Made by a program: the position numbers and the translations under genes | The notes under the pieces: model-generated | Databases searched by the model: none | Told to the model about the DNA's origin: nothing | What the model saw: only the letters and a program-made list of their open reading frames with translations | Assembly: GCA_015143295.1 (NCBI GenBank) | Contig: CM026562.1 | Location: 43,509,323-43,573,322 of the forward strand | Source of the DNA: Tetracentron sinense | Lineage: Eukaryota > Streptophyta > Magnoliopsida > Trochodendrales > Trochodendraceae | DNA length: 64,000 bases | Reading direction: 5' to 3' | In this document: positions 1 to 64,000 of the stretch, piece after piece | Layout: every line of letters begins with the position of its first letter | Position numbering within the stretch: the first letter of the stretch is position 1

Positions 1-2351
1 TCTTTATTACGTAATCGATAACTATAGTTTACAATATATATACCTTCGAGGATCCTAACACCTAGGAATTAGGGAATTTGGTTGATAGTAAATTGGTAGG
101 AGCCTCACCCCTAGGGACTCAGAGAAACTGAGTCCACCCACTATGGGAGATACACATCCACCACTCGAGCAACAGGAGGGTGGTGTATTCTAAAATTGGC
201 TCACAACCACCAAATACAAAAGTCTTCCAAATTGCTCTTTGACAAAGTAACACACAACAAGTTTCAGAATATCTTAAAACTACAAAAAAGAGCCTTTAAA
301 TTACGTCCCTCCTCTTTAGATGCCTATAAAATTAAGTCCAAAGATCGTAAACCAGGTAGAGAAAACCATGATACGTGTTACTGTAGGTGGAAGAGAGATT
401 GATCCATAGAGATAGTTTAGCCCCACTTCTAAAAACCAAATAAATAAGTCTATCATTTTACTTAATTTATGTATAGAAGAGGGCAAGTTATTTTGACCAA
501 GTTTTATCCAAAAAACGTACTAAAAATGTGTTTAAAATACTTTTCTCAGGGCGAGTGTTTCCTGTATAAAATTTTGAAATAAGTTTAAATTGTTTGTGAA
601 AAATGTTATTAAATGGTATTTGCTAACATTGGTTATACATCTATAAGAGTAGTTAGGTTAGTATTTAAACCTCGACATACAAACCTAGCAAGAATTGTGT
701 CTGTCGTTATTAAATGGAAGAATTGTAAGGATTTTTAGGGTTTACATGAAAATCAAACGATTATTGTTTTGCTCTCTTGATATTTATCTCAATACCAAGA
801 TCCCATTATTTTCTTACGGGCATAGTTGTAGTAAATATGTATTAGCCACACGAATGAAGAAGAATAAGAACAAGAAAAGATTGGAATGAAGTCGGTAATA
901 GAAGGCTTGTTTATCCCCTTGGTGATCACATTTGAACACAGGATCGACACAACTAACTGGGGTTGTGGCCTAACTGTATATCTATGGCCAGAAAAATAAA
1001 ATCGACACAACTAAAATATTTGTGTATTAGTGTTGAATTAATTAAGCAACTTGGTTTAGTGACCATAGTTTTTGAGTCACATTCCACTTACTAATCACCT
1101 TGTAAACACCAAGTGGGATTATTATTATTATTTTCATGAAATAAAGCTAGACGCCTAGGAGGTCATGGTCTTGGATAAACTAGAAGACATAAAAAACAAA
1201 AAGTAGCCGTGTAATGTGAACTAGACATCCCTTTATTAGGACAAAATTAGGTGAGATCTAATTCCAATCTAAAATGGGTAGTTAGAGTTATGTAAGCGGC
1301 ATCCTCCGAGTAGTGTTATGGTGCGTCTGGATTAGATAAACATATAAATGACCCCCCCCCCCCCCCCCCCCCCCCCCCGGTCACATCCCATTATATGTTG
1401 GTACCAAGAACAGAAATGTAGTTTGACAATATCATCCATGGTCTAAGCATTTTAGATCCAGTTAATTCAGTACCTTCTTAGATGACCAAAAGCATAATCA
1501 AAACAAGTGAGTTTTGAATTGTGTAAGCATCTATTTACAAGCTTGAGTCATTAAAGTTTTTGTTTGGTAGGTGACTTCATTTATCTAGATTAGTATAAAG
1601 GTGAGTCTCTCAAGTCTCAACCGCTACACTGGCCAACTCGAAAACGAATCCTCCGCCAAAAGATAAAAAACGTCTTACCACTAGGCACTCCGCACTAGAG
1701 CAAACCCTCGGAATCTATTTTGCAAGGGTGTGAAATTTTGCAAGGGAAATGTTAGGACCAATTTCTCTCTTCCCCCACTTTCTCTACCAAACCAACATGC
1801 GTCCTTACTTTTCCAGACTGTTTTTGCAAATGATTAAAACTAAGGGAGAGGGTCTAAGAAATGAAGCTTTTTGCAGCCAGAAAAAATAAGGATATCTGCT
1901 GGTCTCGTGGAGAGGAAGAGAGAAACTGGGGCTAGCATTCTCATTTGCAATTTGGGTACTTCACCAATTGCGCAGCAGCCTATATATCCAGAGCGAGCCC
2001 GCCATTGATTATTGCAAATGGTGTTTATTAAGATAGATTAGGGACGCGTGAGTGCTCAAGTATTCGGGAATATGAAGAGGTTTCTATACTGAATTTTATG
2101 AAGTAGAGGGAGAGGGGCCCTTTAAAATGTTTTAAATAAATCGATACATAGAGCCATTGAATCACATTTTCTTCTTTGTTGGGTGTGTGTATGCTAAAGC
2201 ACTGGCAATGAAAATTCTATGTCGGTACGTCTCTTCTCCTCTTTCATGTTATTTTCACTTTGCACCAGCTTCTTTTTCAGTATCCATCATTTTGGTCCAA
2301 CTCTATGCCATGTTAGGAATTAAGTTTGTTAATAGTAAGCACATGGGCAGT
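1..2351. other. Intergenic, no recognisable gene
   Basis: No open frame longer than about 70 codons has a recognisable motif on either strand, and no splice-linked coding segments were found. The stretch is A+T-rich with a 27-nt C homopolymer at 1352-1378. It ends at the left LTR of the copia element. It may contain old transposon remains that I cannot name. Confidence 0.5.
1352..1378. repeat. Poly-C homopolymer (27 nt)
   Basis: An uninterrupted run of 27 C. Similar long C or G runs occur at 13513-13525, 17789-17809 and 45829-45849. Runs of this length are prone to assembly and polymerase length errors, so the exact count is unreliable. Confidence 0.9.
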
Positions 2352-2604
2352 TGATAGAAGATACCACACCTCCAAAATAGGAAGACATCTACTGTATTTT
2401 GGATTTGGGAGATTATCTTTCCTTGTTCTTTGGAAAGATTATCTTTCCTTATTCTTTGGGATGTTTGCACCAAAATAGGAAACTAATCTTTGTGCAACTG
2501 TAAAAGATTCTTTTACCACTTTAAATACAATACCTCACAGCTCTCACAACTCACTTTGAGTTGGAGATTTCACTCAAATTCCTTCTGAATTTCAAAAGTC
2601 TTTA
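2352..2604 (+). repeat. 5' LTR of the copia element
   Basis: Matches 7196-7451 almost base for base from agaagatac to caaaagtcttta. It contains an internal duplication of gattatctttcctt (near 2411 and 2437), shared by both LTRs. It is followed directly by the primer-binding site. Confidence 0.92.
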
Positions 2605-2615
2605 TGGTATCAGAG
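2605..2615 (+). other. Primer-binding site (initiator Met tRNA type)
   Basis: The sequence tggtatcagag directly follows the left LTR. It is the standard plant copia site complementary to the 3' end of initiator methionyl tRNA and fixes the left LTR end at about 2604. Confidence 0.85.
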
Positions 2616-2645
2616 TGATACGTGAGGTCTGAGAGTTGTTCATCA

Positions 2646-5600
2646 ATGGCAAACACAACCTACCCTTACCCATCATCTCTCAACGTGGGTAACTTCGTTT
2701 CAATCAAGCTAACACTGTCTAATTTCCTTCTATGGAAAACACAGTTGATGGGGCTCATTGAAAGCCAAGATATGGTTGAGTTTATCAATGGTGAACAAAC
2801 CATTCCAAAACGCTATATTGCTGCTTCAGCCGCTGAAGGTGTGACCAAGAAAGATGTTGATCACAACCCTGCCTATCTAGCTTGGAGACGTTCAGATCGC
2901 CTTCTTCGTGGGTGGATCACAAGGACATTGTCTAAAGAGGTGCTCGGATTGGTGGTCAGACTTGACACTGCATCCGAAGTCTAGAACACTCTTCTCAATC
3001 ATTTTGTACAAGGATCACAGGAGAGAGAGTTCTGTCTTCTCCAACAACTGCAGCTCCTATGCAAAGGAACTTCAACCATGTTTGAATATATTCGGACTTT
3101 TAAAGGTTTTTGTGATGATCTGGCGGCCATTGTTAAGCCTGTGGATGTCCGATGAAAAGTCTTGGATCTGCTCAAGGGTCTCGGTCACGGTTATGAGTCA
3201 TTTGTCACTGCAATGCTCAAACCACCGATCCCTCCTTATTCTAAATTGATCCCTCTACTCCTTAGCCATGAGACGATGAAAAACCTCCACAACCAGTAGA
3301 GCCTCAACTACAATGTAGCATTCTTTGGCCAACGGCAAAGCGGCCATAAACATTCAAATAAAAAGGGCAACCAAGGAAGCAACAAGACTCCAAACCAAAC
3401 AAATCAAGGTGAAAATATGGGGTCATTTTCTTCTAGGGGTCATGGCTTCACTCAGGCTGGATAGCAAAACAATTGAATTGATAACACTCAAGGTGGTTCA
3501 TCTATTAATAGAAATGAGCAGTCCAGCCAGCGATCTAATCAAGAGAAGGACTTTGTCTGCCAAATCTACAAATTAAAAACCAAATCATTCGGCTATTCGT
3601 TGTTGGCACCGCTTCAACCAGACTTACCAACCTGAGGAGATTCCTCAAGCACTAGCAGCCATGACTCTCCATGACAAGCAAGATGCAGCTTGGTTTCCAG
3701 ACACTGGCGCCTCTATTCACATGACATCCGATCCTAGTAAGCTGCAATCTTTGTCTAATTATTTTGGTTTTGAGAAAATCATTGTTGGTAATGGTGATGC
3801 TCTCGATATAACACATGTTGGGTCGACATCTATTGGAGTTGGTAGTACATAACTGAAATTTAATAATGTGTTGGTGGTTCTTGATATTAAAAAGAATTTG
3901 CTATCTGTTAGTCAAATGACTTCTGAACATCCACTCATCTTTGAGTTCTCATCAGAAGGGTTTGTGATAAAGAACAAGGAAGCAAGAGCAGTGATAGCAA
4001 CAGGAAGCAGGAGGGGTACTGACCTCTATGACTTGCAACTAGAAGTACAAGAAGCTTTATTCTCAACCAGATCTCGAGTTACTAGTAATGAAGTATGGCA
4101 TCAACGGCTTGGCCATCCACAAATGAGGGTCGTTGATTTTCTTCGAAGAAATAAGTTGATTTCCAGCAGTTCGTTCAATAAGGTTGAGGTAGTTTGTAGT
4201 AGTTGTCAAATGGCTAAGTCATGTAGCTTCCCTTCTTATTATTTGGTACGTTTTTTGATGAACTACTTGCTAAGTTTCAATGTGATTTATGGGGACCAGC
4301 CCCAGTTCTCTCATGTCAGCGTTTAAATACTATGTTCTTTTCGTGGATGAATGCACAAGATTTACATGGTTCTTTCAGCTGAAAAATAAGTCTAATTTTC
4401 TGGCTTGTTTTATAAATTTTCATACGTTTATACAAACACAATTTGATAAGAAGATTAAAGTATTTCAGACAGATGGAGGAGAGGAGGAGAGTTCATCAAT
4501 AAGGATGCTTTATCTTACTTTTCCAAACATGGAATCCATTACCAAATGTCATGTCCAAGGACACCGGAGCAAAATGGACTGGTGGAACGGGAACATAGAA
4601 ATGTGACAGAACTTGGTTTAACCATGTTGTTCCATACTCATGTTCCAAAAAGGTTTTGGTTGGAAGCTTTTGGATCGGTTGTTTGGTTGATAAATCGTCT
4701 ACCCTCAAGGGTCCTTGAGATGAAAAGCCCATTTGAGAAATTGTTTGCAAAGAAACCCGATTATACCTCATTACGAGTGTTCGATGGTAGGTGTTTTTCC
4801 TAGCTACAAGAATATGCAAAAACTAAATCTGACCCACGCTCCCCGCCATGCGTTTTCATGGGCTACAACCATCAATTTAAAGGATATTGTTGCTTTTATC
4901 CTCCTACGGGTAGAACGTACGTATCTCGCCATGTGGTGTTTGATGAAAACACTCTTCCCTTCAAGGACCCGAGCTCTTTGTTTTCATCTACCAATGATAA
5001 TGTTGAAATAACATGCTTTAATGAGTGGATTACAGGTGGTACAGATTTTTCATTGCCAAGCTCATCCCCACCCTTCCACGTTGTTGGCCATTCACCACTA
5101 ACAGAGAATGTGGTTCCACAAGTTGATCAAAGGGCTGCCCTTACTTCTCCACATGTCCCTATTATCACTGATCCGAACTCTCCATTGACAATTCCACAAG
5201 CTGAACAACCAGCTGCCCCCACTTCCGCATATGTTCCTGTTATCCTTGATCCGGACCAGCCAACGGCAACTCATGTGGATCAACCTATTATACAGCAACA
5301 CCACAATCAATCACTCACCATGCCGGCTACCAATAGGACTGATTCGGCTCCCACAAAATATTTGGCACCAACATCCACTATTGTCCCGTATGTACATGAT
5401 CATACCGTCCAAGAACAAAGTCCCTCTCATGACACTTTGCCTTTATAGCAGGTCTCGGATGAGCATAATAGTAGCAAGCCTAGTTTCACCCATGGTGAAA
5501 CACCCCTGGCCCATCCCATGGAGCCCTCTACAGTTACCATAATTCATCCTCCACAACAGGATCTTGGCCATGCCACTCACACAATGATGACTCGGTCTCG

Positions 5601-7190
5601 GGATGGAATCGTCAAACCCAATCCCAAGTATTTATATACGGCTGAAAATATTCCAACTGAGCCCAAGTCCATAAAATCCGCATTCAGGCACCCCGGCTGA
5701 TTATTGGCAATACAAGAGGAGCTTGCCGCACTTCAACACAATGACATGTGGGAGCTGGTCCCACGTACTTCTCAAATGAATATCGTCTGAGGTAAGTGGG
5801 TTTTTAAAACAAAACTACATTCTCATGGTACTCTTGAACGGTTGAAAGCACGACTCATTGCCAAAGGATTCAATCAAGTTCCAGGCATTGATTTCATCGA
5901 AACATTTTCCCCTATCATCAAACCAGCGACGATCCACACCATTCTCACTGTTGCATATTTGGCTCACAACTGGGACATCCGTCAGTTAGACGTCAAGAAT
6001 GAATTTCTAGGTGGAAAGCTCAATGCACCCGTCTACATGAAGCAACCTCCTGGGTTCAAAGACTCATACAGATCAGACCATGTTTGTCATCTCAAACGAG
6101 CTCTATATGGGCTTTGGCAAAGCCCCACGTGCTTGGTTCGATAGATTCAGCCTTTTTCTACTTTTATTTGGGTTCTATTGTAGCTCTACCGATTCTTCCT
6201 TATTTGTCCTTAATGGTCGACATGGTACTATCCTTTTACTTTTGTTTGTGGATGACATCATCCTCACCGGTAATAACCCATCATTTCTCAATCGGTTTAT
6301 TGCTCTTGGGCCAAGAATTTTCCATGAAGGATCTTGGCTACTTGCATTACTTCCTTGGTGTGCAAGTCCATCAGTTCAATAGTGGCATATTCCTCGATCA
6401 AGCTAAGTTTGCAACTGAACTAATTGAATGGACCCATATGACAGGTTGTAAGCCCATTGCCACACCAATGGTGTCCAAGCTTCGATCTCCAGCCCATGGT
6501 GATGAGCTATTCCATGACCCATAATTCTATATAAGCATTTTGGGTGGGCTTCAGTACTTGACCTTCACGAGGCCCGAAATTTCCTTAAGTGTAAATCATA
6601 TGTGCCAATACATGTGCCAACCCACCAATTTCCACTTCCAACTCGTCAAGAGAATACTCAGATATGTTCAAGGCACCATTGATCATGGGATTCAATTGAT
6701 TGCCAACAATGCCCTTGTTTTGCATCGATTTTTGGATGCTGATTGGGTTGGATGCCCACCCACTCGTCATTCAACAACTGGTTTTTATACTTATTTGGGA
6801 GGGAACCGTATATCTTGGAGTGCCAAGAAGCAGCCTACTATCGCAAGATCAGGCGTAGAAGCTGGATATCGAGCCATGGCCTCTACAGCTGCCGAAATCA
6901 CATGATTCTTCATTTCTTCTATGAGATATTGGCCTTTATCTAGATCAGCCTCCGACACTCTTTTGCAGCAACATCTCGGCCCTCCATCTCACAATCAATC
7001 CGGTGTTTCACGCACGTGAGATTGATTATCACTTTGTTCGAGAGAAGGTGACATTAAGATTATTGATCACACGATTCATTTCCTCCAATAATCAAGTGGT
7101 GGACATCTTCACCAAGGCCCTCCCACGTCAACAATTCATGCAGCTTCGATCCAAACTGGGCCTTTGGCATTCTCCTCGGCCCAGTTTGAG
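2646..7190 (+). pseudogene. Copia gag-pol polyprotein, broken
   Basis: GAG-like sequence starts at 2646 (LTLSNFLLWKTQLMGLIESQ region) and is lost by about 2983. The protease active site DTGA is at 3700-3711. The GAG-pre-integrase zinc motif includes WHQRLGH (from about 4096) and CSSCQMAK (from about 4195). Integrase catalytic context is seen at FQTDGGE (about 4460) and TPEQNGLVEREHR (about 4560). RT shows LDVKNEFLGG (about 5985) and FVDDIIL (about 6247). RNase H shows DADWVGCPPTRHSTTG (about 6736) and ends with DIFTKALP (about 7095). Readable segments lie in several frames separated by stops (for example 2982, 3850, 4323, 5446, 5698 and 6522), so no full-length protein can be made. RT and RNase H are the best preserved parts. 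Confidence 0.92.
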
Positions 7191-7195
7191 AGGGA

Positions 7196-7451
7196 GTACA
7201 GAAGATACTACACCTCCAAAATAGGAAAACATCTACTCATGTATTTTGGATTTGGGAGATTATCTTTCCTTGCTCTTTGGAAAGATTATCTTTCCTTATT
7301 CTCTGGGATGTTTGCACCAAAATAGGAAACTAATCTTTGTGCAACTGTAAAAGATTCTTTTACCACTTTAAATACAATACCTCACGACTCTCACAACTCA
7401 CTTTGAGTTGGAGATTTCACTCAAATTCCTTTTGAATTTCAAAAGTCTTTA
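7196..7451 (+). repeat. 3' LTR of the copia element
   Basis: Second copy of the 253-bp terminal repeat. It carries three extra bases (cat) near 7238 relative to the left copy and a handful of substitutions. It follows the purine-rich tract gagagggag. Confidence 0.92.
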
Positions 7452-9134
7452 GATGTTACATGGGTTTAAGGGATTTCTCCCCTTTGAGGATGATCATGAA
7501 TTCTCTCAAGAAAAGCCTCATTACTCTGGTAGATCTCGATCTCTTACCCTTCATCTTTAAGGATTTCCATAGTGTGCTTCTCAGACTCTTAACTAGTCTC
7601 TCATGTTATCCTTCTTCCTCACCCCGGTCTCCCCATTTATTACTAGTTTAGTACGCCTTGGAAATCTAGTTTAGGTTGACCCGAGTTTAGATTATGTGTT
7701 GGAGATCAAATAATAGAATGCAGAATTATAAACCAACTTTCTTACCCGTGGAGAACTACCCCTTTTCCCCTTCTAGTGGAAGGGATCAATAGAACAGATC
7801 TAACAAAAAAGTAAACAAGCACACACACAAAGATAAAACAATAAAAGAGAACATGTATAAGAAAATTTATGTGGTTCGGCAAATAATTTGCCTACGTCTA
7901 TGGGACAAGATCCGATTACTTCTTTCTTTTCTAAGAAACCAATACAAGAACACTCTCCTCTCCGAAGAAGAATCTCTATCTCCTTCCCTAAAATCTTTCT
8001 CTAAGCCTTAGAATATTGCTTAATCACGTCTATTATCTCCACCCTGAAACCCTAGATCTATAAGTATATATTTATAAGCCTAAATCGGAGTCCTAGATTT
8101 TTAGAAAGTCCCAATTCGCTCAACTTTCCAAATTTAGGTTAAACAACTCCAGTTCCATGAAAATTGGTCGAGGTCAGCCGACTTTGCCACTAGACTTGTG
8201 CCTGTGAGCACGTTTGAGCCACACCTCAATACTATGCTTGTCCTCTCTCTTTACTCAACATTTTAGCCAAATTTCCAGGAAGAATTCCTCATTGGCATTC
8301 CCACGCCAGCTAGCTCCTCCACTTTTCGGCCCAATAATAGCATGTTACCAAGTCAAAGAGAGAGAGAGATTTGTGCATGAGATTTTGTCTCTCATGAAGT
8401 CCACATAAAGAACATATAAGTAAGATAGAAGTAAAATTATTCCGAATTACACAATGTTGGGCTACAAAATTCTAGTGGAGGCATGTAGGAAGATAAAACG
8501 TTCAAAGATCCCAAGAGAATGAATCTCACCTTGCTAGCTAAACATGGAAGATCCTATATGAAGAACTATCAAATATTCAGTCAATTTGGAGGATGATAAA
8601 GAGGAGATACTTCTTCCTCACTCCTCATTTATGGTGGCCAACCGAGCATCATATCAAGGCATCTCTTGAGTAGGGGGATATTTTTGGGGATGAGGAACTA
8701 CATAGTCTACTGCGGCAGTAAGTTAAGTATTTCCCTTTTGGATAGTAGGAAATGGCCGGAAAATAAATGTTTTGATTTCGTTAGAGCCGTCCATCTAGTG
8801 AACATGATTCCGAGCTATAAATCCCCATCTCTAAACAGTGAAGGATATGGGGAGATAATATCTGTTTGGGGGTAGAGCAATTACGTTTCAACTCATAATA
8901 GGAAAATTGCAGTGGAAACTAAACTCTATCATCAAACACCAAATAGTCCGAAAGAGACTTTGGTAGAGGACAACCCTGTAACCAAACGGATCCCAGGAGA
9001 CCCAACAAATTAGGGGGTATATGTGTAACAAAACAGAGATTAGTATAATCCTAATTCCTAAACGGACCACGCGAGGATAGGAACTAACAACAATAGACTT
9101 GAAACCAAATGACCCAAAATGAGACTAGAGTAAA
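7452..9134. other. Intergenic; possible old LTR fragment
   Basis: No coding region recognised. The stretch 7695-8130 contains tgtggttcggcaaa and tgcctacgtctatggg (about 7870-7905), a motif pair often seen in plant terminal-repeat elements. I see no second copy in the window, so a solo or broken LTR is only a suspicion. The rest is A+T-rich with no structure I could support. Confidence 0.35.
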
Positions 9135-9142
9135 ACTTTAAC

Positions 9143-9866
9143 TAGGGGCGGCAATTGGGTTGGGCTGGCCCGAAGCCCGATTGTTTGGCCCAAAGTTTAG
9201 GTGAGCTAAGCCTTCCTTACTTTGGGCTGGGCTAAGTTTGGATAAGAATATAGGCCCAAAGTTAATATCGGGCTGAGCTTGGGCTATCCTTAGATCGGCC
9301 CAAATTCAGCCCGACCCGAATTAAAAAAAAAATAAAAATTTATAAATAATATATCTATATATATAGAGAGAGAGAGAGAAAGGGAGAGAACGCCCACGGT
9401 TCATCTCTTTCACTCATCTTTTTTCTTTTTCAATTTTTATTCATTTTTCTTCCCTTTCCCCCTTTAATCTTCATAACATAAATTACATAAAGAGAGAAAT
9501 CCTTGCATGGTAGCAACCAAAAATTTACACTTTTCATTTGTTGTATCACCCTCACGAGCAAAAAGAGCAGCTGGGGCAGTAGTAACCCAAGTGGCCAGCC
9601 CAAAAGGAGACCCCACAAAAGGAAAGACCCCATTTTTTTAAGCATACTTTGGGCCCAAACTTAGTCTACTTTGGGCTAGCCCGAACTCAGTCTACTTTGG
9701 GCCAGTCTGAACTCGGTCCAAAGCCCGATATTATTTGTGAGCCGAGCTTGGGCTGGGGTGCTTGGTCTAAGATTGGGTTGAGCTGAGCTTGGGCTAAGGT
9801 TTTGAACTTTGGGCTGAGCTTGGGTTAACCCCAGCTCGACCCAGCCCAGCCTGATTGCCACCCCTA
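9143..9866. mobile_element. hAT-type MITE (724 bp)
   Basis: Terminal inverted repeats start with taggggcggcaattgggttg on the left and end with the complement of taggggtggcaatcaggctg on the right. The flanks carry a perfect 8-bp target duplication, actttaac, at 9135-9142 and 9867-9874. Eight-base duplications and a TAGGGGYGG terminus fit the hAT superfamily. The inside is built of repeats such as gggctgagcttgggc and has no transposase frame, so it is non-autonomous. Confidence 0.9.
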
Positions 9867-9874
9867 ACTTTAAC

Positions 9875-10483
9875 CAAACAGCCTAAGTTTGAACAAGAGA
9901 GGCTTGTAACCAAACAGTGCAGGCACAATATAATTATTCTACAGAATGAAAAATGCTTCCAAATAGTCAAAAGGAAATCAAAAGTAAGACAACAGCCAAA
10001 CCGCCAAAGAGTGGAATTCAGATTAGACCAATATAATACAAGAAATGGGTCAATTGCTACAAACAAGACTAGTATCCATAAAGAACTCAGTAATCCGTTA
10101 AAAGTAGATACAGATGAGTATGAAACCAAACACAAGTAAGTGTGTCGTATAATTTTGCTCTCATTAAGAACCGGGTTCAAGTGCCTGGCTCTGATGCTTC
10201 ATATGAAGAACAATCAATGTTAATGGCAGTGTACATGTGGGGAACTAGACAATAAAAAGGTACATTTTCATACTCTTTTTTTGGTATCCTAAAGGAGGTT
10301 AACCATTTTTGTTAACCAGTACAAGCTTGTAGGAGTATATTGGAGTGAATGCGAGCTAAGTTTAATCTCAAGTTTAATCTCATTGCAAGCGTAATGCCAA
10401 ATCTGTGCCAAATCTCTTGCACGTAGGAGGCTTTGATTATCTTCAAGAAGGACTTTAATAAAAGCAGTTGAGTAATTCACTGT

Positions 10484-10512
<29 letters not shown>
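9875..10512. other. Intergenic, ending in a TTA microsatellite
   Basis: No gene recognised. A (TTA)n tract at about 10481-10512 is the landing site of the Helitron that follows, and its continuation is seen at 10951-10970. Confidence 0.5.
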
Positions 10513-10515
<3 letters not shown>

Positions 10516-10950
10516 GTTGATCACGTGCGATGCACGTGAGAGAGAAAGTGGCGAGAGATTGGAAAGAGGGATTCTAGTGAGAGAATTTTATTTTTGTTTT
10601 AAAATTTTAACTTAAAGAGATGTAGTGGGTTGAAACCACTTCATAGCACATGTTCCAAGCAACCCGCTCCGCTCTCTTGCTCCCCGATTGGAGCTACTTT
10701 TTCTCTTGAAATTAGTTTCGACATAGAGAGAGTAGTCACTTCATTGAGAGAGACCAAGGAGGGAGTATGAGAGAAGATACGGATAAGGATTTGAGGGAAT
10801 CGTGGAGATATAGAGGGATTATTGTTAGTTGTAGTTGATATTACTTCATTACCCCTACTAACTCTTCTCATGTAAAATAAGACACCATAAAATTAGGACT
10901 CATTAGGAATATTAGAAAAAAATCAACTTCTCTCATTATAATAGTAGAGA
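10513..10950 (-). mobile_element. Complete non-autonomous Helitron (438 bp)
   Basis: Read on the minus strand the element starts TCTCTACTATTATAATGAGA at 10950 and ends with CTAG at 10516-10513. Just upstream of the end is a near-perfect hairpin, cacgtgcatcgcacgtg (10519-10535), five bases from the CTAG. The flanks are A on the 5' side and T on the 3' side, as expected for insertion between A and T without target duplication. It sits inside a (TTA)n microsatellite, so both insertion edges are clear. No Rep/helicase sequence is present, so it depends on an autonomous partner. Confidence 0.82.
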
Positions 10951-11643
10951 TTATTACTATTATTATAGTTATTTTTGTAAGATTATTTTATGAAATTGAG
11001 GGATTAAAGTAAAAATGATAATTTCAATTTGGGTGAAGACACATATCAACACAAGTGTAATTCCTGGTGGAGAACAACCCCACAACCCATTACATTCCAC
11101 CGTGGCCAAAGCTCCAACCCTAACAGGAGGACCTCATAAACCTGAAGCCTCAGGTTGATCTGGTTGCTTTTCTTGTTTTTTAATACTGGTACGAGGGTAC
11201 AGCTTCCACATCCAGTCTTTATAAGAAATGAATAATGTTTTACCTTGCAATTTCTTGCAACACACACACATGGATGAAATTGCCGGGATCCAAAATTAGA
11301 TAGGTCCGAACACAGAATTATGATAGAGATGTCTTTTCATTAAAAGAAAGAAACTTGGCCTTGATACAAGCAAGAATCCCAATAGAGAATGGGTCACCAT
11401 GTACATGGAAAATTACAAAGACTAATCAGCCGAAAATCAGAGAGACTCACCGGATTCTCTATTTTCGGGTGGAAGAGTGAAAAGGTCACCACTACTGAGG
11501 ATATCCCAAGTATGAAGGAGCACACGCACACATGTTTTAACAAGCATGTATGTCTAAATACACAGCCGCATATCTTGTTCATCTGGTAAAAAAAATGAAA
11601 TAAAACGACACCGTATACAAAACATAGCAATCCCACTATTTGT
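10951..11643. other. Downstream region of the PBL8-like gene
   Basis: No coding region recognised apart from the tail remnant at 11644-11688. This stretch should contain the 3' UTR and polyadenylation region of the minus-strand kinase gene. I could not place a poly(A) signal with confidence. Confidence 0.4.
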
Positions 11644-11688
11644 TCATTTCACCCTGAATGCTGCAGGGCCACCTGGGGAACAATTGGG
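11644..11688 (-). pseudogene. Out-of-frame remnant of the PBL8 C-terminal tail
   Basis: Downstream of the kinase stop, in a different frame, the minus strand reads PNCSPGGPAAFRVK followed by a stop. From memory of the family, Arabidopsis PBL8 ends in nearly the same residues after a 40-50-residue linker. Here only about 30 nt separate the kinase stop from this remnant. This is best explained by an internal deletion that removed the linker and shifted the frame. Confidence 0.65.
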
Positions 11689-11720
11689 GTAGAGAGAACT
11701 GGATAGAGACTTCACTTGCA

Positions 11721-14700
11721 TCACTTGCTTTGCAGGGGCTCCAATGTCTTCACTACATCGCTCATGAGGGGTCTTGCTTTAGGGTTCTGGCTCAGGCAAT
11801 TGTATGCCAAGCTGCAGGCTTTCTGTGCAGCCTTTGCAGGGTACTGATTCTCCAATCTTGGGTCGATTATCTGCAGCAATTTTCTCTTGTCATTAAGCTT
11901 TGGTCGGGCCCAATCGACCAATCTGTGCTCCTTGCCAAGTCGCGTCTTGTCAACAGATCGCCTTCCAGTCAACAGCTCAAGAAGGACAACGCCAAAGCTA
12001 TACACATCACTCCTGGCAGTCAGGTGACCTGGCCATTGAAACAAATATTGGCCAGTAAACACAAAAATGCAGTATTGGTAAGGTATGAAATATCCAGAAG
12101 GATACTACGACTCTGGTTGAGGGCAAAATGGAAAAAAAAAAAACACTTATGCTTCTTAGTTGAAATATTTCCAAGTCTATTTTGTTGTCCATGACAGAAA
12201 ATCGTGAGAAATTCCAACTGCATGGCATGGATATACTATTATAGCAAAATTGAAGAAATTCCACTGCAACCATGAAATTACCCAATTTTCTTCATTGGAA
12301 ATTTTGAATTAGTATCAAAATACTATTAAGTTGCTGCGCATCTATAACTTTGACGGATAAACTCTAAGTAAGAGCTAAGAATTTAAAAGTAAATGGTGAT
12401 CCAGGGTTCAGGGTGTTTGTCCACTCTGTATAGTCAGACATTCTCATATCCTGCTGGCAGAAGCCACAAGGTTTTGTCAAGCTTCAAAATTTTGGAATAT
12501 TTATTGGTCCCCCTATATTTGTAGGACGAAGTGATGCTGATGGATCAAGAGATTCTCCAAGATCAAAAACCCATACCAGTCATTACATATTCGGGTGCCG
12601 CATAACCGTAGGTACCCATCACACGAGTTGATACATGAGTCTCATCACCTTGCGGACCAACTTTTGCAAGCCCAAAATCGGAAAGTTTGGCAGTATAATC
12701 CTGTAGATGCACAAAAGACATAAGAATACAAACAAGAATGAATAAATCCACATATGAAGAAAGACAGCCATGAGAAAGTTTTTCTTGGGTGTGCAAACTA
12801 TAAGAAGAAAAAAACTGACAGAGTCCAGTAAGATATTGGAGGTCTTGAAGTCCCGGTAGATAACAGGCCTTTCCGCATTGTGAAGGAAAGCAAGCCCTTT
12901 GGCAGCTCCAAGTGAAATCATTATTCTTGTTGCCCAAGATAATGGAATAGTCATCTCTGAAAGCCTCAAGCAAGGGAAGCCATGTCAGCTTAAGTTATAA
13001 TGAACTACAACACCAGACAATAAGTAGAGGCTTATAGCTTTCTATTATGTAATCAAAATGAACCACTAGATCTAAGTTCTCAATCCTGTGGTCTCTAAAT
13101 CATCTAGCAAGCATTAAAAAATAGATCCCCTATATTGTTTCATGCATTACTATATAAATAATTAAATACAATAAAAAGGAGAACTTGAGAAAAACCAAAC
13201 GTGACTAGGCAAATGTAACTGTTTGGGAGGGAATTGCATTATAGAGATTGGACCTAGTAATTAGTGGGAAGTGAAACAAAAATGAATTGAATCTCTTTTG
13301 AAGCAAATAATATAAGACTAAGAACTCTCGCATGAGCCATTTATTTCATGGATTTGCAAATATATTGATGAAAAATTTGATTAACAAAAAGTGTCTTATC
13401 TGAAAAAGAAATTAAATTAGTAATTCTTATACCTAAGCTTGGCGTGGATGTGTACCATGTCAGGGTGTTAGTCCTACCAGCTTCGTATGCATGCATTTAT
13501 TCTCCAGCATGACCCCCCCCCCCCCTTTTCATGCTCTAGCATTTATGGTGTGTATCGATGAATAATATCTTAACTGTAGATCAAGTAGAAAAGAGAAGCA
13601 CTCTCACCTGACAATGTACAGGTTGTTGTAGAGATAATTCTTACTCATTGATAATTTCTTTTTTAAGTCAATTAGGTATAGCTTCTTTTTCCTGAATTTT
13701 ACATACAAAGACATCCACAGTTCAATTATATCACAATTTGCTGGAACTAGTTGCAAATTCTTTCACATGCTTATGCCAATTAGTGTCCCCAACTGTTAGT
13801 GGAATGTTTGGGGTGCATAAAGGACACATCATTAACTCATCTATTGAAGGAACTGGAGAGAGACAAGCAGAGGGTATTCTTATTTGTATGTTTGAAAAAC
13901 ACATTTAAACAGAGCATTGGGGATGACTTGTCCCATCTCGATACATTCTTCACATAACGGGAAAGTAATGTGTCGTATATTGTGTTGAATGCACGGCATG
14001 GAAATTGGAATGGTCAGAAACTTGAGGTTCTGCAGTCTTGGGGCTTTCCTTCAACTCACTCTTGGTTAGAATTGGCTATTTGAACTTGAAAGTTGCAATT
14101 TACGCAATGAAGAAAAACACTTGTATATCTGTATACAATCAGAAAAACATGGGACAAAAGAAGACACTTTCCAGTTGTCCAGAACTCTACTTTAATGCAT
14201 CTTCTTAATTGGGAAATGAATTATGGTCTACTGTCAACAGAGATTGTTTGAACTTATAAAAAGAGCTTAGGAAAGAGATAATGCTTTAAAGCTAGTAATA
14301 AATAAAAGGAAAACCAAAGTCATAGGGAGGTGCCTACTTCGAAACAAGTGGTTCTCAAGGCTGCCTCGGAACATGAACTCGTATACAAGTAACCAATGAT
14401 CATCCTCGCAACAATGTCCAATCAACTTCACCAGATTTGGATGCCGAAGCTGCCCTAGAAAGTTAACCTCTGTCTAGGATGTAAAACAAAAGAAGCAATC
14501 AAGTTTGGATTTTGTAGGGAACTAACTCCCGGCCAGTCCCCACAAATAAAGTAATAATAAACACAAAATAATTATTATAAGGCAAACTTATTACAAGCCA
14601 TTCAGTGGCGCCCTGAAGGCCATCCTTGTTGAGCAGCTTGACAGCAACGGGGAGAGAATTGAGGCCAAGCCTGAGATTATCGTCAATGTAACCCTTGTAG

Positions 14701-14937
14701 ACTGTGCCGAAGCCACCTTGACCGAGGATATAATCAGAGCGGAAGCTCTTGGTGATGGTCTCAAGTTGAGAGAATGTGAAGGAAATGACATGAACATTCG
14801 GAATGGCAATGTTGCGGGGATCGGTCAGATGTGAGGAAGAAGGATTGTATCTCTTGTCAACCGGTAAAGGAGGGAACACAGGTGGGGGTTGCTGAACTGC
14901 AGAATGATAAAACAAGAAGGAACCCTAAATTCAAAAA

Positions 14938-14973
<36 letters not shown>

Positions 14974-15027
14974 TTGCACTCAGTTTATATATATATGAAC
15001 AATTTGAGAAGAGAGAAAAGAAAACCT

Positions 15028-15061
<34 letters not shown>

Positions 15062-15101
15062 CAACAACAGCGGATTCCTCTCGTGTAACGCAATTGCCCA
15101 T
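11721..15101 (-). CDS. PBL8: PBL8-like receptor-like cytoplasmic kinase (RLCK-VII)
   Basis: Serine/threonine kinase that relays signals from plasma-membrane receptor kinases. Six exons join in phase: 15026-15101, 14595-14896, 14338-14473, 12820-12956, 12577-12700, 11721-12028, giving 360 residues. The start MGNC carries the myristoylation Gly and a palmitoylation Cys, so membrane anchoring is expected. A run of five His-Ser pairs (15-24) follows. The kinase has glycine loop GQGGFG (84-89), VAVK lysine K112, alpha-C glutamate E128, catalytic YRDFK (205-209; D207 and N212 present), DFG (225-227) and [28 protein letters not shown] and [14 protein letters not shown] match PBL8 (At5g01020) as I remember it. 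The protein is about 50 residues shorter than PBL8 because the tail is lost. All catalytic residues are intact, so it is probably functional. The PBL8 name is a best match, not a proven orthologue. Confidence 0.93.
14941..14970. repeat. (TA)n microsatellite in intron 1 of the PBL8-like gene
   Basis: About 15 TA units between exons 1 and 2, with another short run near 14986. Similar (TA)n tracts occur at about 22518-22548, 35908-35936 and 41092-41133. Confidence 0.9.
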
Positions 15102-16872
15102 CTTCTAAATCTCGAAGTTAGTTAATGTTGTTGTTTGTGCCCTCCTAAGAACGCAGCGTCTCATACTTTGGGGTGGGCGAGACGCACCCACAAGAAGAAA
15201 GAAAGAAGAAGAAGAAGACTGAGACTCCCAAGCAAGTCTTGACTCTTGAGTCAGTCCTCTCTTTGTCTCTGTTTAAAACAAAGATATTCTATTATCTATT
15301 ACAGACAGGAGTGACAGCTACTTTCACTTTGACAACTGATCCCCTCTTTTATGTTTCGGTTGACTAGCAAAGCAGGAACTGACGAAGACGACGAAGAAAT
15401 TACCTACTCTCTTACACTGCTACTTTCACTTTCATCGTTTCATCATATCTCACCTGCTGACTCCACGCTCTCTAAACTCTGCTCCCATTTTCCATTTTTT
15501 ATTTATTTTTTGCTCTTTGGATACCCTCTCTAGGCTCTAGCTAGGATGATATTGAATTATCGATGGTGTGCCCTTTGCACCCCGTCACGGTTATTAGAAT
15601 TTAGAACGTTACCTTAACCTTAGGATGGTGTGACACCAGACAGATAGGACCACACTCACAAGTTGGTTTGAACCAACTTCGGAATTTTTTTATTTTTTTT
15701 GGCAGAACAACTTTGAATTTTGAATCATCACTGATCAATCAAAAATAATTATAAAAATCATACTTGAAGTTATGTATAATGGACAACACATGACATTGAG
15801 CTGGGTATTACTATTATTATCTATATATACATTAGCTTTGCATTCAAGATATATGTAGAGTTGGCAGAGTTCTCTCTCTCTCTCTCTTTCTCATTCATTC
15901 ATGGGAGATGATGGAACGAACCGTCCAAAGAGGCGTTTTCTCTTTAAATTTTGATCAAGTAAAGGTGCATTGAGTGGGTCGATTAAGAGGTTCATAGCAT
16001 TAGCATTTACAATGTTTAACCATTAGCATTTACAACTTTAGAGAATTGAATTTTTTTTTCTTCTTCTAAATCTTGGCTGGTGGTTTAATATTAGAGAAAA
16101 TCCGGAGGACTTGAACAATGTCCCTCATGGTTCTAACTCTCAAATCCTTTCCTCTAAATTTGGATAGTTAATAGTCATCACCAATCATGTACAAGTACCT
16201 AAACATAGCCTTCCAGTAAAACCAGGATGGTTGTAGTGGAATACTACTTCATGGCATTCTGTTGCATGAAAACAAAACCTTAAACAAGGCAAGTAGAAAT
16301 ATGAGCAGTGATTAGCCAACCTGCGCATTTCTGCTAAAAGCCAAGGTGGATGAACCCTAACTACAACTAGTGGGTGTTAAAAAGGGGGACGTAGACCAAT
16401 GAGAAACAATAGCCGAATGAGCAGTCCACCAAACATTTCCCTAGAAATATTATTATCTTGGCAGTTTCACAACCGTTATTAGAGCTTAACTAAACATAAT
16501 ATTTCTTATTTGGTTGTATGCCTTTTCTTTCTTCTTTTTTCCTAACTAAAATTTGAGGGAAAATTACATATAACTTGTCTTCGAAGTGGATGATAAATGA
16601 CTCTGATGCCAATATTAAATTCTCGCTACTATTCTCTAGTTTTCCATTACATTACTCAACACAATGCACACCTACTTACATTTGATATAGTTGACAATTT
16701 CAATGGAGCTTGTTTTAATACATCATTGATGAACAACAGGAGAGGCACAGCGGCTTTAAAAAAAAAATAACTAAAACAAATACAGATGAGAAAAAACACA
16801 TGAAGGGATTTGAAAACCACTGTCTCAAAGGAAGAAAAAAATACGAAACTGATGAGCTACAACCTCAACTGA
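15102..16872. promoter_or_regulatory. Intergenic region: PBL8-like promoter and downstream end of the SET gene
   Basis: Both neighbours are on the minus strand, so this 1.8-kb gap should hold the promoter and 5' UTR of the kinase (right of 15101) and the 3' UTR of the SET-domain gene (left of 16873). There are GAA-rich (15196-15216) and TC-rich (15872-15890) tracts, common in plant 5' leaders. I could not place a TATA box or transcription start convincingly, and no third gene was seen. Confidence 0.45.
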
Positions 16873-19800
16873 TTAATCTGCACTAGAACTGCAACAGTGG
16901 ACTGGGCCCCTCTGCTGAGAAAGTTTGCCAGCTTCTCTCCCAAGGCATTCCAGATATGGAAATATTTTAGCTGCATGAGATCCATAATACAGTGAAAATA
17001 TTGCATCCACCCGATTTATGTTGTCCAAAGCAGAAGTAGAGTCACCCAAGGATAGCTGAATGGATGCAAGCTTCACCAATTCATTTCCAATGACAATGTG
17101 GTTGGCAGGGTAAAGCTTCTCCAGTATCTGGTAACTCAAATAAACCAAGAAAAAATCTTTAAGATTACTCGGAAATTATATTAAGGTAATTCAAAATGAC
17201 CTTAATGGCCAAATCCAGTCATCAATGAAGAAATGATCACAAGTTGGAATTAAAATATAATCAGCATGTAAACATAACATTTTATCTCATTGGAAGGAAA
17301 GTTTCCTCAACACTCAACTTAGACTAGGAATAAATAATATTTAGATCAAGTGAGATTTTCAACAATGCTGATTTTGGTGACAATGCATGTTTTTTTGTAC
17401 GATACAAAGCATTTTTATGAGTTCATAAAATTGCGGAAATGGCCATGGTTTCCAGAATGACAAGTGTCTAAGTTTCTAACTGGAACTAAAAGTGGTGTGT
17501 ACAGTTTCTAAGGTATAGAACTTCATTGTTTGGAAAAGAAAATAAGAAATGTGTGTGTTTGTATACACACACATATGCACACACCTTTTTTTATTCAAGT
17601 ATATAGATATCCATATAGAAATGCACCCGCACAAACAGATGTATGTGTGAGCATGGAAAAAAGAGGAAGGGAGAAGGCTCAGAATCTAAAAGTTGGAGGG
17701 TTGGTAATAATTGCTATTTGGGATGAAGGATAAATTTGACTAGGGTTGGGTTTGCATGAACAGGGTTTAAGATTAGAGAAGGGTCCGCGGGGGGGGGGGG
17801 GGGGGGGGGTTGTGAGAGAGAGAGAGAGAGAGCAGGCTTGTGTTTAACAAAAGAGGGGGAGTTCGTGCAAAAATGCATCAGTTGCATATGGAAGCGGGAT
17901 GGCTGACAAAAAAAAACTATTTTCTTCTTTTTCTTGAATAGAGTAGATGAGATGTATTACATAAAAAAAGGACAGGTTTGATGACATCAAGAGTTGAAGA
18001 GCAAAAGAGATTTATTTGAGCTCAACCATGAGGCACTTGTACGAGTCAAGCTTATCACCATACCCACCAAAAGGAATTTGATTCATGCGTCGAGAAGTTT
18101 TTTTGAAAATCCCAATGAAGGCCTTAACACCATGTAAACAGCATACATACACGCTTGTGAGATGACAAATCTACAAATTCTGCATCGTATAATATCTTGG
18201 ATAGCCAGCAATACAAAATTTCAGTCCAAGGCTAAATCCCCTTATTTCACAAAGTGTTGCCAGATAGATAATTATTTATCGTTATGGGATTTTTCGGATA
18301 GTAGAGTGAAGGTTCTCGCTTTCAAGTTGTATCGGCTGGCAATATGCCATTGCGGCAGGTTCAGAATTGGACCTTAGAACCAACGCACCGAGAGGCAGCA
18401 AAAAATGAATCATTTGCGCGCTGGGAGGAAAAATAACTAGCTTCCTAAGATAAGGGGCGCTGCAAGGAACTCACTGATGGTTTACCTCTCCATGAAGCTT
18501 CTCATACAGAGACAGAAAGGCCAATCGAGTTGCAGTAAGCGATGGATCACGTACGCCGCAGCCATCATGCACTCAGATGTAATGGACGATGGTTTGTATT
18601 GGATAATACATGAACATCTCACCACACATGCATGACATATTTCCCAATTCATATTGGTTTTTGGGGTGTGCAGTATGTGTTCTTGTAACAATAATTTAAT
18701 CCTCAGATACAAATGAGTACCAATCATCACAGGGAAAAAAATGAGAAAGGACATCTATATGTTGGTACGACAGGATGCCATTTATTCTAAGCAAAAGTTG
18801 TACCTCAATTGATTCTTTACAGTGGTCCATGGCAAGTTGAAATTCTCCTACCAAACAAAATGCCTCTGCAAGATTGTCCTCTGCCTGTACAATGACATAA
18901 TATCATGCAGTAACATATCAATATCATCACATTGTTATAAATCTATGATGATTATCTATGATATAATCATTATACCCACAACATCTGTTGGCTGGATAAA
19001 GTACATCTAAAAGGCAACCCAAATGTTATTAGTCGCATTTTTATGTTTTTCAAGCTTATCAAAACTTTCAAATACTAAAAAATATGGATATAGTTACTCT
19101 TTTAATACAAAATCGGGGAATAATAAGGTGACTGACCTCCGCAATGTTTTTGTTATATGCATGCAGTGTTGATCTCATCAGATCAAGAGATCGCACAGCA
19201 TCAGAATGTTTAAATGTTGAGACTTCCTTTAAAATTATTGCATCCAGCAACCTGTTAAGAATTCCAGTATGAATTGTAACCCAGACAGAAAGTTAAATAT
19301 GAAAAATATAAATGTGTGTGGGGGGAATGGTCTCAGTCCGCCAATACACTCGGTCAAGAGTTTACTTCACTCTTTTCCCTAAACTACCTAGACTCCAATT
19401 TCTCCTCCCGTGCATATTCACATCCCTACCCGTGAAACCAGAGTTTCTATACATCCCCTTAAACTTCATTTGAAAATATGCCTTTCATAATCATGGAAGC
19501 CAACTGGTCAAATCGGTCGCCTATTTAACCTTAAAAATAACCTCCTCCAAATATTACTAGATGATGTGGCACCACCAAAAAATGGGTTACATTGGAATTT
19601 CATCTCCAAAAAGCAACCTTATATGAATACCACCCAGTCAACCACCTAATTTACAGCATTTGAACTGAACAATCCACAAAGAAAAGTAGAAAAATATGTA
19701 AATCATAAAGCTTCTGTCTATCCGATTATTTTTAAAAATTATTTTTTTGGTATATAAGTATCTTCTAGGTAGGGCCAATTGGTTTCTGGGTTCCACCTGC

Positions 19801-22514
19801 ACATACATCATAAGGGTAAGAATGAAGAATTGAAGATAAATATAATTTTTCTAATAATATATGCAACCAGGTTGGCCAATTACATAACGAGTTTAGAGGG
19901 AGTAACATTTTCATTACGGTAATTAAAGGACGCTATGGGATACATCCAAAGGAGTTTCTGAAATTGGAACTTTGATTTATTGGGTAGGGATACAAATGGG
20001 CATAGTAGAGGGGGGATTTTGTAATTATAGATTTTTTTTGGGTAAGAGTGAAAATTGCCCGTATGTATTTATGTAGGTATTTAATCAATAACACCTTGCA
20101 ATATAACACCGAATTCCAAGCAATCAGGTGATGATGTCATAGGATTTAAGCATGATTGCAAATAAGAAAAATCTGGACCAGAAAGAATGGTCCTGAAATT
20201 TAGAGTGATCCAAAACAGCCAGAGTATAAAAACAACAAGAAACACATCTAGGAAAGAAAATTATACTTGTGTCCATCAAGCATAAAACATGATATATCAA
20301 ATCTTCTGAAAAATCCTCATCAAGTTATACACGATCTAGTCAAGGAGTATCAGAATCTTAAAGAGATGCAATACATGGCCAATGTACCTTTTGATATAAA
20401 TCCCAGCTTTCTTAGCTGTCGCATGTGAAGATTTTAGATCCTGGTACGAACCACAATTCAAACAATATCCAGGATCATTTTGAAAGGCATCCTTGGTTCG
20501 TTCAAAGAAGAGATGAGCCACTTTGCTGATGTCTTTTCTTTTCAGCTCGTCAACCTTTGGAATATCAGATATTTCATAGAAGAAGAAAAGAATATTAAGA
20601 TGATTCATGTTAACAGCAAACTTAGAGCTCTTTGGGGTAGTCCGTGATGATGATATTAAATTAGTTGCATGTCAGTAACCGATGCATATGGAGGGGAATG
20701 TGACCCACTATTCATGAGTCCTATTTTATTTAACCCCAGTTAACCAAATCAGATGAATTTAACATCTTTTTTATAAAAAAAAATGTTCCGTCTATTTAAC
20801 ATATCCTTTTGTGATTGTTCAAGAGAATAATATATAGACTTGATTGTTAAGGTCGTTCACTCAAGTCAAATTTTGGATCGGAAATTTCCAATTAGGCGAG
20901 ACCCATAAGTGGGTCGCATTCAATCATTACCCATGCTTGTCCAGCAGAATCCTGGTATGCAACTGCAAGACAATACTTACGGTCCACCTGAATCCTGATG
21001 GCCACCCTAGATTAACTTCAGTGTTCATTAAACAGAGTATCATTTCTGAAAATATTGTTGTCCAAAAGAAATTCACAGATACTTGAATTGGGAGATAATA
21101 GCATACAGGAAAACGGCGCTCCAAGCTGCAGTTTTTGGGACCACCTTGTAATATCTTCTTTCCTTCTTGATTGGCCATACAGCTATCTAAGACTGTGCCA
21201 AAACAGTTTGGTTTCGCACAACGAAACGCATTTATAACAAGGTCTGGAAGATTCAGCTCTAAACAACCACTGCAGCAGCATTTAAATGAGTACTGATCTT
21301 CCAGTAATTTTTGGCGGTCTTTCTGATCCCATTGCCCAACCTGCCAAACAAAAAATGTAAAGCTTTTGTTCAGTTCTAAACAATCGGTGCACTGGAATAG
21401 GTGTGTAACAGTTCTAAACAATCCAAAACAAAATGTACACACCAACAACATGCATAAACACCATAGTAGCTCCAGGCCAATCAGACTCGGAGCTCATAAG
21501 TAAATGAATGCAGTATGAAAAATTACTGATAATTAGATATTAAGAGAGGGATAGTAGCTGGCAATTCTCAGTAGCATACCTGTGGGCCATAAGATAGCTC
21601 CAGGGGTTCCTTTGATGCTACAAATTCTGTTGATCGTACAAGGAGGGTACGTGAAAGGAAATATGCATGAATGTTTGGCTGGCACGAATGGTTAAACAAA
21701 CTACCAATTGAATAAATGGCTTGACCTACTCTGACCTATGAAAATGACAAAAATCACAGACCAAAGTGATCAGAAAAAACACCGTTTATGACTATTTAAT
21801 ATGAAAGTAAGCCAATCACCAACATTTTCAAGTAAATAAAATGGGGATTCGAGTTACAGATTAAAAAAAATACTCACAGTATGCAACTTCCTCAACCATA
21901 AAGTATTAACTTGTATAATTATCCTATCCATGCAAAAACATAAAATGGAAGTATACAGGAAATAGCAGTGAAACTGTGAAAGCCTGTTCGAGTACATTCA
22001 GTAATTCCTACATTAGTAGAAAGATAATAATAAATAAGTAAATAAAAACTGGCAAACAAGACAAAATGAGAACCAAATGCCATTGTTTGATATTTAGTAT
22101 TATACACTACAAGAACTGCTGTAGTGCGGGGCTCTGACTAGGGGTGTATTCAAGCAAAGCCAGCTCAAAGGCTCGGCTCGATCAAGCCAAGCTTTTTGGC
22201 TTGATCGAGTTGAGCCGAGCCAAGCTTTTTTTCGAGCTCGAATTTTCAATCAAGCTGAGCTCAAGCCAGGCCCATTTGATTCAGCTCAGCTCAGCTTAAA
22301 ATATTTATAATATAATAATAATATTATTATCTATAATATTTTAATGTTTGAAATATTATAAACAATATTTCTTGTGGGGTTTTCTTTCGATCCTGTTGTA
22401 GGTTGGGATTTTTTTTTTTGTAGTTGGTTAGCGTTGAGTTTATTTTCTTGTAAGCTCGACGGCTTTTGTAGCTTTCCAGTTGGTAGTTTTCTTTAATAAG
22501 ATGAGGTATTGATC

Positions 22515-22552
<38 letters not shown>

Positions 22553-25500
22553 AATTTTTTTATAAATAAATATATTTTTATGTTTCAAGCTGAGCTAGGT
22601 TTGAGCTTGAATCAATTCGACCTCAAGCCAGGCCAACACTTTCAAGCCGAGCTTCGAGCCTGGAAATTCGAGCTTGAATTAAGCACGAGCTTGGCCCAGC
22701 TCGGCTCGAATACACCCCTAGCTCTAACATCGTAGAGATGAAACACTGATAATTCAAGGCAAATGAAAGAAGTCAAAAGAATTGAGATAGTTAAGATACA
22801 TGCATATAATCAGGACTATATTACTATACCCTCCCTATTTGGAACATCAAAGGTGAAATAATATGGGCAACAAAGAAAGCAGTCAGGAGATTGCATCTCC
22901 ATAGTCTAATAATTACCGAGTCGGAGTTCAGGAATTATTCATCTGGAGAAAATTTCGGAAAAAATTGACAATTTGGAAATAAATCGGAAAAATGTCGGGC
23001 AAGATAAAAAAAAGTAAAATAAGATTAATAATTATGAAAATTATAAAGAAATATATTTCATATATTAGATATTTATTTGGGACTTTTTCAAAAAATCGTG
23101 AATAATACGAGTTTAATTAGCGACTTGTGATGTTTCTAAAAGTCGTGAATTAATCGTTCGACAAAAAAGTCATGTGTAATTTGGGACTTTTTGAAAAAAC
23201 TAGAGAACTTTTTTAATATCCATACTTTGACCCTGATGTGCTCCAACAACTTCACATTACATGTTACCCAGATATCATAGATGACTATCATGTTAAGTAA
23301 AGACAATTCGAGGTTATTACATTAAAAATATAACAAATTGACGTTTGTTACAGGTTACTAAGTAAAAAAAATTAGAACCTAGTAGCAGATAAAACAACAA
23401 CAAAATACTCTGCCTCTGGTGTTTTTTTTTATAAGTAAGCATTATAAATATAAAACGAGAAAGCAATACAAAGGCACACAGGAAAAGGACGAAGAGTTTA
23501 CAAGTACATAAACTCAACTCAAAGAGACCCCAAGCACCCAAAGAGACCTCAGATGTGAAATAGTAATATCAGTTGTGGAGACATCATTTCAACAAAATTA
23601 TAGTATTACAGACACCAAATAGAACTTGTACATTAATGCAGGTGAGCCAAACGATGGTAGTCTCAGGGAAGTTCTGAAAGGCACACGAAGAAAAACATAA
23701 TCCAGAGAGAACAATTCTGGCAAAAAATATGTTTGGGACAAGGCAGATGTACTAACAGTTACAAAAGGAACAATGCAAACAGAACTTTTTTTCTTGTAAC
23801 TTTGTAGAAGTTAAATGCTACCATGGAAGAAAAATCGTAAGTCACGTTTGATTGTTTCATTCCCTACGCAAATTCTAAAATGATGTTAGATATCCATCCA
23901 CATGTAGTACAGAGTTTTGTCGAATTTAGAACACTAAAGCAATAAATGATGATTGAAGGGGTTCAGTGTATGATAGCCAACTCTTTATTATGAAGTCACA
24001 GATATTGCTTCCAAAAATTACAATTCACACTGACATAAGAAAGTGCCTGACTGGTTGATGGGACATTAGAAAAGAATCACATCACTCATGATTCAACAGA
24101 GAAAACATCCTTATTGAATAAGCAACCTGTTCAACATAGAATCATCATACTGACAGCTCATACGGAGGTGAGAAAGTCTACAAGCAAGTCCAGGATGAAA
24201 AAAGATTCAAAAGTCTAGTTAGAAGCACAAACCTGTTCTACATTACTAGTTAAAGCACCTTCAGTAGGTGAAAGTCTTCTTGGTTGCCCCAGAGGTCTAG
24301 ATGCATCCCTGGACTTCATATGGGCAACTGCCATAGAATTCACCTTGATTTGAGATAGAAGTATAACCAACTGCATCCATGAAAGGAAGGCTTCATAACC
24401 AAAGGCAATAAACTTGTTGGGAATGAGCCTTCACAAGGTGAAAGTAAGGAAATGGAGTCCAGTACTAAAACTCTCACATTCTACTAATAATACAATTTTT
24501 CAGTTCCAAGAAATATCAACTTCTCTTCAGAAAATAATGATGATAAACCACCAAAAAAAAGGTATTATCAAAAATGGCATGCTTGGAAGCCGTTCAGCTA
24601 ACAAAAAATGCATAGATGTATTTATGTCCTGGTATGCATATAGATTTAAACCCATAAAACCAGCTAAGGGAATTTCATAGTAACACACCAAGAGCCAAGG
24701 AAAATTTTTCAATATAAGCAAGACTAATTATTTTTTCCTGTTTGACAGTTCATATAGTTGCTAAACTACTTCTGATCCCAAAAATAACCCCCAGGTCAAT
24801 TTGCGCCTGGCTACGCTACTTTTTCTTTTTATCATTCATATGCATATTTGTCTTGTGATTGCACCAAGTGTTCATTTCAAAAGTTTGAAGGTCGAATGCC
24901 TATACTTCTTTATCTCTATGAGGCTTGCCTCAATAACTTTGACTTCCTAGGTTTTTAATGTAGTGGCTGGGAGATGGAGCTGTTCAGCTATATAGAATCA
25001 TAGATTAAAATCTCTTTCTTGACAATTAATTGGAAAATGCGTAAATACAAACAATTTGTGTGCATAAGATAAGAGTTACATCCAAATATAAACAGTAAAC
25101 CCATCTTTCAATCCAACATTTCTAGAAACTATTAATAAAATTTTCCATTTGTTTCTGGAAAAATTGCTACAGCTACACCCTTGATTTTCTCCTATAGATA
25201 CGCAACGTTCCTCAAAGGCCTCATTCCATTCTCCCTGCCCTTAGTTTTTACAGCACAAGGTAGTTATTTACTCGTCCAAACCCTCCTTTTTCTTTTTTTG
25301 GTTTTCTTTACAATTCTTTCTTACTTTCATTTAGTCTCTTCTTGTTTTGCTTAGTACATATTGTAGTTTATATTCATGGAACCTGCAATGGATTTTGCAA
25401 TTGAGACCAAGAGAGAATATCATCTATGAGAGAACCGTTACCAGAAAGGAGTGAGACATCCATGTGAGAGTGGGATCACAAGAGTCCCTAGCAAGTACGT

Positions 25501-28500
25501 ATTGTCGGTATCCGAATGACCCACTACAATGGGAGTAGAAGGGAATGCCTCCGACCTTAATCTCAGGTTCCCGTCATTGATTTCTACATTGCAAGGCTCC
25601 AACAAGTTCCAAGTTCTTAAATCCCTTGTAAAAGCTTGTGAAGAATACAGGTTCTTAAAGATGGGTTTCAGGTCTGATAGCTCCACATGTCCTGGCTAGA
25701 ACCATATGTTCAACAGAGAAGAAGACGATGACAACAAGACTCATGTTTGGATGGTCAAAGAGAGGAATGATATTTAGGAGTTATCTTAGACGAGGAAGAG
25801 ACAAAGGAGTGTTAATCCAAAACGTGAAAGGGGTTTAGGTTTTCTTAACAACGTTTTCTATTTATAATTTTTTTCCCTCCTGTAAGGGTATATTTGGAGG
25901 ATAAAATACTAAGCAAACAGCCGTATATTTGTTTGGACCCACTCTAGCCATGCCCAACTCATCCTCCTTTTCTTAATCAGACCAGGATACCACCAATTTG
26001 TAGCCCAGGTTATACTCCGACATGCACTTTTGTATTCCACATCATCGTCTTCAACCTCTCGTCTAGGCTCTGTCTTTTTGTAATAAACATCTTGGCCTGA
26101 TCTCCTCCCCTGAACAGCTGAACTTCCTACCCACTCCCCCTCTTACCGGTCTTCCTCCATCTTTCTCCCTCTGACTGACCTTCCTAACACTAGCATGAAT
26201 CTCACTCTTCTTCTCCAATCTACCCTTGCTAATTAAGACCTTCCCTTGATGAGCTGCTGGCCTCAAAAAAACCTTGTGCCCCCTCGGCTCTAATCTCTCC
26301 ATAACGAGGACTTGAGCCTGGTTGCCTTTTTTTATTACGTTCTCCTTCAACTAACACCTCGCAGTGAAAATACCTCCACCAAATCAAAAGAAATCTCTAA
26401 AGGTACCTTCAGAACATCTTCACTGGATCAGAATCCTCATAGCATCCACCTGGTTCCACATGAGCGTCCACTGCTTTAAACCCTCCGCACACCTCTCCGA
26501 CGGCCTGCAACATCGCTTTGCATCATGCCTTATCCACCATTGTCCTTTCTTGGGCCACTATTTAAGCTGACCCAAGTTAGGCAACCATCTATGGAGCAGC
26601 AACATTATCGTTTATCACTCCCCACAACCCTAGCAGCTTCTTTTTTTAACAGGAATATAAAGACGAACAAACCTCCCTAAGCCTTTTTCACGTTCGCCAG
26701 ATATGTGGTCCTCCATCCATTAGAGACCTGGTCTACAACCAACTAGATCTCTGGTTTATCTCTCACGAATCTCCCTACTAGGCATCTTCAATCTTTCTTC
26801 CACTCCCTTACTCTGGATTTTGATCTTATGAATGCCCTTCTTCCATTCTACTGAAACTTTTCTAGATCCTGGCCAGCATTTCCATGTAGCCACATATCTA
26901 TAAGATCGAAGCAATACCATTAGAACAGATAACCATCACAAGAACATTCTCATACCAAAGTGTGTCTGATTTCACTCTTATCCCTGAAGAAGCTGCATAT
27001 GGAGACCGGCTAACAATTCGAATTTGGCACTCTACAACTGTAATTTAGCAATGATTGAGGGGGCTATGGTGCCAAGTTGATTTATCAAGCAAAAACATTT
27101 TGGTTTGGAAGCTTTAGTTATGAATCTTATGATAAAGGAGGTCCAAATGTGCAAACAAAGAGTCTCTCCTCTTTAATATCGGTAAGATTGAAATAGTTTT
27201 TAGGTTGATTTTACCGTTAAAATCCTGTGACACCTAAAAGGTTACTATTTATAGTTGTTATCAACCACATTGTTCAATCTAACCTGAAGTTCTACGAAGG
27301 ATCACACCCATGACATAATAAGAGTGATGTGATTTCAATCCTTCTGTGAAAATACTATAACCTCTTGCTCTCCTCTCAACAAATTGTGTTTACACAATTC
27401 GATACTTCAAAATAGGCTCCAACATCTCAGTCACAATAACATGCATTTAGGTCTTGATATGGACTATCTCCTAATGATGTGATAAATCATTGTAGCTGTT
27501 GCAACCAAGATATGGAGCCCACATATAGTGATGTATTAACTATTAAGTTATGAAGACTTGAGAAACATAGAATGAATTTTAGGTGAAGTAAAATTTAGTT
27601 AGTCTTGAAATATGTAGAAGAATGTGGGAACTCTTAGTGATGGGTTTCCGAAGGTTAGTTGCTTGAAAACTCTTGGTTGTGAGTTTTGAAGGTGTTAAAA
27701 GTACCAAGGTGGACTATTTCTACTTTGACTCATCAATGTTCTATGTAAGGTACCATTTTGAACCTCATAATAAAGAAGCTATTGTTTATTGAGGTTACTT
27801 AACCCAGTGCTTTGTTTAGGAGTTGTGTGATTCTTCTTAGCTTTAAGAGTTGTTTAAGAGCTGAGTGATTCCTCTTATACGAGAGTTGAGTGATTCCTTT
27901 CAAAGGCTCAAGTGCATCCTCTTAATTGGGTGTCTTCAGAAAAGGATTAGTTACAAAAGGATGGAATTTAGCCATAAGACGAGAATGATCTATTGTTTGG
28001 AGACTTGGATTGAAATTGAGATATAATAGCATCTTGACAGAACCAAAATGGCTCACTTCTTGGATAAAATCTTCTTTTCCTTTATTCCTTTGAAGACCAA
28101 AAGAATTCTTCGAAAAGAAAGCGAAAGATTTAAAAGTCAAACTAAGGAGACGCGTGAGAGCTGTTAATTTTAATGCATCTTTCGCTTCTGGAATAACCAC
28201 AAAAGAAGCCCAATCCTTTTTGTTTTGTTACTTATTCTAATTTCTAATTAACCTTCAAAATTTATCATGATCAAAATTAAATTTGATATTTTTTATTTTT
28301 CTCTTCACATTCTCAATGAGCTGCGCATTCACAGACCACAGTGAGCCACATCAATTGGCCTCAGAGTGGATTGTGGTTCATAATGGCAAGAGGACGACAA
28401 GTAAACAAAAATACTCATTCCACGTCAATCTAGGATCTAAATCTCTACAAAGATACCAAGGATCCCAAGCAATCTTGCAAATATTTGGTTAGACTCATCA

Positions 28501-31500
28501 AGAAGATCCTTTGACAACTTCCAACCTCAAAGACGATACACAACCAAGGGAGCGTGTCAATACCAAACCCTACATAATAATCTTTAGAGCAAAAATATAT
28601 AGATTGGGAATCACCATTCTTTGCTGAATCTTCGGAAGAGGAGGTTCGATTATTGGGTTATCAATTTTTTATAATTATAAGGCAATTGGTGAACCTCTTG
28701 AAAAGGTGATTAGTGCAACAGTTTATGGTTTGACGATGAAAGAATCAAACATAAATAGATTTGAGACCTTACTAGGCCAAGCAATAGCCTGAAAAGTTGG
28801 ATGAGTTGAAAAGGTGTAGCTTAACTTCTCTAATAGTTTATGATGACATATTCTTATGGACTTTATCTGAAAACTCTTTAAGATAATACATACATTGGAG
28901 TTGTCCAAGAAAACTATAGACGAAATGTCGTGGACCCTTCTAAGAAAAGTATGAATCCAACTCGGGGGGAACTTCTACTTCGGTCAAGAGAGAATGATTC
29001 TATTAAGAAGATGCCCTTCAAAGTTCAAAGTAAGATTTAAGAAACTAAGATGGGAGTATTGAGCAAGCAAAAAATCAAAAATCAAGTCAAAGCCAAACAT
29101 CAATAAAAGGCTCAACAATGACCTCGAGGGAGAGTTCTTTCCACAAGGAGACTTGATGCAGCCTTATCCTTGGTGGAGTCCAAGCTATGATGTCAACTAA
29201 TGCATTAATATGGTCAATGTGTAAGTTAGATGAAAATACAAAGTGAGGGTTTTCAAGGCCTAGGAACCATAGCTTGTGGTTTTCCAAAGGTTGACTCTTT
29301 TGCCAATGTAGACTTATGTCTTCTTCATATTAGCTCTATATATATAGCTTACCTTGTAGCTTTTAGTAGGCAATCATGGATTTTTTTTGAGAATTCAAAA
29401 TTAGCCTAGAGCTTCTAGGAGTTGAGTGATTCTCCATTGGAATTGAGTGATTCCACTCACTTGAATGAGTGTCTTCCCCAATCATCTTTTATTTTATTAT
29501 CAATTACAATCATTTATGGGCGCTTATATAATCATTTAAGTGGTTTTCAAGTGTCCTAAAGTCTCCATTTCCCACTTCTTCCCTCTTTAATTTTTGACTT
29601 CCATCATTTTGGTATTGGAGTAGGTTGCAGTTTGTGATGGATACAGAGTGTCCTCATTTGCAGAATTGCTTCAATTGCAAGTTGCAAAGTATGAAGAACA
29701 TGAGTTACTATCAAACCTGCAATCGTGTTATTCTAAACACCAATTCCTAGATTGGGACTCACCCCCAATTTCTTATGAATGTTAAGATGAAGGATGCTTA
29801 ATCACTGTTCAAAATCTGATTTTTAAAGAAGAAAATCTTATGTTGATTTCTTTGTCTACCTATGATGATCCATTTTATGGAATTCTTTAGAGGTTTATTC
29901 AAAGATGACACTTATGGTGACAACCACCCAAAGATTAGAAAATGCGTTCAAAAATCAAGCCAAGAAAATCACGAAAAGGAATTGTCACAGACCCATCCAA
30001 TGATGCAACGGATAAATGCTATTTCCTTGAAAGTAAGACATCAAAGACTGAGTGGTAGTATTGGGCAAATCGGAGGCCAAAAATCCAGTACCAACCAAAG
30101 TTATGATAACGAACTCGATGGTGAATTCTTTTCACGAGGAGATTGATGCAGCCAAGATATGTAGCCCATATATAGTAATGTATTAAGTTATGAAGACATG
30201 AAAAGCATGGAATGGACATGAACTTTACATAGTTGGTTTTGAACTATGTACAATACATGGGAACTCTTAGTGGTGGGTTTCAAAAGGTTAGTGCATGAGA
30301 ACTCTTAGTGGTGGGTTTTCAAGGCGTTAAAGTACCAAGGTGGACATTTCTACTTTGACTAATCAATGTTCCACCATTTAGAATCTCGTGAAAAGAAGCT
30401 ATTGTTTGTTGAGATCTTTTAGCCTAGTGCTTTGTTTAAAGAGTTGAGTGATTCCTCTTAGCTTAAGAGTTGAGTGATTCCTCTCAAAGAGTTGAGTGAG
30501 TCCTCTCAAATTGGGTGAGTGTCTTCCCAAATGATTTTTGTTTTGTTAGCTATTATAAATTGTAATTAGCCTCTGGATCAACATCAAAGTTTCAGATTTT
30601 AATTTTTGTCTCTTCTCTTTCTCAATGGGCAGCACCACTTTCATGCGCTGAGAAATGAAAATAATTGCAAATTGATATAATTCTAAATTGGCCTATTTTT
30701 TCAATAAATTGAGAAAAAGAAGTCACCACAGTTACCATTTGCCACCAACAGCATCAGCATGAAGAACCATACCTTCATCATCATAGAACCTAACTAAGAT
30801 AATAAACTTATAGTATTCTGGTTGTAAGCACATTTTTAATGCTTATAAGTGAAAGAGAGATTTAAGCACACCTGTGATGCAGAAGCCCCAGTTAATGCAA
30901 ATTCAGAAACACAATAATGCTTTATACAGTAAGCCAGCACAATGGAATAAATATGCAACTCCAATTTGCTTTCAGGATTCATTCGTACATAATTGTGAGA
31001 AAGCTCCTGCAAGAACAATGATAAAGGGACATGAGCTATCAACTTAGATCCTTTCAAAAGACACAAAGATGAGCAACAGAATTATAACCCAGTATACTAC
31101 ATATAGCTGTGAGAAATACCAAAATTTCTTTGGTCTTAGGAGCCCCCTTGGAATGATTTCTTTGTTCTATAGACTTCACTAGCACTCGACCTGCCAGTAC
31201 TATTTCAGATGGTAATATAACCGGCCAATTTACACCTCCACATTCATGTCTGTGTTCAGCAATGTGCTCAATGTTTGCATCACCGGCAGCATGTCCAGAA
31301 TTGGCCAAAGTAATGTCTGCAATATATTTTTCAACATCCCTTGATATACTTTCATTAAAAGAATAACTGGTTGGGTTGTTCCTTAGTTGTTGTCCTCCCG
31401 CTTGTACTTGGCAATGCTGAGAACAGTACACTGGTGTTGAACATGACGAACAAGGGATAAGATCTGCCGGTAGTTCATTCAAGCAGAAATGACAATGAGT

Positions 31501-34500
31501 TTCCCGACAATGCTTCAGTATGATCTGCAGATCACTGCACCAAGTAAGAGTCATATCCCAACTCAGAACAAGAACGGACCTTGGCTGCATTAAACCAGCT
31601 CCCATAGGATACTATAATGCCGGCAAATTATAGGATGACAAGACTGTTTTATGCAGAACTGAAACCTATAATTGAAATAGAGATACAAACAAATACTACT
31701 TGGATACTTCTGGAAGACAAGAAATAAATACATCTTACAACAGCAGTTAAGTCATTCGGTCACTAGAACATATCGTTTACAAAATAGTGATGCCACTCAC
31801 ATCCAAAATTCAAGCTGTATCTCCATTAGCTCTGCTTCTTTAACACTCCAAGTTGTGTAACTCTTCACTATTATTAGGAAAATCCCGGGTTCTCCCGAAG
31901 ATTTGTAAGGAACCCCCCCCTCTTTCTGTTTTGGTGGCTCAACACTGCCCCAGTATTTCAGACTTAATTGGAGGAGCCCCCCTTCAGTTTTTTTGATTTT
32001 ATCAATGGCCCATTAATACCAAAGTTACTGCTTTGGAAAAGGTTATCATTTAACAGATACAGGTGCATCAATATTTCATTGAGGCACAACTAGTATTCTT
32101 TATGCCAATGTACAAATGAAAAGAAAACAAGCAGATAAGTAGAAACTCAAAGAATTTTATATCACTTAGTAAGAAAGATTATCATCCATACCGCAGCATA
32201 AGGTTCTTCAGAATGAATCAGGGATGCTTGAGGAATGTCACTCAATGAAGTCATACCCCTTCCTTTGGTTGGTGTTGAGACACATTGTAGTTTTATTTGG
32301 TGTGGCACAACTGTCATATACAACCTATATTATTTCAGAAACTAAGAAAAATAAAGTGTGGTATCCTTTAGAAAAATTAAGATAATAACAGTTTGATATT
32401 TTCAAAAACAAAACAAAGAAAAACCAACAACAAATTCATCCTAAATTCTAATTGAATCTTTTTTGTGGAAAACCTTGAAAAGGTAAGCATGTAAGCAAAC
32501 TGAGTCCAAACAACAGACACCTTAACTAAGTTAATATCTAAGCCCATTAGCATGTCTATAGATTACATTACTGTCCTAATCATTAATCCTTGGGATGCAA
32601 TGGTATCAGAAGGCAAAAACTCTATTCTTTCCACAAAGCAAGATATGTGAAAAAAAATGGACCACGGAATAGGAACCACGTTTGGTAAAAATGCATAGAA
32701 AGTATTCCAGTAAGATGCTAAAAGCACTTCCAAAAGTTACTGGGAAAGGGAGTGTAAGAGATGCAAGTCATCTGGTACATCATACTAAAAAAGTGAGAAA
32801 ATTTTATAGTTTTTTATTTTCTTTTTATTTTTGTTTCTTTCTACAAAACTAATTTTGTATAGAGTTATATAATTCTTATATGTTGTTCAAGTGCTTTGAT
32901 TTTGCGAACTAAAGATAAGATTTCACTGTTGAGCAGTTCAGCTTAGTTGAGCCTGACGCAGATAATAATTGCCGAGCTTGAGGCTTGCCACTAGTTCCAG
33001 CCAAGCCTGAACTGAAACCAAGATTTATAAGCCTATTAAAGCTCGGCTTATCTTGGCTTGTTGAAGCTCCTAGTCAAAATACGAAAGTAACTTGTTTGGA
33101 ACATTTACATAATACTATATGAAAATGCTCAACAGTAGTAAAATTATTACTCAATATAGATAAAGAGGGTTGGGAGAAAACATTTCGTCATTTCCTATGT
33201 ACAGAAAGGTTGAAAGCACTCTCTTTAACTAAGGTACCCACTTCCTCGTTAGCATATCATAGAGTATGTCTAAATTCTAATGCACTAACAGTGAGCTTGG
33301 GAACACAGATTTCTAGTCCACCAGAGGAGCACTATGCTAGCATCATAGATAAAATGGGGTCCTTGGGAAGAAACAAATAAAATATTCTTTAATGTATTAT
33401 CTTTTCTCTAGGTGTCTCATTTAGTTTCCATCTTTATATAGATCAAACTTGAATTAGAAGGTTTGGTTCTTTTGATAGTACTAGGAATGTGGAAAGTTTC
33501 CAATTTGTGTTGGTCTTGTAATTTACAAGTGACAAGTAGAGGAAAATAGTTAGGATTTCATTTTGTTTACTTAATTTATATGGAGTTATGGACTGCCCCT
33601 TACTTGTGGACAACCTTGACGTTATGGAGGATAAGTACATCCATTTTCCCCAATTGTTCTCCATTCCACTTCACCAACTATCTTGAAGCACGTGTGACCC
33701 TTTCCCCACCTTCCTTTCTCATAATACAAGTTCTAATATCCATCAGTGTTCACACTTCACTACTGATTTCCTCTTTCTCCCGATAAACTTCTAATCTCCT
33801 TGTATTTTATATCTAGAAGAAACTCTCTTCCCCTAATTAATTGCTATATTTTAATCTGATCCGGTTCAAAGAAATTTAATGAGAAAGAAAGAAGAGGGAG
33901 ATCATCCCTGATACACAAAGTGTGCTTATTAATACCTTACTTTGCAGAAGGTTCACATTTAATTTTTAAATTGCTCTTTGGTGTGAAGCCTATTACTGTG
34001 CATGGTCTATGGTCTATAATATCAGTGTGTATCATATAATATCGTATGATGCATACCGGTACTTGAGGATATACAATAAAATTACAGTATACAACTAATT
34101 ATCACGTGTACCATACTGTATCGGTGCCATATGCTACGGTTCTCAATGATACTTTGTGATACTCAACGACATATAGGGATGAAATGAAACGGTGTATCCA
34201 CACCCATAATAAAAATATATCTCAACAGAGACAATAGGATCTTCAAGAACATATTTATCGACCTTCTCTTATCAACATTATCCAATCCCGTGTAGCTTCT
34301 TGCGTAACTATGTCTTCCATTTTAAGAGGGGTTCAAGGTAGCGACATAGTCAGGGATTGAATAATGATTGCTTCTTCCGAGCCTTATTCGGAGCCCAGTA
34401 GGCCTATTTAAAGCCCCCGTTGATGGTGGGTTCAACTTAAACTTGGATGGTAGCTACGTGGGTAATCCATGGCACTCTGGTTTTGGAGGGATTACTAGAT

Positions 34501-35897
34501 ATAGGCTATAACAAGGCCAGGGTGTAGCTTAGATCCTCTGGGCCAGCGGTAGGGGTGGGTATCGAGTCGAGGTTTTATCGAGCATGTGAAGTTTTCAAGG
34601 TGTCCAATCTGAGCTCGATCCGAACACGAGCCGAGCTTTTAACGAGCTCAATTAAATATGATTATTTAAAAAAAAAACTTATGATATATGATCAATTTTA
34701 AAAAATAACCGTTTAATTGCAGTATTTAGTATTTTTAATTTTTTTTTATATTTTTAATAGATTTATATATATATGATCCGAGCTTATAACAAGCCGAGTA
34801 CAAAGGTGTTCAAGCTCAACTCGTTTACTAACGAGCTTCAAAATGGTGTTCAAGCTTGTTTGCAAAGCCAACCGAGCCGAGCTTTTATCAAGCCGAGCTC
34901 GTGCCCACCCCTAGCCAGGCATTAAGACTTTGAATCATGCTGAGATTATGGCCTCAAGCTTGCAATTCGTATCACCTTTTGCCCCTAATTGTGGAGGGAG
35001 ATTCGCGGGTAGTCATTAGGTGGGCAAATATATAATAATAGAAGACGATTCAAAGTGGGAAGGGCTCACATAATATGCTGTCCCTCCTTGACCAAGTTGT
35101 TAACTAGGTCATTCAAAAATTTGGGGTTCAAGAAAATGAGATATTTCCATGTATGACAAGATCAGGACCTTCCTTGATGGCATGATGACTACCTACGTTG
35201 GTGAAGTCAGTGCATTTTTTCTTCGGTTTTTAATATCTAGTTTATTTATTTATCAAAGAAAATTAAAAAAAATATCCTACCAAAACCTATAAGGTGACTT
35301 GTAACAATTCTGGTATTACCGAACCCATTATGAAGCAAAAGTTAGGTGATGATTTTGGCACAATTTATTGCCATGATCATAACCTTATAGACATAAAGAA
35401 ATAATATCCAAGGTCAATATGTTGAGTTCCCGTTGACTTAGGTAAGTCCTTGTTAACTCAGCTGCCTCCTCATGGTTTTGGGCCTGTTGGCCAAGCAGGA
35501 TGACCCGAGTCTCTTTGCCCATAACCCGTTTGGTGACCTAGTTTAGTTCACTCAGCCAAGTCCAGAGTTCTAGCAGCCGCTCAAGCTATCTCTAGCTTCG
35601 ACCCACCTGTTCGGGAGCTGTGATATTTGGTACATACATTGTATTTAATAGTGTACACACAACCAAGGTTCAAAATATTGGGATCAAGGTACGTATTGGT
35701 AAGTACAAAATAGGATACTCATAGTTATCGATATGTATCGAGGATACACACAAAAAAGCTGTAAAAAGTTACGAAAACGTAGGAAACTCATAGAAACTTA
35801 AACCCTACCTTATTTCAATTGAAAAATAACATAAAAATGGTAACTAGAGTCCTATAGATACTATTTGAACTATCGATATGAGTACAAGTATAAATAC

Positions 35898-35936
<39 letters not shown>

Positions 35937-38900
35937 GGATATATCAAAATAAATTAAAGCATAAGCATTCAATAAAACATTCATTTATTGGGTAATGGAA
36001 TACATAAAATTATCTATTTCCAAGAATATATATAAAGAGGTGGGCTCCTTCTATAAACAACAAAAATGAAAGCTTAACTATGCTTAATCATCATCTCATA
36101 CGAGGTTGACTACGTGTTGTGGTTGTGATTGTGAGAAACCTCCAGTCTCAACCTGCCTCCTAGTAGAACGGGCACTTCCTCCTTTTGAAGAGTCTCCATG
36201 CTCTATCTTACAACAAGCTGAAAATCAGGGTCCTCGTATGTAGAGATGAACTCCACCTCCATTGTCAAGGAATCAGAGAAACTTTGGGATTCCTTTTCCA
36301 TCTCAAAAGTCTGAATGTTATGTCTTACAGCTATCTAGAAATCAACCCCCTGAAAAACACGATACTCATTATCCAAGGAGATGGGGTCTATCCACATTGT
36401 CCCCTTTGAGCCAAATACCTTCTTGTGTTCCTTTTCCTGAAAATTTTTCAGTAGATGCTCCATTATCGCTTCCTGACCTCCTTAAAGATATGTAGGCATC
36501 CACTGACATTTATTCCCATATGAGCGTAGTGCTCCTTAAACGTAGTGATGCCCCCGCCCCCTTGCCTCCGAAATTATCTTAGAACAAGTATTTACACTTA
36601 ATCTTGTTCCTACTCTCATGATACACCATCTCTCCGTGATCCTAACTAATATCGAAGGATCTTCTAGGCATGATAAATACTTCAAATTTGGAACACAACA
36701 ATGAAAAAAATTTAATAATGTTAAACACAACAAAAGATTTAGACTGGGAAAAATGTCAAATATGAATCTAAGAAAAAAAAAATTAATAAATATTTGATTA
36801 GTTTTAATCAACATATCATAAGTAGTAGTCTACAAGTCTAATTGAACACCCATAGAGTAATCTCATATAAATATTTACAATCTAAATACATCATAATTAG
36901 CTTAAAATTATTTTCATTTTAGAATATTCTTATTATTTATTCTTAATATTCAAAGAATAAAATAAATAATGTACTATCCAAAAAAATAGGATTAGTGTGA
37001 GTATCTAATAGATCACCCTTAGAACACTAACATATAATAAATACAGCCATAAATGAAAGTATATATTTATTAAAAATACAATTTTCATGTACTTTTGAAA
37101 TTTTAAATAAAGAGCGAGATAAAATCTCATTGTTGAAGGCCATAGATCTATGGATTTGGCCACAAATCCAGAAATCAATTATTTAAAAGTATGTTTTCAT
37201 ACATTTTGATGGATTTAACACCCAAAAATTAGAGGGAAAAATGGGATTTGTCATACCTCGGTGAATAGTGAGAAACTCTTTTGATTCGATCCCTAAGGAG
37301 TTTAAATCCTTTTTTTCAATCCTTCTACATCAATGAATTGTGTTTTGTGGTAGGAATTTTTGATTTGGAGCTTGGGTTCACAGAAGAAAGAAAATAGTGG
37401 ATTTTTTTGCCCAAAAGATGAATTTTAGGTCTCGGTTTCGATACTTATAATATGCTCGATACGTATCAATCGTATCCATAGATACAACCAATATGGTTCG
37501 ATACGCTAATATACTCATGTAAAAAATTATTACATGAGAGTATCATATTGGTAAGGACAAAAACCGACAAGAATTGTGTGATACGTATCGAATCTATCGA
37601 TAAGACAGATATTTTGAACCATGACACCCTGAGTATAAAAATGCAGACAAAGTTCAGCCAAACATTTCTAAAACTAAGAATAAGAGGAAGTAGAAAATAC
37701 CTTATCCAGATTGTGGATAACCAACTAGATTGTTTGGGAGAAAGCATATCCTTATCCGGATATAGACAATTTGACTATTTGGTGGAAGAAATATTCAAAG
37801 CTTTGGATGTATCCAAACATTTCTTTAGTAGGAGTCAAAAAGTCATTGTTAATGCCTTGGGAGTTGAAGAGTCCTAGAGTAAATATCAATTAAAAAAAAA
37901 GAGTCCTTAGAGTAAATGATTTGTTTTTTCAAAGTTTTCTTTGATTCCAGGTATAGTTGCATTAGGAATTGAATGCTTGGATCTTCTTAGATGACTAAAG
38001 TAAATAATTTTGTTTTCAATGTATGTCATTATTAGGGTGGTTGATATAGAAGTCTATATAAAGGGTGTAAAGGGGTCATGAAATGTAAAAACAAATACAA
38101 TAACGAGAATTCTCGATATATTTTCTTAAATCAAATTCTTTTAGGTGGCGTTTGGTAACTCTAAATAATAAGAGCTTATTTGGGTTTTAGGGCTTATTTG
38201 GGTTTTAGAATGTTTGATAACAGGCTTATTAGACCTCTAGAAACTTTAAAAGTAGAGGAAAAACCTCTAAACAAATAAGTAGCACAGTGGTAACTTATTT
38301 TTTGGGTCTAAAACTTTAGAGCTTATTCTTTAGAGTTTATTTTTAAGAGCTTATTATATGTGAGTAGAGTTTCCAAACACACCCTTAGTTAATTTTTTTA
38401 GTTGCTAGATTAACAACTTGTAGGAGTTTTTCCTTCATTTCCCTCTAAGAAACCTTGGCTCCAATGGTGATGGGAGTGTATCAACTTCTCTTGAAACAGC
38501 AAAGTGATAACTTATTTTCCTGACTTCGTTAATTTCTTCTTTCAATCATTCATTGGTTGTTGTTATTGCTGAAACCTTTCCACGGCAGGTTGGCCTCTTC
38601 CATTCCCATGTTTATACACATGGGCCTGCTGTCCTCTTTGTCTCCCAACAGTTACATCGGGAAGACCAAGACCCCAACTTGCTCAAGCAGCACTAAGCTG
38701 AACAATTTTTTGTAGCAGGTTCCACATCTTCTCTTGTGGCCATGGTTCTCTTGTTTACTGTCTGAAGTGCTTCAAAATCCTCTTGATTTCGCTCCAAGTA
38801 ATTCTCACACCCAGCCATGGATCCATAACAAACACAGAACGGAAGTAACTTAGCTCTGATACACCACTAAACAAAATTAGGAGAATAAGTCACCACTTTG

Positions 38901-41087
38901 CTGCTTGAAGAGAAGTCATTCAGATCACCGTTGGAGACGAGGTTTCTTACAGGGGCTAATCTAGCAGCTAAAAAAACAAGATTTAAGAGAATCTATTAAG
39001 TATTCTTGTTATTGTTGTTACATTTCATGACCCCCTTACACATTTTATTAGACATCTCAATCAACCACCCTAATAATGACAATACATTGGAAATAAAAGT
39101 ATTTACTCTAGTCATCATAGAAGACCCAAACATTCAATTCCCTATGCAAGTAACTTACTTTGAACTTACCTACCAGGAATCAAAGCAAACTTTAGAAAAA
39201 TAACTAATTTACCCTAAGGACTCTTCAACTCTCAAGGCATTAACACAACTTTTTGACATATTTGACTTTTGAATCTTTGACTCTTACTAAAGAAATGTTT
39301 GGACACATCCAAAACTTAGGATATTCCTTCAACTAAATAGTCAAGTTGTCTATCTACTATCTGAATAAGGATTGCTAGTTGCTTATCCACAGTCCCCGCA
39401 TCCAGATAGTTAAGCTATTCTCTTTTTCCTCTTATTCTTCTTCTTAGAAATGTTTGACTGAACTTTGTCTGCATCAAAAACCAAGCTAAACCTAGCACGG
39501 ACCGCACGTCTCATGCTCGTTCAAACGATCTCAATTTTAAGCTCAAGTTTGGCTTCCATGACGAGCAAGCCAAGCTAGCCCGACTCCTTTAACTCCCTAC
39601 TTTAACTTCCATGTGTTTTCCTTTGTTTAAGTTCTTTTTGCATTTTCTTGATAGCAATCTGCATTAAAGTAAAAAAGGAGAAAGTAAGGAAGATAATAGC
39701 ACCTTTTGCACTTTTTAATATTAAATTAATTTTAAAGTAAGAAACAACACATCCCTCTCTCCCTCTACACCCTGTTGTTATTGTTGGTTTGCCATTACCA
39801 TCATATCAATCCATATCATACTTTACTCTCCCTAGCTGTCATTGTTAGCATCAAATCTAGCCATACCATCTTCCGACCGATAGTAGTTAAACTACTCGTC
39901 CAAGAAGTAGTGTTGGTCTTTAATTATATATCCAATTACGGTGTGCCCCGATTGTGATTGGGTGCATTCTATGTTATGAGGAGTAACAAAGATGAGACTG
40001 TAAAGGATCTTCTGGAACAACATATAGGTGACTTGGAGGTATTATGAATCAAGGGAATGTGTAATATTGAAAGACTGAAGCAACTTAGTGGCAACAACAT
40101 TTAACTGCATCAGTTGACATAAGCAAGGGAAAAAAGAAACTCCGAGCAAATTTAAACAATTGTAAAGATTATCTTACCAAAGGAGCATGAATTCTTCTCA
40201 TTGTGTATATCAAATGAATTGCTTGCCCTCCTTGTCCTCTTACATCGGTCTAAAATTAACTCAAGCTCACTTTTTATCCGCCTCTTTCCACCAACAGCAA
40301 GTTCCATATTCATGGCAATATTCAAGTCACGGATTGCATCTTCATAATTTTCCAAAGAAGCGTTTGCCTTACCTCTCCTATACCATGCCTGCAATAGATA
40401 TATTCTAATTTAAAAATAAAAAATCAATTGTAATATTTGAAAACCAGCTGAAATTAAATCTAAGCAGTGTTTTATAAGATGTGTGAATTGGTCAAAATAT
40501 GCATAATTTCTTAATTTTCATGGAGGATTATAATCCAATAACAGGGGGTCTACACCTTAAGGCTCACATCAAAGCAAGGATCAAGGAAAATACCTAGAGA
40601 CTCAACCGTAGAGGCTCACGCCTCGAAGTATGAGGCTCATATGAGGTTCACGCTTCACACCTTGAGGCTAGCCTTTATGTATATGACATGAGCCTCATAC
40701 AGAAAACAAAAATATGATTCTAGCCACAAACTAAGACTTAAATATCATTTTCATTTTTTTTGTTTTCGTTTTTTATTTGTTTAAAGTAAGACTTCAGTTT
40801 TTAAAAAAATTTATTTGGTGTCTTTAAAACCTTTTAGTCTCTTTTTCACATTAGTAGTAGACGTTGAAGGGATTTGGAGCCATTGGCCTACAATGTAGTT
40901 TTCCATGACTTCTTTGTGGCTGTTTGTTGGAATCATAAATATGCTATATTAATTGATGACAAAACATCATTTGTTTTCCAATATGTATATCTACATAATG
41001 GTAAAAATTAATTGAAACTTTTGTTGCCTCTCTTAAATTTGTTTTTTTTTCAGTATGGTAAGTGAATAATGTATTCATGTTTCATAA

Positions 41088-41137
<50 letters not shown>

Positions 41138-44100
41138 ATTACTTTGTTAATTTTTCTCATACGGCCCTAATATTCATGTAGAAAACACGGAAGCTTAAAC
41201 CTTGTGCATCGAGGATCACGCATCGAGGATTACGCCTCACGCATCTAGAGTTCTTAACATCTCGCCTCACGTCTACTCTTCTACAAATATCAAAAATTTG
41301 ATCCAAAGTAAAGAACAACACCAAATCATATAATTAAACCATTTATTTCCACTCCTAGTTGGCCTTAACGATGTTTCAGAATGAATAATACTGAACAAAT
41401 TCTAGCTGGTAGTAGTTCCAACTTTTTTTGGCCGGTAAATAGGCCAAAATCCTATAAATAAAAGGAACAGGATACAGAGGAGTTCACAAGAGTGAACTCG
41501 GAAAGAAACTAAACACAAAAGGATAAAATCCGAGATAACGATGAGGATCAAAGAGAAAACAATGCGAAAGGAAAGAAAAACTATCAGCTCCAGTTATCTA
41601 GCCCAATAAACCATGTCCTCTCTTGCAAAATGCCAAGAAGAAAGAAGACGCATGGCCCTTACGCAAAGCTGATCTGGATGAAGGGATGAGAGTTCGAATA
41701 CTCTCCGATTCCTCTCCTTCCAAATGGACCAAACAATAATCCCTGAGATGATGCTCTGGGCTTCCTCCAAACAACCATCCACCTTAACCGAATGCCAACA
41801 AGATAAGAAGTCTCGTAAAGTACAAGGAAAAACCCACCAAATACCCAACCACGAAAGAAACTGACCCAATATTCCAAGGCATAAGGACAATGCAAAAGAA
41901 GGTGATCAACTGATTTCTCCTCTTGGAGGCACATGAAAGAACCATTGGTCACCCTCCAACCTCTATTTTTCAAGTGATCACATGTGAGGATTTTGTCCAG
42001 CGCTGTCGACCAAAGAAAAAATGATACTTTGGATGGGATATTCGGATGCCACACATGTTTATGCAAGAAGGGCCACCTTGGAGGTCTCTAGAGGCCTTGT
42101 AGAGAGATCTCACTGAAAACTAACCCCTGTTATCACAGGACCAAATTCTGACATCGCTGAGATGAGGAAGAATATTAGCAAAGTGGAGGCACTCCAACAA
42201 GCTAGATAAACTATCAAGCTCCCAATCCTGAAGGTTGCGTCTAAACCTCTGACACCGAGATATATTATTATCGACCCTCTCAAGGCAAGATTGCATAGAA
42301 GTGTTCATGTCTGACGCTATTGCCCACAAGACTCTAAACTCTTCCTTGAGAGTTAGATGGCCACACAATCTATCTGACCAAAATTTAACCGCTCTGCCTG
42401 ATCCGACTCAAAATGAAATATGTCTAGAGAATTCCTGCCAGCTTTTCATGATGCCTTTCCAAAGGCCACAACCGTGGGATCCGCAGACGGGTTTGGGATT
42501 TCATCTCGAAGCCTCTCCGTACTTATGAAAGATCACTTTCTCCACAAGGACTCCCTTTCCGAGCCAAACCTCCACAACTATTAGCCTAAGAGAGCTTTGT
42601 TACACTCCACTAGAGGACGAACACCCAACCCCCCTTCCACGAAGGGGAAACAAATAGACTTCCAATCCACCAAATGATATTTCTTAGCACCATCTCTATC
42701 ATTCCACAAGAAATTGCATTGAAGTCTTTTCAAAATTTTAGCCACTGATGATAAGATGATGAAAAGCGAAAGAAAATATACTGGTAAATTGTTAAGACAA
42801 CTTTCGAGGAGAGTCATTCTACCCCCTTTGGATAAATGCAAGGAATTCCACCCAGACAGACTACTCTGGAAATGATCCATCACTAGATCCCAGATCACCT
42901 TATTTTTTAAACCAACCCCTAGCGGTAAACCCAAATATGATGTCAGGAGGGATCCTTGCCTGTACCCCAAACTGTTGCTAACCCCGATAGATTCGGCACT
43001 TCACCAATCCCGAAAATCATGCTTTTTCCCAAATTAACTCTTAACCCTGTCACTACCAAAGCATCTAAGGATTGCTAGTTGGGAACCGGTAGTTTGCACA
43101 AGATTAACTTATTGTATGCAAACTGAAGATGCGAGATAGAGAAGCCAGCCTGACCTAGGCCGAAACCCTCTAGGGTCACTCCATCCATTCTACTCATCAT
43201 TCTGCTTAGAATCTCTGAGACTAAGATGAATAGAAGGGGAGATAAGAGATCTCCTTGACGGAGTCCTCTAGAGCTCCTAAAATAACATGGGGAGCTGCCG
43301 TTAATCAGGATCGAAAACGAAGCCGAGGAGAAACAAGCCTTAGCCCCTCCATCTACTCCCAAAACCCATCCTTCGCATGATATATTCCAGAGCCCCCCAA
43401 TTTACGTGATCGTAGGCTTTTTCCAAATCGATTTTGCAAATCACACCCAGAATACCCAATTTGTGCCTCTCATCAATATACTCATTAGCAATAAGGATAC
43501 CATCGAGGATATGTCTGCCGCTAACAAAGGCACTCCGAGAAGGCGATATAATATGAGGGGGAACCAATCTGAGTCTGGATCCTACGACTTTAGCCATGAT
43601 TTTATAAACATTGCTCACTAGACTAATGGGCCTAAAGTCCTTGATATCCTGGGCATCTCCTTTCTTGGGAATCAATACTATGAAAGTGGTATTTAATGCC
43701 TTATAAAAAGACCCAGAAGAGTAAAGCTCGTTGAATAGTAAGATTAGATCATGACTCACTATGTCCCAACAAGATTTGAAAAAGGCCAAGGAAAACCCAT
43801 CTGGACCTGGGGCCTTATCACCATCTAGCTCCTTAACTGCCATCGAAATCTCCTCCCTCTCAAATGTCTTCTCGAGCCCCATAAGGTCTTCCGGGACTCT
43901 CTTAAAACCAAGACCATCAACACAAGGTCTAAACCTTTCTTATTCCGTATTCATATCTTTAAAGAATTTAACTACGGCATTCCTGATATCCTCTTCCGAA
44001 TCCTTCCAATTCTCGTCGACCTTAAGACAGGAAATGAAATTTATTCTCCTGCAGTTGTTAGCGATTCTGTGAAAAAACTGGGTATTTTCATCTCCTTCTT

Positions 44101-47100
44101 TGAGCCATTTAACCCTCGATTTTTGCCGCTAACTAATTTCTTTCGACCTTAAGATGGACTGAAATTCTAGCTTTAAAGCATCTCTTGAATGCTTGTCATA
44201 AGGCGAAATCTGCCCTAACTTCTCCTTTGCATCAATCTCTTGGATTTTGGTTAACAACTTCCTTTTGTTCTCAATCAAACACCCAAACACCTCCTTATTC
44301 CAGATTTTGAGCCATTGTTTGAGGGATTTCAGTTTTAATCCAAAGATGGTACTGGGAGACCCCTTGAAGATAGCTCCTAAGTCCTAACCACACCTCTTCC
44401 ACTACCTTCTTGAAATCCGGATGAGCTAGCCACATGTTTTCAAACTTGAATGGTTTAGGCCCTCCTTTAAGTCTGTTAAGATCTAGAAGAATAGGAGTGT
44501 GGTCAGAAGTGATCCGAGGAAGGTTGGTTAACAAAACATTAGGAAAGGGGTTCTCCCATACATCACAAAATAGGAATCAGTCCAATTTACTTTGAACTAA
44601 CCTATCTTAAAAGTTAAACCAAGTGCAAAGGGCTCCCTTAAGAGGACAGTCTATCAGATGGTGGGAAGAGAAGAGATGAAGTCCTTTAAATTTTCTCATT
44701 TGAGCTGAAATATGACAATCCTCTGACTTGTCTCGAGAGTTACGAAGGCAATTGACATTTCCTCCAAGACACCACGGTTTCTCCCATCTGCAGCTAACAT
44801 CGTCAAGCTCTAGCCAAAAGTCATCGGTTTCCTGAGGATTCGAACTTCGAAGGACCATGGATACCTGAGAAAATCAAACTGAAGTCGTCACCTAAAAAGC
44901 GGCACAAGATAGAAAGAGAATAAGCTCCGTCTTTTGAGTCTAAGACCTCTATAACTGACGAATCCCATATCACCAGAATCCCACCAGAGGATCCAAGGGA
45001 TGGAATCATCTTCCAATTACGATTTCGACTACCCCAACAATACATAACTATATTATCCGTCATCACTGGAACTTTGGTTTCCTGAATGCATAAAATTGTC
45101 GGACAATGAGATCTCACCATCTCCTTAATAGCGAATCTCTTACTCATGCTGCCCAAACCCCTTACATTCCAAGAAATGATTTTATTAGACATTGGGAGAC
45201 TCACCAATGCCCACGCTCTTCCTAGCTCTAACTCTTGAAGACCCTGAATCCCTGCATTCGTAGTTGACACTCCATGCCAGTCTCTTGAGTTCATTCCTTG
45301 CCCTCTTGGTGTTGCAAGGGGTTGCTCCCTGATGGTCCCTCCTCTCCTCTTCTTCTTTGATACCTTCCAACCTCTTGAAAAGTGCCCTCACCTCAACCTC
45401 CTGGTCAGTATAAGACAAACCTAAAACCTTCCCTACTGCTTCGATATTCTCCAAAACCCATGTTGTGACATTAAATTGATCTTGGACTTGACTAGGCTCT
45501 TTGTTATTAACCTCCGTCAATCGGCGATTTAGGATCTGATCTGCTGGCACTGACTTGGGTTCAGTGATGAGAACAGCGAGAGCTCCTACACTGTCACCAG
45601 CTAGTGAAACACCGCTGGAAACCTTCCTCACTTCAGCTGAATTCTCCACCAAAGGCAGGCTTGAAAAACATCACAATCTCAACAAATTGAAAAAGAGGGA
45701 TTCAAAGGCAAACCTCGAATAGGAGAGACCCCAGGATCAGCGAACTTTGAATTTGACCCTTCCATTCCTACTGGTTACCTGGGAGATGAGGCATATAGAG
45801 CAAAAGAGGATGAGATATTGCGAGGTTTCCCCCCCCCCCCCCCCCCCCCACCCCACCTCCCCACCCCCCCGGAACCCGCCTTGGCTTCCGTCAAACAAGA
45901 TAACCTCCTGCAAAATGGAGGAGAAGAGAACTCAAGATCGTTCTCAAAAAGACTCGTAACTACTTCAGAGGGGGGCCTTTTTTCTCTCTCCTCAGCATAC
46001 GAAGACGACCCGGCATCACCTAGGTTTGAAGGGAGAGCATTAAACTCCCCAGATCCGGTTCTACATCGGCCGAAGAATCATAATCAACTAATCTTGAGCC
46101 TTCCTCTTCAAATACCGATAGGCCCCTACTGAGCTTCCTGTCACACCTTGGACAGGGTTGATCGCTTCTATGGTGAAAGCAATCCCAAATTGATCTGGAG
46201 TAGGATACTCACTATGCGGAACATTGAATCGTGGCCCTTGCTCAGACAGAAGATCTGGAGATAAGCCTACCTCCATGGAAGGTCCCTCGAGACTTGCGGA
46301 GGAACCCTTCGAATGGTCGGATTTGGGGGACCACCAACAACTATCCTCTAACTGCTTCACGATGAAAGGAGAAGATGAAGGAGAATCTATGGCTGAAACC
46401 GAACTGACCTCTGAGGTTCCACTAGCATCATTGACTACTGCGCCTGGCCTGACCAATTGGGAAGGAGAGGATCCCTTCTGAAAGCTGAGATTGTTGAGAA
46501 AATGAGAAGAGATCTCAGACATTGGAGCTTTCATTTGAGGTTTAGGAAAACCTGGTTTTTTTACGACCATAAGATGAGGGGCAGACATTAAACGAGTCTT
46601 CAACATCTTGCATGGGCTTGAGTGTGGGAGGCCCGTAGGGCATCGAGGCCTTGGCTCGGATATGGGAAGCCTCAAGGGTCGAATTCAGGCCCACATTAGA
46701 AAGAAGGACAAGAGGCCCTCTATGAGGAGGAAGCAGATGCGAGTTGGATTGGGATGGACCCACACATTGTGGATTTAGCTCCTCACATGCCACATAGCCT
46801 TTGAAAACGTTTCTAGAGACAAGAGGTTCCTTTGGACTTTTTCCATTATTCATTCTAAAATCAGAACCTTTCTCTTCTGGAGTCTATGCTGCTCCCTACT
46901 CGAGGTTTGATAGAGACTGTCTGAAAAGAGTGAAAGACCCCTGGATGACAGAGGAGTTTTCTCAGGATAAGGCAGACGGACTGGTGCTTGGTTCTCTTCT
47001 AAAGGGTAGTCCTCTTTTGACCTGCTGTGCACTCGCTCCCAATATCTTTGCCTCTTTCTTCTTAGGCGCTGGAGACTCTTGGACACCACTGGGAATTTTT

Positions 47101-50100
47101 CTATTAAAGGATCTGCAATGGTCTTCCTGGTCTGACCCATCCCCGACAGTAAACCAACTCTAGCAGCTGTCAGAAAACACAATTGAAAACACTGTATGGA
47201 AAGCTGCATGTGAAATATCAAAAAGTATGACCATAAAAAATGCGCAAAAATACTTTTAACTGGGAAACCATGTAGATATGGTGGTCATCCCGGGTAGACC
47301 AGCACAAAAGGAATGTTTAGAGATGAGATGAAGGCAACTTTTTTATATGTAATAAGTGTTATTTTTCAGTAACAAATATAAGAATTATCATTGGACAATT
47401 AAAACTTGTTGGTAAGAACCATCAAGAATCTCATAGCTGTTGTTACAACTTAGAAGTGTACCATGTCGTGGCATATTTCCCAAGTGATGGAAAAATATTA
47501 TTGCCATTCAAACTGCAGACACGTCTATATTACCGTTGTTTTTCAATATATATATATTACGACAAAATGGCGAAAGCATAAATGAACTTTTGCACTTAAT
47601 CATGTGTTGTAATACCATGAAGTGCCACTGATCTTAACTGACTAGACCAAATTCGCCTTCTTTTTTTTTTCCTTTCTTAAAAGGTTAAACATAGAAACAA
47701 GTTGATCATTCAGCGTCTTCTGCCAAGCACTACTGATGAATTGTACCCACTTCGTGGATAAAGAAGGTTCAGTTCCTCATCTACGCTAGTGTTACAAATC
47801 TTGTTCTCGGGTATTTATCGGCTAAAGTTTTTCTCAGGAGATTTTCAAATCTAGAGTTTTTTCCCAAATATTTCTCGCCTAAATATTGGCAATGATTAAA
47901 AATATAATTAAATTACAAAAAATAATAGAAAATAATACAATAATATCGGGTATTTCTTGCGATATTTTTTAAATATCGGTTAAATCTCGCGATGTTAACG
48001 TGATAAAAAGAAAAAATCGTATTTCCCGTGAGATTTTTAAAACATGCGACAAAAACGAAGTTTAAAACTTTAGATGCTTTTCTCGGGAGAAATTAGGTAA
48101 TTCTCGGGAGATTTGTAACAGTGATCTACGGCATCATAATGAGAAACAAACAAATAGAGCTAAGAGCATGTTCACCTTCACATAGATTGGGGAAAGTACA
48201 ATTGCCCGATTGCAGTCTCGTAATGACTCCACCAAAAAGCCCATTTTCTGAGGAAATAAAAAGACATCGATTAATAGATGAAGCATAGCTGCTCACACAA
48301 TGGAAATGAGAAGGTATTTCGTTTCTTGCACAGTTTCTCTATATTTCCTAGCTGTAAAATTAAGAGTGAACATGTTAGATTCAAGAACAGGTAATGACAA
48401 CACAACAATAATAATAAGAGCAGCTTGGCTTTGTGGCCAGTAATTATCCAGAACATATAACAGTTTTTCAATGGACATGTTTGTAAACTTAGTGGACTAC
48501 GAATCCATTGAACCCCACGCATATATCATGTTTTAGATCAAACGGTACCAAAATCACAACTTTTAGGTGTAGGATAAATACTATACTAATTGGATCAAGG
48601 AAGATGTTCTACATGCAAGAAGTTTGATAATAGGCTGACCAGTCCCAAAAATGGCAGAGTTAAATTTTAGGTGCAAAGGAGAGGTGTCAACTTGCGCATG
48701 GCCTGCGGTCATTATCAGAACCATAATACATACTAGGAGCTGGAATGTTCACATCATGTTCATGGAGGTGCATGTAATAAGAGCTGTTTGATATTGAGGT
48801 TTTGAATGGCTCCAAACAGGTAGTTCAAAGTAGGGCTGATATCACTCACTACTTTGCTCCAAACCTTTATGGGAATGCCTCCACTCTCATAGGAAGAACT
48901 TTGGACGATCATCATAGTGGGGGAGACCTCCCTAACTTGCTTTTATAGAGTGAGCACGCTCATCAAGTTCAACGCAGACAATGATACTTCCATCATCTCT
49001 CAAAGTTTTCGAATTAAAGACAACTTCTAATTCAATTTTCTTCTCGAAGAATGAGTCAAAGCAAAAAAAGTTTCTTTCAAGAACTCAATTTTTTGAGGAA
49101 GTGTACATACACTCAATAACCATCCATACATGCAGGACATTAGGCCCATATTTCTCATAAAATAATAGATTATAATTAAAACGATTTTTCAAAAGAATTA
49201 GTTTTTCTTACAAACTATCAGTGTAGTCAAAACTCAAAGCATCGAGGCGATAGGTGGTTCCCTAGGCAAAGTGATGCCTAGCTGACCAAAATTTACTTTT
49301 TCTACATATATTATATAAGATTTAGTGAAAGCCCACCTAGATCATAATCTAAGCGATAGGGATCTTGGCTAGGCGTTGCCTAAGCGACATTTTGACTACA
49401 CTGTAAAATGTGTTCATGAATAAAGCATTAGAACGAAAATCAACTTCATGAGAAAAATTGATGAGAGCTTTCAACGATTTCCCAAGTTTGTTTGAACTTC
49501 CTCAAGATTACATATTTTTCATTAAAATGGGATTCTCTGAGTAATTTCATCCGATGAGTATTGAAATAATACAAACTTCTCCAAAACGATAGAATGAATT
49601 CATCCCAAAAGAAGTTATTATCATTTTAAGAAGAGCCGAGACAACTTTCAGATCCAGGGGAACCAAAAAGATGGTGATCAACTAGCATGGACTTTCTTTC
49701 TTTCTTTTTTTGATAAACTGGCATGGACTATCTCAATAATCAATCTATTAGCCTATGTGATGATGACATGCATAATCCCATAACACTGTAAATGATGATC
49801 ATATCCCCCATTTTATAGAGGTTATTCATGTGAAAACTGGAAAGATCTTAGCGTGAATTCACTAATTTCCACGCATAACTCGGACCTACTTGAGTAGCAC
49901 CTACTCCAGGACTGTGTTGACTATCCGGCACTGTCGATTTTTTTTGAAATTTTCCCTTGATGAATAATTGTCGAACCCCGACCTGGTTACCTACCTGGTT
50001 ACCTATGCATATGCATAAACTAACTATGTTTAGCAACAACAACAAAATCTGAGCAAGGCCATATAATAAAAAGCAACATGGTCAACCAAAACCAAATATC

Positions 50101-51066
50101 TTTCATGAAACAAGCAAATAATAATCTCACTTCAACACTGACAATGGATTTTTTTGTTCTCCCTTTATGTAACGTAAAATCAAACCTAGAAAACTTCAGA
50201 ATTCAAATAAACAAGATCTTAAGAATTAAACTCACGTGTAGTGAACAAGCTCGATTTACATACAGTGTCGCAACCAAGTTCGCATCCACATCATCAGCAC
50301 CCATTGGAGCAAAACGCAGAGCCTGTTCCTTGAAATAGGAAAAAGAAGTCATAATGAAGAATCCCGCATAAAGTTAATGAGAAAGAGACCCAATTGTATT
50401 CCAGCTTTAAGTTGGAACTTGTAAGTAGTTTGCAAATTAAACAAAAGAAGATACTTTAAAAAAAATGAAAATAAAAGAGCAGGAATTGAGAAAAATATAA
50501 TAAATAAAGAGATGTCAATTTTCAAGTATATGGGTAGAAGAAGAGCTTCTTCTTTTTTGGCAACTTAACTAGCTTTGCAGCATAGATATAAAACCTCAAC
50601 ACATAACAGAGAAGCCATAGAAGTAAGAAGTAGAAAAGAAGAGCAAGTGCGGAATTTGATTGAAAAAAAAATTGAGAGGGAGCAAAAGGGGGACCTGGGA
50701 GTAGAAACTTAATGCTTTCGCATAGTCTCCGATTGAAAAGCATTCATTTCCCTTGTGCTTCGAATCTAACGCAGCATCCTTATGCTTACCAAAAAGAGCC
50801 GTTTTGGGATCCGTTAGGTCTCGAACGACCTGAAAATCAGGAAAAAACGAAAAGGATGCACAACATAAAAAAAAACAGTAGGGATTTGTCCTCTGAAAGA
50901 AAAAGAAAGAAAGGGAAGAAGAGGAGTGTTGTATTACGTCCTGAAACTGCTGCAGAGGGAGAAAGAAGTCGATAAGCGAAGAAGATGTGGAAGGAAGATC
51001 GTCTTGGGTGCTTTCGGAAATCATTCGCTTAAGGGTGCTCGGAACCATAGATTTCAGCTTCTCCAT
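16873..51066 (-). CDS. SMYD4-like TPR-MYND-SET domain protein
   Basis: Putative protein-lysine methyltransferase of the plant SMYD4 class (Arabidopsis At1g33400 type). Fifteen exons join in consistent phase to 812 residues: 50938-51066, 50695-50829, 50236-50322, 48176-48247, 40178-40388, 32192-32310, 31120-31524, 30872-31006, 24233-24370, 21580-21735, 21107-21340, 20388-20554, 19137-19251, 18804-18884, 16873-17127. N-terminal TPR repeats cover about 60-195 (KGNECFSIGDYAKALSFYSQ; AWYRRGKANASLENYEDAIR). The MYND zinc finger uses C262, C265, C276, C279, C285, C289 and H344/C346, with a long insert. Split SET motifs include NHSCQPN (493-499) and ELSYGP (523-528), followed by post-SET cysteines (CCCSGC). 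The C terminus (about 702-800) is TPR-like. No stop or frameshift was found. The exon 11 donor (GTATGC at 21106) is the least certain junction; the alternative GT near 21078 adds residues. Substrate is unknown. Confidence 0.92.
17789..17832. repeat. Poly-G run followed by (GA)n, intron 14
   Basis: Twenty-one G (17789-17809), then tgt and a GA dinucleotide run to about 17832. It is a purine-rich tract on the plus strand in the last intron of the SET gene. The length is probably unreliable. Confidence 0.9.
22139..22720. mobile_element. hAT-type MITE in intron 9 (582 bp)
   Basis: The left end taggggtgtattcaagc pairs with the complement of the right end gcttgaatac-type terminus (cgaatacacccctA). 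Flanks are gctctgac (22131-22138) and gctctaac (22721-22728), an 8-bp target duplication with one mismatch. The interior holds repeats of gagctcgag type, a (TA)n tract at about 22518-22548 and a segment at 22370-22510 that looks like the tail of another insertion. No transposase is present. Confidence 0.85.
25438..25744 (-). other. Possible small secreted-protein ORF remnant in intron 8
   Basis: A minus-strand ATG at 25744 opens MSLVVIVFFSVEHMVLARTC, which reads like a signal peptide but stops after 29 codons (25655). A second frame overlaps it from about 25686 and runs 82 codons to 25438 (SDLKPIFKNLYSSQ region). The two frames would join by one frameshift. A TATAAATAG box lies at 25867-25859, 115 nt upstream of the ATG. 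I do not recognise the protein. It is transcribed in the same direction as the SET gene and lies wholly inside its intron. It may be a broken insertion or chance. Confidence 0.3.
25859..25867 (-). promoter_or_regulatory. Candidate TATA box (TATAAATAG)
   Basis: A good plant TATA consensus on the minus strand upstream of the small ORF at 25744. TATA-like strings are common in A+T-rich introns, so this counts only together with the ORF. Confidence 0.25.
26063..26950 (-). other. Unidentified degenerate coding-like stretch in intron 8
   Basis: An open frame at 26063-26350 is unusually rich in Lys, Arg, Glu and Gly (RGGVGRKFSCSGEEIRPRC region) and differs in composition from the surrounding A+T-rich intron. 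Upstream sequence to about 26950 is of similar composition but full of stops. It could be an old LINE or LTR ORF fragment. No diagnostic motif was found. Confidence 0.25.
27498..30640 (+). mobile_element. Chain of three Gypsy-like LTR copies with polyprotein ends (intron 8)
   Basis: Three related direct copies begin near 27498, 29154 and 30143. Copies 1 and 3 align over about 450 bp (accaaggtggac, ctactttgact, gaagctattgtttgttgag, gagttgagtgattcctct). Copy 2 shares the start ttgatgcagcc and the gagtgattc/gagtgtcttcccc end but is more diverged. Before copies 2 and 3 the plus strand encodes matching protein ends, DLEGEFFPQGD and ELDGEFFSRGD, each followed by a stop and then ttgatgcagcc. A short polyprotein C terminus running into an LTR is typical of plant Ty3/gypsy elements. 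Copy 1 carries about 270 extra bases (27941-28210). No intact coding remains. Confidence 0.6.
34340..35275 (+). mobile_element. LINE 3' fragment (RNase H region), split by a hAT element
   Basis: The plus strand reads VDGGFNLNLDGSYVGNPWHSG at about 34420-34485 and, after the hAT insertion, IVEGDSRVVIRWAN at about 34988-35029. Both match the RVT_3-type RNase H found at the 3' end of plant LINEs (catalytic D in NLDGS; D in EGDSR). Stops interrupt it. It ends near 35275 in an A-rich tail (attaaaaaaaat). It is antisense to the host gene, in intron 5. Confidence 0.6.
34550..34913. mobile_element. hAT-type MITE inside the LINE fragment (364 bp)
   Basis: The ends taggggtgggtatcgag and the complement of gagctcgtgcccacccctA form TAGGGGTGGG inverted termini. 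Flanks gccagcgg and gccaggca match at 5 of 8 positions, consistent with a decayed 8-bp duplication. The surrounding LINE reading continues on both sides, so the insertion postdates the LINE. Confidence 0.75.
35664..37622. mobile_element. Candidate TIR element (about 2 kb) in intron 5
   Basis: The left end caaggttcaaaatattgg and right end cagatattttgaaccatg are inverted relative to each other. Both subterminal regions are rich in tatcgatacgtatcg-type palindromes (35720-35745 and 37435-37610). No matching target duplication was found and no transposase is evident. It contains a (TA)n tract and A+T-rich filler. Superfamily unknown; Mutator-like is possible. Confidence 0.45.
37641..39474. repeat. 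Inverted pair of copia-type LTRs (long hairpin) in intron 5
   Basis: Arm 1 (37641-38520, plus) and arm 2 (39474-38877, minus) read alike from atgcagacaaagttcag through agggtggttgat and gtcatgaaatgtaa to the gcaaagtggtaacttatt end. By eye this is about 80% over roughly 600 bp. Between them, on the minus strand, lie an initiator-Met-type primer site (38866-38853) and a short gag start (ATG at 38819). Arm 2 is therefore a 5' LTR and arm 1 an inverted LTR. Arm 1 is interrupted by a 237-bp MITE (38152-38388). A transcript through it could fold into a long hairpin. Confidence 0.75.
38152..38388. mobile_element. MITE inserted in arm 1 of the LTR inverted repeat
   Basis: The ends taggtggcgtttggtaactct and the complement of gagtttccaaacacaccctta form inverted termini of about 20-30 bp with mismatches. 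The segment is absent from arm 2, which shows the pre-insertion state, so this is an insertion. The TAGG..GTTTGG terminus resembles plant hAT MITEs, but the target duplication is not clear. Confidence 0.65.
40548..41290. repeat. Repeat-rich segment with gaggctcacgcctcg units
   Basis: Both borders (40548-40690 and 41195-41280) are built from variants of gaggctcacgcctcgaag and catcgaggatcacgcatcgag, with an A+T-rich centre and a (TA)n tract (41092-41133). The arrangement suggests a MITE-like element, but no clean termini or target duplication could be fixed. Confidence 0.35.
41594..45192 (-). pseudogene. LINE ORF2: endonuclease-reverse transcriptase, broken
   Basis: Starts MSNKIISWNVRGLG at 45192, the standard AP-endonuclease opening, with QETK near 45085. 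RT follows in pieces: DGDKAPGPDGFS and RPISLVSNVYKIMAK (about 43820-43630), DLEKAYDHVNW (about 43425) and SSRGLRQGDLLSPLLF (about 43280-43230). The catalytic motif expected as F-A-D-D reads FAYNK (about 43115), so both catalytic aspartates are gone. The zf-RVT motif WSTALDKILTCDHL..RGW and LLHCPYALEYW lies at about 42020-41865. The frame ends at 41594. Several stops and frameshifts separate the pieces. Confidence 0.88.
45185..47200 (-). pseudogene. LINE ORF1 remnant
   Basis: Minus-strand frames upstream of ORF2. The last one (45652-45185) ends with KRARNELKRLAWSVNYE, a typical end of plant L1 ORF1, and its stop overlaps the ORF2 start by a few bases. Further upstream pieces (46088-46675, 46542-46853, 46850-47221) are Ser/Pro-rich and lie in different frames. 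A 21-nt C run at 45829-45849 falls inside. The nucleic-acid-binding domain expected at the N terminus was not recognised. Confidence 0.6.
47786..48123. mobile_element. MITE beside exon 4 (338 bp)
   Basis: The left end ctagtgttacaaatct and the complement of the right end (cactgttacaaatctcccg) form inverted termini. atctacg is present on both sides (47779-47785 and 48124-48130), a 7-bp match within an 8-bp window. hAT-like. It ends only about 50 bp inside intron 4 from the exon 4 donor. Confidence 0.75.
49219..49403. mobile_element. Small MITE with perfect 14-bp TIRs (185 bp), intron 3
   Basis: cagtgtagtcaaaa at 49219-49232 and its exact complement at 49390-49403. The interior contains gatgcctagctg and ggctaggcgttgcctaagcg subterminal repeats. 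Flanks caaactat and taaaatgt match at 5 of 8 positions, so the duplication is decayed or absent. Confidence 0.8.
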
Positions 51067-51205
51067 TTCGGAGAAGACAACTTCTGCTGTCTGTAAAAAT
51101 AACTAATCCCTCCACACCTGAATTTAGTGGGAACTTATCAGACCCTAACTATTAACTTCCCTCTTTTCTTTTCTAGAGCACACCAATATTTACAAGTACA
51201 ACACC
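51067..51205 (-). promoter_or_regulatory. Proximal 5' leader/promoter of the SET-domain gene
   Basis: Only about 140 bp separate the ATG at 51066 from the first repeat border at 51206. Any promoter beyond that must lie within transposon-derived sequence. No convincing TATA box is visible in these 140 bp. The assignment is by position only. Confidence 0.4.
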
Positions 51206-51442
51206 ATTAAAAGGGTGGTGCTAGGCGCACCCCAAGAAATAATGACCGTACCCCATTAAATTTATTTTTTCTTATAATAAGTTTTCATGACACTTTATAG
51301 CCGCATCCCATCTCAGATTTTGGTTGGAGTTCTCCTCCTCGTTATCTTATTCTCTTGGTCCTTCCTTCGTTCTCCGGCGGCTTCTTGGCTTCGTCAGTTC
51401 TTCCTTTATTCTCCAGTGAAGTCTTTCTCTATTCTTTGGCGG

Positions 51443-52170
51443 AATCTTCCTTCTATGGTGTCTTCTCCATCCAATAGAGGTAAGATTATATTATTATTTT
51501 TTTCCAATTTTATGCGTTCTTTGCGCTGAATCCTGCCATGGATACACAGAATGTTTTTGGTTTCTATTCTATTTGGTCCTTTTCTATTTCTCCATATTGC
51601 TACATGTCTTGGTTTCTAAACCTCCAAATCATTCACAAATATTGGGAAGTCTAGTTTCATGCACTGTAAAATTGAGAACTTGATAGGTTTTAATCAAAAT
51701 CAATTCACTCATGTCAACTTCGGTATCAAACTGTTTGTGAAAAGACCCAAGAGAAAAAAAAATCAAAAAGATTCTTCATGATGATATTCTGAAATCTAAC
51801 TTATGTGTATTATCCTCTCTTGCTTGAGGAACCTCTACAGAGTTATTTTTGTATGTTACAGTGGCTCTATTTTAGATGATTGTTCATCATATTGTCTCTC
51901 TTTGTTTGAGTGCATTAGAACACTAGCCCACTTAATATAAGTGTACTTGGGGGCATGTAACAAGTTAGAGAGAGAGTAGAGAGGATCCAGTTCTCGAAGC
52001 ACCAGCATGTCCCCACTTAAGGATTCAGACCAGCTTCCATGCTTTGAATTCAAGGCAGTAGAGATGGGAAGTAGCCATGGAGATTGTGTTGTTTCCTTAT
52101 GTCTCTTTGACAGGGATGTAAGGGCCTTCCTCTTAACCTGCAAGGTCCAATACTGCAGTCTTTGTGATCA
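51443..52170 (+). pseudogene. Unidentified captured coding fragment
   Basis: From about 51860 the plus strand reads a continuous protein-like frame to 52170 with only two in-frame stops (after about 51940 and 51975), including LKDSDQLPCFEFKAVEMG and VVSLCLFDRDVRAFLLT. Upstream, ATGGTGTCTTCTCC at 51455 runs into a GTAAG donor at 51480, like a small first exon. A further frame follows a CAG near 52722 (INFVAEEVEQRKST). I do not recognise the source gene. Position inside a TIR element suggests capture of host gene fragments. Confidence 0.35.
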
Positions 52171-53356
52171 AGGGTAATCTTTCATCTGTATATAGCTTGA
52201 AAGCAGCTTAACCATTAACTTTTGCTCTTGTCAAGTATGCTAAAATCTTTTATTCGTTTGGTCACTGATACAAGGTTATATACTAGGCATGGCCACTTTG
52301 ATCTCTAATGGGTTTCAATTAGTTGATTCAGATCTTGAGATATAATATTTTTTTCAATTTGCTTAGTTACACTTTTAGTGGCATGCCTACTCATGTGCAA
52401 AGATGCGGAGAGGAGTGAGGGATAACATTTGTTGGGTCCGATTGAGATCTTGTGTGTCAATAGAAGCCTTATCAGATAAATGTAACCATCTGATCTTGTG
52501 TGCAATCACCTGAGCATCATCAAGCCACTTGGAGGATTAAGCATTTGCACTTAGTTTTCTTGAATGATGGGTGTGGACTGTGGAGTTAAATTGCAAACTC
52601 AAAAATCTGCACTAGTTGAATTCTCATTTTCTACCTTTGTTGGTTACCAAAATAAACAAATTGAGTATCAGGTTTAAGTAGTCCAACTGGCATGTAAGAT
52701 AGTTCCTTCGTGATATTCTGCAGATCAATTTTGTAGCTGAAGAAGTTGAACAGCGGAAGTCTACTAATGATATGTTAGGCTCTTACGAATAATTTCGAAG
52801 CTCTATCTGTGGTTTGCTCAGTAACTTTCGAGTGCTTAAATACTATCCGCCTTACAGTAAGGATTTTAGATTTTTAGACAGCACAACAACCAACAGTCCC
52901 CATCACTCAATGTTGCTTTTTTGTTTTTTTTTTCCTAAATTACTTCTTATGCTTTAATTATGGTCACTGAGCTTTATCACAGTAATGACAACACTAATAA
53001 TAATCTTATGATCCACCAGGAGTAGACACAACAGGAGCTCATCATGAACAACTTCAAAAATATTGATGTAATCGGAGGAAAAGCATATTTGAACTCAATT
53101 TATTTGAAGTTTATTCTTACCATATAAAGATCAAACTAGGTTTTCAAAGAGTACCTTCGCAATGTGGAGGTTGATGTTGTAGGGTATGCAATAGGTGAAC
53201 CAAGGCACAGGGAGTTGCTGATGCTTTCAAGGATGCAACTGGAATGAACAAACCATTTTTCTTTTTCTTTTTTTCTTCTGTACGAGTCTATGACTACCAT
53301 TCTATGATAGTTTGTTTTGCTCTTTATTTTGTGATTTTCAACCTCTTTGGGTGCTT

Positions 53357-53957
53357 CTAATAAAGAGATGGTCGTAGTTTTTTTTTTTTTTTTTTGGTCC
53401 AATGGGGGGCAAAGCCCACAAGTTACACAGAACAGAACCTAGGGGTGGTAACCCCCATTACATCATTCCCAAGCAAAACCTTAAGACTATCCGGGGGATC
53501 GACAAGAGTCGCCAAGCCAAGAGGAAGAGATAGCCCATGATTTGCAAGCCAATCTGCCGACGAATTCCCTTCCCTGTACACATGCTCCAAACGGCAATCC
53601 CAAGATCGTAAAATTAAATTCTGACAAGCAGTGATTAACGGGCTATGAGGATCACGAACCGTGGTTCCCTTCTTGAGAAGCAAAACAACAGACTTGGAGT
53701 CTGTTTCAACAAAAACCTTTCGGAACCCCATACTCCAAGCCAAGGCGAGACCGTGATAGATAGCCCATAATTCAGCCATGGTCACAGTGCAGATACCAAT
53801 ATTATAGGCAAAGCCGACCAACCACTTACCAGAATCATCCCTAAGCAAGCCTCCGCCACTAGCTAGGCCCGGGTTACCCTTAGAGCAGCCATCAGTGTTC
53901 AGCTTGACCTACCCCAAAGGAGGGGGGATCCAACTAATAAAGAGATGGTCGTAGTTT
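53357..53957 (-). mobile_element. 5'-truncated LINE with 24-bp target duplication
   Basis: Exactly the same 24 bases flank the insertion at 53357-53380 and 53934-53957 (core taataaagagatggtcgtag). The poly(A) tail appears as a T-run at 53378-53395. The 0.55-kb body is the RNase H end of a LINE. This is a complete record of target-primed reverse transcription with early stop. Confidence 0.92.
53423..53927 (-). pseudogene. LINE RNase H domain fragment
   Basis: RVT_3-type RNase H with the three acidic sites: VKLNTDGCSKGNPG (about 53905), AELWAIYHGLALAW (about 53780) and FVETDSKSVVLLL (about 53715), ending with HVYREGNSSADWLAN (about 53580-53535). One nonsense codon (TAG) sits where the family has Trp before VKLNTDG. 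From about 53893 to 53423 the frame is open. It has no promoter and is a dead insertion. Confidence 0.88.
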
Positions 53958-54090
53958 GTCTTTGAACAAAGAAGAGTTGTTTGCTTAGTTGGAGATCTGT
54001 AGGAATAGCATGAGCATGTACTTGTGGGGAGTAATGTGATGTGATGTGATGTGATGATGATGTGCAGATTTTGCTGCTACCATAGAATGG

Positions 54091-54183
54091 ACATCTTTAA
54101 ATTTTCAAATCGCCAAGCCCATACTATATGGTTGAGATACATCTTTAAATTTTCAAATCACCAAGCCCATACTACATGGTTGA
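54091..54183. repeat. Tandem duplication of about 47 bp
   Basis: acatctttaaattttcaaatc followed by ccaagcccatacta and atggttga occurs twice back to back (54091-54136 and 54138-54183) with two substitutions. It lies just left of the inner TIR element. Confidence 0.85.
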
Positions 54184-54236
54184 TGAGCTGTATCTCAACC
54201 ATAGAGTCTCTAATAGTAAATGGTGTGTAGATATAA

Positions 54237-55310
54237 AATGGGTGGTGATAGGCGCACCCCAATAAATGATTACCCCACTCCAATTTTTCCCCCCTCTCAT
54301 ATTCAGTTTTCATGCTTCTTAATAGACGCACCTCATCTGTTTTAGCATGAAACGACTTCTTCTCTTTCCAGTTCTTCCTCCCCTCCTTTCTCTTGCTCTT
54401 CCCCTATTTTTGGAGACTTTCCATTCCCCAACGATTGTTCCATTAATCAATACACTTGAAGAAGTATCTCAAATGTATTTTTTACCCATTGTAAATTAAG
54501 GTTTTGGATCTTTATTTTTTCCGTTTCTTTCTCAATAACAGCAAAATATTTACTTTTAGATCACTGTTAAATGCATAGGGCATGTCCTCTGGCTTCCCTG
54601 TTGGTGCATATTGAAATAAGGATATATTGCACATCACATCAGTTATTGGTGATATGGATTCTCCCATTAGTTGTGACCACTATATTAAATACCCTCACAT
54701 GTCCATCTCTTACAGTAATAGACGCCTGGAACATTGCATTTAATTTCTTATCTATTGAGCAGTTGGAAGTTCACACTGATGGTTGAGACTTGAGAACATG
54801 AACATGATCATTCTCGAATTTTCTTGAATTTCTGACTGGACAAATATGTATGCTTGTGAACAATGGTGCCCACTGTATACTGAGTTTTCCTATTAAGTTG
54901 TTACTTTGATGGCAGACAAATTAGTTAAGCAAATGCTTAGAAAAGAGAATGCCGGTATTCTGCATTTTGTTTTGCAGATGCTTACACAAGTTTTCTAAAG
55001 ACGGATATTTAGAAAAAGAATGGAGGGAAAGCTCTGCATGAAAGTAAAATGAGAGAAGGATTGGACTTGCTGTTTTTTCGATCAGTTATCGTGATTTTCT
55101 GAACTATTTGCAATCTCCAAGCCCATGACAGTTGGTCGATGAGTTCATAAAATAACACTTTGTAAGTGGTGTGTAGATATAAAATTTGTAGGCATTTTTT
55201 TGTTTTTGGTGTGTACAAGTAATTCTATTAATTTAATGGTGTGTAGTCAGTATTTTTTTACTAATGGGGTGCAGTCATCAAATATTGGTGTGCATCTAAC
55301 AGCACCCTTA
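54237..55310. mobile_element. Candidate inner TIR element (about 1.07 kb)
   Basis: The left end gggtggtgataggcgcacccc and the complement of the right end (gggtgctgttagatgcacacc) match over about 40 bp at roughly 75%. The right subterminal part contains several ggtgtgta units. The same subterminal sequence (ggtgtgtagatataaaat) stands immediately left of the element, as expected if it landed in a relative. No target duplication was fixed. Confidence 0.5.
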
Positions 55311-55379
55311 AAAAAAAAAACGAGATTAATTTTGAGCCGGCTGCTTCACGGTCTTGAAGCCGTACTCCCCATTTTACAC

Positions 55380-55648
55380 CGATGTTATCATAACCGGGCA
55401 TCGAACCGGCTGAGTGGCTGATTCCTGACTAAAAATTTACAAAAAAAATCATTTTTATTCCGTTATGGTCGGTTCTGACCGGTTCTCGACCTGTTTTACC
55501 ACCAGTTCAACCGGTTCGTTATCCGATCTTGACAAAACTATTCGGTTTTTAATTAGGTCCGATTTTGGGGGTTTGGGAACCGATGAGGGGACCAGTTCCC
55601 GGTTTTTCCGGCTCGACTAACCGGTCCGGTCTAGTTCTGACAACAGTG
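55380..55648. mobile_element. hAT-type MITE (269 bp)
   Basis: Perfect 8-bp target duplication ttttacac at 55372-55379 and 55649-55656. The ends cgatgttatcataac and the complement of the right end (cactgttgtcagaac) are imperfect inverted repeats. The interior is rich in ccggtt/aaccgg units. No coding capacity. Confidence 0.82.
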
Positions 55649-56069
55649 TTTTACACTATAGAGGCGACATATTTGTAATTACTGAAAGAGATTGGGGCAA
55701 TTTTGCAATAAACTATCATTACAATATTATTACTGTGGTAGTGTAAAAAGGAGAGTTCCGCTCAATGCAGTGAAGCAAGCACATCTTTGTATTTAAACTG
55801 TTAAAATAATGTCTTATCTATGAGCACTCATACCCCTAAATCATCTTCTAAAAACTTATTCTCCTTCTAAAAATGAATCTACAAAACTTCTCTTATTTTA
55901 CCTTCATAGAAGGAGGAGTTGCAAAAACACAAACTACTATAAGCGTCAAACCAATTCTTTTTTCATTTATTTGGATCTTTGTGTCTCATTTGTTTCATTT
56001 TAGTGTTTTTTATCAAGCTATTTTTTTTTAGAATATTTTCTCTCAGAATAGGCTAATGTTTCATGCACT

Positions 56070-56331
56070 TTATTTTGAGATAAAAATCCTACTAGTTTTT
56101 TCAAATAGTTTGATTTTCTCCGCACCATTTTCAACGTTATTCCTTTGATCTTTTGTTGTAACTTCTTTAACCCACACAAATAATGGTGCAATATATAGGA
56201 AATTAGGCATGATACCTTTAATAACACCATTTTCAACGTTGAGTTTCCTTTGATCTTTTGTTGCAACTTCTTTAACCCACTCAAATAATGGTGCAATATA
56301 CTGGGAATTAGGCATGATACCTTTAATAACA
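56070..56331 (-). repeat. Tandem repeat of about 102 bp, coding-like on the minus strand
   Basis: Two adjacent copies of a segment running from ttgatcttttgttg to ggcatgatacctttaataac (about 56145-56225 and 56250-56331). On the minus strand both read a 34-residue unit containing YIAPLF.WVKEV.TKDQR followed by VENG. The unit stays open through both copies, then continues GAEKIKLFEKTSRIF to a stop. I do not recognise the protein. Confidence 0.6.
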
Positions 56332-56681
56332 GTTATTGGACCTTCGGTTAGGTTTGGTCCACCAAAAGGGTAATGAATTATAATGATTTATGGTTTTAAG
56401 TTTAGAATTATGCATAATTAGAAAGTTTATAGGTTTATAGAATTTGTTACACTTTAATGGTTTCCAATTAGTAAGGAAATAATTTCAGTGTCTAGTCCAT
56501 AAATATTGGTGTGCTGGTAAGCACCCCTTCTTTATTAAAAGGCGGAAAATGTTTCAAAACTTCTCCTAGGTACTAGTCTACTAGTTCAGCGGAAAAAGGG
56601 GCAGCAAAAATATATTCTCCAGATCCACATACACGAACCGAGTTTAAGACTCGGGAGAGAGTTGGCGGTGTTCGACACTAG

Positions 56682-57328
56682 CAGGGGCGGAGCCGGGGGG
56701 GCGGGGAGGGGCCCCAAATTTTTTTGCAAGTTCTTTATGGGGTAGTAAGAACTAGTGGGCCCCTCAATTTTTATTTTTATTTTTTTTAGTATAATTGGCC
56801 CGCCAAAATTTTGGCTTATATAATATAGTGCCCCCCACAATCTTTTTGCCATATATATAGTGGGGCCCCCAATGGAGTACGGTTATACCCTTAAGGTTAG
56901 CACATGCCCCTAATGACACCTCTTAACTATGGTTAAAATTTATGCACTCTTAGGATTCACCTATTTATCCTTGGTTTTTAGAAAAAAAATATTAAAAAAA
57001 TTTTAACCTTAAGAGTTAAGAGTTAGTGAATTTTAACCTTAAGAGTTAAGAGTTAGTGAATTTTAACTAGGGTTCTAAAAGAAATTTGATATATATTTTA
57101 AAAACAAGGATAGGTGAGTGAATCTTAACCCCAGTTAAGGGGTATTAATAGGGACATGTGATGACCTCAAGGGCATTACCGAGAAAAAAAATTCTCAAAA
57201 TAAAAAAACTACCCCAAAAAAAATTTCTCGGGGTCTACACCCCGAACCCCCAAGTTCCATACCCTCAAATCAATAATTTTTTATACAATTTCAGCCCCCC
57301 CAATGAAAAATTCCAGGCTCCGCCCCTG
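56682..57328. mobile_element. hAT-type MITE (647 bp)
   Basis: Perfect 8-bp target duplication gacactag at 56674-56681 and 57329-57336. The termini caggggcggagcc and its exact complement ggctccgcccctg mark a CAGGGGCGGAGCC hAT family. A 30-bp unit is duplicated exactly in tandem at about 57000-57060. No transposase. Confidence 0.93.
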
Positions 57329-57385
57329 GACACTAGCGTACCAGTAGACAGGCTGTGGTCCGAGGCTAACCGCCATCTAACTTGT

Positions 57386-57420
57386 ATTAGCAAACACCCC
57401 GTGCAATGCACAGGATAAGA
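57386..57420 (-). mobile_element. Helitron 3' end (imperfect hairpin, CTAA)
   Basis: On the minus strand the sequence reads cctgtgcattgcacggggtgtttgCTAA followed by T. This is a stem-loop close to the CTRR end, as in the Helitron at 10513, with one stem mismatch. The element would extend rightwards on the plus strand, but no TCTCTACTA-type 5' end was found downstream. It is probably truncated. Confidence 0.5.
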
Positions 57421-57792
57421 AGATAAAACAATATGAAAATTTTATTTCATATTAAGCAAACCAAGTTTAATGATATAATTTAATTTATTTATTACAATGC
57501 AAGCCTTCTTCCAAAAACAAAAGCAAGATTAAAGGGAAAATTTGAATCCAAAGAGAGATACAAATAAGAGAGTGATTCCAAACATCCGCCTGACAATCTC
57601 ATCTCTAAATGGTAAGATATGAAAACAAACATATCCTTGTCTATATAATTGTTGGAATTTGGGGATTATCTCAAAACTACCCTTAATATGATCTAAGTTA
57701 GCAACTTAGCATAAAAAAACGTATGCATAGAAAGATTTCACTTGTTACAATAAGTGAGGACCAATCTTCCACCATAAGTGTATGCTACTACA

Positions 57793-57880
57793 TTCTGCAG
57801 ATAAGTTGAGAGCAACCCTAATGAAGGAAAATCCTGGTCAAGAGAGGAATCTATATGTGGCTCTCAACTTATCTGCAGAA
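57793..57880. repeat. Perfect 21-bp inverted repeat with 46-nt loop
   Basis: 57793-57813 (ttctgcagataagttgagag plus c) is the exact reverse complement of 57860-57880. A transcript would form a 21-bp perfect stem. The right arm overlaps the end of the coiled-coil fragment described next. Confidence 0.9.
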
Positions 57881-58108
57881 CCTGAATCTATCTGTTTGTT
57901 GTTCTCGTTCTCTCAACTTGTCTTGAAGCTCCTTAACCTGCCATTAACATATAGAACAAAAATTAGCAATTGTAGCTGAGAGGTCAACTATCAATCAAGC
58001 TATGAAGTAAATTTGTAAACCCCTCGTAATAAAAGTACCTTCTAATGAAGTAATAAAGACTCTTGAGTTATGTTCTCGCTCTTTCATTATGTTTTCGAGC
58101 TCCTTAGT
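57866..58108 (-). pseudogene. Coiled-coil gene fragment, kinesin-like (two mini-exons)
   Basis: Two AG-preceded segments on the minus strand. 58108-58039 reads TKELENIMKEREHNSRVF and ends at a GTACTT donor. 57937 onward reads VKELQDKLREREQQTDRF. The KELE..L.ERE repeat resembles the coiled-coil of plant kinesin-14 proteins. Joining the two directly would not keep a frame. No motor domain is nearby, so this is a fragment at best. Confidence 0.35.
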
Positions 58109-58617
58109 CTGTAAAAATAGAGAACAAAAAGTATTTGTAGCGTCTCATTTGCTACTCATTCCATTAGTGGCAACAACCTTTTGGTGAATCTAAAGAGTAT
58201 ATTCCATAAGATAGCCCAGATTGTGAACCATAAGTCTTTTCAAAACTGATAAACTACTCGAGCAAAGATCAAGCATAACAAGGAGCAACACACAATATAG
58301 AAAAGGCCATTTAGCACATCAACTTATTGTTAATAAGGATTATTGCTTGAAAAGTTCTGGGTCGTCTTGCATGCTACTGTAACATGTAGATCAACAACAA
58401 TGTATTGCTTGTCTTGGTTGTATCCTGAAAGCGCTTCACTACAAACCAATTTGTAAGCAGAAATAATTGGCCTATACTAGGTGGGGACATTGATTGGCCT
58501 CTTAAGATTATTAACAGAAATGATCAAAATTTAGGAAAAACTAAATCTTATTCAAAAATAAAACAATAGCATAACAAATAATAACCAACTAAAATAACGA
58601 TCAAGGATGATTCATTT

Positions 58618-60153
58618 TTATCGAGCTTCGATCATAGTCATTGTCTCCTCATTTGCATAACTTTTTCCTGTTAGGGTTGCAAACAAGTCTGCACCATTGT
58701 GAGTTCTAATAACATATGCCGGTTGCTTAGGAAGAGGCAGAGTAGTCTCATTACTTAGCATGAAAACAACCGTCGGCATGGTCGGCCCATCTTTTGCACT
58801 TTGTTGCACGCACAAAAGGCCAACATGGATGCATGTCAAAACTTCATGAGCAACACATGAATCTACCATTGAGAAGTCAACTATATCCAAGGCTCTGTCT
58901 TCATTCCACAAGTCTCATGCCTGATATATATAGTTCCAAAAAATCAAATTAAGAAGAGATTAATAGTGATAGAAATGAAAGCAAACAGCTGTACTTACAT
59001 GCCCTATCAAATTCAAGGAGAGATCCTTATAGTAATAGCCATTATTTTTCTGGCCACTAATGATCTTTAATAGTAATACCCCAAAGCTAAAGACATCAGA
59101 TTTTATCGAAAACAACCCATTAATTGCATACTCCGGTGCCATATAACCACTGCATTAAAAAGATAGAAAAGTGATTCGGTTAATTTAATGTAAATAACCT
59201 AATGTTATGTGTATCTTGTTTACATCACGTACTTTTCTATGTCTAGCACTTACTATGTTCCAACTACTGTTTGTATTTGCTTGAGTTTGATTCCCTCCAA
59301 ACATTCTGGCCATACCAAAATCTGAAATTTTGGGGTTTAGCTCAGCATCGAGTAGAACATTACTGCCTTTCAAATCCCTATGGATTATTCTCAATTTGGA
59401 GTCTTGATGAAGATAAAGGACCCCTTGAGCAATTCCAACAATAATTTCAAAGCGCTTTCTCCAATCCAATAGTACTTTTCTAGTTTGATCTGTTCTAAAT
59501 TTGAATCAGAGATACACATTAATGCACAGTGAACAAACTTATACCAAAGAAGGCAAACAAAAGTAGTTGCATAGGATTCATACCGAAAATAAAAGAATCC
59601 AAGCTTTTATTTGGCATATATTCATACATTAACATCTTATCTTCATCTTGAATGCAACAACCTAAAAGCCCCACAAGATTCCTGTGCTGAAGTTTAGCAA
59701 TCAACATAACCTCATTTTTTAGTTCTTCTATCCCTTGTCCTGAATTCTTGGAAAGTCTTTTCACTGCTATCTCCTTTCCATTAGATAGCTGACCCTAAAA
59801 ATTATAGCCCAAACTTGCATCAAGCTAGCAACTCAATTAGAATATGCTTTGTCTTCACAGATTCAAGCACCATTTACTCATCTTTTTGCTGCACTATATA
59901 CCCCTCTGCAGTCATGCAAATACAAAAAGGCAAAAAGAAAAATGAACCTTAAAATTATAGACTTGTAAGATTACCTTATAAACCGGGCCAAAACCACCTT
60001 GTCCGAGCATATTAGCGGCAGAGAAGTTGTCTGTCGCTGCTACTAAAATGCTTAGATCAAAGAATGGTAATTCTGGATTGGACCTAATTTGTTCAAGGTC
60101 ATTTGTGCCCAGAGGTTCTTTGAATAACCGTTCAAGACATCGTTTCATCGCCA
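58618..60153 (-). pseudogene. Receptor-like kinase (S-domain/CRK type), kinase-only pseudogene
   Basis: Five kinase exons at 59975-60153, 59584-59794, 59254-59489, 58999-59149 and 58618-58920. Motifs: [57 protein letters not shown], and the C terminus MTMIEAR. The exon sizes 211, 236 and 151 match the conserved 211-238-151 pattern of this family except for a missing 2 nt. That loss falls in the activation segment after QTQANTN, where the family has R-V-V-G-T, and shifts the frame. The last exon opens A-stop-D-L-W: TGA replaces the Trp of the usual A-W-D-L-W. Ectodomain and transmembrane exons are not seen upstream, so it is 5' truncated. Confidence 0.85.
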
Positions 60154-61485
60154 CTGAACACAAACATAATAACTAATTCAGAAGTTGCTCTGTTGCTCAC
60201 CGAATGCTTCATTATAAAGGAATTAATTGGTATAAGATTGCCATAAGTACAGCCTAACCCCTCCTCACACACACACAAACTCCTACGTCCAACCCAAAAA
60301 AGAAATAAACATATAGAAACCAAGTTAACCTATGAGCATGTTTTTGAACTCCTTTTTTTTTTGGCAGAATTTTTCGAACTCCTTCACTTTTGTAAAAAAT
60401 GGAGTACTAAAGTTTGTATCTTTTATCCTATATGTTTTGTATCGTAAGGCCCAACTGAATCAGAGGGCTACACATGCAAAAAGGGAATGAAGAGATTCAA
60501 TGAACCGTGTTCCCTCTTTTGATATCAATAACATATAATAAAAAGGTCAAATAGGGTTTGTAGTACAGTGTCCAATCTTTTAATTTCAAAAGCATAAAAC
60601 CTATTCTTTGGTTCCCTGCTAACTGGCTTGATTGAGATGATGGTAGCTATTGCATGGGAATTTCGGTTCACCAAGTTTGCCAATCTATGACAAAGATTGA
60701 TGACATGGATTCATCGTCCTTGGATCAGCATGTCATATTTTGGTGTCCTTATAGTAATCTTGTTACATTGACTCAAACACTTTTCCAGATCTGATCTTTC
60801 AGCCCCATACTTAATAATCCTTATCTAATCATCTAATTTGGTTTGATCTGCACATTATCTATTGGTATGCATTTGCAGCATTTCTATGCTTTAGTAGTTT
60901 GGTTTCATGGTATAATTTGTGAGTAATTAATTATCAGTTAAAAGATAATTAATAGCCATTATGCGACACGTGGTGTAGCTACCCTATAACATGGAGATGG
61001 ACTAACACTTGTACAACCTTGCATCTGGGGAAGGCTGTGACTGGGGCTAGCAAATTCTTTATATAAAAGAAGGCTGTGAACAATGAATATCAGCCCAAGT
61101 AGAACAGATGAATTCAATTGGTTCTTGAAAGCAAACAAATGATGTATGTAGTTGATGGTAAACCATTACCATATAAATCTCATGTTCTTATAAAGAGAGA
61201 ACTCTAAATCATTTATTATAAACCAAATCCCTACTTCATTAGATTAAACCAAATCTCTATTATGAATGTTTGAAAACATGTTTATGACATGCATTTGAAA
61301 CATGAAATTAAAAATCCTTCTGATTGAATTTCATGCCACCTGACAAAAATTTCCAATACTGTTTTTGATATTTCCTCAATGTCACCTATCAAGCTCACCA
61401 AGAACTAATCCCCAGGCATTCTAAAGACTAAATTGGTAAAAGAAAAAGATATGAGAAGGGAAGCAAGTTTTAAAGCTACATTTAC
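60154..61485. other. Intergenic, no recognisable gene
   Basis: The extracellular (lectin/DUF26), signal-peptide and transmembrane exons of the receptor kinase would be expected here or further right, but none is visible. The stretch is A+T-rich with no repeats that I could define. Confidence 0.45.
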
Positions 61486-61641
61486 CTCTTGCAATAAGTT
61501 AGCCTTCTCAAGTGCTACATGCACTGAACATAAGGCCTGAATACCTGACTTGCTCCTAGGTCATGCTGCTTCCAAGACTGGAAAAATTCTCAATACTTCA
61601 CAAACACTTGCAGAGAGTACCTTGCACATCCCTCCATGTAA
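61486..61641 (-). pseudogene. Isolated exon of a PUB-type U-box protein
   Basis: A 156-nt segment bounded by AG and GTAAAT reads 52 codons: LHGGMCKVLSASVCEVLRIF, PVLEAA, stop, PRSKSGIQALCSVHVALEKA, NLLQE. This is the second-exon motif of plant U-box E3 ligases of the PUB6/PUB45 group, as I remember the family. The TGA replaces the conserved Arg before PRSKSG, a single C-to-T change from CGA. The U-box and ARM-repeat exons are not found nearby. It is most likely a leftover of a duplicated gene. Confidence 0.7.
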
Positions 61642-63182
61642 CTGCATATACAATCACAAATTTGTTAATCGTTCACCTCAATTAATGAAACTGTAATGAA
61701 GTGCTTATAATTGTAAGTTGGCGTGTGTTTCACCAGATCAATCAAGTCTAACCAGACTCTAAGTAATGAGTCCAAACTCAAAACTTCAAAAACATGATTC
61801 CTAAGTTTGTAATAATATCACTGAGATTTTAAATGCTTAGTCTAATTGCACAACTGGGAACTTGAAACACCAATTTCCATGCCTAACCCAGGCTTCTAAA
61901 TATCAATTCTGAACATGCTATCCTCCATAATTTTCACTTTTATTACTTTCAGTTTTTGAGGGTATAAGTCTATTGTACCTAATATCATGTTTTATAAAAA
62001 AAAAAATAGTACCATTACAAAAGAAATAAGACTCCAACATTCCAAACATATAACGCATACTGACACATTTGGATCAACCAGAACACCAATGCACAAAATA
62101 CTACTCTCTCCAGTATTTAAGTTTCAGCAAAGACAAATCCATCTTTGAAGTTCTAAGAGTTCATTGCATTTATATCTTTGGATCCATTTCTATCAAACAA
62201 ATAATTATGGACGGGAGGATAATCGCAATATAAATAAACAGTTCACCAAATTTTGAAGGAAAAAAAGGAGAAAAATCAGAATACTCTTAACTCCAAAGCA
62301 AATTACAATGGATAGTTTACGCTCGTGTTGATGACTGTGGTGGAGATGTACTATGTCATGGGTAGTAGTACTGCTTAAAGAGATTGATGTTGATGGGGCT
62401 GAGATGCACTCTGTCATGTGTCAAAGAGGAGGTAAGTGTTGTTGGTGTAGATTTATCTCACCTCATGCAGTTTGTCCCACTCAGGGTCGAGTTTCTATCC
62501 GGACCAATGTGAGAGGATGATGAGTCGTCGAACCACAAGGACAAGTCATATCCATGTTTTCAACTATTTTCTCGGCAACCAAACATAGCATAAAAGAAAA
62601 AAATAATAAAAATTCAATATCCTCTTACAAATGTGTTCAAAGTTTGAATGTGAGAATAAAATCTCCAATGTACTAACTCGATAATCACTTTCATACTTGG
62701 AGATCAAACCCACCGCGGAAGGAGGTAAGAACCTTAAGAATTCAGATATCAAAGCTGGAAATGGCATCCAAGGTGATTTGGGTTTTGGCACAGGGTCATG
62801 CATCCTTTGAAACCCTAAACAGTTTAAATAATATTTTACAAACTAAATCAGTACAGTATCCACAATTGTGGTTCAGATATCAAAGCTGGAAATGGCATCC
62901 AAGCGTACTTAATATTGGCATCGCCGTTACGCTTCTCATTATCGGCTGTGCGAATAGGTGGAACGACTGCGACTTTAGGGCATGGCAAAGAAGAATAGAG
63001 GGATGAAAGAAGTTGGAACAAATGAGGGAATCGAACTAGGTGAGAAGAGAATATATGACTTTAGAGGGTGAGAGGTTTTAATTTTGATGGAATCAATGAA
63101 GGAGACCTGAAGGAGATGAAATGGAAGAGAAATGGGGGAGGAACCAACCTTGTGATGCTTCGAATCCTGCGAAGAGAGAGAG
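61642..63182. other. Intergenic, with one 32-bp direct repeat
   Basis: No gene recognised. A 32-bp exact direct repeat (ttcagatatcaaagctggaa onward) stands at 62741-62772 and 62872-62903, 131 bp apart. Confidence 0.5.
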
Positions 63183-63434
63183 AAAGAGATGGGGGCTATG
63201 GAAGAACTGGCAGAGTTAAAGAGGGATGAGGAACCAAGACGCTTAGCAGTCGGGCATACACAGTGGGGGTGTTTTTTGGGGAGACCATAGGAAAGAAGCA
63301 AATTAAGAGAAAGAGAAGGGGGCTATGGAAGAATTGGCAGAGTTAAAGAGGTGTGAGTAACCAAGACGCTTAGCGGTCAGGCATACATAGTGGGGGTGTT
63401 TTTTGGGGAGACCATACGAAAGAAGCAAATTAAC
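63183..63434. repeat. Tandem duplication of 127 bp
   Basis: 63183-63309 and 63310-63434 match closely (about ten differences by eye). Both contain ggcagagttaaagagg, ccaagacgcttagc and gtgggggtgttttttgggga. No coding potential is evident. Confidence 0.88.
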
Positions 63435-63557
63435 CGATAGATATGGGTGGGGCCCACAAGTCAACATTTATTAGAGGGGACAGGGGGTAATAACCTGAAG
63501 CCATGATACAAGGTTTTGAAGGTATCCACGTGGATACCAACAGCTATATAGGAGTAA

Positions 63558-64000
63558 CTAGCAAATACCCCGTGCGATGCACGGGAAATTTAAAAAGTAG
63601 CAAAAAAATAGAAAATAAATAAAATATTACTTAATATATAGTATATTTATATTTATAAAAAAAAAGTACATAAATAATTTTCATACATTTTGACATTAAA
63701 TTCTTAATTAAATATGGATAAATCTATAAATTATAATAGTAAAATAATGGGAAGCAAAATCTTTTTATTGAGAATGAATAGCTATATTATCCCTGCCACA
63801 ACACTTACACATTCAAATTTACAGAGAAGAAACGATTGGGGGGATATTTCAGTAGACAAAAAAAAAAAAAGATATGTTAGTCAAATTAATAGAAATAAGT
63901 GATAATGGATTTCAAAGAGGATAATGTTAGTGAATATTTGATGGCGAACAAAGAAATGCAAATGAAATTGCGTGAGTCCACCACAACAATTATCTAGGGA
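63558..64000 (-). mobile_element. Helitron 3' end, element running off the window
   Basis: On the minus strand the sequence reads cccgtgcatcgcacgggg, tatttg, then CTAG followed by T, the classical Helitron terminus of a near-perfect hairpin a few bases before CTRR. The hairpin core is nearly identical to that of the complete copy at 10513. The 5' end would lie beyond 64000. Confidence 0.65.

Follow-up and report, generated by a model that had tools for sequence, protein, structure and literature searches.

The locus and its host gene

The window considered here is a stretch of 64,000 nucleotides from the Tetracentron sinense genome, in which the pieces of a predicted minus-strand gene flank two LTRs that lie in inverted orientation. 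On the upstream side of the gene is an exon with a TPR motif (40178-40388, minus strand), recognized from its splice signals and from a Pfam TPR_1 match whose E-value of 2.1e-4 is below the curated cut-off; it also matches a designed TPR fold (E 5e-5) when PDB is searched by sequence. On the downstream side is an open frame with a MYND-finger exon (31054-31611, minus strand), for which the Pfam zf-MYND match (E 6.5e-6) is above the cut-off. Its similarity to SMYD2 in PDB by sequence reaches an E of 0.89 only, ranked behind designed proteins, and no SET domain was detected in the frames scanned with Pfam.

Splice signals (GTAAG...TTTTCAG) and reading frames, both read by eye, delimit a putative host intron of 3960 nt at 36218-40177 on the minus strand. 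Its 3′ border at 36218 is tentative: without the small exon at about 36.2 kb the intron extends to about 32310, and the small-exon frames read by eye at 36.2-36.3 kb and 32.2-32.3 kb gave no Pfam match. An earlier, sequence-only reading had placed the LTR pair within a transcribed intron; the flanking minus-strand TPR and MYND exons, together with the splice signals, point to the same position and suggest that the intron is transcribed. In the searched genome (1.16 Gb in 1479 contigs) the MYND exon matches only itself (51 of 51 candidates scored), which rules out the use of a host-gene duplicate as an empty-site test.

Other features were also recorded in the window. Upstream of the TPR exon lies an L1-type LINE remnant (about 41594-46900, minus strand, its extent taken from open frames), with an RVT_1 match of 9.5e-13 and an endonuclease match below the cut-off. 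An open frame with an RNase H-like RVT_3 match (53423-53908, minus strand, 1.4e-30) is probably a retroelement remnant, and exon frames resembling a receptor-like kinase are found at 58618-60172 on the minus strand, the scanned part of which (59185-59505) matches Pkinase at 5.5e-14. The frame at 20927-21493 had no match in PDB by sequence.

Structure of the inverted pair

The inverted LTR pair reported at 37641-39474 is present. In a blastn comparison of the window with itself, 37641-38147 aligns to 38965-39474 on the minus strand with 72.0% identity over 543 gapped columns, and a second block links 38441-38530 to 38870-38954 with 77.8% identity over 90 columns. With the low-complexity filter on, the arms are the sole inverted pair at E<=1e-6 in the 64-kb window; an unfiltered blastn of 30000-48000 also lists AT-rich simple-repeat inverted pairs. 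When gaps and the MITE described below are excluded, the arms are identical at 470 of 549 sites, the 79 differences being 46 transitions and 33 transversions, with a further 14 indels and a K2P distance of 0.161.

The LTR borders were set from other copies of the family, which start with TGATGCAG and end with GTTA. The left arm (37639-38531, plus strand), aligned to the right arm and to 30 other LTR rows, is an LTR without an internal region of its own; it begins with AA at 37639, where other copies have TG, and its U5 end is GTTA at 38531. The right arm (38869-39476, minus strand) is an LTR of the same family that starts with TGATGCAG at 39476 and is directly followed, at about 38853-38866, by the primer-binding-site-like (PBS-like) motif TGGTGTATCAGAGC, which we take to be of the initiator-tRNA type. 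Since it adjoins this motif, the right LTR is a 5′ LTR. The two arms had been described as lying head to head, but they are arranged tail to tail, with the U3 starts outside and the U5 ends inside.

Target-site duplications (TSDs) were checked at 21 LTRs of the family. Perfect 5-bp duplications occur at L019, L025 and L032, and four of the five bases agree at L012 and L033, while the remaining 16 LTRs have 0 to 3 of 5 bases, and several of these are 5′ LTRs or lack one of their ends. For the present pair, comparison of the flanks by eye revealed no target-site duplication at the left LTR (TATAA versus ATTTC) and no 5-bp duplication around the whole composite (TATAA versus AAAAC). Immediately left of the left LTR, 37405-37630 is another MITE-like stretch (GGTCTCGGTTTCGATAC ... 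ATGACACC).

The loop between the arms (38532-38868, minus strand) is 337 nt long and consists of the leader of the right-hand element and a broken gag start. It matches, in whole or in part, the region that follows the LTR in L009, L018, L020, L021 (72 bases only), L030, L037 and L046. The description of the loop as carrying a primer site and a gag start is borne out as far as the PBS-like site and the relation to the leaders and gag starts of other copies are concerned, but the gag frame, tried across 38560-38835, contains three stops. The leader alignment with L009 reaches 38531, where the left LTR ends. The inner end of this LTR thus meets the leader of the other element with an overlap of about 1 bp, which suggests that the junction at 38531 was probably made by integrase.

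A 241-bp MITE (38144-38384) interrupts the left arm; it is flanked by TTA at 38141-38143 and 38385-38387 and bounded by the terminal repeats GGTGGCGTTTGGTAACTCTA and GGGTGTGTTTGGAAACTCTA, similar 20-bp ends in inverted order. From the type of its terminal repeats and TSD it is presumably Tourist/PIF-Harbinger-like. At least 30 other places in the genome carry it with 93-99% identity over its first 107-125 bases, where the query ends (best 40 of 608 candidates).

The LTR family and its divergence

The LTRs had been assigned to the copia type. Under the standard rule, the two superfamilies are distinguished by their pol domains, with RVT_2 and gag_pre-integrs marking copia as opposed to gypsy. 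Domains were sought in five pieces from family copies (L013, L018, L020 and L046), whose internal parts match one another partly and lie outside the window. The stop-free pieces gave matches above the cut-offs to RT_RNaseH (3.5e-19), RT_RNaseH_2 (1.9e-17), RVT_1 (5.2e-14) and Integrase_H2C2 (3.7e-7), and one to Retrotrans_gag (5.1e-5) just under its cut-off; nothing matched in one of the five, and RVT_2 was absent from all of them. With gypsy-type RNase H, reverse transcriptase and integrase and no RVT_2, the family is, judged by its domains, Ty3/gypsy, and the copia assignment is contradicted. The window does hold a degenerate Ty1/copia element (2619-7224, plus strand; RVT_2 at 5.9e-30, and gag_pre-integrs), which is unrelated to the LTR pair, and its lack of any match to the arms was a further ground for rejecting a Ty1/copia identity.

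Relatives were taken from the best 40 of 178 candidates for a query of right arm plus loop and from the best 40 of 135 for the left arm. Among these listed matches, identities are 66-83% over at least 200 query bases, with shorter pieces reaching 94%, and no young family member is found among the candidates scored. Divergence between the arms is similar to that within other family pairs: the arms have a p-distance of 0.155 (534 sites), compared with a family median of 0.182 (496 pairs, 8.7% of which are closer) and with 0.165 and 0.140 for two direct LTR pairs. Given that the distance falls within the family range and beside that of direct LTR pairs, the pairing between the arms has not been visibly preserved.

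The tree was built from 32 LTR rows, that is, the two arms and 30 rows from 27 of the 28 other loci. It is star-like, with 2 of 29 inner branches starred, and looks as a tree might after one old burst. The row nearest to the left arm is the right arm (0.155), and the right arm has nine nearer rows. The closest rows of all, L014 and L028, come from segments on two contigs that are 92% alike over 3 kb and each contain a family LTR; they represent a segment that was duplicated after the LTR burst. The ratio of observed to expected CpG is 0.65 for the flanking intron and 0.46 for the window as a whole, compared with 0.26 (4 sites) for one arm and 0.18 (3 sites) for the other, and this depletion in the arms fits long-methylated LTRs, a hairpin not being required for it. 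A foldback transposon family was considered and rejected, as the composite is seen at 0 of the 28 other loci, 18 of which carried only 1.5 kb of flank per side.

Predicted RNA fold

The stem that had been expected from an RNA fold of 37641-39474 appears in the prediction. In the gene sense, and with programs that model a single strand free of proteins and of splicing, the minimum free energy is -766.5 kcal/mol, compared with a mean of -416.6 (sd 10.2) for 14 dinucleotide shuffles. Arm-to-arm pairs make up 486 of the 686 pairs in this fold (55 helices, the longest of 33), and 487 such pairs are formed when the whole inferred intron is folded. Folded alone, 37641-38140 has no stem of its own (z -0.64). 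A known RNA family or microRNA was rejected, there being no Rfam match at gathering score in 36000-40500.

Origin and possible function

The pair is probably an ordinary, decaying relic of nested LTR elements, a reading in which we place considerable confidence. A minus-orientation Ty3/gypsy element would have entered the intron, and a further copy of that family would have integrated in plus orientation into the leader of the first, about 340 nt past its LTR. Recombination (LTR to LTR, with another copy) or deletion would then have stripped most of both elements, leaving the lone left LTR, the 5′ LTR on the right and the leader between them, and the left LTR would later have been broken by the MITE. 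The pre-mRNA may fold such a pair into an imperfect stem, which would be lost together with the intron, and the arrangement would have no selected function. The simplest origin of the observed structure is that one element nested in the other in opposite orientation and that trimming came later. The replacement of a flank by recombination with another LTR, or by deletion, would explain the left border and the lack of a duplication at the left LTR or the composite. A comparison of five leader-side and two 3′-LTR-side stretches of other copies with the window found no further part of the first element beyond the outer end of the left LTR, and a second step is therefore assumed. Points against the relic also include the right arm's place as the row nearest to the left arm, a very stable predicted stem, and the many 21-mers of the arms (369 of 627 on the left, 381 of 588 on the right) that come within two mismatches of another LTR row.

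A single event, in which the composite was inserted ready-made, is doubtful. According to this explanation, an aberrant cDNA arose by autointegration or by the joining of two cDNAs: a U5 end reacted with a leader, either that of its own cDNA or that of a sister. The product would then have been inserted with its U3 ends outside. This agrees with the type of junction and with the outer position of both U3 ends, and the AU test does not reject a sister relation of the arms (p-AU 0.589; the constrained tree improves on the free search by 3.66 lnL), which leaves some room for one-event origins. The tree is, however, too star-like to show sisterhood, which was accordingly dropped as proof of such an event, and the composite is without a 5-bp target-site duplication. 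Moreover, autointegration is described as a suicidal pathway (PMC2644782).

The sequence-only reading had gone further and suggested that the locus may be a natural silencer of the related family, with the structure of Mu killer. At such a locus Dicer-like enzymes would cut the intronic hairpin, and the resulting small RNAs would silence related LTR elements in trans. The strength of the predicted stem and the likely transcription through the host gene speak for this, and any small RNAs produced would find matching sequences, since 64 of 627 21-mers of the left arm and 119 of 588 of the right arm occur exactly in at least one of the 30 other LTR rows. Still, two 21-mers and not a single 24-mer are found exactly in both arms, the left arm is broken by the MITE, and arms that differ as much as other family pairs, with the identities and indels given above, are far from the near-identical arms that give long perfect double-stranded RNA. 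There is no sign of a G:U bias that would have kept the stem paired (24 G:U-making transitions in the gene sense versus 22 in the other sense, p 0.88), and the region has no Rfam match. Nor is there a young target among the listed relatives, which are at most 83% identical over at least 200 query bases (best 40 of 178 and best 40 of 135). Silencing by the hairpin thus looks unlikely from these features, and we give a Mu-killer-like locus a low probability. It is very unlikely, too, that Dicer-like enzymes actively process the imperfect LTR stem within an intron of this MYND/TPR gene, itself present as a single copy, and that the resulting small RNAs keep the remaining family copies or the host intron methylated; if they did, an ancient nested insertion would have turned into a local silencer.

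A local inversion, in which the 3′ part of one element was flipped and its 3′ LTR thereby turned round, is highly improbable. Inversion within an element does appear to have happened in the family, at L045 (891-3572), the sole case among the 28 other loci with LTR pieces in both orientations; in the tree these pieces group as sisters, weakly supported at 82/52 (p 0.133 for 196 sites), and the arrangement is read as a local inversion with its break inside the 3′ LTR. For the present pair, however, both breaks would have to fall at LTR ends, whereas the L045 break falls inside an LTR. An assembly artefact can practically be dismissed: inverted repeats can be misassembled, but 79 differences in 549 sites, 14 indels and a MITE in one arm show that neither arm was copied from the reads of the other.

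As a decaying nested relic, the locus illustrates that a long hairpin can arise without evident function, and it serves as a caution that a stable predicted stem does not make a silencer. Were small RNAs made from it, the locus would show that nested insertions can create natural hairpin silencers by chance.

Comparison with known systems

Among the papers listed in literature searches, none deals with this locus. The arms of Mu killer in maize are near-identical, whereas the arms described here are non-coding LTRs with a K2P of 0.16 and without a live target among the candidates scored. The likeness is that both are inverted, transposon-derived duplications next to genes, for which a read-through hairpin RNA is possible in principle (PMC3440606). 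Mu killer is reported to contain two stretches of mudrA, each of about 1.3 kb, around an unsequenced centre and to silence lines with a single copy of MuDR, and antisense RNAs unable to form large hairpins are proposed as the main agent of its action (PMC3440606).

The miRNA-like hairpins of maize offer another parallel, as they also involve secondary structure derived from transposable elements and genes; in that study, secondary structure in maize genes and transposable elements correlates with small RNAs, weakly for those of 21-22 nt in genes (PMC10760457). Those structures were obtained with RNAfold in short sliding windows, reportedly of about 110 nt, while the present stem is a long-range one between two insertions (PMC10760457).

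There is also a likeness in structure to nested LTR retrotransposons of plants, in which one LTR element lies inside another. A survey of these lists the 5′UTR among the frequent nesting places and includes some pairs in reverse orientation (PMC6911290). In comparison with the nested elements presented there, both partners at the present locus are reduced, one to a lone LTR and the other to a 5′ LTR with its leader.
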